Source: a virus
IMG/VR virus record: IMGVR_UViG_3300042557_001300
Coordinates: 1-46,521 of that record
DNA length: 46,521 nucleotides
Strand: one strand, 5' to 3'
Both the position numbers and the translations under genes were made by a program. The notes beneath the pieces were generated by a model, which saw only the letters and a list, made by a program, of their open reading frames with translations, was not told where the DNA came from and did not search any database. Shown piece by piece: positions 1 through 46,521 of the stretch (positions within the stretch are counted from its first letter, which is position 1; each line of letters opens with the position of its first letter).

Positions 1-23
1 ACAGTAATCGCAAGGGCGATCTA

Positions 24-668
24 ATGAATTACGTTGTCGGTTCGGGCTACCACTACCGATCTGATTGGGATCGGTCTTTTTATGATATCTGGCGCGAGAA
101 CACCGAAAGGTATACCCACGATTACCATATCATCTCAACTGTCAGGAATGTTCCAGCAGTCAATCACATCCTCTGTAATCACAATGCGGGGCATGTCGGA
201 GATCTGATCAAGGAGAATCGCGGGGGGCTGTGCGGATGGTCGGCATCTATCTGTGGCCTAGCAATGATTGCCTACAATTGCGGAAGAGATTTCATTTATA
301 AAGAAGCTGACTGCCTTTGGTTCGGGCCTGTTCCTGAACAAATGTATCAGGATCTAGGTGACAGGGGAATGGTCTTCGGGGCCAAGATGGACGCTGCTCC
401 TTGGATGGCTTGTGCCCAATCTACCTTCCTTATCCGCCATAGTTTCATTCTGGATTTCTTGCGAGGCTACCTATTCCTCCCACATGACAAGGACATGCTG
501 CCAGAGGATAAGTTTGTTAAGCTAGAAGAGAATAGCCCCAACAACTACGGAAGACTTTCTTTCGGAGTTGACCGCATGAGACCGCTACCTTGGGACGCCG
601 AAGCATGGTATGCCCAGCAATGGAATCAGGAAGAACTAGACGAGGCCAAAAAGCGCGGACTGATCTAG
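24..668 (+). CDS. Putative glycosyltransferase-like protein (5' part probably across the contig junction)
   Basis: The 214 residues from ATG24 begin with a strand-like hydrophobic segment (NYVVGSGYH) and contain a region (about residues 65-105) with a GWSAS segment, then DFIYKEADCLWFGP. That pattern resembles the nucleotide-sugar-binding core of GT-A glycosyltransferases, with EAD in the place of the DxD metal-binding motif. The frame is open upstream to base 1. If the sequence is circular it joins a plus-strand frame starting at ATG 46473, giving about 238 residues, so ATG24 may be internal. Its stop (TAG 666-668) overlaps the stop of the convergent giant gene in a CTAG palindrome. No Shine-Dalgarno sequence precedes ATG24. 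The glycosyltransferase assignment rests on motif impression; the substrate is unknown. Confidence 0.6.
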   Translation: MNYVVGSGYHYRSDWDRSFYDIWRENTERYTHDYHIISTVRNVPAVNHILCNHNAGHVGDLIKENRGGLCGWSASICGLAMIAYNCGRDFIYKEADCLWFGPVPEQMYQDLGDRGMVFGAKMDAAPWMACAQSTFLIRHSFILDFLRGYLFLPHDKDMLPEDKFVKLEENSPNNYGRLSFGVDRMRPLPWDAEAWYAQQWNQEELDEAKKRGLI

Positions 669-3600
669 TCTTTGGAATCCCGATACATCATCTTAGCCGC
701 TTCCTCGGTGGCGCGAAGCAATGCCTTTTGGGTGAGGTAGTAGTCGCGGGAAATTCCATTAGCCTCAAGATCCTTCTGTTTTATTTTACCAGAACGAACC
801 ATTCCAACCACTCGGAATTCGGGGCGGCGACGAATGGCGTTGATAACGTCTTTACGGGATAGATCAGGGCGCTTGGCTTTAAGATCTTTGAGGGCGCGGT
901 TGAATTCCTTTTGATTGTCCTCTGTCACAGCAAAGAAGATCTTGGCGTATTCTTGGGTTACAGGCTCAGTGCGCTGCTCCTTCTCGTATTCTTTTATCTT
1001 CTTCTGGAAGTCCTCGGTCTTTGGCTCTCCACTAAATACATCACCAACACGCTCTTTTAGGCGTAATCCGAATTGTGCAGTTTGAACAACACCGCCAATT
1101 GGTATTCCAAAATAAACACCAGCAAGCCCGCCAGCTTTTGTGATTGCGCGATATGAAGTCTCCCAAAACTTCGGATTACCAGTAGCTTCATCAATTTTTT
1201 CTTCACTGAGTTCTCCGTAAGCCCTAGCAAACAACAGGGAAACATCATACATTCCAAACAATACGCTTGAAACAAGGTCAATCTGCATTGGTTTACGCAT
1301 ATTCTCTGGTGAAAATATTGCTTCTGTAGTGTTTTGCAGAAAACTTCCAACAACTGGAACAATAGAAAGCGGGGTTCCAATAGCCTTGCCCAAGAATTGA
1401 CCCCAAGTTTTTTCTTCGTCATCCTCTGGTGGAAACAGTGTGCTGTAAAATGCATTAGATATCGCCCTACTAATATACAAACTGAGCGATAAAAACCCAA
1501 GTTGGAATGCGGCTTCGCGCAGGTTTTCTTTTCCGCCCTGTTGCGCTCTTAGCATTGCTTCTGCAAACAAAGAATATTGCTTACTGACAGCACTTTGGAA
1601 CATGACAAATAGTTTAAGGGCTGGATTACGCCCAACATCTTGAAATACTCCAGTGCGATCACCGCCATGAGCGGTGTTTTCTGATCGGAACATCATTTTT
1701 GTCCACTCGCGGGCTACGGCCCGATTAAACTCTTCGGTTCCACTTTCAAGAGTGGTTCTATCTTGAACTACTTGCTGTGCCAGTTTGTAACGAACCAGCG
1801 CACCCCATTTATCTGACGCCTCCAACCAACTCATTGAAGCTGTTTCAAGATTCTTTCTCCATTTACGATTAGATGGCGCAGCGGAAAGTCCGCTTGTAAA
1901 TTCTTGGATAAATCCACCGTCTCCATATCGCTCGTTATAATATGGGGCATATTGAGAAAGAATCTTTTCCATTTCTATTCTGTCTCCCTTTTTTGTTGCC
2001 CTAATTCCAGCGGGAAATGCTTTGGCTAGATACTTTACTCCGTCTTTTCCATAGTAAGCTAAAGCAATAGGAAGACCGACAGGGTTCTGCATGGCGGCGT
2101 GGAGCTTGAATCCAAGAACACCGACACCAGCATTGCCAATTAGAGTTGAAAGAATACCAGCTTTTAGTCCAGCGGGAGGGGTTGTCTGCTGCCTGACCAT
2201 CTCGCGGATCATGGTTAGCCCATCCTCGCCAATCTTGGAAGCTAATGGGCGGGCGATGGTGGGGTCTCCCAGAACCATTTCGATATCGCGGACAATAGGC
2301 AGATATGCACCGATCCTTGCGTCATTGGTCACATGGTAGTCAAGACGCTCAAGGAAATCCACGGCGCGGAGCTTGGACTTGGAACGCTCGTCACGTTCCT
2401 TGAGATAGCCCACATCATCCACACGCCTTTGATAATAGGCGATATAATCCAAATCTTTTTTAACTTCTGTGGCGCGAGTCCACTTGTCTGCGGTTCTCGG
2501 ATAGTAGGTTCCAGAGACAGCCTTAATGCCGTGACCGTAGGCTTGGACAGAAGCATTCTCCAAGATCTGGAATAGATCATTGTTATAGAGTTCCACCATC
2601 ATATCCACCATCTGGTTATCCTGATCGGTAGCCTTATTTAGAATTTCGATATAGGTTTCTGGCGTGATCTTGACGGTATCCACTTCGGCTAGATCAAGGC
2701 GATCAATGACGTAGCCTCCAGAATTGACGGCACGTTTGAGGTTACTTGGATCACGCATAGAGGCGAGAATGTCCAGCAATTCGTAGCGGCGGACTTTGAT
2801 GGGCTTTGTGCGTCCAGCGGAATCCACACCAGTAAGTTCGATAACCTCTTTGGAATATAGATCGTAGTCCTTGGTTCCGATTTCCAGTCCAGTAATCTCT
2901 TTAACTCTGGATTCGATCTTCTTCTTTAGATCACGGCGCACACGCAACTCGTCCTGATAGGCGTCCAAGGTTAGGCGGTCATAGACAAATTCGCTGAGTT
3001 TGTTTAACCCAAAAGCCCGAAGGATATTCTCAACCCTAGCCCCTTTGTAGATAGCGATCTTGTTGAATAGTCCAATACCTTGTCCCCCATCTTTGCGGGC
3101 CTTGGCAATTGATTTAACCTTGTCGATTTCTTCGGAGATCCCAGTAATAACTTCTTGTCTGGTTTCTTGTTTATTAAACAGCATCTCCCCTCTTGCTACT
3201 TTATCGGCATGGAGTGTGGTGTTGATGATACGGGAGATTTCTTTGAGAGCGTCCAGTCCAAGGGACTTGTCGATCTTGATAGCGCCCAAGGCTCCTTTTT
3301 GTTTGAGATACTTTTCAGTGGCGAGATCCTGCAATGCACCTACGGGGTCTGCCTCATAGCGACTGATGGCATCTTCGATCTTGGCTCTAGTTTCGGGGCC
3401 GATCCCTTTCTTGCTGTAGGTCTCGACAAAATCCCGAAGCACGGCCATAGCTTCAGGACTAATCTCATTTGCTTTTACAGCCTTCTGGGCGCGGTCTAAG
3501 GACTTCTTGGCTCCCGTTACAGCCTCATCCAATCGGGCTTGATTGAGGCCATTCTGGGCGGCTTCTACCACCTTCTTGAGTCCTTCTAGGCCAGTCGCCC

Positions 3601-6600
3601 GCTCCAAAGTTAGAAGCTGGTCTCCAAGATATTGCTTGGGCACCACCTCCCGAAGGATCTGCTTGGCTTGGCGAAGCTGCTCTTCGATCTGCTTTTTCTC
3701 AGTCGCCTTGTCGGTCTTGGGTTTCTTGACCCCGATATCGTAGGCAATACGGATGGCCTCGGCTATGGAATCGATAGACCCAGTAGCCTCTTCCAGTTTA
3801 ATCATCCGCTCCTTCTCGCGCTGCTGTCTGGCAGTCATGGCGGGCAAAGCCCGATCCATACGGACTCTGGCACGTTCCTTGGTAGAAGTGACGTTCTGGG
3901 CCAGTTGATAGACGTTAGCAAAGTCGTTGGCCGTCTTCTCGGCTTGCGCCACATCCAGATTGGTAAATTGAACGATGGCATTCTTGAGTGCCGCTGGCCC
4001 TAGCCCCGACTCCATCCAAGTAGCCATGATGTCTTGCAAGGAATATGTAAGTTCTTTACCACCAGCAGTTTCTGATCTGCTATCAAGGATATCAAAAGCC
4101 CGCTTCAAGAGACGCAAGGCTTCAGATTCACTAGTTCCTTTTTCGGGCTTGGCAATCTCCTTACCTTCCACCTTCACTGTCGGCATTAGCCCACCATTAA
4201 GTTCTAGCCAAGTTGCCGCAATATAAGGATTGTAGGCTTCTCCCAAATTAAAGAATTGGGGATTAAGAAAGTCTCCCAAAGTCATACCATTCTGGTAGTT
4301 GGCTTGGGCTTCTTCGCGCAACTCGGAAGGAACCTCATCAGGAAGGATGGAGTGTCCTGTCACCAACTCTTGTGCTTTCTTGGCTTCGGCGCGGTTGGTC
4401 ACTATTGCCTCTGTGGTTTCGTTGGAAACCTCTTCGTTGGTTTCGGGGTCGGGCGGCGGCTCTGGAAGTGGAGCATACCTTATATCTTCTTCTGTGGGCT
4501 GGAATCGTTGGCTGGGAGGGATGATGTTGCCGCGATTGTCGCGAGTAATCGCATCTGCCGATTTGACTTGAGACGGCTTAAATACAACTGTGGCGTAGTC
4601 TCCAATGATGATTGCTGTCGCCCTGTTTCTTTCTCGGAAAATTCTAATCCAATCTTTGGGTTTTCCAGAGTTTTGCCACTCTTTAACTTGTTCTGGATTT
4701 AATGTTATTGGGTTGCTTCCAAGATCGGCATAAGCATTAATGACCGTGGTTGGATATTCTCCAGAGCTAGGAGTTGCCATCTTCTTGTCAAACGCCAACC
4801 AGATTCCTGTAAGTTTTTTCCTAAACCTATTGATCACCGAAGCCTCTGTTCCATGGAAGAGCGGAAGAACTTGGTAGCCACCCCGCCTCGCTGCTTCATT
4901 TACAATGCGCTGTTGTGTTTCGGCATCACCGCGATCCACCGCATCCAGATACTCTCTGTCTTGTTGGGTAATGGGTTCTTCTGTGGGCGCTGGTGGCGGG
5001 GTTGTAACGCCCCTTCCTCTTTGAAGATTGCCAGCAATTCTCTGATCCACCGTTCCTCCAGTAGCAGGGGCTTCTAGTTCAGCCAAAGCATAGGATGCGT
5101 CAATAACCGCTGTGGCCATGGTGTCGCTATCAAATCCGAACAGATCCCGAATGATGCGAACAAACCGCTCGTAGATGGATGGCTTGTTTTTAACCTTGAT
5201 ATTCTTGAGCATGTCCTGAAACGCAGGAGAACTCCAAGTCTGAGCAACAAACTCGTCCAAGTTGGCCAAAGCGTATAGCTCGCTCCATCCAATCTTTTTC
5301 CCAGTAAACTTGTTGATTAATGGTTTCTTGCGGGTAAAGGCTTTCTTCTGAGATCGTGTCGCATCAATATCGGCAAGCCCGCCAGCACCAAGATATTCTT
5401 GAGTGAGTCCAAGCTCATCCAAAGTTTGCTTGTAAAGACTTACAATCTTCTTCACTTGTTCTGGAGTGTCTGGATTTGCCAAAGCATCATCCAAGGCTTT
5501 GGCGTAGGTGGAACCTCTTGCTCCTCTTACAGAACGATCAAATACATATTTTCTTAAAGCATCGGCTGTGAGCGTATGGCCAACCTCGTGAACCAGCGTT
5601 TCTGGTCTTTCAAAGTATTCGTTGCCGCGATAGGTAGCAGGAATCCGAATGAATCCTTCGTTGGCTCTGTATGCGCGGCTTCCGCCTTTGGCCTTCTTAA
5701 TAAAGTCAGCATCCAATATGCGAAGCGGAAGTTTGGCCAACACCGAAGCGGCCCGCTGCATTTGTTGCGAAAGGTTGAGCGGCCTTCCTTCTGCCTCTAA
5801 AGTAGATGCCCCAAGATTTAAATCGGCCAAATATTGAAGAGCCTCCCTTGCCGTCATCCCAAAAAGCTGGGAAGCTGGCAATGCATCACCTCCAGTTACC
5901 CTTGGTCTTGTTGCTCTTTGGGCCTCTTCTGTGGCGACATCGACAACTTCTGGCGATACTTCTCCTGCAACCTGACGAGCGTTTCCATCGCTTCCGAATC
6001 GCTCATTCCACTTCGATTCTGCGGTGGCGGTGGCGGCATCAATCTCGTCGGAACTAAATCCTTGGTTTGAGGCATCTTGGATGTATTGTTTTGCATCGGT
6101 TTCGGTAAGCAGTCTTTGCTCTGTCAGTATGCCAGCAAGTGCCGCTCTTTCAAGTATTGAAAGCCTACGCAGTTCCCCCTGTGCCGCAAGCCGTTTTTTG
6201 ATAGTTGCTGGAGGGATGGCATAAAGTTTTCCTCCATAGTTTTCCATCATCCAGCCACGATCTCTTGGGCCTCCCCATTCTCCCCAAGATGCCATTGTGA
6301 ATGGAACATTGTTAAATATCGCTGTTGCTATTTCATTATCAACTCCGTATTGTGTGGCGATTTCTTTGATTGCCTCTTCTTCTCTGGCAATTCTCCCAGC
6401 AACAGCTTGCGCTTCGGGTGGGACATAGACATCTCCAACAAGCGTCCACCCTTCGGGCATCCTTATATTTGGCGGGACTTGATCCACCCCAATACGAAGA
6501 CCCTTGGTAATAGCTTCTGCCGCCGCCTCGCTGGCTCCAGTGTCGATCTGGATCTTTCGGGCTTCGGGGGTTAGGCGTGGGCGTTGATCCTGTGGTAAGG

Positions 6601-9600
6601 TGTCAAATCCAGCCTGAGTAAGAACCTGTTGGCCGTTGTATTCCTCGGCAAGACCCTGTTCGACAAGAACTTCAAATTCTTGCGGAGTCGCTTCAGCGCG
6701 GGCCACACGGGCAATGGAGTCTACAGGCTTGGTCGCAACAAAAGCCGCCTGCCCAGCAGCTACTCGTCTAGCTTGCGCCTCTTGCTCTAGGCGGGTCGCT
6801 TCTGCGGTTGCGCGTTGCTCAAGTTCCCTGACCCCTGCTTCAACTTCTCCAACAGTTTCGGGGATCGCGCCAGCTTCGACAGCAGGGCGAACCTCCGTGC
6901 GGATTGAGGACTTGTATCTTTGGTATTCTGGGTTGCTTTCATAATTTGATATATCTTGATCTAAAAGGAGGAAAGGTTCTGCCATTGCCGCCCTTTGGTC
7001 TTCGGATATGGGCAGAGCATCGATGATTCTGAGCGCACTGTCAATGAGTCTGTTGGCTTGGGAGATCTGTTCTGGCTGAACCTGACGGTAAAATTCGGGC
7101 GTGTCCGAAACCTTCTTGGCTCGCTTGCCTTCTTGAACCACCTTGGATTCACCAGTGTCGAAGAGATCGGCAAGGTCATTGAGGGTCTGAGATTTCTCAA
7201 TCTCAATTAGTGCTGCGGGAGTTTCAAATTGATCCTCAGTTGTATCAACCTCTTCTTGGGCAATGGTCGGTTGCCCTTCAATGATGGTTGCTATTTCGGT
7301 GCGGGCTTCTTCGGGGCGTTGCCTGCGTTGACCGCGCCTTGCCCACTGGATGCCTTCGATTTCGCCAAGCGTCTGGGCGGGCTGAACCCCCACCTCATAT
7401 TTCTCTTGGGTGCCAAACTCGCGGAACACCACTTGACCGTCTTCTTCGGTCAGCGAACCCCGCATCCCTTCATAAACAAAAGTATCCTTGTCGCGGATAG
7501 AATCGGCAATCGTCCTAACTGCGGGGGTAATGCGCTCTTCTTCTCCTCCACCAGCAGCCTCCACAGGAACCTCAAGCTTTCCGACAAAGCCGTCTACCAA
7601 TTCTCTCACAGAGCGGATGGCTTCTTGCGGGTTTTCTTCAACCACTTGAACAAACTGGTTGTATCTTTCCTCACTCAAGAACCGCTTGAATTGAGTCTTG
7701 TCCAGTTCGGCAACCGTGAACTCATTCTTGTTGATAAGGTTTTCTATGTAGGAAATGTCATTTTTGAAGTTCTCTATCGTGACCTGATTGAGTCCTTCTG
7801 TCGGTCGGATGGTCTCGCTAACCACCACTCGCGCCATGTCTTGGAATATTTGCGAGCGGTCATCGGCGTCGATTCGGATCAAGGCTTCCTGCACGGCTTG
7901 GTTCTCTTGGGAAATTTCCTGTTCGGGCAACCGCACCAGCGAGTCGGCAATCTCAACATCGATATTATCTTTAGCCGCTTCTACCACAACTTTCATGGCG
8001 TCTGCGGATTCAGGGGTAAGCCCCTCGGCATTGATGGCCGCTTGCTCCGCCGCATCGATAGCTGCCTGCTCGGCTCTTAATTGCTCGGCTCTTGCTGCAT
8101 TGTATTTATCGAGATCTTTAAGTTTGTTTTCCCTGATAGTGTCCCGCCTTGCGCGGATTGTATCCACTGTAAACTTGGCACCACCCAACGGCAGGAGACC
8201 CAAGGCCATGCCAGCAAGATCCTCTGCCCCCATAGTCGATTGGGCTTGGTGGGCACTGACGTAGTTGCGGAGATAGGCTTCCTTCCATTCTTCGGTAAAC
8301 TTTTCCTGTCCAGTCTCTACGGCAATGTTTAGTCCGCCACTCAAGACCCTGCCAACAGTTGTCTTTCTTGCCGACTTCGGAAGATTAATAAACATGGTTG
8401 GTTCGACAAGCTCTGTAACACTGGGCAACTGAGATGCATTGAAGGCACCAACCGCCTCTTTATAAAGTTGTTTCTTCTGATCGTCCGAAAGATCGTCAAT
8501 CTTTTCGACATTCGCGGTTTCCAAAAAGTCTTGGACTGTGGTCTGGAACCAATCCAGTCCATAGATGTTGGCATTGGCCACCGCTCCAGCGCCACCAGCA
8601 AGCCAAGGTGCGGCTTGTTGTCCAAGCTGATTCAGGGCTGGGCTACGAGCGGCTGCACCCGCGACAAGAGAAAGTCCACGAATAAGAAGCTCTCCACCTT
8701 TTTGAGTGGTAATTTGCGCTCCGACTTGACCCATAACTTGTCCAGCCATAGCGGCTGTTCCGCTTTGAAACGGATCTTTCTTTTGCTGTTGTTGCTCAAT
8801 TGTCTTATTGATGATTTGAAACGCCGCCTCCATGGCCCCATCTTCATTTCCTTCCGACAAAGCCTCGCGGAGTTGTTGTCCCTCAAGAGCCATTGAAACA
8901 TAGCCATCCGTGCCTTGTTCAATGCCAGAGAAGTAATCCATCGTAATGGCCGCGACCCCCTTGCGTTCTTCTGCATACTTTTCAAACGCCTCCTCCTCAG
9001 TGGTTCCTTCAACTCTTTTTTGATAGTCGGGAAGGTTACGGAAGAATTCTAGCTTGTTCTGGCGATCCGCTAAAGCCGTGGCGTCAATAGCCTCAATGGA
9101 TGCCTTGCGCTCCACATCATTGATGTCTCCATCTTCAAAAAGCTCTGAAACAATTTCTTTCTGTCGCTCAAAATCCTCTTGAGCGTCTCGCGAAAAAACG
9201 GGCTGACCCTGAATAACGGCAACTTCTTTTTCTCCCTTTTGAACCGCGATAAATTCTTGTGCATTTTGGCGAATCTCATCTTGCTGATCCTTGGGAAACG
9301 TGGAGATGAGTTTTTCTATCTCTGCTTCTGTTGCTACCTTGTTTTCAAGTTGCTTGTCTTTTGCTTTTTGCCAAGCTTCTTGAGCTAGTTGCGGGCCTTC
9401 TGGCCTGTCGGGAATATCAAATGGAAGTGTTCCGAAAGCTTCTTGAACCTCTTTTCCATACTCATCAATGGCAAATTTATCGTTGACCTCAAGCTGGCGC
9501 AAAAGTGAGGCGGTCTGCTTGGAAAGATCGAACCTCTGCGTATAGCTTTCCGCCGCCCCCTTAATAAGGGTGGTCTCTTGGTCGTTGTATTTCTTGGCGA

Positions 9601-10138
9601 TTCCCTCTATAGCCAATTCACGATCCGCTCTGTCTGGGATGGCGCGGGCTTGTTCCATTTCGGCTTGAAGCGCCGAATCAAATTCATAGAGACGATCCGC
9701 CACCGAATCTCCGAATACGGGATCAAGGCGAAGGGATTCAATCTGATCCACTCTGGCCTGCTGGCGCTCGGCATTAACGCGATCTACTTCTGGGCGAAGG
9801 GTCTCTAGCTTTTTCTGTTCGGAGTAAAATCCAAGTTCCGCCTCATGGCTTTTCTGCCAAGCTGCCACCATCTCCTCTGTTTCTTGAGGAGTCCTGTCGG
9901 GCTTTTGATATAGCTCTCCATAACGCGAGTAGTTCTCTTCGCGGGATTTTGCCATCGTCTCCGCGAGATAGGCGGAAGAGTTGTAGTCTTCTATGGGATC
10001 AACCGCAAATTCATCTAAAAAAGAAAGATCCTTTTCTGGCTCTTCTTCCTCTTCTTCCTTAAATTGATCAAGAAAAGAAAGATCCAGTTCTTCTTCCTCT
10101 TCTCCAAATGTATCAAGGAATTTGGTGTCAATGGCCAT
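665..10138 (-). CDS. Giant polyvalent virion protein with zincin and ADP-ribosyltransferase-like domains
   Basis: This 3157-residue protein takes about a fifth of the genome. Visible parts, in order: three FLDxF motifs separated by Glu tracts (residues 7-44); long charged helical or coiled-coil regions; a hydrophobic stretch around 465-535; a zinc metallopeptidase motif HEVGH at 1517-1521; an ADP-ribosyltransferase-like domain at about 1755-1890, opening with LFHGT (F1761) and closing with FKPSQVKSADA...RF...DIRY; further helical regions; and C-terminal membrane-active segments around 2660-2700, 2880-2905 and 2915-2940. This architecture matches the large polyvalent proteins of phages and conjugative elements (ART-PolyVal, metallopeptidase and LPD domains; the C-terminus resembles LPD38). 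By family knowledge and by its place after the neck gene, it is probably packaged in the virion and ejected with DNA. Which domains are active is not known. The start has an AT-rich leader and no Shine-Dalgarno signal. Confidence 0.85.
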   Translation of the reverse strand: MAIDTKFLDTFGEEEEELDLSFLDQFKEEEEEEPEKDLSFLDEFAVDPIEDYNSSAYLAETMAKSREENYSRYGELYQKPDRTPQETEEMVAAWQKSHEAELGFYSEQKKLETLRPEVDRVNAERQQARVDQIESLRLDPVFGDSVADRLYEFDSALQAEMEQARAIPDRADRELAIEGIAKKYNDQETTLIKGAAESYTQRFDLSKQTASLLRQLEVNDKFAIDEYGKEVQEAFGTLPFDIPDRPEGPQLAQEAWQKAKDKQLENKVATEAEIEKLISTFPKDQQDEIRQNAQEFIAVQKGEKEVAVIQGQPVFSRDAQEDFERQKEIVSELFEDGDINDVERKASIEAIDATALADRQNKLEFFRNLPDYQKRVEGTTEEEAFEKYAEERKGVAAITMDYFSGIEQGTDGYVSMALEGQQLREALSEGNEDGAMEAAFQIINKTIEQQQQKKDPFQSGTAAMAGQVMGQVGAQITTQKGGELLIRGLSLVAGAAARSPALNQLGQQAAPWLAGGAGAVANANIYGLDWFQTTVQDFLETANVEKIDDLSDDQKKQLYKEAVGAFNASQLPSVTELVEPTMFINLPKSARKTTVGRVLSGGLNIAVETGQEKFTEEWKEAYLRNYVSAHQAQSTMGAEDLAGMALGLLPLGGAKFTVDTIRARRDTIRENKLKDLDKYNAARAEQLRAEQAAIDAAEQAAINAEGLTPESADAMKVVVEAAKDNIDVEIADSLVRLPEQEISQENQAVQEALIRIDADDRSQIFQDMARVVVSETIRPTEGLNQVTIENFKNDISYIENLINKNEFTVAELDKTQFKRFLSEERYNQFVQVVEENPQEAIRSVRELVDGFVGKLEVPVEAAGGGEEERITPAVRTIADSIRDKDTFVYEGMRGSLTEEDGQVVFREFGTQEKYEVGVQPAQTLGEIEGIQWARRGQRRQRPEEARTEIATIIEGQPTIAQEEVDTTEDQFETPAALIEIEKSQTLNDLADLFDTGESKVVQEGKRAKKVSDTPEFYRQVQPEQISQANRLIDSALRIIDALPISEDQRAAMAEPFLLLDQDISNYESNPEYQRYKSSIRTEVRPAVEAGAIPETVGEVEAGVRELEQRATAEATRLEQEAQARRVAAGQAAFVATKPVDSIARVARAEATPQEFEVLVEQGLAEEYNGQQVLTQAGFDTLPQDQRPRLTPEARKIQIDTGASEAAAEAITKGLRIGVDQVPPNIRMPEGWTLVGDVYVPPEAQAVAGRIAREEEAIKEIATQYGVDNEIATAIFNNVPFTMASWGEWGGPRDRGWMMENYGGKLYAIPPATIKKRLAAQGELRRLSILERAALAGILTEQRLLTETDAKQYIQDASNQGFSSDEIDAATATAESKWNERFGSDGNARQVAGEVSPEVVDVATEEAQRATRPRVTGGDALPASQLFGMTAREALQYLADLNLGASTLEAEGRPLNLSQQMQRAASVLAKLPLRILDADFIKKAKGGSRAYRANEGFIRIPATYRGNEYFERPETLVHEVGHTLTADALRKYVFDRSVRGARGSTYAKALDDALANPDTPEQVKKIVSLYKQTLDELGLTQEYLGAGGLADIDATRSQKKAFTRKKPLINKFTGKKIGWSELYALANLDEFVAQTWSSPAFQDMLKNIKVKNKPSIYERFVRIIRDLFGFDSDTMATAVIDASYALAELEAPATGGTVDQRIAGNLQRGRGVTTPPPAPTEEPITQQDREYLDAVDRGDAETQQRIVNEAARRGGYQVLPLFHGTEASVINRFRKKLTGIWLAFDKKMATPSSGEYPTTVINAYADLGSNPITLNPEQVKEWQNSGKPKDWIRIFRERNRATAIIIGDYATVVFKPSQVKSADAITRDNRGNIIPPSQRFQPTEEDIRYAPLPEPPPDPETNEEVSNETTEAIVTNRAEAKKAQELVTGHSILPDEVPSELREEAQANYQNGMTLGDFLNPQFFNLGEAYNPYIAATWLELNGGLMPTVKVEGKEIAKPEKGTSESEALRLLKRAFDILDSRSETAGGKELTYSLQDIMATWMESGLGPAALKNAIVQFTNLDVAQAEKTANDFANVYQLAQNVTSTKERARVRMDRALPAMTARQQREKERMIKLEEATGSIDSIAEAIRIAYDIGVKKPKTDKATEKKQIEEQLRQAKQILREVVPKQYLGDQLLTLERATGLEGLKKVVEAAQNGLNQARLDEAVTGAKKSLDRAQKAVKANEISPEAMAVLRDFVETYSKKGIGPETRAKIEDAISRYEADPVGALQDLATEKYLKQKGALGAIKIDKSLGLDALKEISRIINTTLHADKVARGEMLFNKQETRQEVITGISEEIDKVKSIAKARKDGGQGIGLFNKIAIYKGARVENILRAFGLNKLSEFVYDRLTLDAYQDELRVRRDLKKKIESRVKEITGLEIGTKDYDLYSKEVIELTGVDSAGRTKPIKVRRYELLDILASMRDPSNLKRAVNSGGYVIDRLDLAEVDTVKITPETYIEILNKATDQDNQMVDMMVELYNNDLFQILENASVQAYGHGIKAVSGTYYPRTADKWTRATEVKKDLDYIAYYQRRVDDVGYLKERDERSKSKLRAVDFLERLDYHVTNDARIGAYLPIVRDIEMVLGDPTIARPLASKIGEDGLTMIREMVRQQTTPPAGLKAGILSTLIGNAGVGVLGFKLHAAMQNPVGLPIALAYYGKDGVKYLAKAFPAGIRATKKGDRIEMEKILSQYAPYYNERYGDGGFIQEFTSGLSAAPSNRKWRKNLETASMSWLEASDKWGALVRYKLAQQVVQDRTTLESGTEEFNRAVAREWTKMMFRSENTAHGGDRTGVFQDVGRNPALKLFVMFQSAVSKQYSLFAEAMLRAQQGGKENLREAAFQLGFLSLSLYISRAISNAFYSTLFPPEDDEEKTWGQFLGKAIGTPLSIVPVVGSFLQNTTEAIFSPENMRKPMQIDLVSSVLFGMYDVSLLFARAYGELSEEKIDEATGNPKFWETSYRAITKAGGLAGVYFGIPIGGVVQTAQFGLRLKERVGDVFSGEPKTEDFQKKIKEYEKEQRTEPVTQEYAKIFFAVTEDNQKEFNRALKDLKAKRPDLSRKDVINAIRRRPEFRVVGMVRSGKIKQKDLEANGISRDYYLTQKALLRATEEAAKMMYRDSKD

Positions 10139-10149
10139 TGACAGATAGA

Positions 10150-11238
10150 TTAATACGATTCACCAATACTTTTCAAGAGCCGAATAGCCTGCTTGTTTTT
10201 TGGATGCTTGATGTCTCTGGCGATATCTTTGGCTGCTGTAATCTGTTCTGGTGTATATTGCGGTGCTTTGCCTTCTTCCTTTTTAAGCTTTGGCTTGGCA
10301 CCACTCAGGCGATCAACCCTTGATTCAGACTCTTTCACATCCGCAAGTGCCCTGCGATATGTTTCACTTTCTTCAACAGGATCACCACCTTCATCCAAAA
10401 AAGCACCAAGTCTGGCTTTAGAATCGGCCAATTGGTCTTGCGCTTTTTGTAGCTCGGTTCTAGTATCTTCGGGTTCTTTTCTTCCTTCGGCGGCGACCGC
10501 ACGTTCGCCAATAACTGTATCAGTGGCTCTACGAAGCCCGCCGATATCATAGGTTTCTCTGCCCTGCTGGTCTAGTGTTTTAAATTTGGCAATGTCGGCC
10601 TCACTCAAGCCAGCCTGCAACGCCGAGCTTACTGTGTCGCTGACAACTTTATTTTGTTGGTTATCAATAACTTGAATGCTATTCGATGCTGCTTTTGTAA
10701 AGAAATCATATCTCTTTGCAGCAAGCGGGCTATCCAAAAGATAGACATCTTGTCCAATGTATTCTGCTAACTTGGATGCCGATGATGGATCGGTTGGGTC
10801 GAGGGTGCTAGAAAACTTTGCTAATCTAGCTTCTGAAGCTTTTTTATTTGCCTCTTGCTGTGCGTCAAACAAGGCGTCTTCTCGTTTTGTTTCCAAATCA
10901 AGAGTCTTGGTTTGAATGTCCAAATCCCGAAGCCTCATCGTTTTGTTAAACTCTTCCACTTGTCGCATCTCTTGTTCTTGTGCAAGATTCGCCGCCTGTT
11001 GTGCATCCCAAGCCTGTTGCATCCTGATAGCCCTGCGGGATGTGCCAGTGGGGCGACCCCCATATTGCTCTGGCAGATCAGCCACCGAAGCCCGACCCGC
11101 CGCAATCTCTGGCATTAATACGGATGCCTGATATGCCCTTTTTTCTTCGGGGCTGGCTAATGCGGATGGTGCCCACCCCCATTGACGGCGCGGATCAGAC
11201 TGGACTCGTTCCAGCATTTCTTGCTCTCTGTCAGCCAT
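10150..11238 (-). CDS. Coiled-coil virion-associated protein, unknown function
   Basis: The product has 362 residues and is rich in Glu, Lys, Gln and Ala. It has long predicted helices (about 75-130 and 265-310) and a QWGW motif near the N-terminus. I recognise no catalytic motif. It sits directly between a Pro/Gln-rich small protein and the giant polyvalent protein, the place where podoviruses encode internal virion or ejection proteins, so a minor virion or ejection role is inferred from position. The gap to the giant gene's start is 11 bases and the upstream neighbour ends 6 bases before this start, so these are almost certainly co-transcribed. ATG 11238 is preceded by an A/T-rich leader with no Shine-Dalgarno sequence. 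Confidence 0.7.
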   Translation of the reverse strand: MADREQEMLERVQSDPRRQWGWAPSALASPEEKRAYQASVLMPEIAAGRASVADLPEQYGGRPTGTSRRAIRMQQAWDAQQAANLAQEQEMRQVEEFNKTMRLRDLDIQTKTLDLETKREDALFDAQQEANKKASEARLAKFSSTLDPTDPSSASKLAEYIGQDVYLLDSPLAAKRYDFFTKAASNSIQVIDNQQNKVVSDTVSSALQAGLSEADIAKFKTLDQQGRETYDIGGLRRATDTVIGERAVAAEGRKEPEDTRTELQKAQDQLADSKARLGAFLDEGGDPVEESETYRRALADVKESESRVDRLSGAKPKLKKEEGKAPQYTPEQITAAKDIARDIKHPKNKQAIRLLKSIGESY

Positions 11239-11244
11239 TGATTT

Positions 11245-11946
11245 TTATATTCTTTGACGCCTTGTTGATAATGTTCCGTATGGTGTAAACATCTCAATAT
11301 TTTCATATTGTTTTGGAAATTCAGGAACATTTGAAGACAGAAGAGGGGACGTTGATATTTGATTTAAATTTGGACGTTCCGTTAGCCCGCTAATACTCAT
11401 AGAAACTGGATTAGTAAATTGATTTGAGGTTATTCCAAGAGATCTGTCTGGAACTATTGGAGGAGGCGTCATTCCTTGTGCTGGTTGCGGGCCACCACTT
11501 GGCATTGCTGGGGCTTGAGGCAACGACACTGGCTGCTCTTCATCATTATTCATACCAATAGATCCAAACGTTCCAAATGGTTGTGGGCGAGGTGCGGCGA
11601 AAACAGGACGCCGTCCTGCCACATCATATCCAACTTGTTGAACCTTGTTAATATCTGTATTTGCTGGAAGCCCCATACCAACAAGTTTTTCCATTCTTTT
11701 TTTACCTTCCATTCCTGCTTGTTGATAAGCCAAAGATGACTGTAACTGACCTGTTTGATAATTATCCATAAAGCTCGTACCAATGCTTGCCATTTGTGCT
11801 GGCGTCCGTTGTGGTGAACGAAACGAGTAAATAAAATTAGGGTCTGTTCCAAAACCAGAATATTGACCACGCGAAGCCGTTTCTGGCGTTGTAAATGCTA
11901 GAATTGGTGAGTATTGTGGAGCATTGCCCCTTCTTCGTCTTGCCAT
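11245..11946 (-). CDS. Pro/Gln/Ser-rich hypothetical protein of the virion cluster
   Basis: The product has 233 residues and low-complexity composition. It has an Arg-rich N-terminus (MARRRRG), an Ala/Gln-rich middle with a short amphipathic segment (about 60-90), and a Pro/Gly/Gln-rich linker (about 135-175). No known domain is visible. Its location between the probable neck protein and the coiled-coil protein suggests a structural or scaffold-like linker. The start ATG 11946 directly follows TAATACT, an element seen before other genes of this genome. Only four bases separate its start from the stop of the upstream gene. Confidence 0.65.
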   Translation of the reverse strand: MARRRRGNAPQYSPILAFTTPETASRGQYSGFGTDPNFIYSFRSPQRTPAQMASIGTSFMDNYQTGQLQSSLAYQQAGMEGKKRMEKLVGMGLPANTDINKVQQVGYDVAGRRPVFAAPRPQPFGTFGSIGMNNDEEQPVSLPQAPAMPSGGPQPAQGMTPPPIVPDRSLGITSNQFTNPVSMSISGLTERPNLNQISTSPLLSSNVPEFPKQYENIEMFTPYGTLSTRRQRI

Positions 11947-11950
11947 AGTA

Positions 11951-12925
11951 TTAAGTCATGTTTACGAGTCTGCGAGTAAGCCAAGGAGCAATTTGCATAA
12001 CCCCTTCTTGCCCTGCGTTATACTCTTTTAGTTCGGCGTTGAGAAGTAAAATTGCTCTGTCCATGTAATATTGTCCGCGCTCGACATCGGCCTTTTCTTC
12101 GGCGTTCAGGGCCATTAAGCCCAGCTTAATAGCTTCCAGAGAATCAGGATAAAGCGGATCGTTGTCGCTGATAGCCCAACAATGCTTGCGCTTGAAGATG
12201 CCTTGGACGGCATCCCAATTGCGGTCTACCAGATAGCGGCGGTAGCTGATTACCCTCTCGCCCGATTCGTATTTTGCCAAAGTGGTCGCCCCAGCCGATA
12301 GAGAGACAACGCCCGTGGTAGGGGTTTTCTCAACAGAATAGATCTCCTTAAATGTCTGGGTTGTGGTTTGGGTTCCATCTCCAAGGTCAAGACGAATTCC
12401 CTCCACTCGTTCTCCATCCACTGTAGAATAAATTTTATTCCCATTTGAGTCCTTTCCGCGAATCCAGATGTAGCTTCCTGCACACTCTGTTTCGCTGCTA
12501 GATAGGGTAAGTTGGGACGGCGTCTCCATGTCCCGAAATGTAACAAACCCCTCACCCATGTCTTGAATCGGGCCAAAATATTTCTCGTCAGCCTTACGGA
12601 TGCCGCGCCCTTGAGGAAGATACTGGTACCACTCACTCTGGACTGCTGAAGTCTTATATCCCGCCTTACCAGCCCGAATACAGGTTTCCAGATGGCGAGG
12701 AAGGGTAATGAACTTGTTGTCATTGGCATCCTCGTAGGCGGTGATCATAGCCTGAACCAAGGTGCCAACCCATTTCCCCTCAGAATGCACCCGCTCACAG
12801 AAGCGATTAATGTTATTACGAAGCTCTGCTTGCCCGTCAAAACCCTCCAAATCGGGAGGATCGGGCTGGGGCACAACGGATGTTGGTAGCCGTTCAACGG
12901 CCAATCCTAATGTAAGGCTCGACAT
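11951..12925 (-). CDS. Probable neck/tail (head-tail connection) protein
   Basis: The product has 324 residues from ATG 12925. A further-upstream start at 13012 would overlap the glycosyltransferase gene, so the internal ATG (protein beginning MSSLTLG) is preferred. The N-terminal part (about 30-90) is helical (ELRNNINRFCERV), the middle (about 130-230) is beta-rich (YIWIRG, GIRLDLGDG, VVSLSAG), and the C-terminus (about 265-310) is again helical and amphipathic (EAIKLGLMALNAEEKADVERG). A helix-beta-helix arrangement upstream of internal-virion genes is reminiscent of podoviral tail tubular or adaptor proteins. I have no diagnostic motif, so the function is inferred from architecture and position. 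It heads the leftward cluster 11951-10150-665. Confidence 0.55.
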   Translation of the reverse strand: MSSLTLGLAVERLPTSVVPQPDPPDLEGFDGQAELRNNINRFCERVHSEGKWVGTLVQAMITAYEDANDNKFITLPRHLETCIRAGKAGYKTSAVQSEWYQYLPQGRGIRKADEKYFGPIQDMGEGFVTFRDMETPSQLTLSSSETECAGSYIWIRGKDSNGNKIYSTVDGERVEGIRLDLGDGTQTTTQTFKEIYSVEKTPTTGVVSLSAGATTLAKYESGERVISYRRYLVDRNWDAVQGIFKRKHCWAISDNDPLYPDSLEAIKLGLMALNAEEKADVERGQYYMDRAILLLNAELKEYNAGQEGVMQIAPWLTRRLVNMT

Positions 12926-12971
12926 ATTCGGCGCAAAACTACCACCTTCGCCACAGAAGGTCAATAGCAGA

Positions 12972-13757
12972 TTATTCCTTGAAAAGCAAATCCGCTGAAG
13001 CCCCGCTTCCAACCCACGGCAAAAACCGTTTAAGATCTTTTATGGGCCACTCCGTATTGTTTTGTAGTCTCTCCCAATCCTCACAAGCATTCTCGTATCC
13101 ACCTTTGTATATACGTTGTTTCTGGGCCACCTGTTGCGGGGTTACCCATGCCATGTGGAGAACTGGGCCTAGCATAGCTGTTGCTTCGTCTCGTTCGCAA
13201 ATTTTGCCCCTGTTTCCATTGAATACGGGAGGTTCATGGCGCTCCATCCAAAGCCCCACACTATACCGCCAAGCCCGCACCCACTCATCTTTCCTGTTAC
13301 CGTAACCATCTGTGGATGTGGATTTTACATTAGGCCCAAGCATATATTCCATCTTGATCTTCAAGGTGTTAATTTCGGGGTTGCCATCAAAGATTGGAAT
13401 GAGATCACTCATCTGCTGGGCTGTCCACAACTCATCGCTATCCATTTGAAGCAAGACCCCATCTTTTTTAAAGGCGGTCAACGCCGCATTAATCATTTCC
13501 GTCTTCCCGCCCCATTCCGCTTTGGAGTTAACCGTGATTCGTGGATGGGACGCTAGGGCTTGCAGGAACTGGTTAGTACCATCATGTGAGACTTTCCCCG
13601 TCTGGTTGCCCATCCAAGCGGTATCTTTCTGCGGCATCGCCGCCCCCTCAACAATCGACCAATGCCAGTCGGTATCCCTTAATCGGCACAGTTCAGCAAA
13701 TTGCGCCCCGATCCACGGAGAGCCATCAAGGACAATTGTGAATATGTTGAGGGTCAC
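12972..13757 (-). CDS. GT-A family glycosyltransferase (GT2-like)
   Basis: The product has 261 residues. The GTG at 13757 is chosen as start because it forms a GTGA overlap with the upstream stop and begins with a typical GT2 first strand (TLNIFTIVLDGSPWI). The middle contains KTEMINAALTAF followed by LLQMDSDELW, where DSD is the metal/nucleotide-sugar binding DxD motif. Aromatic residues in the second half (WRYSVGLWMERHEPP) fit an acceptor-binding region. It probably transfers a sugar from a nucleotide donor to a virion, DNA or cell-surface acceptor; the acceptor cannot be read from sequence. It lies in a run of small conserved phage genes, 46 bases before the probable neck gene, and is one of three glycosyltransferase-like genes here. 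Confidence 0.8.
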   Translation of the reverse strand: MTLNIFTIVLDGSPWIGAQFAELCRLRDTDWHWSIVEGAAMPQKDTAWMGNQTGKVSHDGTNQFLQALASHPRITVNSKAEWGGKTEMINAALTAFKKDGVLLQMDSDELWTAQQMSDLIPIFDGNPEINTLKIKMEYMLGPNVKSTSTDGYGNRKDEWVRAWRYSVGLWMERHEPPVFNGNRGKICERDEATAMLGPVLHMAWVTPQQVAQKQRIYKGGYENACEDWERLQNNTEWPIKDLKRFLPWVGSGASADLLFKE

Positions 13758-13978
13758 AGCCCGTCCCAAAGATCTCCCTGACCAAGCTCGTCTAGATATT
13801 CTCCAAAGGTCACCATCTTCTGTTCGTTGTAAACGTAGTCAAACAGGTGGTCTTTAAGTTCTCCATCACCTAGTTCAAGCTCAAAGCACAATGACTCAAA
13901 GTAGGAGTCCTGAACCCTTGAGAGTTCGTTGACAAAGTCTTTGACCTTGAAAATGCTATCGTCTGGATGTGGTTTCAT
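13754..13978 (-). CDS. Small acidic hypothetical protein
   Basis: The product has 74 residues, is strongly acidic, and is predicted to be mostly helical (KVKDFVNELSRVQDSYFESL). It has no recognisable domain. It overlaps the preceding basic small gene by ATGA (13975-13978) and the following glycosyltransferase by GTGA (13754-13757), so it sits inside a translationally coupled chain. Both overlaps support it as a real gene. Its role is unknown. Confidence 0.65.
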   Translation of the reverse strand: MKPHPDDSIFKVKDFVNELSRVQDSYFESLCFELELGDGELKDHLFDYVYNEQKMVTFGEYLDELGQGDLWDGL

Positions 13979-14112
13979 TTTTCTTTAAATCCACCCTTTT
14001 TGCTCTTCATCTTCTTATAGACCTTGGGATCGATGGTTGATTTGGATTTCGGGCGGCTAGTTCCAGCTTTTTTCCGTGCATTGATATTGTCGTATAGTCC
14101 TCGTTTTTTCAT
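13975..14112 (-). CDS. Small basic conserved phage protein (KKRGLYDNINARKKAG type)
   Basis: The product has 45 residues and is very Lys/Arg-rich, opening with MKKRGLYDNINARKKAG. This N-terminal signature (GL-[YW]-x-NI-x-A-[KR]-[KR]) is familiar from many small uncharacterised phage proteins, often adjacent to a DUF6321-like gene, as here. The longer frame upstream is the out-of-phase shadow of the neighbour, so ATG 14112 is used. That ATG is preceded by TAATACT, which includes the TAA stop of the upstream gene. Nucleic-acid binding is plausible from charge but is inferred only. Confidence 0.7.
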   Translation of the reverse strand: MKKRGLYDNINARKKAGTSRPKSKSTIDPKVYKKMKSKKGGFKEK

Positions 14113-14116
14113 AGTA

Positions 14117-14374
14117 TTAGCATTCCCATTTTTTGCGCGACCAGTAATTGGCCGACAGTTTGTTGTTTGTTCCTTTGATGCCGCCAGAACGCGCACAGTA
14201 GCTTTTCTTTCGGGCTGGCTGGTCTTTCTTAATCGACATTGTTGGGTCACCAAAGCGAACCAGTTTCACTTCATCTCCCTGCTTGGCAAGGACGGCGAAT
14301 TTTTTAGGGCCGTTGGCCGTGCGCTTTGGCTTGTTATAGCCACTGAACTTTTCTCCTCTGTATTCTATGCTCAT
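14117..14374 (-). CDS. DUF6321-like conserved phage protein
   Basis: The product has 85 residues from ATG 14374, which follows the stop of the nuclease gene by five bases. The core reads KKFAVLAKQGDEVKLVRFGD followed by MSIKKDQPARKKSYCARSGG and ends in NKLSANYWSRKKWEC. This is the characteristic sequence of a small, widely distributed phage family (DUF6321-like) of unknown function. The high Lys/Arg content and conserved Cys suggest a nucleic-acid-associated role, but I see no catalytic motif. Its neighbour, the KKRGLYDNI protein, commonly accompanies it in phages. Confidence 0.75.
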   Translation of the reverse strand: MSIEYRGEKFSGYNKPKRTANGPKKFAVLAKQGDEVKLVRFGDPTMSIKKDQPARKKSYCARSGGIKGTNNKLSANYWSRKKWEC

Positions 14375-14379
14375 ATTTA

Positions 14380-15249
14380 TTAATTGGTTTTTAGGTTTCT
14401 TCCGAATTGGCAGAACTGGCGCACTCGACAGTAGTCCATACACCGCGCACAACTCCCGTCCCGTCTCTCGACGGCACCAGAAATTCTTTTTGCGTGTTCT
14501 TTAGCCTCAGATTCAGATTCGTACAACCCTCCATTAACGGCACGTTTCGCTCCTTCTTTCGGGAGAACGGCATAGATGGTGGGTTTTTCCCACCGCTCTT
14601 CTGGTGTGCAGATCGGGATCTGGTCATCGGGAAGCTCTTTCGCTTGTTGGTGGAGTGTAATACGGCTTTTGATATATGCAAACGTTTCTTCGGGCTTCCA
14701 TGCATCCAGCTTAATTTCCACAATTGCACACTTTGGATAGTCAGCTTTAATCTTGGAATCCCGCATTCTCCAATCTTTCATTACCAAGATGATGGCTGCG
14801 CGTTTCACTGGATAGCCATTGTGTTCCAATAGCAGACGATTGACCGCCGCTTGTGCTGTCCACTCAAAGCGATCATCACTCATGGCCTTGTAGACACTGC
14901 TTACCTTATAGTCATAAAGGACTTGCTCTTGCTTGTCATAGAGGTCAATCTGCCCGCCAAGCTTCACCCCGTCCACATCCATATAGAACCTCTCCTCGCA
15001 GACATAGCGTTCGGGGTTGCGCTTGGCGATCTGTTCCAGAACGTAGTGGTTGGCTGTTCCAAGCATTGTCCAAACGCGATCCGAAGCGTCTTCGGTAATG
15101 GTATCGGCATGACGCCGCATCAACTCCCGAATCTTCGGGGGCTGAAACAAGCTGGTTGTAGTGATGTCGGCTTCGCCCGAAGAATAATTGTCCTCGCTTA
15201 CTAAATCCACAAAGGGCTGGGGTAGTCCGAAGAGGTTCGTGATGATCAC
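14380..15249 (-). CDS. PD-(D/E)XK nuclease, RecB/Cas4-like, with Cys cluster
   Basis: The product has 289 residues. GTG 15249 is taken as start because it makes a GTGA overlap with the upstream gene and the protein then begins MIITNLFGLP, as relatives do. Motifs: GTANH with H68; QID with D102; DYK with D113 and K115; and the Q133-containing helix WTAQAAVNRLL. These are the RecB-type PD-(D/E)XK catalytic residues. The C-terminus has a Cys cluster CX2CX3CX5C (C267, C270, C274, C280), which may bind an iron-sulphur cluster as in Cas4/AddB. Classic Cas4 has one N-terminal Cys, so this arrangement is a variant. It probably acts as an exonuclease in phage recombination or replication. It is the clearest DNA-metabolism enzyme in the genome. 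Confidence 0.85.
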   Translation of the reverse strand: MIITNLFGLPQPFVDLVSEDNYSSGEADITTTSLFQPPKIRELMRRHADTITEDASDRVWTMLGTANHYVLEQIAKRNPERYVCEERFYMDVDGVKLGGQIDLYDKQEQVLYDYKVSSVYKAMSDDRFEWTAQAAVNRLLLEHNGYPVKRAAIILVMKDWRMRDSKIKADYPKCAIVEIKLDAWKPEETFAYIKSRITLHQQAKELPDDQIPICTPEERWEKPTIYAVLPKEGAKRAVNGGLYESESEAKEHAKRISGAVERRDGSCARCMDYCRVRQFCQFGRNLKTN

Positions 15250-15719
15250 AGTATTTCCTCCGCATCTTTGCTGGCATACCAGCGCCATCCCTTCCAAGAT
15301 CCCGAAACATGACGCTTCGGGCTTCCGTCTGGCAAATATGGACGAAGGGCAGACAAACATTTGTAAGCATTGCAAAGATCTGATGTTCCAAAACGTTTCC
15401 ACTGCATGTCTTTTTCATCAAAAAGATTACCATGAGTTCTTAAAAATTCAGCCAAGTTTTTAAACTCATAAATAGAGTTTTTTGGAGAGCGGAATCTCCA
15501 AACGGTTGAAAGAAAATGCTGTTCTCCTTTTTGGCAATGCGGCAACTCTAATCTTTTTGCTATGGCTTTTTTGCGATATTTAAAAGACACAATCCTCGCC
15601 GCTTCTTTTATTTTCTTAGAATTCCGAATCCCCTTGAGTTGCTTCTCTTTGTATAGCTCTGGATTTTTCTCACGCCATTGCAAAAGATTGTTAATCCTCC
15701 ATGAAGATTTTGTGATCAT
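15246..15719 (-). CDS. NUMOD-like DNA-binding protein (homing-endonuclease-associated module)
   Basis: The product has 157 residues, with a basic N-terminal half (about 1-60, many Lys/Arg). The C-terminal half has WRFRSPKNSIYEFKNLAEFLRTH-like spacing, then WKRFG and a GSWKGWRWY ending. The pattern (aromatic, SP, then F-NL-x-EF, then a terminal GSWKGW) resembles the specificity modules found in phage HNH/GIY-YIG homing endonucleases and their relatives. I see no nuclease catalytic motif in it. It overlaps the nuclease gene by GTGA and is divergent from an HNH endonuclease 92 bases away, which suggests the two form or derive from a mobile endonuclease unit. Confidence 0.6.
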   Translation of the reverse strand: MITKSSWRINNLLQWREKNPELYKEKQLKGIRNSKKIKEAARIVSFKYRKKAIAKRLELPHCQKGEQHFLSTVWRFRSPKNSIYEFKNLAEFLRTHGNLFDEKDMQWKRFGTSDLCNAYKCLSALRPYLPDGSPKRHVSGSWKGWRWYASKDAEEIL

Positions 15720-15775
15720 ATGTGTTTTGACAGATGTGTAGTTGATTCGTTCAAAGAAAATATCTCACTTTTTAT

Positions 15776-15803
15776 TTGACTCAGACAACGCAATGGCTAT
15801 GAT
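15776..15803 (+). promoter_or_regulatory. Candidate sigma70-like promoter for the HNH gene
   Basis: TTGACT (15776-15781), 16 bases, then TATGAT (15798-15803); each box matches five of six consensus bases. A start point about seven bases downstream would fall almost exactly on ATG 15811, so the mRNA could be leaderless. In-frame ATG codons at 15793 and 15802 would then be upstream of, or at the edge of, the transcript. This is from sequence only. Confidence 0.35.
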
Positions 15804-15810
15804 AGCCAAT

Positions 15811-16326
15811 ATGAAACTTAAAGAATGTCCTCATTGCAAAAACGAATTTAAACCAAGACGCACCAGCCACAAGTATTGTTGTCGAAGTTGCCAATCTTAC
15901 GATATTGCCAAAAGATTTGGAAAACAACGCGCCCTTAAACGCCGAAACGGAAAGACATTTGAGTGCAAGATTTGCGGCAAATCGTTTTACGCTCCAAAAC
16001 ACAGGCTTAAAACTGCCCAATATTGCTCTCGTCGTTGCACATCTATTGCAAATCCAGAAAATACCCAAAAGGCCAGAATGGCAAGTCCTCTCATGGCTCG
16101 CGCTGGAAAGTGTCCTCCAAGGATATACAAATATATCAAGGTAAATGGAAAAAGAGTTCGTGAGCATCGCCATATTATGCAGCTTCATCTTAGAAGGAAG
16201 CTGGAAAGATGGGAGCATGTTCACCATATCAACGGAGACGGACAAGACAATAGGATTGAGAACTTACAAGTTTTGAGTAATGCTGAACACCAAAGGCTGG
16301 AACTTTTAGCATTCAGCAAACACTAG
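15811..16326 (+). CDS. HNH endonuclease with two zinc-binding Cys pairs
   Basis: The product has 171 residues from ATG 15811; ATG 15793 in the same frame is an alternative start. Two treble-clef-like Cys clusters come first: C6xxC9 with C23/C24/C27, and C52xxC55 with C72/C76. The HNH catalytic region follows: EHRHIMQLHL, then WEHVHHINGDGQDNRIENL (H138, H139, N147, N151), the usual spacing of the HNH_3 family. This architecture is typical of free-standing phage HNH homing endonucleases, which cut DNA and spread between phages. The gene runs against its leftward surroundings, has its own candidate promoter and ends exactly one base before the next minus-strand gene, consistent with later insertion. 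It could alternatively serve in DNA packaging, but terL is far away. Confidence 0.85.
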   Translation: MKLKECPHCKNEFKPRRTSHKYCCRSCQSYDIAKRFGKQRALKRRNGKTFECKICGKSFYAPKHRLKTAQYCSRRCTSIANPENTQKARMASPLMARAGKCPPRIYKYIKVNGKRVREHRHIMQLHLRRKLERWEHVHHINGDGQDNRIENLQVLSNAEHQRLELLAFSKH

Positions 16327-16488
16327 TTATTTCTTTTTGTTTTTCTTACTCATTCCAGCAGAACTTAACGCGATAGCCAAGGCTTGCTTCTGGCTAGTAA
16401 CCTTTTTGCCAGAGCTACTTTTAAGTTTGCCCTTGCCGTATTCCCCCATAACCTTGCTGACCTTCTTTTGTTGTGCTGACTTCTTCAT
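16327..16488 (-). CDS. DUF6496-like small basic protein
   Basis: The product has 53 residues and is Lys/Ser-rich. The order is KVMGEYGKGKLKSSSGKKV followed by SQKQALAIALSSAG and a KKNKKK tail. The 'KVM-x-EY/F-x-x-GKL...KQA-[IL]-AIALS-x-AG' pattern is that of a small family (DUF6496) common in phages and some bacteria; its function is unknown. ATG 16488 follows the upstream stop by three bases and is preceded by ATAATAT. The stop abuts the stop of the plus-strand HNH gene. Confidence 0.75.
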   Translation of the reverse strand: MKKSAQQKKVSKVMGEYGKGKLKSSSGKKVTSQKQALAIALSSAGMSKKNKKK

Positions 16489-16491
16489 ATA

Positions 16492-16749
16492 TTATGCTGC
16501 TATTAGTTGGTTGTTGTTGTTTGACTTCGGCGTTTGGACGCCCAAGAGTTTACAGAGATATCGGATGTGGAAGCACTCTTTGCGGAATTGATAGCCTGAA
16601 CAAGTGCAGGAACATCCTGTGATATCCCCGATTTCATCGGTAGCGAACTCCACCAAGTAGTAGTCTTCGCGATTCGTCCGACTTTGAACGAGGAATGATC
16701 CCTTATCATGCGACAGAATTTCGATGCCGCGCTCTCGTCCATCAGTCAT
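16492..16749 (-). CDS. SWIM zinc-finger protein
   Basis: The product has 85 residues. Residues 46-61 read GCSCTCSGYQFRKECFHI in context, fitting the SWIM signature CxCx8CxH with C48, C50, C59 and H61 as zinc ligands. Upstream beta-strand-like segments (FLVQSR, YYLVEFA) are usual in SWIM domains, which bind DNA or proteins. The start overlaps the end of the preceding gene by eight bases. With the neighbouring putative OB-fold protein and RecB-like nuclease it makes up a small nucleic-acid module. Its exact partner is unknown. Confidence 0.8.
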   Translation of the reverse strand: MTDGRERGIEILSHDKGSFLVQSRTNREDYYLVEFATDEIGDITGCSCTCSGYQFRKECFHIRYLCKLLGVQTPKSNNNNQLIAA

Positions 16750-17365
16750 TCGCTTGTGGACTATTCAGGGATTCGGCCTTGCTTGCCCCGAAACCCAATT
16801 GTTCGGGCTTGTAGGGATTGATTGGCATGGCCGCAACAAACCCGTGGCGATCTGCATTGATGAAAAGACTGCTGGCAATTCCCTGCCTATGCTCGCTGGA
16901 GAGATCCATCTCCACCGCAATGTCGTTGGCTTTCTTTACGCATAGACGCATCAGATTCGCCGCTTTGCAAAGGAATTCCTTGGCTTCGCGCTCTGGGGTC
17001 TTCGCGGCTGAAACAACGCTTTCTGGGGCCTTCTGGGGCGATTGCGGGGCACTCTGTGCGGCGGGCAGGCTTGAAGCGGGCACCCCAGCAGGCTGAATCT
17101 CCATGGAATCAGTCTTCTGCTTGGAGTTTCCAGAAGCAATCAGCACTACGGACTTGCCCACATATTGCTGGAACTTCGACGCAATGTCCTTATTCTCAGT
17201 GAAATACACATGGGCCACGCCATCAACGATTAATTCGATAACGCATAGGCTATTTGACTTCACCCATTTGGGGGGAGATTTGACGGATACAAGCTTCGGC
17301 CCATTTTTGGCCAAGGTGAAATGTGAGAGGACTGGTGCTTTGGGTTGGTTTGATTGATATGCCAT
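16742..17365 (-). CDS. Putative OB-fold/ssDNA-binding-like protein
   Basis: The product has 207 residues. The first 85 are beta-rich (LCVIELIVDGVAHVYF, KSVVLIASG) and could form an OB-like fold. A Pro/Ala/Ser/Gln linker follows (about 90-125), then a helical C-terminal region (about 128-175) that mentions no catalytic motif. I do not recognise the family with certainty. Its place as first gene of the leftward unit holding a SWIM finger and a PD-(D/E)XK nuclease suggests a role in replication or recombination. A TTGACA/TATAAC promoter lies just upstream, and the AT-rich leader CATCTACCTAT precedes ATG. Confidence 0.5.
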   Translation of the reverse strand: MAYQSNQPKAPVLSHFTLAKNGPKLVSVKSPPKWVKSNSLCVIELIVDGVAHVYFTENKDIASKFQQYVGKSVVLIASGNSKQKTDSMEIQPAGVPASSLPAAQSAPQSPQKAPESVVSAAKTPEREAKEFLCKAANLMRLCVKKANDIAVEMDLSSEHRQGIASSLFINADRHGFVAAMPINPYKPEQLGFGASKAESLNSPQAND

Positions 17366-17379
17366 ATAGGTAGATGTTC

Positions 17380-17406
17380 GTTATATCCGACAACCCAACT
17401 TGTCAA
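17380..17406 (-). promoter_or_regulatory. Leftward sigma70-like promoter for the nucleic-acid module
   Basis: On the minus strand a perfect TTGACA (17406-17401) is followed by 15 bases and TATAAC (17385-17380). The spacer is two bases short of ideal. The predicted start would lie near 17373, leaving only about eight bases before ATG 17365. It directly follows a leftward terminator, so one transcription unit ends and another starts here. Confidence 0.45.
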
Positions 17407-17412
17407 GCGTTC

Positions 17413-17449
17413 AAAAAAAAGCGGGGCCGAGTTTTTAGCCCGACCCCGC
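17413..17449 (-). terminator. Rho-independent terminator, leftward
   Basis: Read on the minus strand, 17449-17421 forms an 11-base stem (GCGGGGUCGGG with CUCGGCCCCGC, two G-U pairs) with a 7-base loop, followed by eight U residues (17420-17413). On the plus strand the same stem has two mismatches and no T tract, so its direction is leftward. It lies between two divergent genes, so no minus-strand gene ends directly at it; see findings. Confidence 0.8.
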
Positions 17450-17575
17450 CCCACACACACATGAAAACAGGAAGACGAATGCCTTCCAATCTGGAATCTA
17501 GCAAAGATTAAGGGCGATGCAAGCGGAAAATCATCTTGCCGCCATCTTCTTTTTAGAGTAAGTTTTCGGGATTCC

Positions 17576-20500
17576 ATGGCCGATTATCCTCCGCTCTCAC
17601 GTTTTTACGTTGCCTCGTATGCCGCCAATGACCGCGATTACCCCGTGGTTGCAATACGCCTTGATCCAAGGACTGCTGGCTACAGAGTTCCTGAAGATCT
17701 AAGCCCGCATCCAGACAGCAAACGCTATCCCAACCATGTGTTCACAGGGGCACAACCAGCGAGTGGAGACCAGATTGTCACCCACATCTACGAGATTCTC
17801 CCCGCTCCCTATGTTCCGTTTACCCGCTATGATGATGATCTAGGCCCGATTCAAGGCAGACGCCGCTCTGTTAAGAACGAAGGACAAGTTGCCCGCCTTG
17901 GCCCCGATCAGAGGGTTAACTACGAAGCCCGTGAAGGCTCTGCCATTGTCTACACCGAGATTGAGGAGTCTTGGTCTGTTGCCACTGACGATGATGGCAA
18001 TTCTCTTTTTCCTATTCGGGATCGGGATTTTTATGATGCCTCTCGCGGAGCGGTTCAAGAACGCCGCCAACTCTTTGTCCCCACTGGAGAAGAAGAGGGA
18101 AGCCTAGAGAACGTCAACGGAGTTATCACCCAGACCTCCTACGAACCATACAACGAATTTCTTTCGGTTAAGATTGTTCAAACTTATTCGGTGAGCGGGC
18201 CACAATTAATCGGCAGGGCTACCGACAATGACGGACAGTTGGTAACAGTTACCACACAAAGAAAGGCTGCTAAAGATTATGTGTCTCCAAGACCGTCCGC
18301 AACCAGAACGGTAGAGGTTTCCCGAGAAGACGCAGAATCTTTAGTTGAACGTATTGTTGATACCCCCAATGTTTTTGACAACAGACAAGAATCAAAACAA
18401 AAACCAGACATTGTTCCCCCAGAATTTCGGGCTACCTTGGCTGATTCAACTACCGCCACCACCCGCAGTGGTAGTGATACTGGCTTTTCTCTATCCTCTA
18501 ATGAGGTTGCTAAAACTGTTGAGCGAATTACTGCTAATAAAATCAGAGAATCAGTCACGATTCGTGCAGAAGGCCCGTATCCCTCTTTGCAAGAACTTAT
18601 CGTTGATAATGATGGCGTGGTTATTACTAGGTCAAAAACTCTTGTTCGTGGCGGACAATCAATTACTCCATCTGCCACCGTTAGCGGAAGCGTGCAAGCG
18701 TTGGGTGATGGATTTACCTTAAAAACACAAGACGACAAACCAATTTTTGTCGGTCAGGTTTTTTCGGTGGAAAAGCCCGACACCATCCCGCCCGAATTTC
18801 GAGCCGAAAAACCTTCTATAGTTAGTGAAAAAACTGTGGCTGGAGAAGTTGAACAGCCCCCAACTCTTGAAGGAAAAGAAATCGCAAAAAGCGAACAGGC
18901 AATAACAGAATTTCTTAAACGGGTAAGAACCACAACCAGAGATGACGCAGACACCACAGAGCTTCTTAATGAAGAAATAACACCGCAGGGTCAAAAAGTA
19001 ATTGTTAGTAGACAACTTTCCAAGGGGACACAATCCATTACCCCGTCTGCTCTTGTCAGCGGAAACGTTCAGGCCCTTGGTGATCAATATACGCTTAAAA
19101 CAGAAAACACCCTTGATAAGGTTTTTGAAAATGAAGTCAGAAGAAGAAGTCGCCCCAACTTCACTCCAGAAAAATTTAGATTTCAACAAGTAGATATAAC
19201 AAAAGAAGAAACTAAAGAGGGAGAAATAGAAAAAGATTTTTTCCTAGATAACTCACAACTATCAAGATCTGAAGAACAGGTAACCAAATTTGTAAAACGG
19301 ACAACCACAGTTGAAAGAAGTCAAAATCCCACGGTTCCAATTAAAGATTTTGTAGTAACCCAAAGGGGACAATTGGCGACAAGAGAGCAAGTGTTGTCTG
19401 GAGGAATACAAGAAATCCTTCCATCTGCCCTTCTTATCGATGGATCTGTTGAGGCTCTTGGCGATGGACGAAGCGTAAAAACAGAAATTCGTGTTGATGA
19501 AGTTTTCGATGAGAAATCTTATACCTCCGAGCGTCCAGATTTTATACCAGCAAAATTTCGCAAAAACACAACAGAGATAATTGAAGAAAAGGTTGAGGCT
19601 TTTGAGGAGGGTCAATTTCCAGAAGAGCCGACACCTCTGAACAAAGAAGAAGGGGAGTACAAAAAATTAGAACAGAAAATCACGGAGTTCACACAAAGGA
19701 TTGTAACAACCAAAAAAGATGATGTCGAACTTGAAGAAATAGAGTCTTCTGATTATATCGACACATTTGACGTAAAGCTTCCGTTTATTGAAAAAATTAC
19801 AGACACCATCCCCGAAAAAATAACAGCCAATGTTCAGTCTTTGGGAAATGGAAAATATTTGGTAAAAGAATATGATTTAGAAGCACTTGAAACAGAGCTT
19901 GGAGAGTTTAAAGTAATTTATCCAACAAGAATCAATTTAAGTCTTCCGAGGATTCTTAAAAACATCGAGATAACTTGGCAGGAAGATGAAACAGAGGGAG
20001 AATTTGAAAACGATAACGAAGTAAAGGGCGTACTAAGATCTGCAAGCGTAAATGACAGAGGCTCTGTTAATGCCGAGCTTGGCGCGACTCCAGTATTCAA
20101 TCTTAATATAGAAGAAATATTTGCCCAAAATTTAAGAGCTACAACAGTAATTTTCTTCCTTAAAAACCCACTTACAGAAGCTGGCATTTTGGGCAAAGCT
20201 GGGGAAATATTAAATCAATCAATACAAAATTGGCCCGTTTTCAAACCGCAGGGACATTCGTTTACCATTATTGGCAAGAAAACAAGCGGATCTATCAATC
20301 TAAGCGTTTCTCTTTCTTGGCAAGAATTTTGGGCACAAGACTCTGTTTTTTCAAGCGCAAAGCAAAAAGATGTTTCAACAACAATAAATCCATTTATCTT
20401 GAATATCCCTCCTTGTATCAACAAAGCTTTTAAAATAAGGGTAACCAACGACAAATCATTGAAAGAAATTAAAGCAAAAGCAAGCGTAGAATTTTACGGA

Positions 20501-20692
20501 GAAGGTGGAACCATTGAAGATACACTTGAATTAAAAAATGAGGTTGAGGCTGATTTAGAATTAAAAGCAACAGAACCAGCGGATGTTCCAAGGGATGGAT
20601 TCTATTTGATAGATTCAAGTGTGGAATTTTTCAAATTTGGATGGTTTATTGTCAGTGCAACAATTTTTGACGCCAACCAACTAGCAGACTAA
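17576..20692 (+). CDS. Large repeat-containing structural protein, probable tail or appendage component
   Basis: The product has 1038 residues and no signal peptide. The N-terminal 230 residues form a distinct domain (PLSRFYVASYAANDRDYPVVAIRLDP). Four repeats of about 125 residues follow, anchored by P-D-x-x-P-x-x-FR at about 278, 401, 526 and 653, and each ends near 'SxxVQALGDGxxLKTE'. The last 200 residues are beta-rich (FTIIGKKTSGSINLSVSLSW). No enzyme motif is visible. Repeats of this kind suit an elongated virion appendage. The gene opens a plus-strand set of three, with four bases to the next start. The DNA changes from GC-richer in the first ~700 bases to A-rich afterwards. Its function is inferred from size, repeats and context. 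Confidence 0.65.
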   Translation: MADYPPLSRFYVASYAANDRDYPVVAIRLDPRTAGYRVPEDLSPHPDSKRYPNHVFTGAQPASGDQIVTHIYEILPAPYVPFTRYDDDLGPIQGRRRSVKNEGQVARLGPDQRVNYEAREGSAIVYTEIEESWSVATDDDGNSLFPIRDRDFYDASRGAVQERRQLFVPTGEEEGSLENVNGVITQTSYEPYNEFLSVKIVQTYSVSGPQLIGRATDNDGQLVTVTTQRKAAKDYVSPRPSATRTVEVSREDAESLVERIVDTPNVFDNRQESKQKPDIVPPEFRATLADSTTATTRSGSDTGFSLSSNEVAKTVERITANKIRESVTIRAEGPYPSLQELIVDNDGVVITRSKTLVRGGQSITPSATVSGSVQALGDGFTLKTQDDKPIFVGQVFSVEKPDTIPPEFRAEKPSIVSEKTVAGEVEQPPTLEGKEIAKSEQAITEFLKRVRTTTRDDADTTELLNEEITPQGQKVIVSRQLSKGTQSITPSALVSGNVQALGDQYTLKTENTLDKVFENEVRRRSRPNFTPEKFRFQQVDITKEETKEGEIEKDFFLDNSQLSRSEEQVTKFVKRTTTVERSQNPTVPIKDFVVTQRGQLATREQVLSGGIQEILPSALLIDGSVEALGDGRSVKTEIRVDEVFDEKSYTSERPDFIPAKFRKNTTEIIEEKVEAFEEGQFPEEPTPLNKEEGEYKKLEQKITEFTQRIVTTKKDDVELEEIESSDYIDTFDVKLPFIEKITDTIPEKITANVQSLGNGKYLVKEYDLEALETELGEFKVIYPTRINLSLPRILKNIEITWQEDETEGEFENDNEVKGVLRSASVNDRGSVNAELGATPVFNLNIEEIFAQNLRATTVIFFLKNPLTEAGILGKAGEILNQSIQNWPVFKPQGHSFTIIGKKTSGSINLSVSLSWQEFWAQDSVFSSAKQKDVSTTINPFILNIPPCINKAFKIRVTNDKSLKEIKAKASVEFYGEGGTIEDTLELKNEVEADLELKATEPADVPRDGFYLIDSSVEFFKFGWFIVSATIFDANQLAD

Positions 20693-20696
20693 AAAA

Positions 20697-21548
20697 GTGA
20701 ACGAGCAAAATATTCAAAGTTATTTGCCTTCTTTAGAAGTACAAATAGCGTCAAAGCTTAAACCACAAATAGACTCCGAATTAAAAAGTCAAATATCTTC
20801 TTTGGAATCGGAAATAATTTCAAAGGTTCAAAGTTTGATAAGAGAATTAAAAACAGACAATGGAAAGGATAATACTGAAGACGATTCAACTTCTCGAAAA
20901 ATCACAGACGAAACAATAAGCTCTAGAGTAGAAAACTTTATAAAAAAAACAGATAAATCCAGAGAAGCTTTTAATAATTATGCAGCACAATCACAATCTT
21001 CTTCGGAATTGTCTCTTCCAGAAATTACAGCATTACCACCTCAAAAAGGAAAAGAACCAAATAGTAATTCAGATAAATTTGGAACAACCACAACTGCATC
21101 GGATACTGGAGGGGCAATAACCGACCATCCTTTTAGAATTACCTCTAGACAAAACCCCGACAATGAAAACCAATACTTTGTCACTGTTGGTCTTGGCACG
21201 ATTAATTCCCTTATTCCAACAGGAATATTTAACGGCGGAGGATTGACGGAATACACTTTAAGCTCAAACACCTTGCGATTTTTTGTTTTAAGAGGCAACT
21301 CAGATGGCGCACAAATTACTTCGGCTTCAATTATTTTTGGGGGATCATCAGCTTCGGCCCAAGAACCTCAAATCTTTGGACTTCCTACTAGAGTAGAATA
21401 CTTGATAGGTGCCGTTTATAATTCTCAAGTTTATCAAGTAACATATAATAATATATCAATTTCAGGAGTTCAATCTTTTGCAACAACAAAATCCACGCCA
21501 GCAGAAGCAGGAGAGCTTCCAATCGATATTTATTATGTTTGGGGGTAG
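20697..21548 (+). CDS. Coiled-coil plus beta-domain protein of the plus-strand structural cassette
   Basis: The product has 283 residues from GTG 20697, five bases after the previous stop. Residues 1-60 are heptad-like (LEVQIASKL, IDSELKSQISSLESEI), typical of a trimeric coiled coil. A Ser/Asp-rich linker follows, then a beta-rich C-terminal domain (about 145-283) with HPFRITSRQNPDNENQYFVTVG. A short coiled-coil stalk carrying a beta head is the layout of a small fibre or fibre-attachment protein. No known family is recognised. It lies between two large Thr/Ser-rich proteins and is surely expressed with them. Confidence 0.6.
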   Translation: MNEQNIQSYLPSLEVQIASKLKPQIDSELKSQISSLESEIISKVQSLIRELKTDNGKDNTEDDSTSRKITDETISSRVENFIKKTDKSREAFNNYAAQSQSSSELSLPEITALPPQKGKEPNSNSDKFGTTTTASDTGGAITDHPFRITSRQNPDNENQYFVTVGLGTINSLIPTGIFNGGGLTEYTLSSNTLRFFVLRGNSDGAQITSASIIFGGSSASAQEPQIFGLPTRVEYLIGAVYNSQVYQVTYNNISISGVQSFATTKSTPAEAGELPIDIYYVWG

Positions 21549-21554
21549 CCATCC

Positions 21555-23567
21555 GTGACAACCTTCACAATTACTTGTATTCCCACAGTAGGATCGCAAT
21601 CTTTTCAAACAAGTGTAAAGAATTATTATTCTTTTACCTCTTCTGGCACTGTTGGTGAAGACGACGAAGAAATAACTCTAACACTTGACATAACAAACGA
21701 TGCAACAACGTTTACTGCCCGTTCTGTCGATTCGGAATCAAACGTATTTAACACTTACAGAGTCGAAGAATCATACACCCAATTTGATGTTGGAATTTTG
21801 GGTGTTGGTTTTTTTAGCAGCACCGCATCAGAAAATTTAATAGAGACTTTTGGATGGGACGGAAGATACACTAGAAATCACACAATATTTACTTCTCTGA
21901 ACCAATCCGTCTATCCATTTGATACAGATTTGGAACCAATTTTTAATAATCAGGGAAGTGAGACAACATCAGAAAGCATTAGAGGACAAACAACAAGAAG
22001 CAGAAGTAAAGTTACTACAACATTTTCGGGTTTCTTACAAACCATAACAACGACAACCACAGGAAACACTGCTCTGCCTTCCGCGACAATATCAAATGGA
22101 ACGATTAGACCCCAAACTCCACCACAAAGCATAAAAGGTTCAACACAAAGCGTTGTTAGTTCATCTTCGGTTAGAACAACAACCGAATCAGAAAGTATTT
22201 CTGTTTATGGAGATACGGCTTCTCCAAATTTTGCCGCTTCTGGTCAGAGACAAACGGCTACCGTTGTTTGTTTAGCCACAAGTCAAGTTGGTTACATTGT
22301 AACAGCAAGACCAGAATTTAGTTTATTTTTATCTGAAGTTGCAGAACGACAATCAAGCAGCCAGTTTACTGTTTTGCCAAGCTCCAGTTACGTTGAGGGA
22401 CACATGGAGGGGGCAACCGTAAATGAAGACAACGGATTGCCAATGGCGTCAACATCCGAAGAGGTTTTAAGCTCTTCAATAACGTTAACAATAAGAATCA
22501 ATACTCAGACAGAATTTACAGCAGCAGATATAGGAGGCTTTTCTATTACTTGGCCACCTCCGACAAGATCCTTTATTCGTCTTGCCCCAACCACAGAAAC
22601 TGTTGAAGTTGTTAATACGATAAAGGAATTTACTGGTGGAGACATTTCAACAATTACAACCACCACAACAGAGACCCATGCTACCGAATGGGGAATATTA
22701 ACATGGCAGGGAACACACTCAAAAACAGAAACAATCCAAACATCATATCCATTTGAAATAACTTGGACTTATTCAAGCGCACTTGATGTTGAATATAATG
22801 TTGAAGATCAAGGATTTAATGGAAATGCAGGATTTACTGCTTCGACAGCCGTAAATGTTGATGAGGATTACAGTGTTGTTGGGTTTTGGGAAAGAGGTGT
22901 TGGAATTTTTGCAATACCAATGACATCACAAACCCTTGGCATAAGTCGAAGTTCTTTCAATGTTAATAGATTTGTCGCATCAAGTGTGCTTGATGGATGC
23001 GCCCTTCCATCGGATGTCACCAATCCTGCGTTACTTGTTGGGCCTGCTGGTATTACAATAAATGGCGGTGACTCATATTTATTTGGAGCAAGAACGGCTA
23101 TTGTTCCTGCTGGAACTTGGACTTTGTTTGCGGGCGGGGTAGTAACGGCTTCGGCAGACGGAGCGGGGTTGACACTTTTTCCGCCAACCACTAGATCAAT
23201 AACAGCCCCAACAATAGCAAACTGGACAAAAAGCGGAGAGGCCGTAAGCACATTAATAGAGACCGTTAGACAGCGCCCCTTTCTAAATGGAGAAGGAGCA
23301 ACGGGAAATAAAACTGTTATTATTAATGCTGGAAATTGGATTATTAAAAATAAATCCGCATCTGAAACCACGAAAATAGAATCTCCAACAACCCTGTCAA
23401 GTCGGAATTTTTCAACTGATGTAGTTTATTATCCTGCGCCACTAGCATCATATATAGATGAGACAACGTTCGGGCAAAGCTCAAGATATTTTACGTCATC
23501 TCGCCATACGTCGATAAACTACGACACAATGGTTCCATTAATGATTGGACTGTCTTCTGTTTCTTAA
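21555..23567 (+). CDS. Thr/Ser-rich beta protein of the plus-strand structural cassette
   Basis: The product has 670 residues from GTG 21555, seven bases after the previous stop. Composition is rich in Thr, Ser, Asn and Val with repeated 'TTTTT' style beta strands (SKVTTTFSGFLQTITTTTTG), as in extracellular or virion beta-structured fibres. There is no clear catalytic motif and no signal peptide. The stop codon TAA (23565-23567) overlaps the TAA of the convergent minus-strand glycosyltransferase inside TTAA, so neither gene has a terminator of its own here. Assignment as a virion appendage protein is from composition and context. Confidence 0.6.
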   Translation: MTTFTITCIPTVGSQSFQTSVKNYYSFTSSGTVGEDDEEITLTLDITNDATTFTARSVDSESNVFNTYRVEESYTQFDVGILGVGFFSSTASENLIETFGWDGRYTRNHTIFTSLNQSVYPFDTDLEPIFNNQGSETTSESIRGQTTRSRSKVTTTFSGFLQTITTTTTGNTALPSATISNGTIRPQTPPQSIKGSTQSVVSSSSVRTTTESESISVYGDTASPNFAASGQRQTATVVCLATSQVGYIVTARPEFSLFLSEVAERQSSSQFTVLPSSSYVEGHMEGATVNEDNGLPMASTSEEVLSSSITLTIRINTQTEFTAADIGGFSITWPPPTRSFIRLAPTTETVEVVNTIKEFTGGDISTITTTTTETHATEWGILTWQGTHSKTETIQTSYPFEITWTYSSALDVEYNVEDQGFNGNAGFTASTAVNVDEDYSVVGFWERGVGIFAIPMTSQTLGISRSSFNVNRFVASSVLDGCALPSDVTNPALLVGPAGITINGGDSYLFGARTAIVPAGTWTLFAGGVVTASADGAGLTLFPPTTRSITAPTIANWTKSGEAVSTLIETVRQRPFLNGEGATGNKTVIINAGNWIIKNKSASETTKIESPTTLSSRNFSTDVVYYPAPLASYIDETTFGQSSRYFTSSRHTSINYDTMVPLMIGLSSVS

Positions 23568-24595
23568 CCAACCCAAGGCTGAGATTTGTATCTCAAATGC
23601 CCCCTGTATTCTCCTTGGTCTTCGTGGTAAGCTCTGTAGTGGATAATTTCAGGAGCTTCTTTCGGGGCATCGGGCGACCTCCGTTTAACATGGTCACACA
23701 CCGTATGGGGGACGCAAGCAATGCGGACTCCTGCTGGGTGCCACTTGTGCCAACAGAGAAAGAGATCTTGGGTGCCGCGACCATCGTAGCCTTCAAATGT
23801 GGCCAGAGAGAGGGCTTTCTGGCTCAGTAAGGTGCATCCTAGTCCACACCAGTCCGAAGGAACGATAGATCCCCTCCCAATAGCTGGGTAGGCAAAGTCC
23901 ATCCACCCCCGTCTTCTCCAGCCATACTTAGCTGTAATCTCCCAGACGTTTCCATCGGGGGGGCATTTTTTGATTCGGTCTCGCAGCCTGCCCATGCGCT
24001 TCATTTCTTTCTCAGCTACTTCTTTGTCTTTACAATCTTTGAGTCGGGCCTCGCAGGCTTTTACTGCGTTCTTCAATCTTTCGGGCACCTTGCGCTCTTC
24101 CATGGTAAAGTCTTCATTGATAGCTGATTGCGGGCTTCCGAATCCTCCCAAGAATAGTCCGTTGGGGTAGGTCACTGCTGCTACATCATAGTAGGGGGTT
24201 CCGTCAGCTTGGGGCATTTGCAATACCCATTCTGCCACTCTCAAACTTTCGGCGCTAACCAGCATATCACTCTCTACGCTCCATAGAGAAGTGGCTCTGA
24301 TTTTGCGGGCAAGGCCAAACGCCGCACCCTGAAGAGCAGCAATAAGTAATTGGCTTTGTTCTTTGTATTTCTCTCCCTCTGCGTCATTAACGTTTATGTT
24401 GATAGAGGCTACCTTCCATCCCTCTGGAAGTTCATGGCGGGCAACCTCTAAGGCATCTTTAGCCTCCTTGCTGGTATCAGTGGCTAAGATAAAGTGGGCT
24501 TCTTGGTGGTGGGCGGCGGCTGCTGTGATGTGACGCAACACTTGTGTCCAGCAATAGAAATACTTTTTAGTGGCGTAAGTGGAAATGGCGATCAT
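23564..24595 (-). CDS. GT-A family glycosyltransferase with a helical insertion
   Basis: The product has 343 residues. The N-terminal Rossmann-like half (MIAISTYATKKYFYCW, AHFILATDTS) leads to SLWSVESDMLV at about residues 103-113, where ESD is the DxD-type metal site. A charged helical insertion follows (about 165-212, rich in Lys/Glu/Arg). The C-terminal half contains GRGTQDLFLCWHKWHPAGV and a VPHTVCDHV segment, similar to the catalytic-base and acceptor region of GT2 enzymes. It overlaps the cupin epimerase by ATGA, so the two are probably made together and act on the same sugar. The acceptor is unknown. Confidence 0.75.
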   Translation of the reverse strand: MIAISTYATKKYFYCWTQVLRHITAAAAHHQEAHFILATDTSKEAKDALEVARHELPEGWKVASININVNDAEGEKYKEQSQLLIAALQGAAFGLARKIRATSLWSVESDMLVSAESLRVAEWVLQMPQADGTPYYDVAAVTYPNGLFLGGFGSPQSAINEDFTMEERKVPERLKNAVKACEARLKDCKDKEVAEKEMKRMGRLRDRIKKCPPDGNVWEITAKYGWRRRGWMDFAYPAIGRGSIVPSDWCGLGCTLLSQKALSLATFEGYDGRGTQDLFLCWHKWHPAGVRIACVPHTVCDHVKRRSPDAPKEAPEIIHYRAYHEDQGEYRGHLRYKSQPWVG

Positions 24596-25020
24596 CGTGA
24601 TTCTGGGTTCCAGTTATAATTAAATTCATATGGCCCAACCCTGTCTTCATCGGGATTCTCAATGTTGTACGGAGCAGATGGCATATTAAGTATGGCTGCT
24701 TCACGATATCCCCAAGCTGGAGTAAATCCATGCCATATACCAGCAGGAATTGTTACTAACAAGGGGTGATTGGCGGACAGCACAATGGTCTGACTTTGAC
24801 CAGTTTCGCTATTATACAAACCAAGCCTAGATGCCCCGCCAACACAATACCAACGATCTATTTGCTCCTTGTGGCGATGCCAAGCCTTGATTACGCCATG
24901 TGTGCAAGTGGTAATGTATGTCTGACCGAAGCCATAGGGATCATCGGTAAGCCTGAATATTTCTGTCAAGCATCCACGGTCATCGATATTGACCTTGAGT
25001 TGTTTTATTTCAACTAACAT
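24592..25020 (-). CDS. RmlC-like cupin, dTDP-sugar epimerase/isomerase
   Basis: The product has 142 residues, a single cupin barrel. The order matches small dTDP-4-dehydrorhamnose 3,5-epimerase relatives: DDRGCLTEIFR near the start, GVIKAWHRHKEQIDRWYCV (about 43-61, with the His pair), then IPAGIWHGF (about 91-99) and a C-terminal PYNIENPDEDRVGPY. In RmlC the His/Asp pair and Tyr act on the sugar ring. Here His in AWHRH and the aromatic residues could serve, but exact catalytic equivalence is not proven, and FdtA/WxcM-like ketoisomerases are an alternative. ATGA coupling to a glycosyltransferase suggests making or choosing a modified sugar for transfer. Confidence 0.8.
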   Translation of the reverse strand: MLVEIKQLKVNIDDRGCLTEIFRLTDDPYGFGQTYITTCTHGVIKAWHRHKEQIDRWYCVGGASRLGLYNSETGQSQTIVLSANHPLLVTIPAGIWHGFTPAWGYREAAILNMPSAPYNIENPDEDRVGPYEFNYNWNPESR

Positions 25021-25304
25021 TTTGGTCTTACAAACTTAATATCTCTGGTTTTTCCTCCGTAGAAAACCTTTTTCTTAACGGTCTCAAACCTTCCCTCGCG
25101 AACCATGTTATAGATGCGAGGGCTTGATAAGCCAGTTTTTTGTATTACCTGATCAACTGTTCTCCACCCTTCGGCGTTCATCGCCTCGATGGTGGTCTTC
25201 TGATTGTGGGTATCGAACGACTCCCACATGCTGTCCCAAGATGGGACTACAATTTTATCATTGGAGCTTTTTGCTCTTCTAGTTTTGCTATAATGGGTTG
25301 CCAT
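25014..25304 (-). CDS. Small helix-turn-helix DNA-binding protein
   Basis: The product has 96 residues. After a basic N-terminus, residues about 41-80 form a MerR/excisionase-like helix-turn-helix (WRTVDQVIQKTGLSSPRIYNMV) followed by a possible wing (FETVKKKVFYGG). It could be a transcriptional regulator or a DNA-targeting accessory. ATG 25304 overlaps the metallophosphoesterase by 58 bases, but this start has the only clear Shine-Dalgarno-like sequence noted here (AAGGA, eight to nine bases upstream), which supports it over the in-frame ATG at 25226. Its stop overlaps the cupin start. Confidence 0.7.
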   Translation of the reverse strand: MATHYSKTRRAKSSNDKIVVPSWDSMWESFDTHNQKTTIEAMNAEGWRTVDQVIQKTGLSSPRIYNMVREGRFETVKKKVFYGGKTRDIKFVRPKC

Positions 25305-26035
25305 GTGTATGTTCCTTTGTTAACTGTAAAAATCAAGAATCCGAAGTCCACGATACCTGTGCATCGTCTGGCTCCGAAACGTGAGCCAAAACCTTGAAGG
25401 GCTGGGGTGGTAATAGCCAGCCAGTCTGGGCCTCCCGCAAAGTTGTGGTAATGAACATGGGAGCGGATAAAGACATCCCCCTTGGGCTGTAGCTCCTTTT
25501 CAGACCATATAAGGTTCCAGAGACGGTCTCTGGCTACTCCGCTATGCCGACCATGGGGAATGCCGCTAGAACCCGCTGGATGGTGTTTAAGGTCAAAGAC
25601 AACACCTTCTACGTCCACCCACTCATGTTCTCCGATTGTGGCGTCTACGCGCTCTGCAATGATGTTCTCCCAGTCTTCCGAATCACCCGTATGGTAGGGA
25701 GTTCCCCTAGTGATAACAATCTTGCAGTTTTTGGATTTCGGGATTTCGCGGATAATCTTAACCGCCATATCACACTGCTCCTCCATATCGGTAGTGATCT
25801 GTTCTGTTCCGCCAGATTTCTTGCCCGTTCCGTCCACAAGATCACCATTGATAAAGATGATATCGTATGGGCCGTTTTTGCGGATGTTCTGGCTATACCA
25901 GTTGTAGTAGGCTTTGTTGGCGTTTACCCAACGTGACCGCTCTTCGGCTGGTTCTTCTGGGAGGTAGCCTTTCGGGGTTAACCCTACTTTGTGGCCACAG
26001 TGGAAGTCCGAGAGGACTGCTATTTTTTTGCTCAT
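25247..26035 (-). CDS. Calcineurin-like metallophosphoesterase
   Basis: The product has 262 residues from ATG 26035 (ATGA overlap with the upstream gene). Motifs: SDFHCGH (D10, H12), NGDLVDG (D65, D68), a GTPYH at 111-115 where the family normally has GNH[ED], HHP (151-153) and RSHVHYH (H193, H195). These are the five conserved metal-binding blocks of calcineurin-like phosphoesterases, with the third altered. Phage members may act on nucleotides, RNA or DNA ends; the substrate here is unknown. The C-terminus (WQPIIAKLEEQ) is read in a different frame from the overlapping HTH gene. Confidence 0.85.
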   Translation of the reverse strand: MSKKIAVLSDFHCGHKVGLTPKGYLPEEPAEERSRWVNANKAYYNWYSQNIRKNGPYDIIFINGDLVDGTGKKSGGTEQITTDMEEQCDMAVKIIREIPKSKNCKIVITRGTPYHTGDSEDWENIIAERVDATIGEHEWVDVEGVVFDLKHHPAGSSGIPHGRHSGVARDRLWNLIWSEKELQPKGDVFIRSHVHYHNFAGGPDWLAITTPALQGFGSRFGARRCTGIVDFGFLIFTVNKGTYTWQPIIAKLEEQKAPMIKL

Positions 26036-26634
26036 AGAGAGGTTGCTTGGTTGCAAAGATCTAAACACCGTGCGTAGCCACAGATATCGGCCACGCTGTC
26101 GCGATGACGAGGTGAGTTGGTGAGTCTGGAAAGCTTAACCGCAATCATGCACATGGCGATTTGTTGCGGGGTCACATTGGTTCCAAGGATAGCTCCCCAC
26201 ATTTTAGCTTGTTTGGTAAAGTCTTCAATGGGGCTTCCGTAGTCGGTTTGGCGATCATAGGAAGTAAGACGTTTAGCAATGTCGCACACATCTTCTTTGT
26301 CCAACCTAACCATAGATGGGTAGAGACGCAAGGGTTTTTCTAGCCATTGAGCTACGGCAACCTCCGCTCTGGCTCCTTTGGACTTCTCCCATTTCGGAAG
26401 AAGAACCAACTCGTCGCATTCAAAGACCGCATCAATATCCCTTCGGGCACAGTCCTCAATAAACTTGCTGTCCATTTGGGAGTTGTGGGGATTTAGCCCT
26501 AGCTCCTGATCCATCCTTGCGGGGTTAATAACTTTATGCCCCGCTTTCAGTAGAGTCTCTTCGGCCTCAAAGAATGCAGGATGATTAAGGTTTGGATGTG
26601 ACCTCATGGGGCCACAGATATATACTGTAGTCAT
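26032..26634 (-). CDS. DUF4406-DUF6378 fusion protein (nucleoside 2-deoxyribosyltransferase-like)
   Basis: The product has 200 residues from ATG 26634. Residues 1-105 match the DUF4406 pattern of the nucleoside 2-deoxyribosyltransferase superfamily: VYICGPMRSHPNLNHPAF, a Rossmann-like first strand and loop, then CDELVLLPKWEKSKGARAE. Residues about 130-195 match DUF6378 (YGSPIEDFTKQAKMW, then MIAVKLSRLTNSPRHRDS). The two parts are often separate phage genes. A role in nucleotide or DNA modification chemistry is a family-based inference. It overlaps the metallophosphoesterase by ATGA, which implies joint expression. Confidence 0.8.
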   Translation of the reverse strand: MTTVYICGPMRSHPNLNHPAFFEAEETLLKAGHKVINPARMDQELGLNPHNSQMDSKFIEDCARRDIDAVFECDELVLLPKWEKSKGARAEVAVAQWLEKPLRLYPSMVRLDKEDVCDIAKRLTSYDRQTDYGSPIEDFTKQAKMWGAILGTNVTPQQIAMCMIAVKLSRLTNSPRHRDSVADICGYARCLDLCNQATSL

Positions 26635-26645
26635 GTGTGTTATGG

Positions 26646-26867
26646 TTAGTAGAGATTGATGCCGTAGTCGGAAATCAGATCCCAAAGAATCTTCCTAATC
26701 TCTTCAACAGTAGACCCATCCCACTCAGGATGAGTATCGTGCTTAAGATGGGAACGAAGCTCCCTATCAAAACAATCAAGAACAGCGCGAAAATCGCTTG
26801 CTTTGCAAGCATCTTCAAACTCTTGTCGCTCCTCTGGAAGGGTGAAGGATAAGGTTCCATTAGCCAT
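26646..26867 (-). CDS. Small acidic phage protein, unknown
   Basis: The product has 73 residues and is helical and acidic. The opening TLSFTLPEERQEFEDACKA, then LRSHLKHDTHPEWDG, resembles small phage proteins with an 'FTLPEE..EF..A' start that occur widely without known function. ATG 26867 is preceded by TTAATACA, the genome's usual start context. It lies in a chain of small accessory genes downstream of the lysis genes. Confidence 0.65.
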   Translation of the reverse strand: MANGTLSFTLPEERQEFEDACKASDFRAVLDCFDRELRSHLKHDTHPEWDGSTVEEIRKILWDLISDYGINLY

Positions 26868-26871
26868 TGTA

Positions 26872-27135
26872 TTAAGAGTCCTTGATAATCTTCTTCAGAT
26901 CCCCGTCATCCAAATCGTCATCCCCGTCTTCGTCCTCTTCTTGCCCGTAGAGGATATCATGGATATTGGATACAATGCCTTCGATGGCGTAATCATTGCC
27001 GAACTTGAGGAAGGCGTTTTTGGTTTCGTCGCCGTCTTGAAAAGTGGCAACGACAAAGCCCGAATCAAAGTATTCAACCAGATCCCGACATAGTTTGTCC
27101 AATACCTTCTGGAGTCTCTGATCGTGAGAGGCCAT
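26872..27135 (-). CDS. Small protein with acidic C-terminal tail
   Basis: The product has 87 residues. The first 65 are mixed alpha/beta (LDKLCRDLVEYFDSGFVVATF), and the last 20 are almost all Asp/Glu/Gly. Acidic tails of this sort occur in DNA-mimic or chaperone-like proteins, but there is no specific evidence for either. The next gene starts four bases downstream of its stop. The family is not recognised. Confidence 0.6.
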   Translation of the reverse strand: MASHDQRLQKVLDKLCRDLVEYFDSGFVVATFQDGDETKNAFLKFGNDYAIEGIVSNIHDILYGQEEDEDGDDDLDDGDLKKIIKDS

Positions 27136-27139
27136 AGAC

Positions 27140-27295
27140 TTAGTCTAGCTGTTCTTTGCAATCTTTGCATGTACGAATAACTCCGACATGCGCCACTCTG
27201 ATTTGTTCAATATTATTTGACCCGCAATAGTAGCAGGATTTGACTTCGGGCTTTTTCGGGTAGCTTTTCTTCTTGGGCTTCAACGGCTTGCTCAT
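27140..27295 (-). CDS. Small zinc-ribbon protein
   Basis: The product has 51 residues. A Lys/Pro-rich N-terminus (SKPLKPKKKSYPKKPE) is followed by CYYCG (C21, C24) and CKDC (C43, C46), a CX2C...CX2C zinc ribbon. Similar mini-proteins are common in phages and may bind nucleic acid or a host protein. Its start overlaps the amidase stop by ATGA (27292-27295), which supports translation. It is too short to stand out on length alone; the Cys spacing and coupling are the evidence. Confidence 0.7.
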   Translation of the reverse strand: MSKPLKPKKKSYPKKPEVKSCYYCGSNNIEQIRVAHVGVIRTCKDCKEQLD

Positions 27296-27885
27296 TTTAC
27301 TGCTTTTTTAAGACGGGTGATAAATTTTCGGTATTCTTCGGGATTGAGGTCATTCTTCCTTGGTGAGGAAATGATACGATGATCCAACACCATGTCTAGT
27401 CCTATTCCCCATTTTTCCATCCTTGGCTTGATGTACTCAATGGCGCTCTCAATCATGTCATCACTTAGAGGCTCCTTGTAGCTATCCCCTTCAAAACTCA
27501 CCCCGATTGACCAGCTATTGGCGTCCTTCTTTCCCTTGTAGCTACTGACCCCTGCATGCCACATCCGATCTGTATCATTACCAAAGACTGTCCTGCGCCC
27601 ATCTCGCGCAATTAAACAATGGTAGGAGACCTTACTTGCGGGGTTTTTGATCCAGCTTACTCCTCCGTTGTAGGTTCCCCCGCTGTGGTGGAGAACGATG
27701 GCCTGCGGCTTTATGGGCTTTCGGCTTTTGTTCTGGGTTGTGACCCTTGTCTCGCGATAGGTTTTCTTTTCGGGCTTCGGATCTGTCACGGAGTTCGGCT
27801 TGGATGCGGATGGCGAATTCGGCAAGGACGGCGCTGGGCCACTTTTTGACTCTAGCCCAAGTAGTTTCAGGATTGATTTCCACAT
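27292..27885 (-). CDS. N-acetylmuramoyl-L-alanine amidase (endolysin, Amidase_2 family)
   Basis: The product has 197 residues. A Pro/Ser/Lys linker (1-58) precedes a T7-lysozyme/AmpD-like domain: VLHHSGG (H66, H67), YHCLI (H90), MWHAGVS (H110), SIGVSFEGD (127-134) and DHRIISSPRKNDLNP (H169, K177, D179). Zinc ligands are probably H66 or H67, H169 and D179, as in AmpD-type enzymes. It cuts the amide bond between N-acetylmuramic acid and L-alanine in peptidoglycan at the end of infection. There is no signal peptide, so release needs the holin-like proteins encoded just upstream. The amphipathic start MWKSILKLLG may touch the membrane. Confidence 0.9.
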   Translation of the reverse strand: MWKSILKLLGLESKSGPAPSLPNSPSASKPNSVTDPKPEKKTYRETRVTTQNKSRKPIKPQAIVLHHSGGTYNGGVSWIKNPASKVSYHCLIARDGRRTVFGNDTDRMWHAGVSSYKGKKDANSWSIGVSFEGDSYKEPLSDDMIESAIEYIKPRMEKWGIGLDMVLDHRIISSPRKNDLNPEEYRKFITRLKKAVK

Positions 27886-27902
27886 GGGTAGACCCCATCA
27901 GG

Positions 27903-28103
27903 TTACCAGCAACACTTACGCCGCCCAATATCCCAATTCCTAGAAATCCGCTCTACCTCCGATTCGGTAGGACTTGGTAACCTTTCCATCATGGCCCCGA
28001 TTGATTTGGATTCCAACTTTGAGGGAACTGAATAGACGGACAAAGAAATTTCTGCGATCTTCTTTGGGCGGGATTGGGACGAGTATTGCTTTGAGGGTTT
28101 CAT
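27903..28103 (-). CDS. Small basic hypothetical protein in the lysis cassette
   Basis: The product has 66 residues and is Ser/Lys/Arg-rich, without membrane segment or motif. It fills the space between the first holin-like gene and the amidase, starts 9 bases after the upstream stop and ends 17 bases before the amidase start. That packing suggests a real gene. Its sequence gives no function. Confidence 0.45.
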   Translation of the reverse strand: MKPSKQYSSQSRPKKIAEISLSVYSVPSKLESKSIGAMMERLPSPTESEVERISRNWDIGRRKCCW

Positions 28104-28112
28104 GGGATAATC

Positions 28113-28445
28113 TCATTTCTTCTTGCGGCGAACGGGCTTCTTGATGGCGATAGCCCGACGAACCTCTGTATAAGTAATGGGCCCAGCCACCCCATCCTCG
28201 TCAGTATGAACCAAGGCTTGGATCTTCTTAACACCCCTGACGTTCACTTCGTTTGTAACGTAGTTAACGATAGAAATAAGCAGAGCCACAATGAATCCAG
28301 TAAGGCTGACCTGATCAACGGATTCGGCCAATTTGGGGTCAACCATGGCGAGACGAGACACAATCGCGGCAACCGCCATAGCAATGAGAGGGGTAATGAC
28401 TCCGCCCATCTTGCTGACTAGAAATGCGAGGATTTTATCTTTCAT
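28113..28445 (-). CDS. Two-pass membrane protein, holin candidate
   Basis: The product has 110 residues from ATG 28445, which lies just after the stop of the neighbour. There are two hydrophobic segments, about residues 16-36 (VITPLIAMAVAAIVSRLAM) and 48-66 (FIVALLISIVNYV), and a strongly basic tail (RRKKK). Small size, two membrane segments, a charged tail and proximity to an amidase fit a class II holin, which forms inner-membrane holes for the endolysin. No family-specific motif is recognised, so it is a candidate only. Confidence 0.55.
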   Translation of the reverse strand: MKDKILAFLVSKMGGVITPLIAMAVAAIVSRLAMVDPKLAESVDQVSLTGFIVALLISIVNYVTNEVNVRGVKKIQALVHTDEDGVAGPITYTEVRRAIAIKKPVRRKKK

Positions 28446-28449
28446 TTGG

Positions 28450-28734
28450 TTATTGCTCCAGCTTGTAGCGTTGAACTGCCGACTCAACAGTGAAGCGAAT
28501 CAGGGATTCCGAAGCACTGACACCCTGCTTTTTGGCAGCAGCAGTGAGTTTCTTAACTGCGGCTTCGCGCTTTTCGGCTCCCGTCTTGTCGGTAGAGGCC
28601 AGCGATTGGACGATCTCCAAGGCAATCGGGAGAAGAACTGCTACCGAAGAGGAGGCAATTTCCCGAAGGACGGGAAGGAAGAAGTTGAAGACGTTTGAGG
28701 TAATCCCCCAGATTTTGGCAAAGAATGATTTCAT
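28450..28734 (-). CDS. Holin LLH-like membrane protein
   Basis: The product has 94 residues. It has one N-terminal hydrophobic segment (about 15-45, VFNFFLPVLREIASSSVAVLLPIALEI). A charged helical part follows with KREAAVKKLTAAAKKQGV and an ending SLIRFTVESAVQRYK. The 'KR.AAV..L...GV..S...I...VESAV' pattern is that of LLH-type (superfamily 6) phage holins. It adjoins the second holin-like gene and is 4 bases from it. One of the two may be an antiholin. Confidence 0.65.
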   Translation of the reverse strand: MKSFFAKIWGITSNVFNFFLPVLREIASSSVAVLLPIALEIVQSLASTDKTGAEKREAAVKKLTAAAKKQGVSASESLIRFTVESAVQRYKLEQ

Positions 28735-28749
28735 AGATTTAAAGCTAGA

Positions 28750-29034
28750 CTAGAATCCCTTGGATTTCAAGTAATCTTCGATTCTTTTTGTGCGCTCGTC
28801 AATTCGGGCTAGGGTCTCAGATCTCTCTTGGTTTTCCTTATTGATCATCTCAATCCGCGCATCTTGTTTAGCATCATTGGCTTGGATAGACCGCATCTGC
28901 TCTGGGAGAACAACCCACCCATTGAGGGCCGAAAACAAAGTAACCATCAGGGCAATGCCTGCAATCAACTCGCTCATCGTCAGCTTAACTCCCCGTTCCA
29001 TCCCTCTGCGTCTTGGTATTTCTTCTACGCTCAT
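28750..29034 (-). CDS. Membrane-anchored coiled-coil protein of the lysis region
   Basis: The product has 94 residues from ATG 29034 (ATGA overlap with the upstream gene). A basic N-terminus is followed by one membrane segment (about 20-42, ELIAGIALMVTLFSALNGWVVL) and a long charged coiled coil (about 48-94). This layout resembles XhlA-like or i-spanin-like phage lysis proteins. With no outer-membrane lipoprotein partner seen, a spanin role is not established. Confidence 0.55.
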   Translation of the reverse strand: MSVEEIPRRRGMERGVKLTMSELIAGIALMVTLFSALNGWVVLPEQMRSIQANDAKQDARIEMINKENQERSETLARIDERTKRIEDYLKSKGF

Positions 29035-29714
29035 AGTGCTGTAATAATTGAAGCCACTTGATAGCGCCAAGGCCAATCGATATATGTGGCTAGGTTTGCG
29101 GGATTTCCCGTATCTCCGCGATAGGCGGCGGCGATGCGTCCTAACGCTTGTTTCTCGCTCCAGTCGGTAGTTCCCGCGCTCGACCCCGAAACAGCATCGT
29201 AAATAGCCTTCCATGCATATTGTTTGGGAAGAGAGATGTAGTCTGCTTCGGTCTTGGGTGCGCCTACGGCTACGGCGATCTTGGCCCAGAGATAGCGTTC
29301 TGGGAGGGTGAGGTAATTGGCTATTGGATTAAGTGCGGGGACTTCTGTGACTGTTGGGACTGGTTCTACACCTTCTTGAGGTTGCCATTCAGTGGCCTGC
29401 CATGGAAATTCTGTATCGCTATTTGATAAATAAATACCATCCTCTATTAAAATGCGCCATTGTTCATTATCAAATCTAATAACAAGAAAATTGGTGTCGC
29501 TATCTTCGCCTACCAAATTGTAATACGGTTTGCCGTCAAATGTTCCGCGCTCGGTATAAATCCCGTTAACCTCCTCCGACCCTGCCCCCGAAACCAAAAC
29601 ACTAGAAGGAGCCTGAGTTTCTCCTTTTTCTTCAACAAGCCACTTGGCAAGCATATACCTTCGGGGCTGATCCGCCGCCGAAGCAAACACCGCATCTAAA
29701 GTAGGGAGAGCCAT
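29031..29714 (-). CDS. Repeat-containing phage protein, probable virion or tail accessory
   Basis: The product has 227 residues. A central beta-domain (about 40-100) reads VNGIYTERGTFDGKPYYNLVG, then IRFDNEQWRILI and PWQATEWQPQEG, a sugar-binding-like or decoration fold common in environmental phages. Around it lie four short motifs of the form 'Y-x-x-P-x-[RQ]Y-x-x-A-K/x-I': ADQPRRYMLAKWL, YLTLPERYLWAKIAVAVG, YISLPKQYAWKAIYDAV, YIDWPWRYQVASII. The gene follows the capsid block and precedes the lysis genes. Function is unknown; a structural or decoration role is inferred from composition and position. Confidence 0.55.
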   Translation of the reverse strand: MALPTLDAVFASAADQPRRYMLAKWLVEEKGETQAPSSVLVSGAGSEEVNGIYTERGTFDGKPYYNLVGEDSDTNFLVIRFDNEQWRILIEDGIYLSNSDTEFPWQATEWQPQEGVEPVPTVTEVPALNPIANYLTLPERYLWAKIAVAVGAPKTEADYISLPKQYAWKAIYDAVSGSSAGTTDWSEKQALGRIAAAYRGDTGNPANLATYIDWPWRYQVASIITAL

Positions 29715-29733
29715 AGCCTATGGTCTCCGTCCT

Positions 29734-29979
29734 TTAAGCCATGCCCATGATGCGCTCGCCCATGCCAGCCATAGGGGACACGCCAGCTTCCATTTCGTCA
29801 GCAGCCTCGTCCTCCATCTCGTCTTCGTCTTCGGCCTCTTCAGCCGCAATCTCGACGCCAGCAATCATGGTCGGAACCAGCGAATCCCCGTCAACACGGA
29901 AGGTCACAAGCTCTTCCAGCGAGTCCCCATCGGCAACGTCTTCGGGCAAAGTGTAATCTGTAGGTATTTTGATTTTCAT
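29734..29979 (-). CDS. Small acidic protein following the capsid gene
   Basis: The product has 81 residues. After a basic start (MKIKIPTDYTLPEDV) it is Asp/Glu-rich (about 38-66) with a Met/Gly-rich end. It lies one gene after the major capsid protein, where phages often encode a capsid decoration or head-stabilising protein, but there is no sequence evidence beyond position. The start is preceded by AATAACTATT. A 9-base stem hairpin (30003-30032) lies upstream. Confidence 0.6.
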   Translation of the reverse strand: MKIKIPTDYTLPEDVADGDSLEELVTFRVDGDSLVPTMIAGVEIAAEEAEDEDEMEDEAADEMEAGVSPMAGMGERIMGMA

Positions 29980-30002
29980 AATAGTTATTCTCTCCTCATA
30001 GA

Positions 30003-30032
30003 GCTTGCCTTAGATTTTACTCCAAGGCAAGC
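30003..30032 (-). other. Perfect hairpin between capsid gene and next gene
   Basis: GCTTGCCTT (30003-30011) and AAGGCAAGC (30024-30032) are perfect inverted repeats of nine bases around a 12-base loop. No T tract follows on either strand, so it is not a classical terminator. It could act as an mRNA processing or stability element for the abundant capsid transcript, or as a weak terminator. Confidence 0.5.
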
Positions 30033-30054
30033 CTTGATGAATAGAGACTAACTA

Positions 30055-31284
30055 TTAGCCCGCGAGGTAGCCGTATCCGCTTCCGCTAGGACATGCCACC
30101 AAGTCAGCCGCAAGGTTGCAGCGCAAGTGGAGGATGTAATAGCCGAACTCAGGGAACACCTGTTTCGCGGCACACGCCATCTTCGCCCGCCAGTAACCGC
30201 TGTTTTTGTCAGGGTTACAATTGCGGTCGAACTCGTTGATCCAGCGGAAATCGCCACGATAGTTTTGGGCATCGTAAACGAGTTTTCCAACTTTCAGGTT
30301 AGGATTCGGAACCAGCCACTCAACCGCTTTCGGATGGAAAACAACCGTGGAGGTGTATTTCGCAGCCTTGTAGGCGGGGTTGATGATGAACTTCGTGCCT
30401 TTGGTCGCGCCAGTCGTGGAGACGTAAGGAGCAACTTCGGTATAACCACCAGATCCGTCGTCGTTGAAACGCTTCGGGAACGGGCGGCTATGGAACACAA
30501 ATCCACCGTAAGCCTTACGGGGCAGGAGCGAGGAGCCGTTGGCACCAAGCAGATCATTAACACGATCACTCCAGCGGATGTCCTGACGGACTTCCAAGTT
30601 GAGCTTGATCAGGTTCTCAATCGTGGCGCGTTCAGCGAACACGTTGAAAACAGGCGATCCGTCATCGGTCACCGCATCACCATCATCACCAGCGTTGTTC
30701 TGGTAGAGACGATCATAGAGTTCGCGAAGGACGCCAATCGTCAAGACGGAGGTCGGGTTCGGCAGCGAACCAAAAGTCGATCCCGTGGACTCGGCAAGGC
30801 CAGGTTCCACAGAGACTTTCGTCACGGCTGCATAGTAGTCGTTGTCATAACGCTCAACCCACTCTTTGTTGACGTTGTCGGCAAGGATCTTGATGTAGTT
30901 GTTGACATCGTCAATCGGGAACGCCGAAGTACGAACGTCTTCCAAGCAGATCCAGTTCGACTCAATCGCCTGATGGCGGAGTTTGAAGGTTTTCTGATCG
31001 AAGGCATAGCCAACGGTTTTGACGGGGGCCAAGCAGGAGTTGGCCTCGCCTTCAACGCCAGTGACGCCGACATCTTCCCAGCCGCTGCCAACGGCAACAG
31101 TGCGCTGGGCGATGGTGTTGGTGATAACCGCGCCCATATTGTCGGGGAAAGCGGATTGCGTTACGAAACGCATATAGGGATCTTTATAAAGACCCAAGCG
31201 ATGTGTGCCAAGAGCGATACGTCCAGTTTCGCGTTGAAACTGATCACTAATGGCTTCACAGGTGGTAGCAGTTTGTGCTGACAT
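30055..31284 (-). CDS. Major capsid protein (HK97-fold, putative)
   Basis: The product has 409 residues. It is directly downstream of a typical scaffold gene and near the portal, in the canonical portal-scaffold-capsid order. The N-terminus is helical (CEAISDQFQRETGRIAL). The middle has alternating alpha/beta segments, including LTIGVLRELYDRLYQNNAG (about 180-198) and the Arg/Asp-rich WSDRVNDLLGANGSSLLP. The C-terminus is beta-rich with AKQVFPEFGYYILHLRC. I infer the HK97 fold from size and context; no short catalytic signature exists for this family. It would form the icosahedral shell. The start ATG is preceded by ATATACTAAT. A putative promoter/operator cluster lies 150-200 bases upstream. 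Confidence 0.75.
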   Translation of the reverse strand: MSAQTATTCEAISDQFQRETGRIALGTHRLGLYKDPYMRFVTQSAFPDNMGAVITNTIAQRTVAVGSGWEDVGVTGVEGEANSCLAPVKTVGYAFDQKTFKLRHQAIESNWICLEDVRTSAFPIDDVNNYIKILADNVNKEWVERYDNDYYAAVTKVSVEPGLAESTGSTFGSLPNPTSVLTIGVLRELYDRLYQNNAGDDGDAVTDDGSPVFNVFAERATIENLIKLNLEVRQDIRWSDRVNDLLGANGSSLLPRKAYGGFVFHSRPFPKRFNDDGSGGYTEVAPYVSTTGATKGTKFIINPAYKAAKYTSTVVFHPKAVEWLVPNPNLKVGKLVYDAQNYRGDFRWINEFDRNCNPDKNSGYWRAKMACAAKQVFPEFGYYILHLRCNLAADLVACPSGSGYGYLAG

Positions 31285-31437
31285 ATTAGTATATTTTTTT
31301 CTATTTAGTTTAAGGGTTAGGTTTGATTGATGGGCATAGAATGTCCGTCTATCGGTTGATTTTCTGGGCCGCGACCAGAGATTTACGGCTACAAATTTTG
31401 AAGGCTAACCAGCCAGCGAGGCGTCTGCGACCAACTC

Positions 31438-31485
31438 AGACTTAAGTCTTAAGCGCAAACTATTACATTTGCGCTAAATTGTCAA
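31438..31485 (-). promoter_or_regulatory. Candidate promoter/operator cluster upstream of the capsid gene
   Basis: The 211-base gap 31285-31495 holds no gene. On the minus strand there is a perfect TTGACA (31485-31480), then an inverted repeat with 8-base arms (AGCGCAAA 31452-31459 and TTTGCGCT 31468-31475, 8-base loop), then a 12-base palindrome AGACTTAAGTCT (31438-31449). The hairpin sits where the spacer and -10 region should be, and no good -10 is present (TAGTTT at 17-base spacing). This suggests a regulated promoter or operator for capsid expression rather than a terminator, since no T tract follows. Confidence 0.4.
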
Positions 31486-31495
31486 TAGTAGAATT

Positions 31496-32815
31496 TTAAC
31501 GGAAGATAGATTTTCCGAAATTCATCAAACTATCCACATCTTCGTCCTCTTCGCTGGTATCCGTTTCGGTAGCCTTACCAAGACTCGGAGTTGCTCCAAC
31601 CAGTCCCTCCAGTTGGGTTTTAAGTTCTTTGATTTCGGCGTCCTTGGACTCGCTAACCTTCTGCAATTGGGCAGAGTAGTGGTTGATGGCCGACTCAAGG
31701 AAGGGGACAACAGCAGCCCGTGCGAGGATGGCGCTTCGGTCTTCGACACTCAGACGATCCAGATTGGTCTCTGCGGCGTTTTTCTTGGCACTACGGATGC
31801 TGCCATTCCATTCATCCTGCCCATCAATCTCTTGAAGGAAATTGTAGCGGTCTTCCAGATTTGTCCAAGTCTTGGCCGTGAACGCCTTCTGGAGCCTCTG
31901 GTCGTTCTCAATAAACTCCTGTTCAGATTGAGCCTTGCGGGCGTTTTCGGCCTCGGCAAGGGATTCGGCCTCACTCTGAAAACGTTCATGGTATTGAGCC
32001 AACTCATGGTATTTATCGGCCATCTTGACGATGGACAACTGCTCCATGCGCTTAAAGTCGCTGGTTAAATCTTCCAAGGAGTCGATACGCTTGCGGGCAT
32101 CGGGCTCAGTGATGGCTTGCCAGAGTTTGGAGAAGTCTGCGTCATTGGCTTCTGCGATGGCTTTCAAATCGCCCTGAAGGCCACTGAGGGGCTTTTTGAT
32201 GGTTTCGACGTATTCAGGGCTTCTTTCAAAGTTTGCGGTCTTTAGCTCGCGATTAAGCTCTGCCATGCGAGTTTTATAGCCTTCCAGTTCTTCCTGAAGG
32301 GTTTTGACTGTCTCGCCTTCATATTTGCCCACCTTCTCTTTGGTGGCGTCCAATTCGGCTTTCAAGCGATCCCGCTCCTCGCGGGCTTTTTTCATTTCGC
32401 TTTTGATCTCTTTCCAGCTTGAGACGCCCTTCTCAGAATCATCACCTTCGGGCTTATCGGAGATGGGCTTGTCGGAGAAGTGGGGGTTCAGCGGGAGATC
32501 ATCATCCGAAGTATTTTCATTTGATTTCTCTGTAGTGTTCTCCGAAGACACTTCCTTGGTAATATCTGCAACCTTCTTCTCTACCTCTTCCTTGGTTGTT
32601 TTGGATTTGGTTTCCGCTTTAACGGGAGCTTTCTTCTCCGCTTTGGGAGTTTCCTCTTTCGGGGCTTCGGCTGCGGGCTTTGGCTCTTCTTGCTGGGTTT
32701 CGGGGGCGGGCGTCTCACTCGGAGTGGGCTCTACAGGTTCTTGATTTTTGCCGCCAAAGATTGTGCCAGCAAAGTCTGCGTCACCCGTGAGGGCTGAATT
32801 GAGGATATCGGCCAT
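31496..32815 (-). CDS. Capsid scaffolding protein
   Basis: The product has 439 residues, highly charged, and fits scaffold proteins. The first third is Pro/Glu/Lys/Ala-rich and disordered (ETPAPETQQEEPKPAAEAPK). The middle (about 120-360) is coiled coil (REERDRLKAELDATKEK, TLQEELEGYKTRMAELNREL). The C-terminus has DEDVDSLMNFGKSIFR, a short ordered tail that could bind the capsid protein. It lies immediately before the major capsid gene, the standard position. It guides procapsid assembly and is then released or cleaved. Nearly all of it would be absent from mature heads. Confidence 0.85.
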   Translation of the reverse strand: MADILNSALTGDADFAGTIFGGKNQEPVEPTPSETPAPETQQEEPKPAAEAPKEETPKAEKKAPVKAETKSKTTKEEVEKKVADITKEVSSENTTEKSNENTSDDDLPLNPHFSDKPISDKPEGDDSEKGVSSWKEIKSEMKKAREERDRLKAELDATKEKVGKYEGETVKTLQEELEGYKTRMAELNRELKTANFERSPEYVETIKKPLSGLQGDLKAIAEANDADFSKLWQAITEPDARKRIDSLEDLTSDFKRMEQLSIVKMADKYHELAQYHERFQSEAESLAEAENARKAQSEQEFIENDQRLQKAFTAKTWTNLEDRYNFLQEIDGQDEWNGSIRSAKKNAAETNLDRLSVEDRSAILARAAVVPFLESAINHYSAQLQKVSESKDAEIKELKTQLEGLVGATPSLGKATETDTSEEDEDVDSLMNFGKSIFR

Positions 32816-32833
32816 AATAGTATATTAGTTATG

Positions 32834-33121
32834 TTAGTTGGTTTCTTCTGAAGTTATATGAGAGAAGGGTTCTGGCAAGTCAAATTTGGGTTTATTTACC
32901 TGTCCCTGACCCAAGGTATCAATGAGATCCATAACCTCTTGACTGCCCTCATAAAAACCCGCGCTCTTAATGAACACTGGCGACAGATCAAAACCCTGCG
33001 CCACAGGACTACTGCTCCGCTTCGGGCGAACCCGTTTGGAGATAAACTTAAGCCCCTTCTGCATATGGGGCATGGCCCAAGTTTTACTCCACTCACGCGA
33101 ATCCTGATCTGTCCAATCCAT
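32834..33121 (-). CDS. Small hypothetical protein between portal and scaffold
   Basis: The product has 95 residues. The first half is basic (MQKGLKFISKRVRPKRSSSP) and the second half mixed (SPVFIKSAGFYEGSQEVMDLID). No family is recognised. It lies 18 bases before the scaffold gene and 100 bases after the portal gene. The DNA upstream holds two 15-base direct repeats and a weak promoter-like TAGACA-15-TATAGT, so it may head the scaffold-capsid transcription unit. Such small genes between portal and scaffold sometimes encode head-completion factors; that is a guess. Confidence 0.55.
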   Translation of the reverse strand: MDWTDQDSREWSKTWAMPHMQKGLKFISKRVRPKRSSSPVAQGFDLSPVFIKSAGFYEGSQEVMDLIDTLGQGQVNKPKFDLPEPFSHITSEETN

Positions 33122-33160
33122 TAATAAAGTCTAACTATACTCAAATTCTAACTTTGTCTA

Positions 33161-33207
33161 GCACAAATAGCTTAAATTTTAATACATTCCATGCACAAAT
33201 AGCTTAA
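33161..33207 (-). repeat. Two 15-base direct repeats in the portal-scaffold gap
   Basis: GCACAAATAGCTTAA occurs at 33161-33175 and again at 33193-33207, offset by 32 bases (about three helical turns). The gap 33122-33221 carries no gene. Near the downstream gene a weak minus-strand promoter is seen (TAGACA, 15 bases, TATAGT, then ATG 33121). The repeats sit upstream of it and could be sites for a regulator. Confidence 0.6.
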
Positions 33208-33221
33208 TGTGATAATATTTT

Positions 33222-35498
33222 CTATGCAGTTTGTGCGGCCATCGGGGGTCGGCCTGCGGGCCTTGCCGTTTTTTCAAGAATAGAACTACGGGTTTTAAGA
33301 TCATTAAGAGCCATCTGCTGACGAATAGTCTCCATCTTCTGTTGATGAGTTTCTTGGTTCATCATGCGCTTTTCCTGCATTTCTGCCAACTTGAGTTGCG
33401 CTTTTTGCATTTCCATCTCCATCTTGGGATCAATCTGTCCCTGTGGCTGTTGTCCAGCTTGCATAGCCTGTTCTTGTGCTTGGCTCTGTTGGGCCATCAT
33501 GCGGTTGATCACCTGTTGCTCAAGCTCATCGATATAAGCTGTGAGGTTTTGAAGTTGGCGCTTGAGTTCACGGACTTCTTGCGCCCGATAACTGTTGTTA
33601 GAGAAGAAGACAAGGTGTTCGGTCACATGGTCAGAAGCAGGGCGCAAGATCTGCATTGCCTGCTCGTCGGGAATTTGTTGTTGGCGATGGGCCTCAATGA
33701 TTTCGGCAATCATCGGGATATGGGCCTCAATATGCACCGCATGGTTCTGGCTATCGTGAACCATCTGCGGAATGCCCTGACGGAGGTTGCCATTCTCAAG
33801 GTTGGCGATATCAAAGTCCACCACACGGCGCGGGCCTTTATCGGAAACAAAGAGGTTAACCTTCTGCCAACCCACACCAGAGATGCCAGCAATGACGGAA
33901 CGCAGGGTGTTTTCTTTGCCCTTCTCGTCCATCAAGGAATAAAGCTCCATGAGTTGCTTGCTCGCCATTTCGGTCATAACGGGACTTCCATCACCCATGG
34001 CGCGGAATGCCGTGACCTTAAGGAATTGGCGCATACGCTCAATGGAGACTCCTCGACGCGCACAACGGCGGCGAAACTCAAGAGCAAGTTTCCCTCCCTT
34101 GTCATTGGCTGTAAGCAATGGATTAACAGCCCTGCGGTATTGCTCGGTCAAAAGCTTGTTGTAAGGAGTGTAGAAAAGCTCAAGTGCTGCGGCGTTGAGC
34201 GTGGACTCTTGACGGGCTTGCTGGACAACTTCCGTGGCAGAACGGGCTTGGCCGTCTGGAGTAGCTTGACGCGAACGATAGCTACCCGTGTTGTTCTGCA
34301 ACACTTGGCTCATCAAGTTGTAGACGGGAAGACCCTGAGTTGCCACAGCGGGAGGCTGAAGTTGGATCGGGGTCAGCCCACTAGGGATGAACGTATAAGG
34401 CCCGACCTCAATGTATTGAAAGTCTTGGATGGCTTCGGCGTCACCCTGCAATTGAATGAGTCCAGAGGTGATTGCGGCTTGGGCCGACTGACACAGAACG
34501 CGATTAGAGATCTGGATTTGGTTGTAGATCTTCTGCTTGAGTCCGCGAATCGTGTGGAAGGTTCCTTGTCCGACTCCGTAGGTGAAGATAACGAAGCATT
34601 GGTTCACGTTTCCATAGCGGGAATAACGCTCGTAGAGGAAGTCCGAAGAGTCGCGGGAGCCGATAAGCTGGGTGAACTTTCCGTCGAATTCGCGGTTGTA
34701 GCCATAGATTAGCTGGGCGCGGTGATAGGCCGATTCTCCAGCATAGAGGTCGTTTTCCTTGATTTCGCGTTCAAAGTCTTCCCAGTGGGCGGTGTAGTTC
34801 TTCCACTGATCCCGTTTGGTCGAAGCCTTCCAGATTGCCTGTTTAACTGCATTGAGATTCCAGCCCAGTTCTTTCGCGGCTTTAGGATTGCGGATGTATC
34901 GATAAAGCTCGCTCACGCTCATAGAGCGTTGGACGATGGCTACTTCGATGGACTCATCCGATACTTTGGTATCACGGGCTACCTTGAAGTCTTTGAGCCC
35001 GCAAGGCTCCCAGAAGATAGAGCGTTCATCGGGCCACATAGCGACCCCGACCCCGTCACCCACAAACTCGCGGGAAAGAAGCTGCATGTTGTAGGCATGG
35101 TCGCTCCATTCTTTAAGCATCCAATCAAATTCTTCAGAGATGATTTCGGAGTCCTCGTTGGAATCCCCATCATAGGATTCCATGATGACGTTGGCAATGC
35201 GAGGCACCCCGTTCTGGAGTTCGATATACGGGGCCAAGGCGGCTTCCATAATGGCATTTGCCTCTCCAAAGTTGGCATTTACCACATGGGTTAGCCCCTT
35301 ACTCTTTAGTTCTTCGGCATCGTAGGGAGCTTCTCCGTTGACCAAAGCTTGCGCCCGCGCCCGAAGATATGCCGCATCCTCATCTTGTTCGATATACTTG
35401 TTAGCGATTGCCACAAGGCTATCAGATGATTTGATGCGTTTTTTCGGAGGACTACCACTTTCGGGTAGATTTTCTAGTTCTGCGTTACCTGTTGCCAT
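33222..35498 (-). CDS. Portal protein
   Basis: The product has 758 residues from ATG 35498 (a TTG further upstream is in frame but lies over a TATAAT box). The sequence is helix-rich with an EIISEEFDWMLKEWSDHAYN segment, a long middle with GQGTFHTIRGLKQKIYNQIQISNRVLC, and a C-terminal Gln-rich helical region (QAQEQAMQAGQQPQGQIDPK, then EMEMQKAQLKLAEMQEK). The region YRSRQATPDGQARSATEVVQQARQE (about 400-425) is like the conserved stem/clip segment of podovirus portals. It forms the ring at one capsid vertex through which DNA is packaged and ejected. It is followed by the scaffold and capsid genes in the usual order. Confidence 0.85.
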   Translation of the reverse strand: MATGNAELENLPESGSPPKKRIKSSDSLVAIANKYIEQDEDAAYLRARAQALVNGEAPYDAEELKSKGLTHVVNANFGEANAIMEAALAPYIELQNGVPRIANVIMESYDGDSNEDSEIISEEFDWMLKEWSDHAYNMQLLSREFVGDGVGVAMWPDERSIFWEPCGLKDFKVARDTKVSDESIEVAIVQRSMSVSELYRYIRNPKAAKELGWNLNAVKQAIWKASTKRDQWKNYTAHWEDFEREIKENDLYAGESAYHRAQLIYGYNREFDGKFTQLIGSRDSSDFLYERYSRYGNVNQCFVIFTYGVGQGTFHTIRGLKQKIYNQIQISNRVLCQSAQAAITSGLIQLQGDAEAIQDFQYIEVGPYTFIPSGLTPIQLQPPAVATQGLPVYNLMSQVLQNNTGSYRSRQATPDGQARSATEVVQQARQESTLNAAALELFYTPYNKLLTEQYRRAVNPLLTANDKGGKLALEFRRRCARRGVSIERMRQFLKVTAFRAMGDGSPVMTEMASKQLMELYSLMDEKGKENTLRSVIAGISGVGWQKVNLFVSDKGPRRVVDFDIANLENGNLRQGIPQMVHDSQNHAVHIEAHIPMIAEIIEAHRQQQIPDEQAMQILRPASDHVTEHLVFFSNNSYRAQEVRELKRQLQNLTAYIDELEQQVINRMMAQQSQAQEQAMQAGQQPQGQIDPKMEMEMQKAQLKLAEMQEKRMMNQETHQQKMETIRQQMALNDLKTRSSILEKTARPAGRPPMAAQTA

Positions 35499-35522
35499 TA
35501 AAGTAGAAAGTGTAGATTGATT

Positions 35523-35528
35523 ATTATA
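35523..35528 (-). promoter_or_regulatory. Perfect TATAAT box upstream of the portal gene
   Basis: The minus strand reads TATAAT at 35528-35523, 24 bases before ATG 35498. No good -35 element lies at 16-18 bases, though TTGACT is present 3 bases upstream of it. This may be a promoter read by an activator-dependent polymerase; the evidence is weak. Confidence 0.3.
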
Positions 35529-35537
35529 TGAAGTCAA

Positions 35538-36884
35538 CTAGGAAGAAAAATTGGTAAATCCCGAAAGATCCACGGTCTGATATGTCTGTCCGCTTGGGCC
35601 AAGCGCATTGATTGTTGCCTGAATATTACTAAGAAATGAGGCATGAAGCTGGCCAGATGCTGGAAAATAATGATTACAGGTCAACACAAGATCATTGTTT
35701 ATAATGAAAAAATTTGGCAATCCGCTATCTCCACCCTGTATTCCAGAAGGTTCACCATTGTAGTTGGGGAGATCGTAATCTGGCGCAGCGGCTAAAAAGT
35801 TTTGAGGAATTCCAACAAAATCATATACTGGGCCAGATTGTGTTTTATAAAAATAGGCATACCTATTAGGGCGCTGAAGCGGCCAATCATTATCCCACCT
35901 ATAGTGACTACATGGTATGGTTGGAATATTTTTCATTGTAACGCTCGTTTCATTACCATTGTAATTATATCCAATAAAATTAACTGGCAAATAGTTGGAG
36001 AACGTTGATGGAAGAGTTTTGTATTTTTTAACAGTAGACGGCAATGCTTCTGAGAATTTAACAATTGCAATATCTGTTCCACGACCAAATTCCGAAAATT
36101 GAACTTGCATAACGGAAGCCACAGTTCTTGATACGGTTTGGTTGTTTGAGTCACAAAAATAATAAACATCTCCAACATATGGAGTATAATGATGTGCCCC
36201 TATGGCGTGGTATGGCGTTATAGCAACAACACTTCTAACTCCACCCACAGACCCAGACCTATTAACGCTTACACCAGAAAAATCAAGCGGATAGAGCCAG
36301 TGTCCAGTATTGCGAACAAATACATTATTAACAAAATCAAATGTTGAATAAATCGAATAGTGATTGGGTGGTTGCGTAGAGTTATCTGCATACTGTTGTG
36401 TTTGATTAAATATGTGATGAGCAAGAGATCCGCTAATAAAATTTTGGAACTCATTGAAAGTCGCGGTTTCTGCAAGGGTTTTTGTTTCTACTTTTTTAAG
36501 AACGGTTTCTCCACTTGTAAATACTGCGGATATTGCAGTTTCTCCAGTTGACTGGTATTCAAACAAATATTGATCAGATTCAGACTGTGATAATATTTCA
36601 TTATTTTTGCTAGAAATGTTATCTAATGCTGGAAATTTTTCTGGACGAATATTCACTAATACCCTGATATTTGTGGCAGATGTCGGATATGTATTCTGTA
36701 TATAGTTTGAATCCCCAATTGTAATTGGCGCGGAAGAGCCAGAAGAAATAGGAGTGTATTCTACCTCAAAATCAATATCAGCAGATCTATTAGCAACTGT
36801 TTGTTTTGCAAATTGTCTGGCAAAATTGGAAGTTGTTGCCAACCCGCAATCGATAGGATGATTTTTTGAAGGCTCTATGGCCAT
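35538..36884 (-). CDS. Trypsin-like (S1-fold) serine protease-domain virion protein
   Basis: The product has 448 residues. Residues 1-190 are a beta/linker domain. From about 220 a chymotrypsin-like domain can be read: VVAITPYHAIGAHHYTP (226-233; H232 in the 'AAHC' position, or H226), GRGTDIAIVKFSEALP (D271) and GIQGGDSGLPNFFI (nucleophile S387 in GDSG), with strand FIINNDLVLTCNHYF after it. This order and spacing fits the His-Asp-Ser triad of family S1. There is no signal peptide. It lies between portal and adhesin genes, so it may be a virion-borne protease cutting a host surface protein or a virion component. Starts at AUG preceded by GCGTAGTT. Function is inferred. Confidence 0.75.
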   Translation of the reverse strand: MAIEPSKNHPIDCGLATTSNFARQFAKQTVANRSADIDFEVEYTPISSGSSAPITIGDSNYIQNTYPTSATNIRVLVNIRPEKFPALDNISSKNNEILSQSESDQYLFEYQSTGETAISAVFTSGETVLKKVETKTLAETATFNEFQNFISGSLAHHIFNQTQQYADNSTQPPNHYSIYSTFDFVNNVFVRNTGHWLYPLDFSGVSVNRSGSVGGVRSVVAITPYHAIGAHHYTPYVGDVYYFCDSNNQTVSRTVASVMQVQFSEFGRGTDIAIVKFSEALPSTVKKYKTLPSTFSNYLPVNFIGYNYNGNETSVTMKNIPTIPCSHYRWDNDWPLQRPNRYAYFYKTQSGPVYDFVGIPQNFLAAAPDYDLPNYNGEPSGIQGGDSGLPNFFIINNDLVLTCNHYFPASGQLHASFLSNIQATINALGPSGQTYQTVDLSGFTNFSS

Positions 36885-36886
36885 AA

Positions 36887-38050
36887 CTACGCAATATCTA
36901 TTTCACATCCACGAACAAAACCAATCCATCTTAACGTTTTTTCAGAATCTCCAGTAACCTGAACTCTTAACTTGTCGGCTACATCATCAGCATCAATCAA
37001 AATATCATAAGCAGAATCCGACTCGCTATCGGTTCCAATTGTGGTTACAGATCCGATTAGTGATGTTGTGTTGTTAAGATTTTGAATTGCAAATTTTCTT
37101 GTGTAGTGAGCGTATTCTGTCGCGCTAGTTTCTTCAATGGCACATATATCTATCTCTCCAAAAAACGCCACATTATTAGGTATAGTTAGGAACGTATTAG
37201 TTTCTATCGCGAGTTCTGTCTGAGTTGAATTGGTGGTTCTGCCTTTTAAGATAAAAATAACAAATTGCGTTCTTTCTGCCGATCCAAAACCAGATATACT
37301 ACCAGTTGCTCCAAAAGCAAACATACTGCTTCTATCGCAATTACCAAGAAATCCAACGCTTCCAGAACCAGATATATTTGAGTTGTAACTAAATGAGTTT
37401 GCACCACTGACAGTTCTTGTTGTATTTGCTCCAAACAAACAAGAAAAATTGCCAGATACTGTACCAGATTGAGATGCGGCAATTAAAGAAAATGTAGATG
37501 TCGCCGTATTTGTTTGTCCAGATATGATTGAAGAAAAGTTACCAGAAGCTACTTGTGTTGCCTGTGATCTTTGTGCTTGCAGGTCTACAGCACCATTTCC
37601 TCGCGCATTTCCTGCGACAAATGGGCGACCTGGCCCCGACCCACCGCGATTATCTACATCATCTCCAAGATAAATATTACCAGCCAACGGAGTAGATTGA
37701 TTGGGTGGTAAACTATTCCTTAATGTTCCATCTAGCGGAAACCTTCCAACAGGAATGCCTCCTGCCGTGATTCCGTCACCAACCACAAGTTTCTTAAGAT
37801 CCGTCTCCCAGACAGGTTCACCTTCTAGCGGAGTAATAGCATTGACTTCTGCTGCTGTCCCGCGCCGAATTTGAAGGTTGGCGGGCTCTGTGATGTCTAC
37901 CCAGTCAGCATCTTTCCTTCCGTAGATAACTCCGTCTTCGGGAGCTTCGGCAAGGCCATCCCCAAAGCGCGGATCATCACCTTCCGCATAGGTGCCTGCG
38001 GTAGTGCCAGCTACTACTGGCTGGGGATAGAATGAAGAGAGGAGTGCCAT
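36887..38050 (-). CDS. Tail fibre with tropism-determinant-like N-domain and YadA-like repeats
   Basis: The product has 387 residues from ATG 38050. Residues about 55-100 have LQIRRGTAAEVNAITPLEGEP followed by ETDLKKLVVGDG, the N-terminal domain shared by phage adhesins of the major-tropism-determinant and hyaluronidase type. Residues about 140-250 hold YadA/peptidase-G2-like repeats (GAVDLQAQRSQATQVASG, then SGNFSC, SGANSF), a trimeric beta-roll. The C-terminal domain about 280-387 is beta-rich. It would attach the virion to the cell. It sits next to the serine protease gene, two bases from it. A G2-like intramolecular cleavage domain is possible but not shown. Confidence 0.7.
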   Translation of the reverse strand: MALLSSFYPQPVVAGTTAGTYAEGDDPRFGDGLAEAPEDGVIYGRKDADWVDITEPANLQIRRGTAAEVNAITPLEGEPVWETDLKKLVVGDGITAGGIPVGRFPLDGTLRNSLPPNQSTPLAGNIYLGDDVDNRGGSGPGRPFVAGNARGNGAVDLQAQRSQATQVASGNFSSIISGQTNTATSTFSLIAASQSGTVSGNFSCLFGANTTRTVSGANSFSYNSNISGSGSVGFLGNCDRSSMFAFGATGSISGFGSAERTQFVIFILKGRTTNSTQTELAIETNTFLTIPNNVAFFGEIDICAIEETSATEYAHYTRKFAIQNLNNTTSLIGSVTTIGTDSESDSAYDILIDADDVADKLRVQVTGDSEKTLRWIGFVRGCEIDIA

Positions 38051-38054
38051 AAGA

Positions 38055-38483
38055 TTATGCTTCGGGATTTTGCTGCAACCCCGCCACGGCCTCCGCGCTG
38101 GCCTCCGCAAATGTCGCCTGCGGCTGGCCGAAAGACTCCGCTGGTGCGGCCACGGGATTGAGCGCCCATGCCAACATGACACCTTCAAGCCATGTCTTCG
38201 CGGCGAGCATCTGCGGGCCGAGGGGTTTGCCTGCTTGGAGTAGCGCCATTTCAAGTCGCGCCAATGCTTGGATCTGATAAGGAGAAAAGTAAGCCGCCAC
38301 CGCTTCTTCGGCGGTGATCGGATCGCCCTGCGGTTGAGGCTCTGCCATCTGCCAATCGGAAAGCAGATCAGATTCTGCTACTGCGCGGGTGCCTGCGGGC
38401 GGCTTCCACCCCTGCGGCTGATCGGGGCGAACAAAGGTGACAACCTTGCCGTCTGATTCGCGGATGATGGCGAGTGAATTCAT
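38055..38483 (-). CDS. Small protein following the adhesin, possible fibre accessory or chaperone
   Basis: The product has 142 residues from ATG 38483, preceded by TTTTTGAT. An N-terminal beta part (AIIRESDGKVVTFVRP) is followed by helical Ala-rich regions (AEEAVAAYFSPYQIQALARLEMALLQAG, about 75-115). The position directly after a large glycine-rich fibre gene and the size match fibre-assembly chaperones or attachment proteins, but no family motif is seen. It is GC-rich like the adhesin and unlike the AT-rich genes to its left. Confidence 0.55.
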   Translation of the reverse strand: MNSLAIIRESDGKVVTFVRPDQPQGWKPPAGTRAVAESDLLSDWQMAEPQPQGDPITAEEAVAAYFSPYQIQALARLEMALLQAGKPLGPQMLAAKTWLEGVMLAWALNPVAAPAESFGQPQATFAEASAEAVAGLQQNPEA

Positions 38484-38484
38484 A

Positions 38485-41277
38485 TCAAAAACAATGTATG
38501 CGGACAAAGCCATCGCCGCCGTTGCCGCCAGCGCCACCTAAAAATCCAGAAAGCGCAGCACCGCCACCGCCGCCACCGCCGCCAAGCCCACCAGCGTTGT
38601 CTCCCGCTTGTGCGTCAGCAGTTATTGAGGCGTTGCCGCCCTTTGCGCCTGTGCCAATTTTTGGCGAGAGGCTGGGCAAAAGAAAAGATTCACGAACGTC
38701 TGTAAAGGAACTGCCCGACAGCGTTCCGCCATTAAATGCCGTTGGTGTCGCGTCGATGGAGCCGCCTGCTCGTCCGCCTTGCGTTGAGTTATTGTTTGCG
38801 CCGCCACCAGCGTTGCCAACCAAGCTGCCCGTAATTCCCGTGGCCCCGCTGCCCGCAGTCCCCAAAATGGTGGCTCCTGTTCCTGCCGTTCCTGCCGTTC
38901 CATTGGAGCCAAGAACGCCATTTTGCCCGCCCCCGCCAGCGCCTCCTGCCCCAAAAGAGGAGCTTGTCCGCAGCGTAATGTTTGGCGTGACCCAGCGCAC
39001 AGAAGTATTGCCGCCTGCCGTCCCAGTGAATCCATTGTTGACAGCAGGGCCACGGGCGGCTGCTCCTGCACCCCCCGCGCCGACGAGAACTTCAATCTGA
39101 TCTCCGCCCGTGATGCGCGTTATGAACGTGCCATATGCACCAGAACCGCCTCCTCCACCGCCGCTGCAAACAGTTCCAGATGCGCCAATTCGCCCACCCC
39201 CTCCGCCACCACCCGCGCCGATCATTGTGATGACTTGCATTGTAGACCATGACGGAATGTTCCAGACCCATGCGGAGCCAGAGCCGCCTGTGGCTCCAGA
39301 CGGGGCTGTGGCGTAGTAGAAGTCGTAGGCTTCGCTTTGCAAAGCGATGGTGCCAGAGGCATCTGGGATCGTGAGGGTTACGTCATCTGTAAGCTGCCCT
39401 TGAACATCTATTGTCGCAGTATATGGCCCTTGCTCGTCAACAAGTTTGGCGCTTGCCATAAGGATGTTGGCAAGCCCGCCGCCGTTTTGCTCGATACGGA
39501 CATTGGGGTTGCTGCCTTGCAAAAACATTTCGCCTTGGCGAAGACCAAGCAGCGCTTCATTGTTGCTTTCGTCCTGAACGGCAATGTAGGGAGTATCATT
39601 GCCGCCAGTATGTTGAAATGTTAGCTCTCCTGATTCAAATTCAATGATATCGCTTGATGCGCCGTTTAGCGAAACTAATGAAACATCATTGCCATCATTA
39701 ACAGCGAGTTGAGAAAAAGACGGAATTGGGTCTGATCCGCCCGCAACCCCGCCCGAAAGCGTGAAGCCCTCGCCGTTTTCGGGAATCTGCGACCCATCGC
39801 CCCAAATCAAAGTAGCTTGATTGGAGGGATTGGCCGAGTTCCACGCAGACAGGCGGTTAATTATCGACTGAGAGCCATTAAATGTAAGCGTGATGCTGTT
39901 GCCTGCGGTTCCAGCGGCGTTTGCGCGAACAAGAACGGGCGTGGACACCCCTTCGACTTGGACGCTGGAACTGGCCTTGACGCCCGCCGCATGGCTGGCC
40001 GCATGAGCCAGTGTTGAACTCGGCGTCCTCGCATCACTCAACCGCGCATCGTCGCCAGCGCAAAAGCTCCCTGCCGATGTGCCGAATGCGCCCGCCTCGA
40101 TGACGCCATTTGTGCCTGTCTTGAGCGGGAGGTTGGCGGTGGTGCCGATCTTGCCGTCATTTGAGAGGTTGCCGTGGGTGTGGGAGGCTTGCGCTGCGCC
40201 AATGTCTGCGGGGCCAACATTTTCGCCAATAAAAGTCGAAAGGGTGCGCCACGATGCTGTTCCATCGCCATCGCTTGCTAAAATGTCATCGGATTCCGCG
40301 CCTGTGGCGGCAAGCGCGGCGAGTTCGTGGGTGTGTGCCGTGGGGGTGCGGGCGTCTGTGACTTGGTCTGTATTTAGGAGCGTCCTTACACTACTAGCAC
40401 TTAGATCTTCGGGGTCGCCCGTGCCTGCGGTGGCCCGTCCTTTGATCGTGGCAGTCGCCATGTTGGCCAGCTTGGCGTTGGTCACTACATCATTGGCTAT
40501 TGTGGTCGCCCCGTCTCCGCTACTGGTTACCTCTCCGCTGTGATTGGGGTGGGTGTAGTTGTTGGCGTTGGCCGCGATCCCGTCCAGCTTGGTCTTATCC
40601 GCACTACTCATCGATCCCGCTGCTCCAGTAGTGGCCGCGCTGATGCTGATTGCGGGGATGGCCCCACCAGAAGAAGCGATAGGGGCGGTTCCCGTGACGC
40701 TGGTTACGCCAGTAGCTGGGGCTGCTCCCCATTCTGGTGCGGTGGAGGTGCTGTTTACTTTGAGGATCTGCCCTGCTGTGCCGATAGGAAGTCTCTCGTT
40801 GACTAGTGGGCCGCGATACAACATATCGCCTTGAGTAGTAAGTGAAAATTCTCCAGTTGCGTACCTTGGCAACACCTGCCATCCACGGGTGGCTCCTGTG
40901 TAGATTAGGGTGAAGTAGGCTCCCTCGACATTACAGACCAGATTCTCTTCTAGGCTTTCAATCCGAGATCCGTTGCGGGCAATCGTGAGAGGATTGGTGT
41001 CGAAGGTTTCGGAGAAGTCAAAGATGTCTACCGCATCACCATTGCTAGGGTTAAGTGGGAGGGTAAGAGTAAATGCGCCTCCAGAGGTGTCTGCCGCGAT
41101 TAGGTCTGCTGCTTCTAAGGTTCGGGCTGACGAGACTACGGTATAGTTGATGTCGGGCTGCGGGCCAGTCGGCCCTTGAGGGCCGCTCTCTATAATTTCA
41201 ATTGTTTCGTTTTCTTGGTTAAAAACCTCAACAATTTCAATTTCCCTCTCTGTGATCTCAATGACCTCTTGGCTCAT
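38485..41277 (-). CDS. Large tail fibre with glycine-rich tip
   Basis: The product has 930 residues. The N-terminal region has an acidic segment then a short collagen-like GPQGPTGPQ (about 32-40) and a beta-domain. The centre has typical phage-fibre motifs (DARTPTAHTHEL, CAGDDARLSDARTPSS). The C-terminal 200 residues (about 710-930) are extraordinarily Gly-rich, with runs such as GAGGGGGGGRIG and GGLGGGGGGGGAALSG. Such Gly-rich tips are known in phage adhesins that use polyglycine helices (S16 gp38-like) and in receptor-binding tips. It is the largest adhesin here. The downstream small gene lies two bases away; the upstream start overlaps the paralogous BppU-like gene by ATGA. Confidence 0.75.
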   Translation of the reverse strand: MSQEVIEITEREIEIVEVFNQENETIEIIESGPQGPTGPQPDINYTVVSSARTLEAADLIAADTSGGAFTLTLPLNPSNGDAVDIFDFSETFDTNPLTIARNGSRIESLEENLVCNVEGAYFTLIYTGATRGWQVLPRYATGEFSLTTQGDMLYRGPLVNERLPIGTAGQILKVNSTSTAPEWGAAPATGVTSVTGTAPIASSGGAIPAISISAATTGAAGSMSSADKTKLDGIAANANNYTHPNHSGEVTSSGDGATTIANDVVTNAKLANMATATIKGRATAGTGDPEDLSASSVRTLLNTDQVTDARTPTAHTHELAALAATGAESDDILASDGDGTASWRTLSTFIGENVGPADIGAAQASHTHGNLSNDGKIGTTANLPLKTGTNGVIEAGAFGTSAGSFCAGDDARLSDARTPSSTLAHAASHAAGVKASSSVQVEGVSTPVLVRANAAGTAGNSITLTFNGSQSIINRLSAWNSANPSNQATLIWGDGSQIPENGEGFTLSGGVAGGSDPIPSFSQLAVNDGNDVSLVSLNGASSDIIEFESGELTFQHTGGNDTPYIAVQDESNNEALLGLRQGEMFLQGSNPNVRIEQNGGGLANILMASAKLVDEQGPYTATIDVQGQLTDDVTLTIPDASGTIALQSEAYDFYYATAPSGATGGSGSAWVWNIPSWSTMQVITMIGAGGGGGGGRIGASGTVCSGGGGGGSGAYGTFITRITGGDQIEVLVGAGGAGAAARGPAVNNGFTGTAGGNTSVRWVTPNITLRTSSSFGAGGAGGGGQNGVLGSNGTAGTAGTGATILGTAGSGATGITGSLVGNAGGGANNNSTQGGRAGGSIDATPTAFNGGTLSGSSFTDVRESFLLPSLSPKIGTGAKGGNASITADAQAGDNAGGLGGGGGGGGAALSGFLGGAGGNGGDGFVRIHCF

Positions 41278-41642
41278 CGGGCGATCTCCTGATAGACCTT
41301 GGCTTTCCCAGTGGCAAATGCGATATAAGTATAGCCGAGGTAAAGTTCGATTTCATAGACGTTGTCGCCTGCTGTGAGGTTTGCGGCCTGTGTGGCGGTG
41401 ATTTCGATTTCGATGGTGCCCGCTGACCCGCCGAGGGTAATTCCGCTTCCAGAGGTCAATGTGAGCAAAGTGGCACTATCCTTGGCACACTCCCGAATAA
41501 CCATGTTGGCCCCGTAGCCCGAAAGATTGACTGGGACATTAGACTTCCCCTTACAAGACTTGGTCAGATAACGAAACTTCGCCGTCCATGTCTTCCCTTG
41601 GACGATTTCAACATCTCTCTCAAGTCTCCAGTAGTTGGTCAT
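41274..41642 (-). CDS. BppU-like small beta protein (paralogue 1)
   Basis: The product has 122 residues. The sequence has an opening 'VQGKTWTAKFRYL', then VPVNLSGYGANMVIRE, and GTIEIEITATQAANL with VYEIELYLG near the end. This matches a recurrent N-terminal domain of phage baseplate/fibre attachment proteins (BppU/DUF2479-like beta-sandwich). It is paralogous to 44224-44586. It overlaps both neighbours by ATGA: start against the long fibre gene and stop against the glycine-rich adhesin, so it probably connects these fibres to the virion. Confidence 0.65.
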   Translation of the reverse strand: MTNYWRLERDVEIVQGKTWTAKFRYLTKSCKGKSNVPVNLSGYGANMVIRECAKDSATLLTLTSGSGITLGGSAGTIEIEITATQAANLTAGDNVYEIELYLGYTYIAFATGKAKVYQEIAR

Positions 41643-43897
41643 TTATAAACTGGTAGCCAGAATTGATTGGTTCCAACACGAATCTCAATGAAGTCATTGA
41701 TCTGGTTGTTGGTTGCGGGGTTTGAGTTGGTGTGGTTGGTGGAGAAGTCTACAAACCCATTAACCACAAGATTGGTGGTTGCCGTCACAGTGCCAGTAGC
41801 TGTCAGAGTTCCAGATGCCGTGACATTGGAGAAGGAGACGTTGTTAGTGGCTCCGAGTTCTATGGCAGTGCGGAAGTTGGCATTGTTGGTGTTGGTGAGG
41901 GCTGGGAGGGGGATTCCTAAGTTGGTTCGGGATTCATCCTTGTTGGTGACGTTGATTGCACCTCCTACATTAATGTTGGTGATAGTGGTTACAACGCCCG
42001 TAGAGGTTAATGTTCCAGACGCTGTGATATTAGAGAAAGAGACGCTGTTGGTGGATCCAAGTTCTATGGCAGTGCGGAAATTCGTGACGTTGGTGTTGGT
42101 GAGGGCTGGGAGGCCGAGACCGAGGTTGGTGCGGGTTGTGGCAATGTTTGATGCGGCGTTTGAACCAACAAGAGAAATTGATCCATTGTCAATTTGAACA
42201 GTCCCTTGAAATGTTTGTGTTTCGGGCTCGTAACGAAGATCACCTAACCAATAAATTGCCCCATTTGAAAAATTAAGTTGCCCAGCATCCAAAGAAACAT
42301 TTTGAAAAGAAACACTATTTGTTGTTCCCAACCCCAAATTAGTTCTGCTTGCCGCCGCATTAGCTGCTGCATTGGTTCCCGAAAAATAGATAGGCTCAAT
42401 GTAGGAGATGTTATCGGCTAACATCCATGCTCCGTTGCGATACATCAGTAGAACCGCTTCATCAAGCTGGTTAAGTGTAATAAGATTAGTTGCTGCGCCC
42501 AATTGCCTGATAGCCGTCACTGCATTGGTTGAATTGGCAAGATGGGTAATAGTAGCTCTATCTCCTTCAAATGTGGTTGCGGGATTTGTGGGTAATGTCA
42601 CCGTATTGGTAACCCCAGATACCGAAGGAGCTAGGCTAAACAGAAAAAGATTGCGACTATTTGTGGCGGCATTTGTTGATGTTCCAGTAACATTTGTCTG
42701 ATATTGGACAGTTGTGGATATCGGGGCTACTGCCCAGAAATTAGTCGGGCTTACTACAGATCCACCTGTATCGACCAATACTGGATTAGTGTTAGATCCA
42801 AAAAGTGCAGCTTGGAATGTGGCTGCGTTTGTATTGGTGAGCCCAGTCCAAGGCATTCCAAGATTGGTTCTGCTTACTGCCGCATTGGATGAGGCATTGG
42901 TGCCCAAAAAAAGTATAGGCTTTCTAACAATAATTGTACCGCCTGCCGCGCCATCAATCGAAAAAAATTCAACACCATTTTGGTTAAAAAATAACGAGTC
43001 AGCCCCATAAGTTATGGAGTTTGTTATTTCTCCGTCTTGGTATAATTCAATACTTTCAAATCTAACAACATTTGTTACCCCAAGCCCGATGGCATTACGG
43101 AAGTTTGTGGCATCTGTATTCGTAAGCGCAAACCAACCCAATCCAAGGTTTGTTCTTGCGGTTGCGGCGTTGGTGGCCCCAGTTCCACCGCTTAATACAG
43201 AAAGCGTTCCATTAACATTGCTAAAATTTACTGATGGAATATTAGATGCTGGAATTTGACCAACAATATTTGTCGCCTGTAGATTTGTTAAATTTACTGC
43301 ATTACTTGAAGACAGATTTGTCAAAACAGATGAAGCAGATTGAAACGCAGTTGAAGGATTGGTTGCTGCCGTCCCAAGTCCAGTGATGTTGGCGGCAGTT
43401 AAATTTGTAAGTCCAGCGCCATTTCCATTGGTTCGCAGAATGTTTGCTGGGAAGTTTATGAGATTAGTCGCGTCTCCATTGGTGGCCAAAGCTCCAATAG
43501 TGGTTCTGGCTGCTGCGGCGTTGGTGGCGATAAACAATGCATCTCCTACTGTCGTTGAGCCTAAGTTTTGTCGGGCATTAGCCGCGTTGGTGGCTCCTGT
43601 CCCACCCTGTCCAACACTCAATGTTCCAACGATGTTAGATGCAGCAATGTTGGTTAGGCTTGAACCTTCTCCAGAAGCAAGGTTGCTAAGTATGACCGAA
43701 GACGGTTGAAATGCGGATGCAGGATTTGTGGCTGCGCTTCCCAATCCTAATCCAGCCCGCGCATTGGAGGCATCGCCACTCCAGAAATTGGTGGGCTGGA
43801 CTACAGCGTTGTTGGTTCCGACAAGAACATTGCGGGTTTGGGAGTAGCCAGAAACAACCAAGGCTCCAGAGATAAGTAGGGCAATTAAGTTTTTCAT
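41639..43897 (-). CDS. Repeat-rich tail fibre with signal-peptide-like N-terminus
   Basis: The product has 752 residues from ATG 43897. A longer frame needs a TTG at 43918, and ATG 43897 sits three bases past the upstream stop. The first 19 residues (MKNLIALLISGALVVSGYSQ in sequence context) look like a Sec signal peptide. The rest is repeats such as 'AATRTNLGLGxxALTNTNxTNFRTAI', with 'SNxxASGTLTSTG' linkers, arranged in at least six blocks. This is a long Thr/Asn-rich trimeric-fibre-like protein. The signal-like start is unexpected for a virion fibre and may be a hydrophobic virion-anchor. The two C-terminal repeats are nearly identical at DNA level (see repeat entry). Confidence 0.75.
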   Translation of the reverse strand: MKNLIALLISGALVVSGYSQTRNVLVGTNNAVVQPTNFWSGDASNARAGLGLGSAATNPASAFQPSSVILSNLASGEGSSLTNIAASNIVGTLSVGQGGTGATNAANARQNLGSTTVGDALFIATNAAAARTTIGALATNGDATNLINFPANILRTNGNGAGLTNLTAANITGLGTAATNPSTAFQSASSVLTNLSSSNAVNLTNLQATNIVGQIPASNIPSVNFSNVNGTLSVLSGGTGATNAATARTNLGLGWFALTNTDATNFRNAIGLGVTNVVRFESIELYQDGEITNSITYGADSLFFNQNGVEFFSIDGAAGGTIIVRKPILFLGTNASSNAAVSRTNLGMPWTGLTNTNAATFQAALFGSNTNPVLVDTGGSVVSPTNFWAVAPISTTVQYQTNVTGTSTNAATNSRNLFLFSLAPSVSGVTNTVTLPTNPATTFEGDRATITHLANSTNAVTAIRQLGAATNLITLNQLDEAVLLMYRNGAWMLADNISYIEPIYFSGTNAAANAAASRTNLGLGTTNSVSFQNVSLDAGQLNFSNGAIYWLGDLRYEPETQTFQGTVQIDNGSISLVGSNAASNIATTRTNLGLGLPALTNTNVTNFRTAIELGSTNSVSFSNITASGTLTSTGVVTTITNINVGGAINVTNKDESRTNLGIPLPALTNTNNANFRTAIELGATNNVSFSNVTASGTLTATGTVTATTNLVVNGFVDFSTNHTNSNPATNNQINDFIEIRVGTNQFWLPVYK
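41829..42112 (-). repeat. Two near-identical 81-base segments within the fibre gene
   Basis: Segments 41829-41909 and 42032-42112 are nearly identical in sequence, both opening GAGAA and closing GTGAGGGCTGGGAGG, with a few substitutions. Their offset is 203 bases. They encode the last two repeats of the fibre and form a ready substrate for recombination that would change fibre length. Confidence 0.75.
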
Positions 43898-43899
43898 TG

Positions 43900-44223
43900 T
43901 TACATTAGTCGCTTCCAAACTCTTTTAGTTCCAGTTTGGCTATCATAGTCGTTAGGTCGAACTATGAAAGGCAGATTTTCAGCATCTGTCCCTGAAGACA
44001 ACTGATAAATAGCAGGGATTCCGTCAATAACCAAAAAGATAACAATTCCAACGGCATAGGTTCCGCTAACTGTATTAAGACTGTCCAGATTTGTTGATCC
44101 ACCGCCATCTAATCCCGTAATCGAAGGCTCAACACGAAGGATGTTTACGCTAGGAGTTTGGATCGGGGTCGAGGACACGCCGATAACGCTAGAAGACGGA
44201 ATAGGAATACAGATCTTGCTCAT
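43900..44223 (-). CDS. Small fibre-island protein
   Basis: The product has 107 residues. It is Ser/Thr/Pro-rich at the start (KICIPIPSSSVIGVSSTPI) and has a short beta-rich second half (GIVIFLVIDGIPAIYQLSSG, ending RVWKRLM). This looks like a small carbohydrate-contacting or fibre-attachment beta protein; no known family is recognised. Its stop is three bases from the fibre start and its own start directly follows the stop of the paralogous BppU-like gene, so it is part of the fibre operon. Confidence 0.6.
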   Translation of the reverse strand: MSKICIPIPSSSVIGVSSTPIQTPSVNILRVEPSITGLDGGGSTNLDSLNTVSGTYAVGIVIFLVIDGIPAIYQLSSGTDAENLPFIVRPNDYDSQTGTKRVWKRLM

Positions 44224-44586
44224 TTATCGGGTAACCTCTGGTGAAATGATAACGTTGCCTTGCAGGATGCGGGTTGTGACGGCCCCGTTGTAAAGTTCAA
44301 GGTCATATACGGCTTTATTACAGACCGAGAGCGATGCCGTGTCAGACGCCGAAATAAATAGTCTAATAGATCCTGTAGCCTCATTCAAGACGATTCTACC
44401 ATTAGTTGTAGACAATTCAAGAATTAGTGCTTTGGATTCGGGCTTTGACCGAATATGCATCTTGGCCGTATAGCCCGCAAGATTTACAGGAGTCGAAGGT
44501 TCACCCGTCTCGTAAAACAGTGTTTGATTAAACGTGGCACCTTGGAATATGCAAATATCCGCTTCGGCAATCGGTAGTTGAGCCAT
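44224..44586 (-). CDS. BppU-like small beta protein (paralogue 2)
   Basis: The product has 120 residues from ATG 44586. A TTG three codons upstream would also be in frame. The sequence follows the same pattern as 41274-41642: IFQGATFNQTLFYE, TPVNLAGYTAKMHIRSK, GSIRLFISASDTASL, VYDLELYNGAVTTRILQGNV and EVTR at the end. This is the BppU/DUF2479-like attachment domain found at the N-terminus of many fibre proteins, here as a free protein. The stop abuts the next start, TAA-ATG. It lies just downstream of the terminase, a place where small fibre attachments are often found. Confidence 0.65.
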   Translation of the reverse strand: MAQLPIAEADICIFQGATFNQTLFYETGEPSTPVNLAGYTAKMHIRSKPESKALILELSTTNGRIVLNEATGSIRLFISASDTASLSVCNKAVYDLELYNGAVTTRILQGNVIISPEVTR

Positions 44587-44602
44587 AAATGGCAAATAGA
44601 AT

Positions 44603-46444
44603 CTACCAATTCTTCCTTATAGTCAAGGCTTGTTTGAGTTTTTTAAACGTCTCTTTGTTGAGTCGTTTCTTTTCCTCAATCGCCTCGCTGCCAGCCATAG
44701 CTCCAAATACCTTACGAGCAACAAATAGTCCTACAGCAAATGAGTCAAATAAATCGGGGGACTTGCCGATGCGCTTTTTCATGTCGGTCTTGGACTCAAT
44801 GATGATCTTTCTGGTTCGGCGCACATACTTTCTTTGAGTCATCTCCCACGCCAGATCAGGGGTAATCCCCTTGAGTTGCTCACACTCCAAGAAGTATCGG
44901 GCGGCGAAACAGAGTTCTGACGCCATATTGTGGAACAATTCCTTGCCAACTTGCGGTTTTCCTGTGACCTCGTTTCTCATGGCGTATTGGGCACTGACTG
45001 GCAGATCGGAAGCCGCTCCTGCAAAACTTACTGCATGCCAACCTTTTAGGATTTCTCGTTCTCCGATTGACCAGAAAATACCGCCAGCCGAAGCATCTAC
45101 CCCCATCCATTGATTTGGAATTCCTAACTTAAGAGAGAGATCGTGGATTTGCTGGATCATTTCGTATTGGAAGTCTTCTTGAGACCCTGCCCTTCGGTTG
45201 AGGACATACTGTTTCTCGACAGCTATCGCCCATTTACCACTGATCAGCTTGCCATACTTGAGGTGGGTAAACACGAAGCGGTCACCGCCTTCAGTATAAC
45301 TGGGGTCGATTCCTGCAATATCTTTCGGAGTTCCATCCCAGATTGGCTTGTCTAACGCCCCATGGCGAGCCAGCAGGATGTCCGAGACAATCGTGGAATC
45401 GTCAGCGTCAGCAGGAGGCCAGAAACCCCTGAACTTCCTCCAATACTGTGGATTAAGTTCTCCAAGCTCCTTTCGGGCCAAGGCCACATCATTGGGTTTT
45501 GGGAGAAACGGATAGCGCAGTCCCTTGCCAGCATCGAACGATTGTTGGTTGGGATTGTCATTTTCTGAATCAAACCTGATACATACTCCCTCAATACCAG
45601 CCACCCGTATCTTCCAGTTCGGGGTTTGCTCGTCCACACTCATCCACCCCTTGATGGGTTCGCAAAATTTTCCATGGGGATCGAAGATGGAAGACGGGTT
45701 GCCAGCGCCGACGATATAAAGTTCTTGTGCGCCCTTAAATCCCCAGACCGCTTCGTTGATTACCGAGGCTGAACAGTCTTGTAACTCGTCTATTATCAAC
45801 ACGATACGACGATTCTTCTTGCCCTGAAGCCGCTTTTGGGCATCGTCCTTGTATTCGTCACCCGCTGCCAGAAGCATAATAGACGAGGCATCACTGACTC
45901 CTGTTTCGGGGTCGATCACAGCACCCTCTTCGTCCGAGAGCTTTATAATATCCATGGACTCAATGAGTCGGCCAGAGGCTAATCCCATGTTTCGGGCCTC
46001 GCGATACATCTTGACCAGTGCTGCCCAGATACGCTGCTTGGCGTCTATTTTCGACGTAGAGACCACAATGGTCATTGTATTGATTGGATCGCAGAACCAA
46101 TTGACCAGCGCAAACGCCGCCATGCCGTAGGACTTGCCAGAGTCGGTTCCGCCAGCTAGACCTGTAACACTTCGGACAAATCGGTTTCCCGTGGCATCGT
46201 CCACTTCATAGACTTGGTTGCAGAATGCCTGTGCGCTGAGTTCCGCCCACCTGTGCCATTGGAAGGTTGGCCAGATTGCCGATACAACATTGCGATAATG
46301 TCGAGCCTTGCCAAGTCCTCCTTCTTCGGGGGTAAGTCCCTGTAAGAAGGCGTCCATCTCAATGCGGATTGGCGTAATTGCCTGTCCGTCTTTAGGTAAC
46401 CACAACCTCCCGTATTTCTCTATCCCTTGATCAACTGTTGCCAT
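44603..46444 (-). CDS. terL: Terminase large subunit (TerL)
   Basis: The product has 613 residues. The ATPase half contains Walker A GGTDSGKS (98-105) and Walker B IVLIIDELQDC (D219, E220). The nuclease half contains acidic residues at AGIDPSY (D380), GVDASAGG (D450) and SPDLFDSFAVG (D564, D567), the usual RNase-H-like catalytic carboxylates. It is the packaging motor and headful or site-specific nuclease, working at the portal. No small terminase gene is recognised nearby. ATG 46444 is preceded by TTTCATAA. A TATAAA lies just upstream, without a clear -35. In relation to portal and capsid genes it is separated by about nine kilobases of fibre genes. Confidence 0.95.
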   Translation of the reverse strand: MATVDQGIEKYGRLWLPKDGQAITPIRIEMDAFLQGLTPEEGGLGKARHYRNVVSAIWPTFQWHRWAELSAQAFCNQVYEVDDATGNRFVRSVTGLAGGTDSGKSYGMAAFALVNWFCDPINTMTIVVSTSKIDAKQRIWAALVKMYREARNMGLASGRLIESMDIIKLSDEEGAVIDPETGVSDASSIMLLAAGDEYKDDAQKRLQGKKNRRIVLIIDELQDCSASVINEAVWGFKGAQELYIVGAGNPSSIFDPHGKFCEPIKGWMSVDEQTPNWKIRVAGIEGVCIRFDSENDNPNQQSFDAGKGLRYPFLPKPNDVALARKELGELNPQYWRKFRGFWPPADADDSTIVSDILLARHGALDKPIWDGTPKDIAGIDPSYTEGGDRFVFTHLKYGKLISGKWAIAVEKQYVLNRRAGSQEDFQYEMIQQIHDLSLKLGIPNQWMGVDASAGGIFWSIGEREILKGWHAVSFAGAASDLPVSAQYAMRNEVTGKPQVGKELFHNMASELCFAARYFLECEQLKGITPDLAWEMTQRKYVRRTRKIIIESKTDMKKRIGKSPDLFDSFAVGLFVARKVFGAMAGSEAIEEKKRLNKETFKKLKQALTIRKNW

Positions 46445-46472
46445 TTATGAAATTTATACTAAACTAATCTGG

Positions 46473-46521
46473 ATGGAGAAAAAGCGCAAGAGCGGAGAGC
46501 GGGATTGGGACGCGCCCGAAA
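46473..46521 (+). CDS. 5' end of a plus-strand gene, continuing across the contig junction
   Basis: ATG 46473 starts a plus-strand frame with 16 codons (MEKKRKSGERDWDAPE) open to the last base. One leftover base joins the first two bases of the window as AAC and keeps frame with the gene at 24-668. The joined product would be about 238 residues. It is divergent from terL with 28 bases between starts, so a bidirectional promoter region is expected in that gap. The small length means the call depends on circularity. Confidence 0.5.
   Translation, partial: MEKKRKSGERDWDAPE

Follow-up and report, generated by a model that had tools for sequence, protein, structure and literature searches.

Most of the known phage-tail enzymes that open a way to the host act on carbohydrates (tailspike depolymerases). 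The chymotrypsin fold is old, and proteases have already been annotated or reported in phages. PA-PP (PP141_gp30), a particle protein of a PB1-like Pseudomonas phage that has been called a serine protease on the basis of a Mascot search, is reported to act on casein and on a host porin (PMC6748951). Likewise, trypsin-like serine protease genes have been annotated in T4-like Sinorhizobium and Rhizobium phages (PMC10783043); tblastn searches of a phage collection with queries from the family described below returned no such genome. A search of openly available journal papers found none that describes a protease with the chymotrypsin fold in the tail-fibre cassette of a phage.

The DNA analysed here, hereafter referred to as the window, consists of one IMG/VR virus record of 46,521 nucleotides (IMGVR_UViG_3300042557_001300, positions 1 to 46,521), with its structural genes on the minus strand. 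A first-pass annotation of this record had described an ORF for a trypsin-like protein of 448 residues between the portal and fibre genes. This ORF (hereafter referred to as P0001) is present, on the minus strand, and is flanked by a portal candidate and by the gene of a fibre with an Mtd_N domain, hereafter referred to as the partner fibre (Table 1). The stop codon of the partner fibre gene lies 2 nt from the ATG of P0001, the G+C content of which is 38%, versus 48% for the window. The portal candidate had no Pfam or PHROG match supporting its name, and none was found among named phages. Downstream of P0001, the portal candidate is accompanied by a scaffold-like gene (weak Phage_scaffold match), and then by a capsid-like gene, named from its position alone. 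No leader peptide was evident by eye in P0001.

Table 1. Position of P0001, its domains and predicted catalytic residues, and the adjoining genes in the window.
Feature	Position	Strand	Basis
Trypsin-like protein gene P0001, 448 aa	35538..36884	-	ATG at 36884; ORF list, relatives
Partner fibre, 387 aa, anchor MALLSSFYPQPVVAGTTAGTYAEG plus Mtd_N domain	36887..38050	-	Pfam, locus comparison
Mtd_N domain of partner fibre	37766..37873	-	Pfam PF18454, E 2.9e-10
Portal candidate, 771 aa, adjoins cassette	33222..35537	-	Named from size and position
Conserved motif NHPxDCGLATTxxFARQFAKQTV, residues 1-32	36789..36884	-	Alignment of relatives; modelled as disordered
Ig-like (Big_2-like) beta-sandwich, residues 33-140	36465..36788	-	Separate model; weak match
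Predicted chymotrypsin-fold protease domain, residues 174-430	35595..36365	-	AlphaFold2 model, Foldseek, second structure aligner
H226, invariant in family, chymotrypsin position 51, non-catalytic	36207..36209	-	Alignment and model
Predicted catalytic His, H232 (His57 equivalent)	36189..36191	-	Alignment and model
Predicted catalytic Asp, D271 (Asp102 equivalent), immediately ahead of strand 272-277	36072..36074	-	Alignment and model
Predicted catalytic Ser, S387 in GGDSG (Ser195 equivalent)	35724..35726	-	Alignment and model

Several other genes of the window were recorded in passing. A single ORF of 3157 aa (665-10138, minus strand) contains a possible metallopeptidase motif, HEVGH, recognised by eye. 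The gene at 41639-43918 (minus strand) encodes a fibre-like TN-rich repeat protein with a Sec-like leader (e.g. MKNLIALLISGALVVSGYSQT), which is odd for a phage structural protein; Sec-like leaders also start fibre-like TN-rich repeat proteins at loci L023, L028, L039, L047, L050, L054 and L063. Two phrog_1084 paralogues (41274-41642 and 44224-44595, minus strand), with weaker matches to 'tail fiber protein assembly', are possibly fibre-assembly proteins.

Relatives of P0001 were gathered from viral contigs and bacterial genomes, and the resulting multiple sequence alignment of 29 rows reached relatives down to 21% identity. The AlphaFold2 model obtained with this alignment (pLDDT 78.7, pTM 0.73) has many blocks above a pLDDT of 90 in the protease domain, and poorly modelled loops around residues 332-377. 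Its best Foldseek matches in the PDB were chymotrypsin-like proteases or their complexes, including chymotrypsin, plasmin and thrombin (E about 1e-7), and a second aligner superposed it on bovine chymotrypsin (4q2k) with a Z-score of 17.4 and an rmsd of 3.0 over 197 residues. The residues proposed in the first-pass annotation (H226 or H232, D271 and S387) lie at the numbers given, and the modelling that it had called for yields a predicted chymotrypsin fold. Its choice between two histidines is settled in favour of H232. In the model, strand 226-230 and turn 231-233 correspond to the W51-A55 and A56-H57-C58 segments of chymotrypsin, and HMMER, at an E value of only 0.24, aligned 'PrHiifAaHy' of P0001 with 'PNHVLTAAHC' of chymotrypsinogen C; H232 is therefore equivalent to His57, and H226, which falls at position 51, was ruled out as the catalytic residue. 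D271 precedes strand 272-277, as D102 precedes its strand in chymotrypsin, such that H232, D271 and S387 follow the His-Asp-Ser order at the canonical secondary-structure positions of the modelled fold. Nine columns were invariant in the 29 sequences (P224, H226, H232, F243, D271, P282, G385, S387 and G432). The triad is more than a chance pattern, because H226, H232, D271 and S387 are among these few columns. The complete triad, which had been sought in homologues, was present in all 29 sequences, and is H232-D271-S387 according to the alignment and the model. P0001 can accordingly be described as a predicted serine protease of the chymotrypsin fold, with all three triad residues present.

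No match above the curated cut-offs was obtained for MEROPS family S1 or for Pfam Trypsin and Trypsin_2: the P0001 domain scored 20.4 bits against Trypsin_2 (cut-off 27.6), and a bacterial relative scored 16.9 bits against Trypsin (cut-off 20.6). More generally, no family of Pfam, NCBIfam or PHROGs covered the trypsin-like domain above its cut-off, and PHROGs returned no match for P0001 or its domain relatives other than for part of one distant relative (see below). Direct sequence searches of the PDB with P0001 or a 3-row profile gave no match; the 29-row profile retrieved only chymotrypsinogen C, at the E value quoted above, and one irrelevant entry, and hhalign to chymotrypsin aligned the His region alone, with low probability. 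Of the earlier terms 'trypsin-like' and 'S1-type', the first is upheld by the model and the triad in the sense of a clan PA chymotrypsin fold, whereas membership of family S1 is unproven, as scores against the Pfam trypsin models stay under the cut-offs. 'Clan PA, chymotrypsin fold' is the better name for the predicted class. P0001 has no recognised counterpart of the Ile16 activation site.

The region preceding the protease domain has two parts. Residues 1-32 have pLDDT values mostly below 50, yet are strongly conserved, with N8, P10, C13, G14, A16, T17, T18, F21, R23 and K27 invariant, and constitute a candidate virion or fibre docking peptide. The model of residues 33-140 weakly resembled Big_2 domains (best Z-score 7.3, rmsd 2.2 over 72 aa; Foldseek E >0.03) and the Ig domains of phage tail tubes. 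The corresponding Ig-like part of the distant relative L113 matched phrog_215, annotated as 'structural protein with Ig domain'.

The genomic position of P0001 was compared across related phages by a scan with the portal candidate, which identified 80 loci. In most of these, high DNA similarity extended across the capsid, scaffold and portal genes and stopped at the start (5' end) of the portal gene, at about 35489-35541 in the window. The 66 loci with enough upstream sequence were divided into 44 slot types, 6 with a trypsin-like domain; in phages with near-identical portals, the slot was occupied by other genes, several of them encoding pectate-lyase-like tailspikes. This break in similarity, the diversity of slot types and the presence of several such spikes are the marks of an exchangeable host-recognition cassette. 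A search of whole records revealed no trypsin-like domain in 18 of 20 sister records, which had been picked mainly for the lack of this domain at the slot, several being 44-70 kb long and all possibly incomplete; the other two contained the fused form described below. The P0001 gene is therefore optional in this phage group.

The partner fibre and its relatives start with an anchor peptide, MA(S/L/N)LS(A/S)(Y/F)YP(L/Q)PVVxGTTAGTYAEG, that also starts the pectate-lyase-like tailspikes of sister phages (L020, L021, L027, L030 and L097) and fibres of about 795 aa bearing a trypsin-like domain at the C-terminus (L059-L062, L065 and L099). This fused form was found in two sister groups; its fibres have no Mtd_N domain, and it lacks the N-terminal motif that is conserved in the separate proteins. 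The trypsin-like domain thus occurs in two forms, as the C-terminus of a fibre or as a separate protein beside a fibre with the anchor. In every lineage examined among IMG/VR contigs with a P0001-type N-terminus, the separate protease directly follows an Mtd_N gene, with a spacing ranging from 2 nt to an overlap. The pair was also present on records with no match to the window portal (L007 and L008) and on a 4-kb fragment (L113), and all 11 loci identified with the Mtd_N fibre as the query also carried the protease. In the wider family the pairing has exceptions: upstream of the copies at L118, at L141 and in podovirus MW202510 (L120), no Mtd_N gene was recognised. At L009, L012, L013 and L014, protease dS ranged from 0.04 to 0.25, versus 0.35 to 0.68 for the portal, as expected if the cassette moved between phages after their cores had diverged. 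Values of dN/dS from 0.08 to 0.19 among close protease copies show that the gene is under purifying selection. An 898-aa phage protein at L118 (4993-7689) has two tandem trypsin-like domains, with triad motifs in both.

Bacterial genomes were scanned with a profile from a narrow alignment of the family. The members identified came from metagenome-assembled genomes (MAGs) titled Verrucomicrobiota, Kiritimatiellota and, in several cases, Patescibacteria, together with one genome titled Streptomyces griseus that is probably mislabelled. Many of these proteins have leader-like hydrophobic N-termini and repeat or surface-type regions (by eye), several of those with such N-termini are large and modular, and the exported-looking members keep the triad in the absence of any fibre. 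Among 289 genomes from the phylum to which a Kiritimatiellae MAG belongs, 36 gave a match, which in some cases was weak. In a family tree with several long branches and an arbitrary root, the Mtd_N-linked phage group (10 rows) was separated from the rest with support of 100/100. P0001 had no tblastn match among named phages, and other family members used as queries had one distant match there, in the uncultured podovirus MW202510. The match at L134/L140 adjoins a tape-measure gene. The L141 copy (27% identity to P0001) is located in a prophage-like stretch near chromosomal dnaG and ftsK-type genes, beside GDSL-lipase and tail-fibre-like genes (10676-15137). The genome belongs to the phylum that includes Kiritimatiellae, and the stretch offers a clue to which bacteria such phages infect. 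No close prophage of the window phage was found. A portal relative with 22% identity occurs in a stretch (L142, 9836-18281) of a 489-kb contig from a genome drawn from the phylum of the Kiritimatiellae MAG; this stretch is likely a prophage and gives a weak hint about the host of the window phage. A Verrucomicrobiota-type host for this phage is only a lead.

We infer the virion location, docking, enzymatic activity, substrate and role in entry of P0001 as follows. P0001 is probably a virion-borne protease that is associated with the fibre and cuts a protein of the host surface; it would be to proteins what a depolymerase tailspike is to polysaccharides. Its N-terminal motif may attach it to the virion, and the docking site is probably the Mtd_N fibre encoded just upstream, or a place beside it, but docking by this motif is a guess, because the natural fusions lack it. 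The Ig-like domain would serve as a spacer; the protease domain, at the C-terminus, would face outward and cleave a host surface protein (S-layer, adhesin or outer-membrane protein) by means of the H232-D271-S387 charge relay, clearing the path to the receptor or permitting irreversible binding. The analogue in sister phages would be the polysaccharide-degrading role of the pectate-lyase-like spike in the same slot. The strongest argument is that position and anchor are equivalent to those of depolymerase-like spikes, and the fusion to fibres with the shared anchor suggests that P0001 is present in the virion. The best explanation is that P0001 is an optional part of the receptor-binding apparatus. 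The original description of a trypsin-like serine protease in a virion/adhesin island is supported by the fold predicted for P0001, by its invariant triad and by the exchange of the slot with tailspikes, and the cutting of a host surface protein appears to be the best-fitting use.

The protease might instead cut the adjoining Mtd_N fibre, or itself, during assembly, rather than host proteins. The tight pairing with the Mtd_N gene, at 2 nt here and with an overlap in some relatives, is what a fibre-maturation enzyme would display, but the domain is also fused to fibres without Mtd_N, it persists with its triad in exported-looking bacterial proteins devoid of any fibre, and neither the tandem form of L118 nor the L141 copy has a recognised partner; we consider maturation less likely than host-surface cutting, and unlikely in itself. 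It is improbable that the chymotrypsin fold is retained purely as a binding module of an adhesin: His, Asp and Ser are invariant in 29/29 sequences and selection is purifying, although the gene is optional, is linked to adhesins and diverges fast, and the surroundings of the serine are altered in L008 (GCSG) and in L065 and L131 (GDSS), all three of which keep the triad.

Two further readings place P0001 away from the fibre. The lack of an evident signal peptide, and the location of the related L141 copy near lysis-like genes, would suit a late, unpackaged protein degrading host proteins within the cell or at lysis, which we nevertheless regard as highly improbable given the cassette shared with spikes, the fusion to fibres bearing the spike anchor and the position of the gene between fibre and portal genes. 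The gene also adjoins the portal and scaffold candidates, as might that of a head or portal maturation protease. This role is very unlikely, to the point of being barely credible, because no copy is present on the records of many sister phages whose portals are nearly identical; a capsid-maturation protease was ruled out on the same grounds, the gene being absent from the records of sister phages that share the head genes.

In addition to the virion-borne role favoured for P0001 itself, a broader proposal, on which we are evenly divided, is that the family is an unnamed, dedicated tail-borne group of chymotrypsin-fold proteases common to phages and to surface proteins of Verrucomicrobiota and Patescibacteria, acting in phages as protein-degrading counterparts of polysaccharide tailspikes, either fused to fibres or in a two-gene form with Mtd_N. 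If this is true, protein layers of the host surface, in addition to surface sugars, would act as a barrier that phages can digest, or as a receptor. A concrete function would be predicted for a family that has no entry in PHROGs, Pfam or NCBIfam, and the family may be a marker of phages that infect Verrucomicrobiota-type hosts. What appears to be new is the family as such, its occurrence in a fused and a two-gene form in a tailspike slot open to exchange, and the fact that exported-looking bacterial proteins share it.

P0001 is like chymotrypsin and trypsin (clan PA, S1; PF00089, PF13365) in its predicted double-barrel fold, its H-D-S order, the DI(A/T)hhK(F/L) strand after the Asp and the GDSG motif. 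It differs from them in having a similarity below the Pfam cut-offs, no recognised Ile16 site, an invariant His at position 51, an Ig-like N-terminal domain and an adhesin-cassette context. The likeness to PA-PP is drawn from the published description of that protein. The partner fibre shares the Mtd_N domain (PF18454) with Mtd of Bordetella phage, but differs from it in its C-terminal part; no reverse transcriptase or variable repeat was noticed in a non-systematic inspection of the window. The pectate-lyase-like tailspikes occupy the same slot, are swapped there between near-identical phages and have the anchor common to the fused forms and the partner fibre, whereas P0001 has a predicted protease fold rather than that of a beta-helix lyase, and its predicted substrate is a protein.
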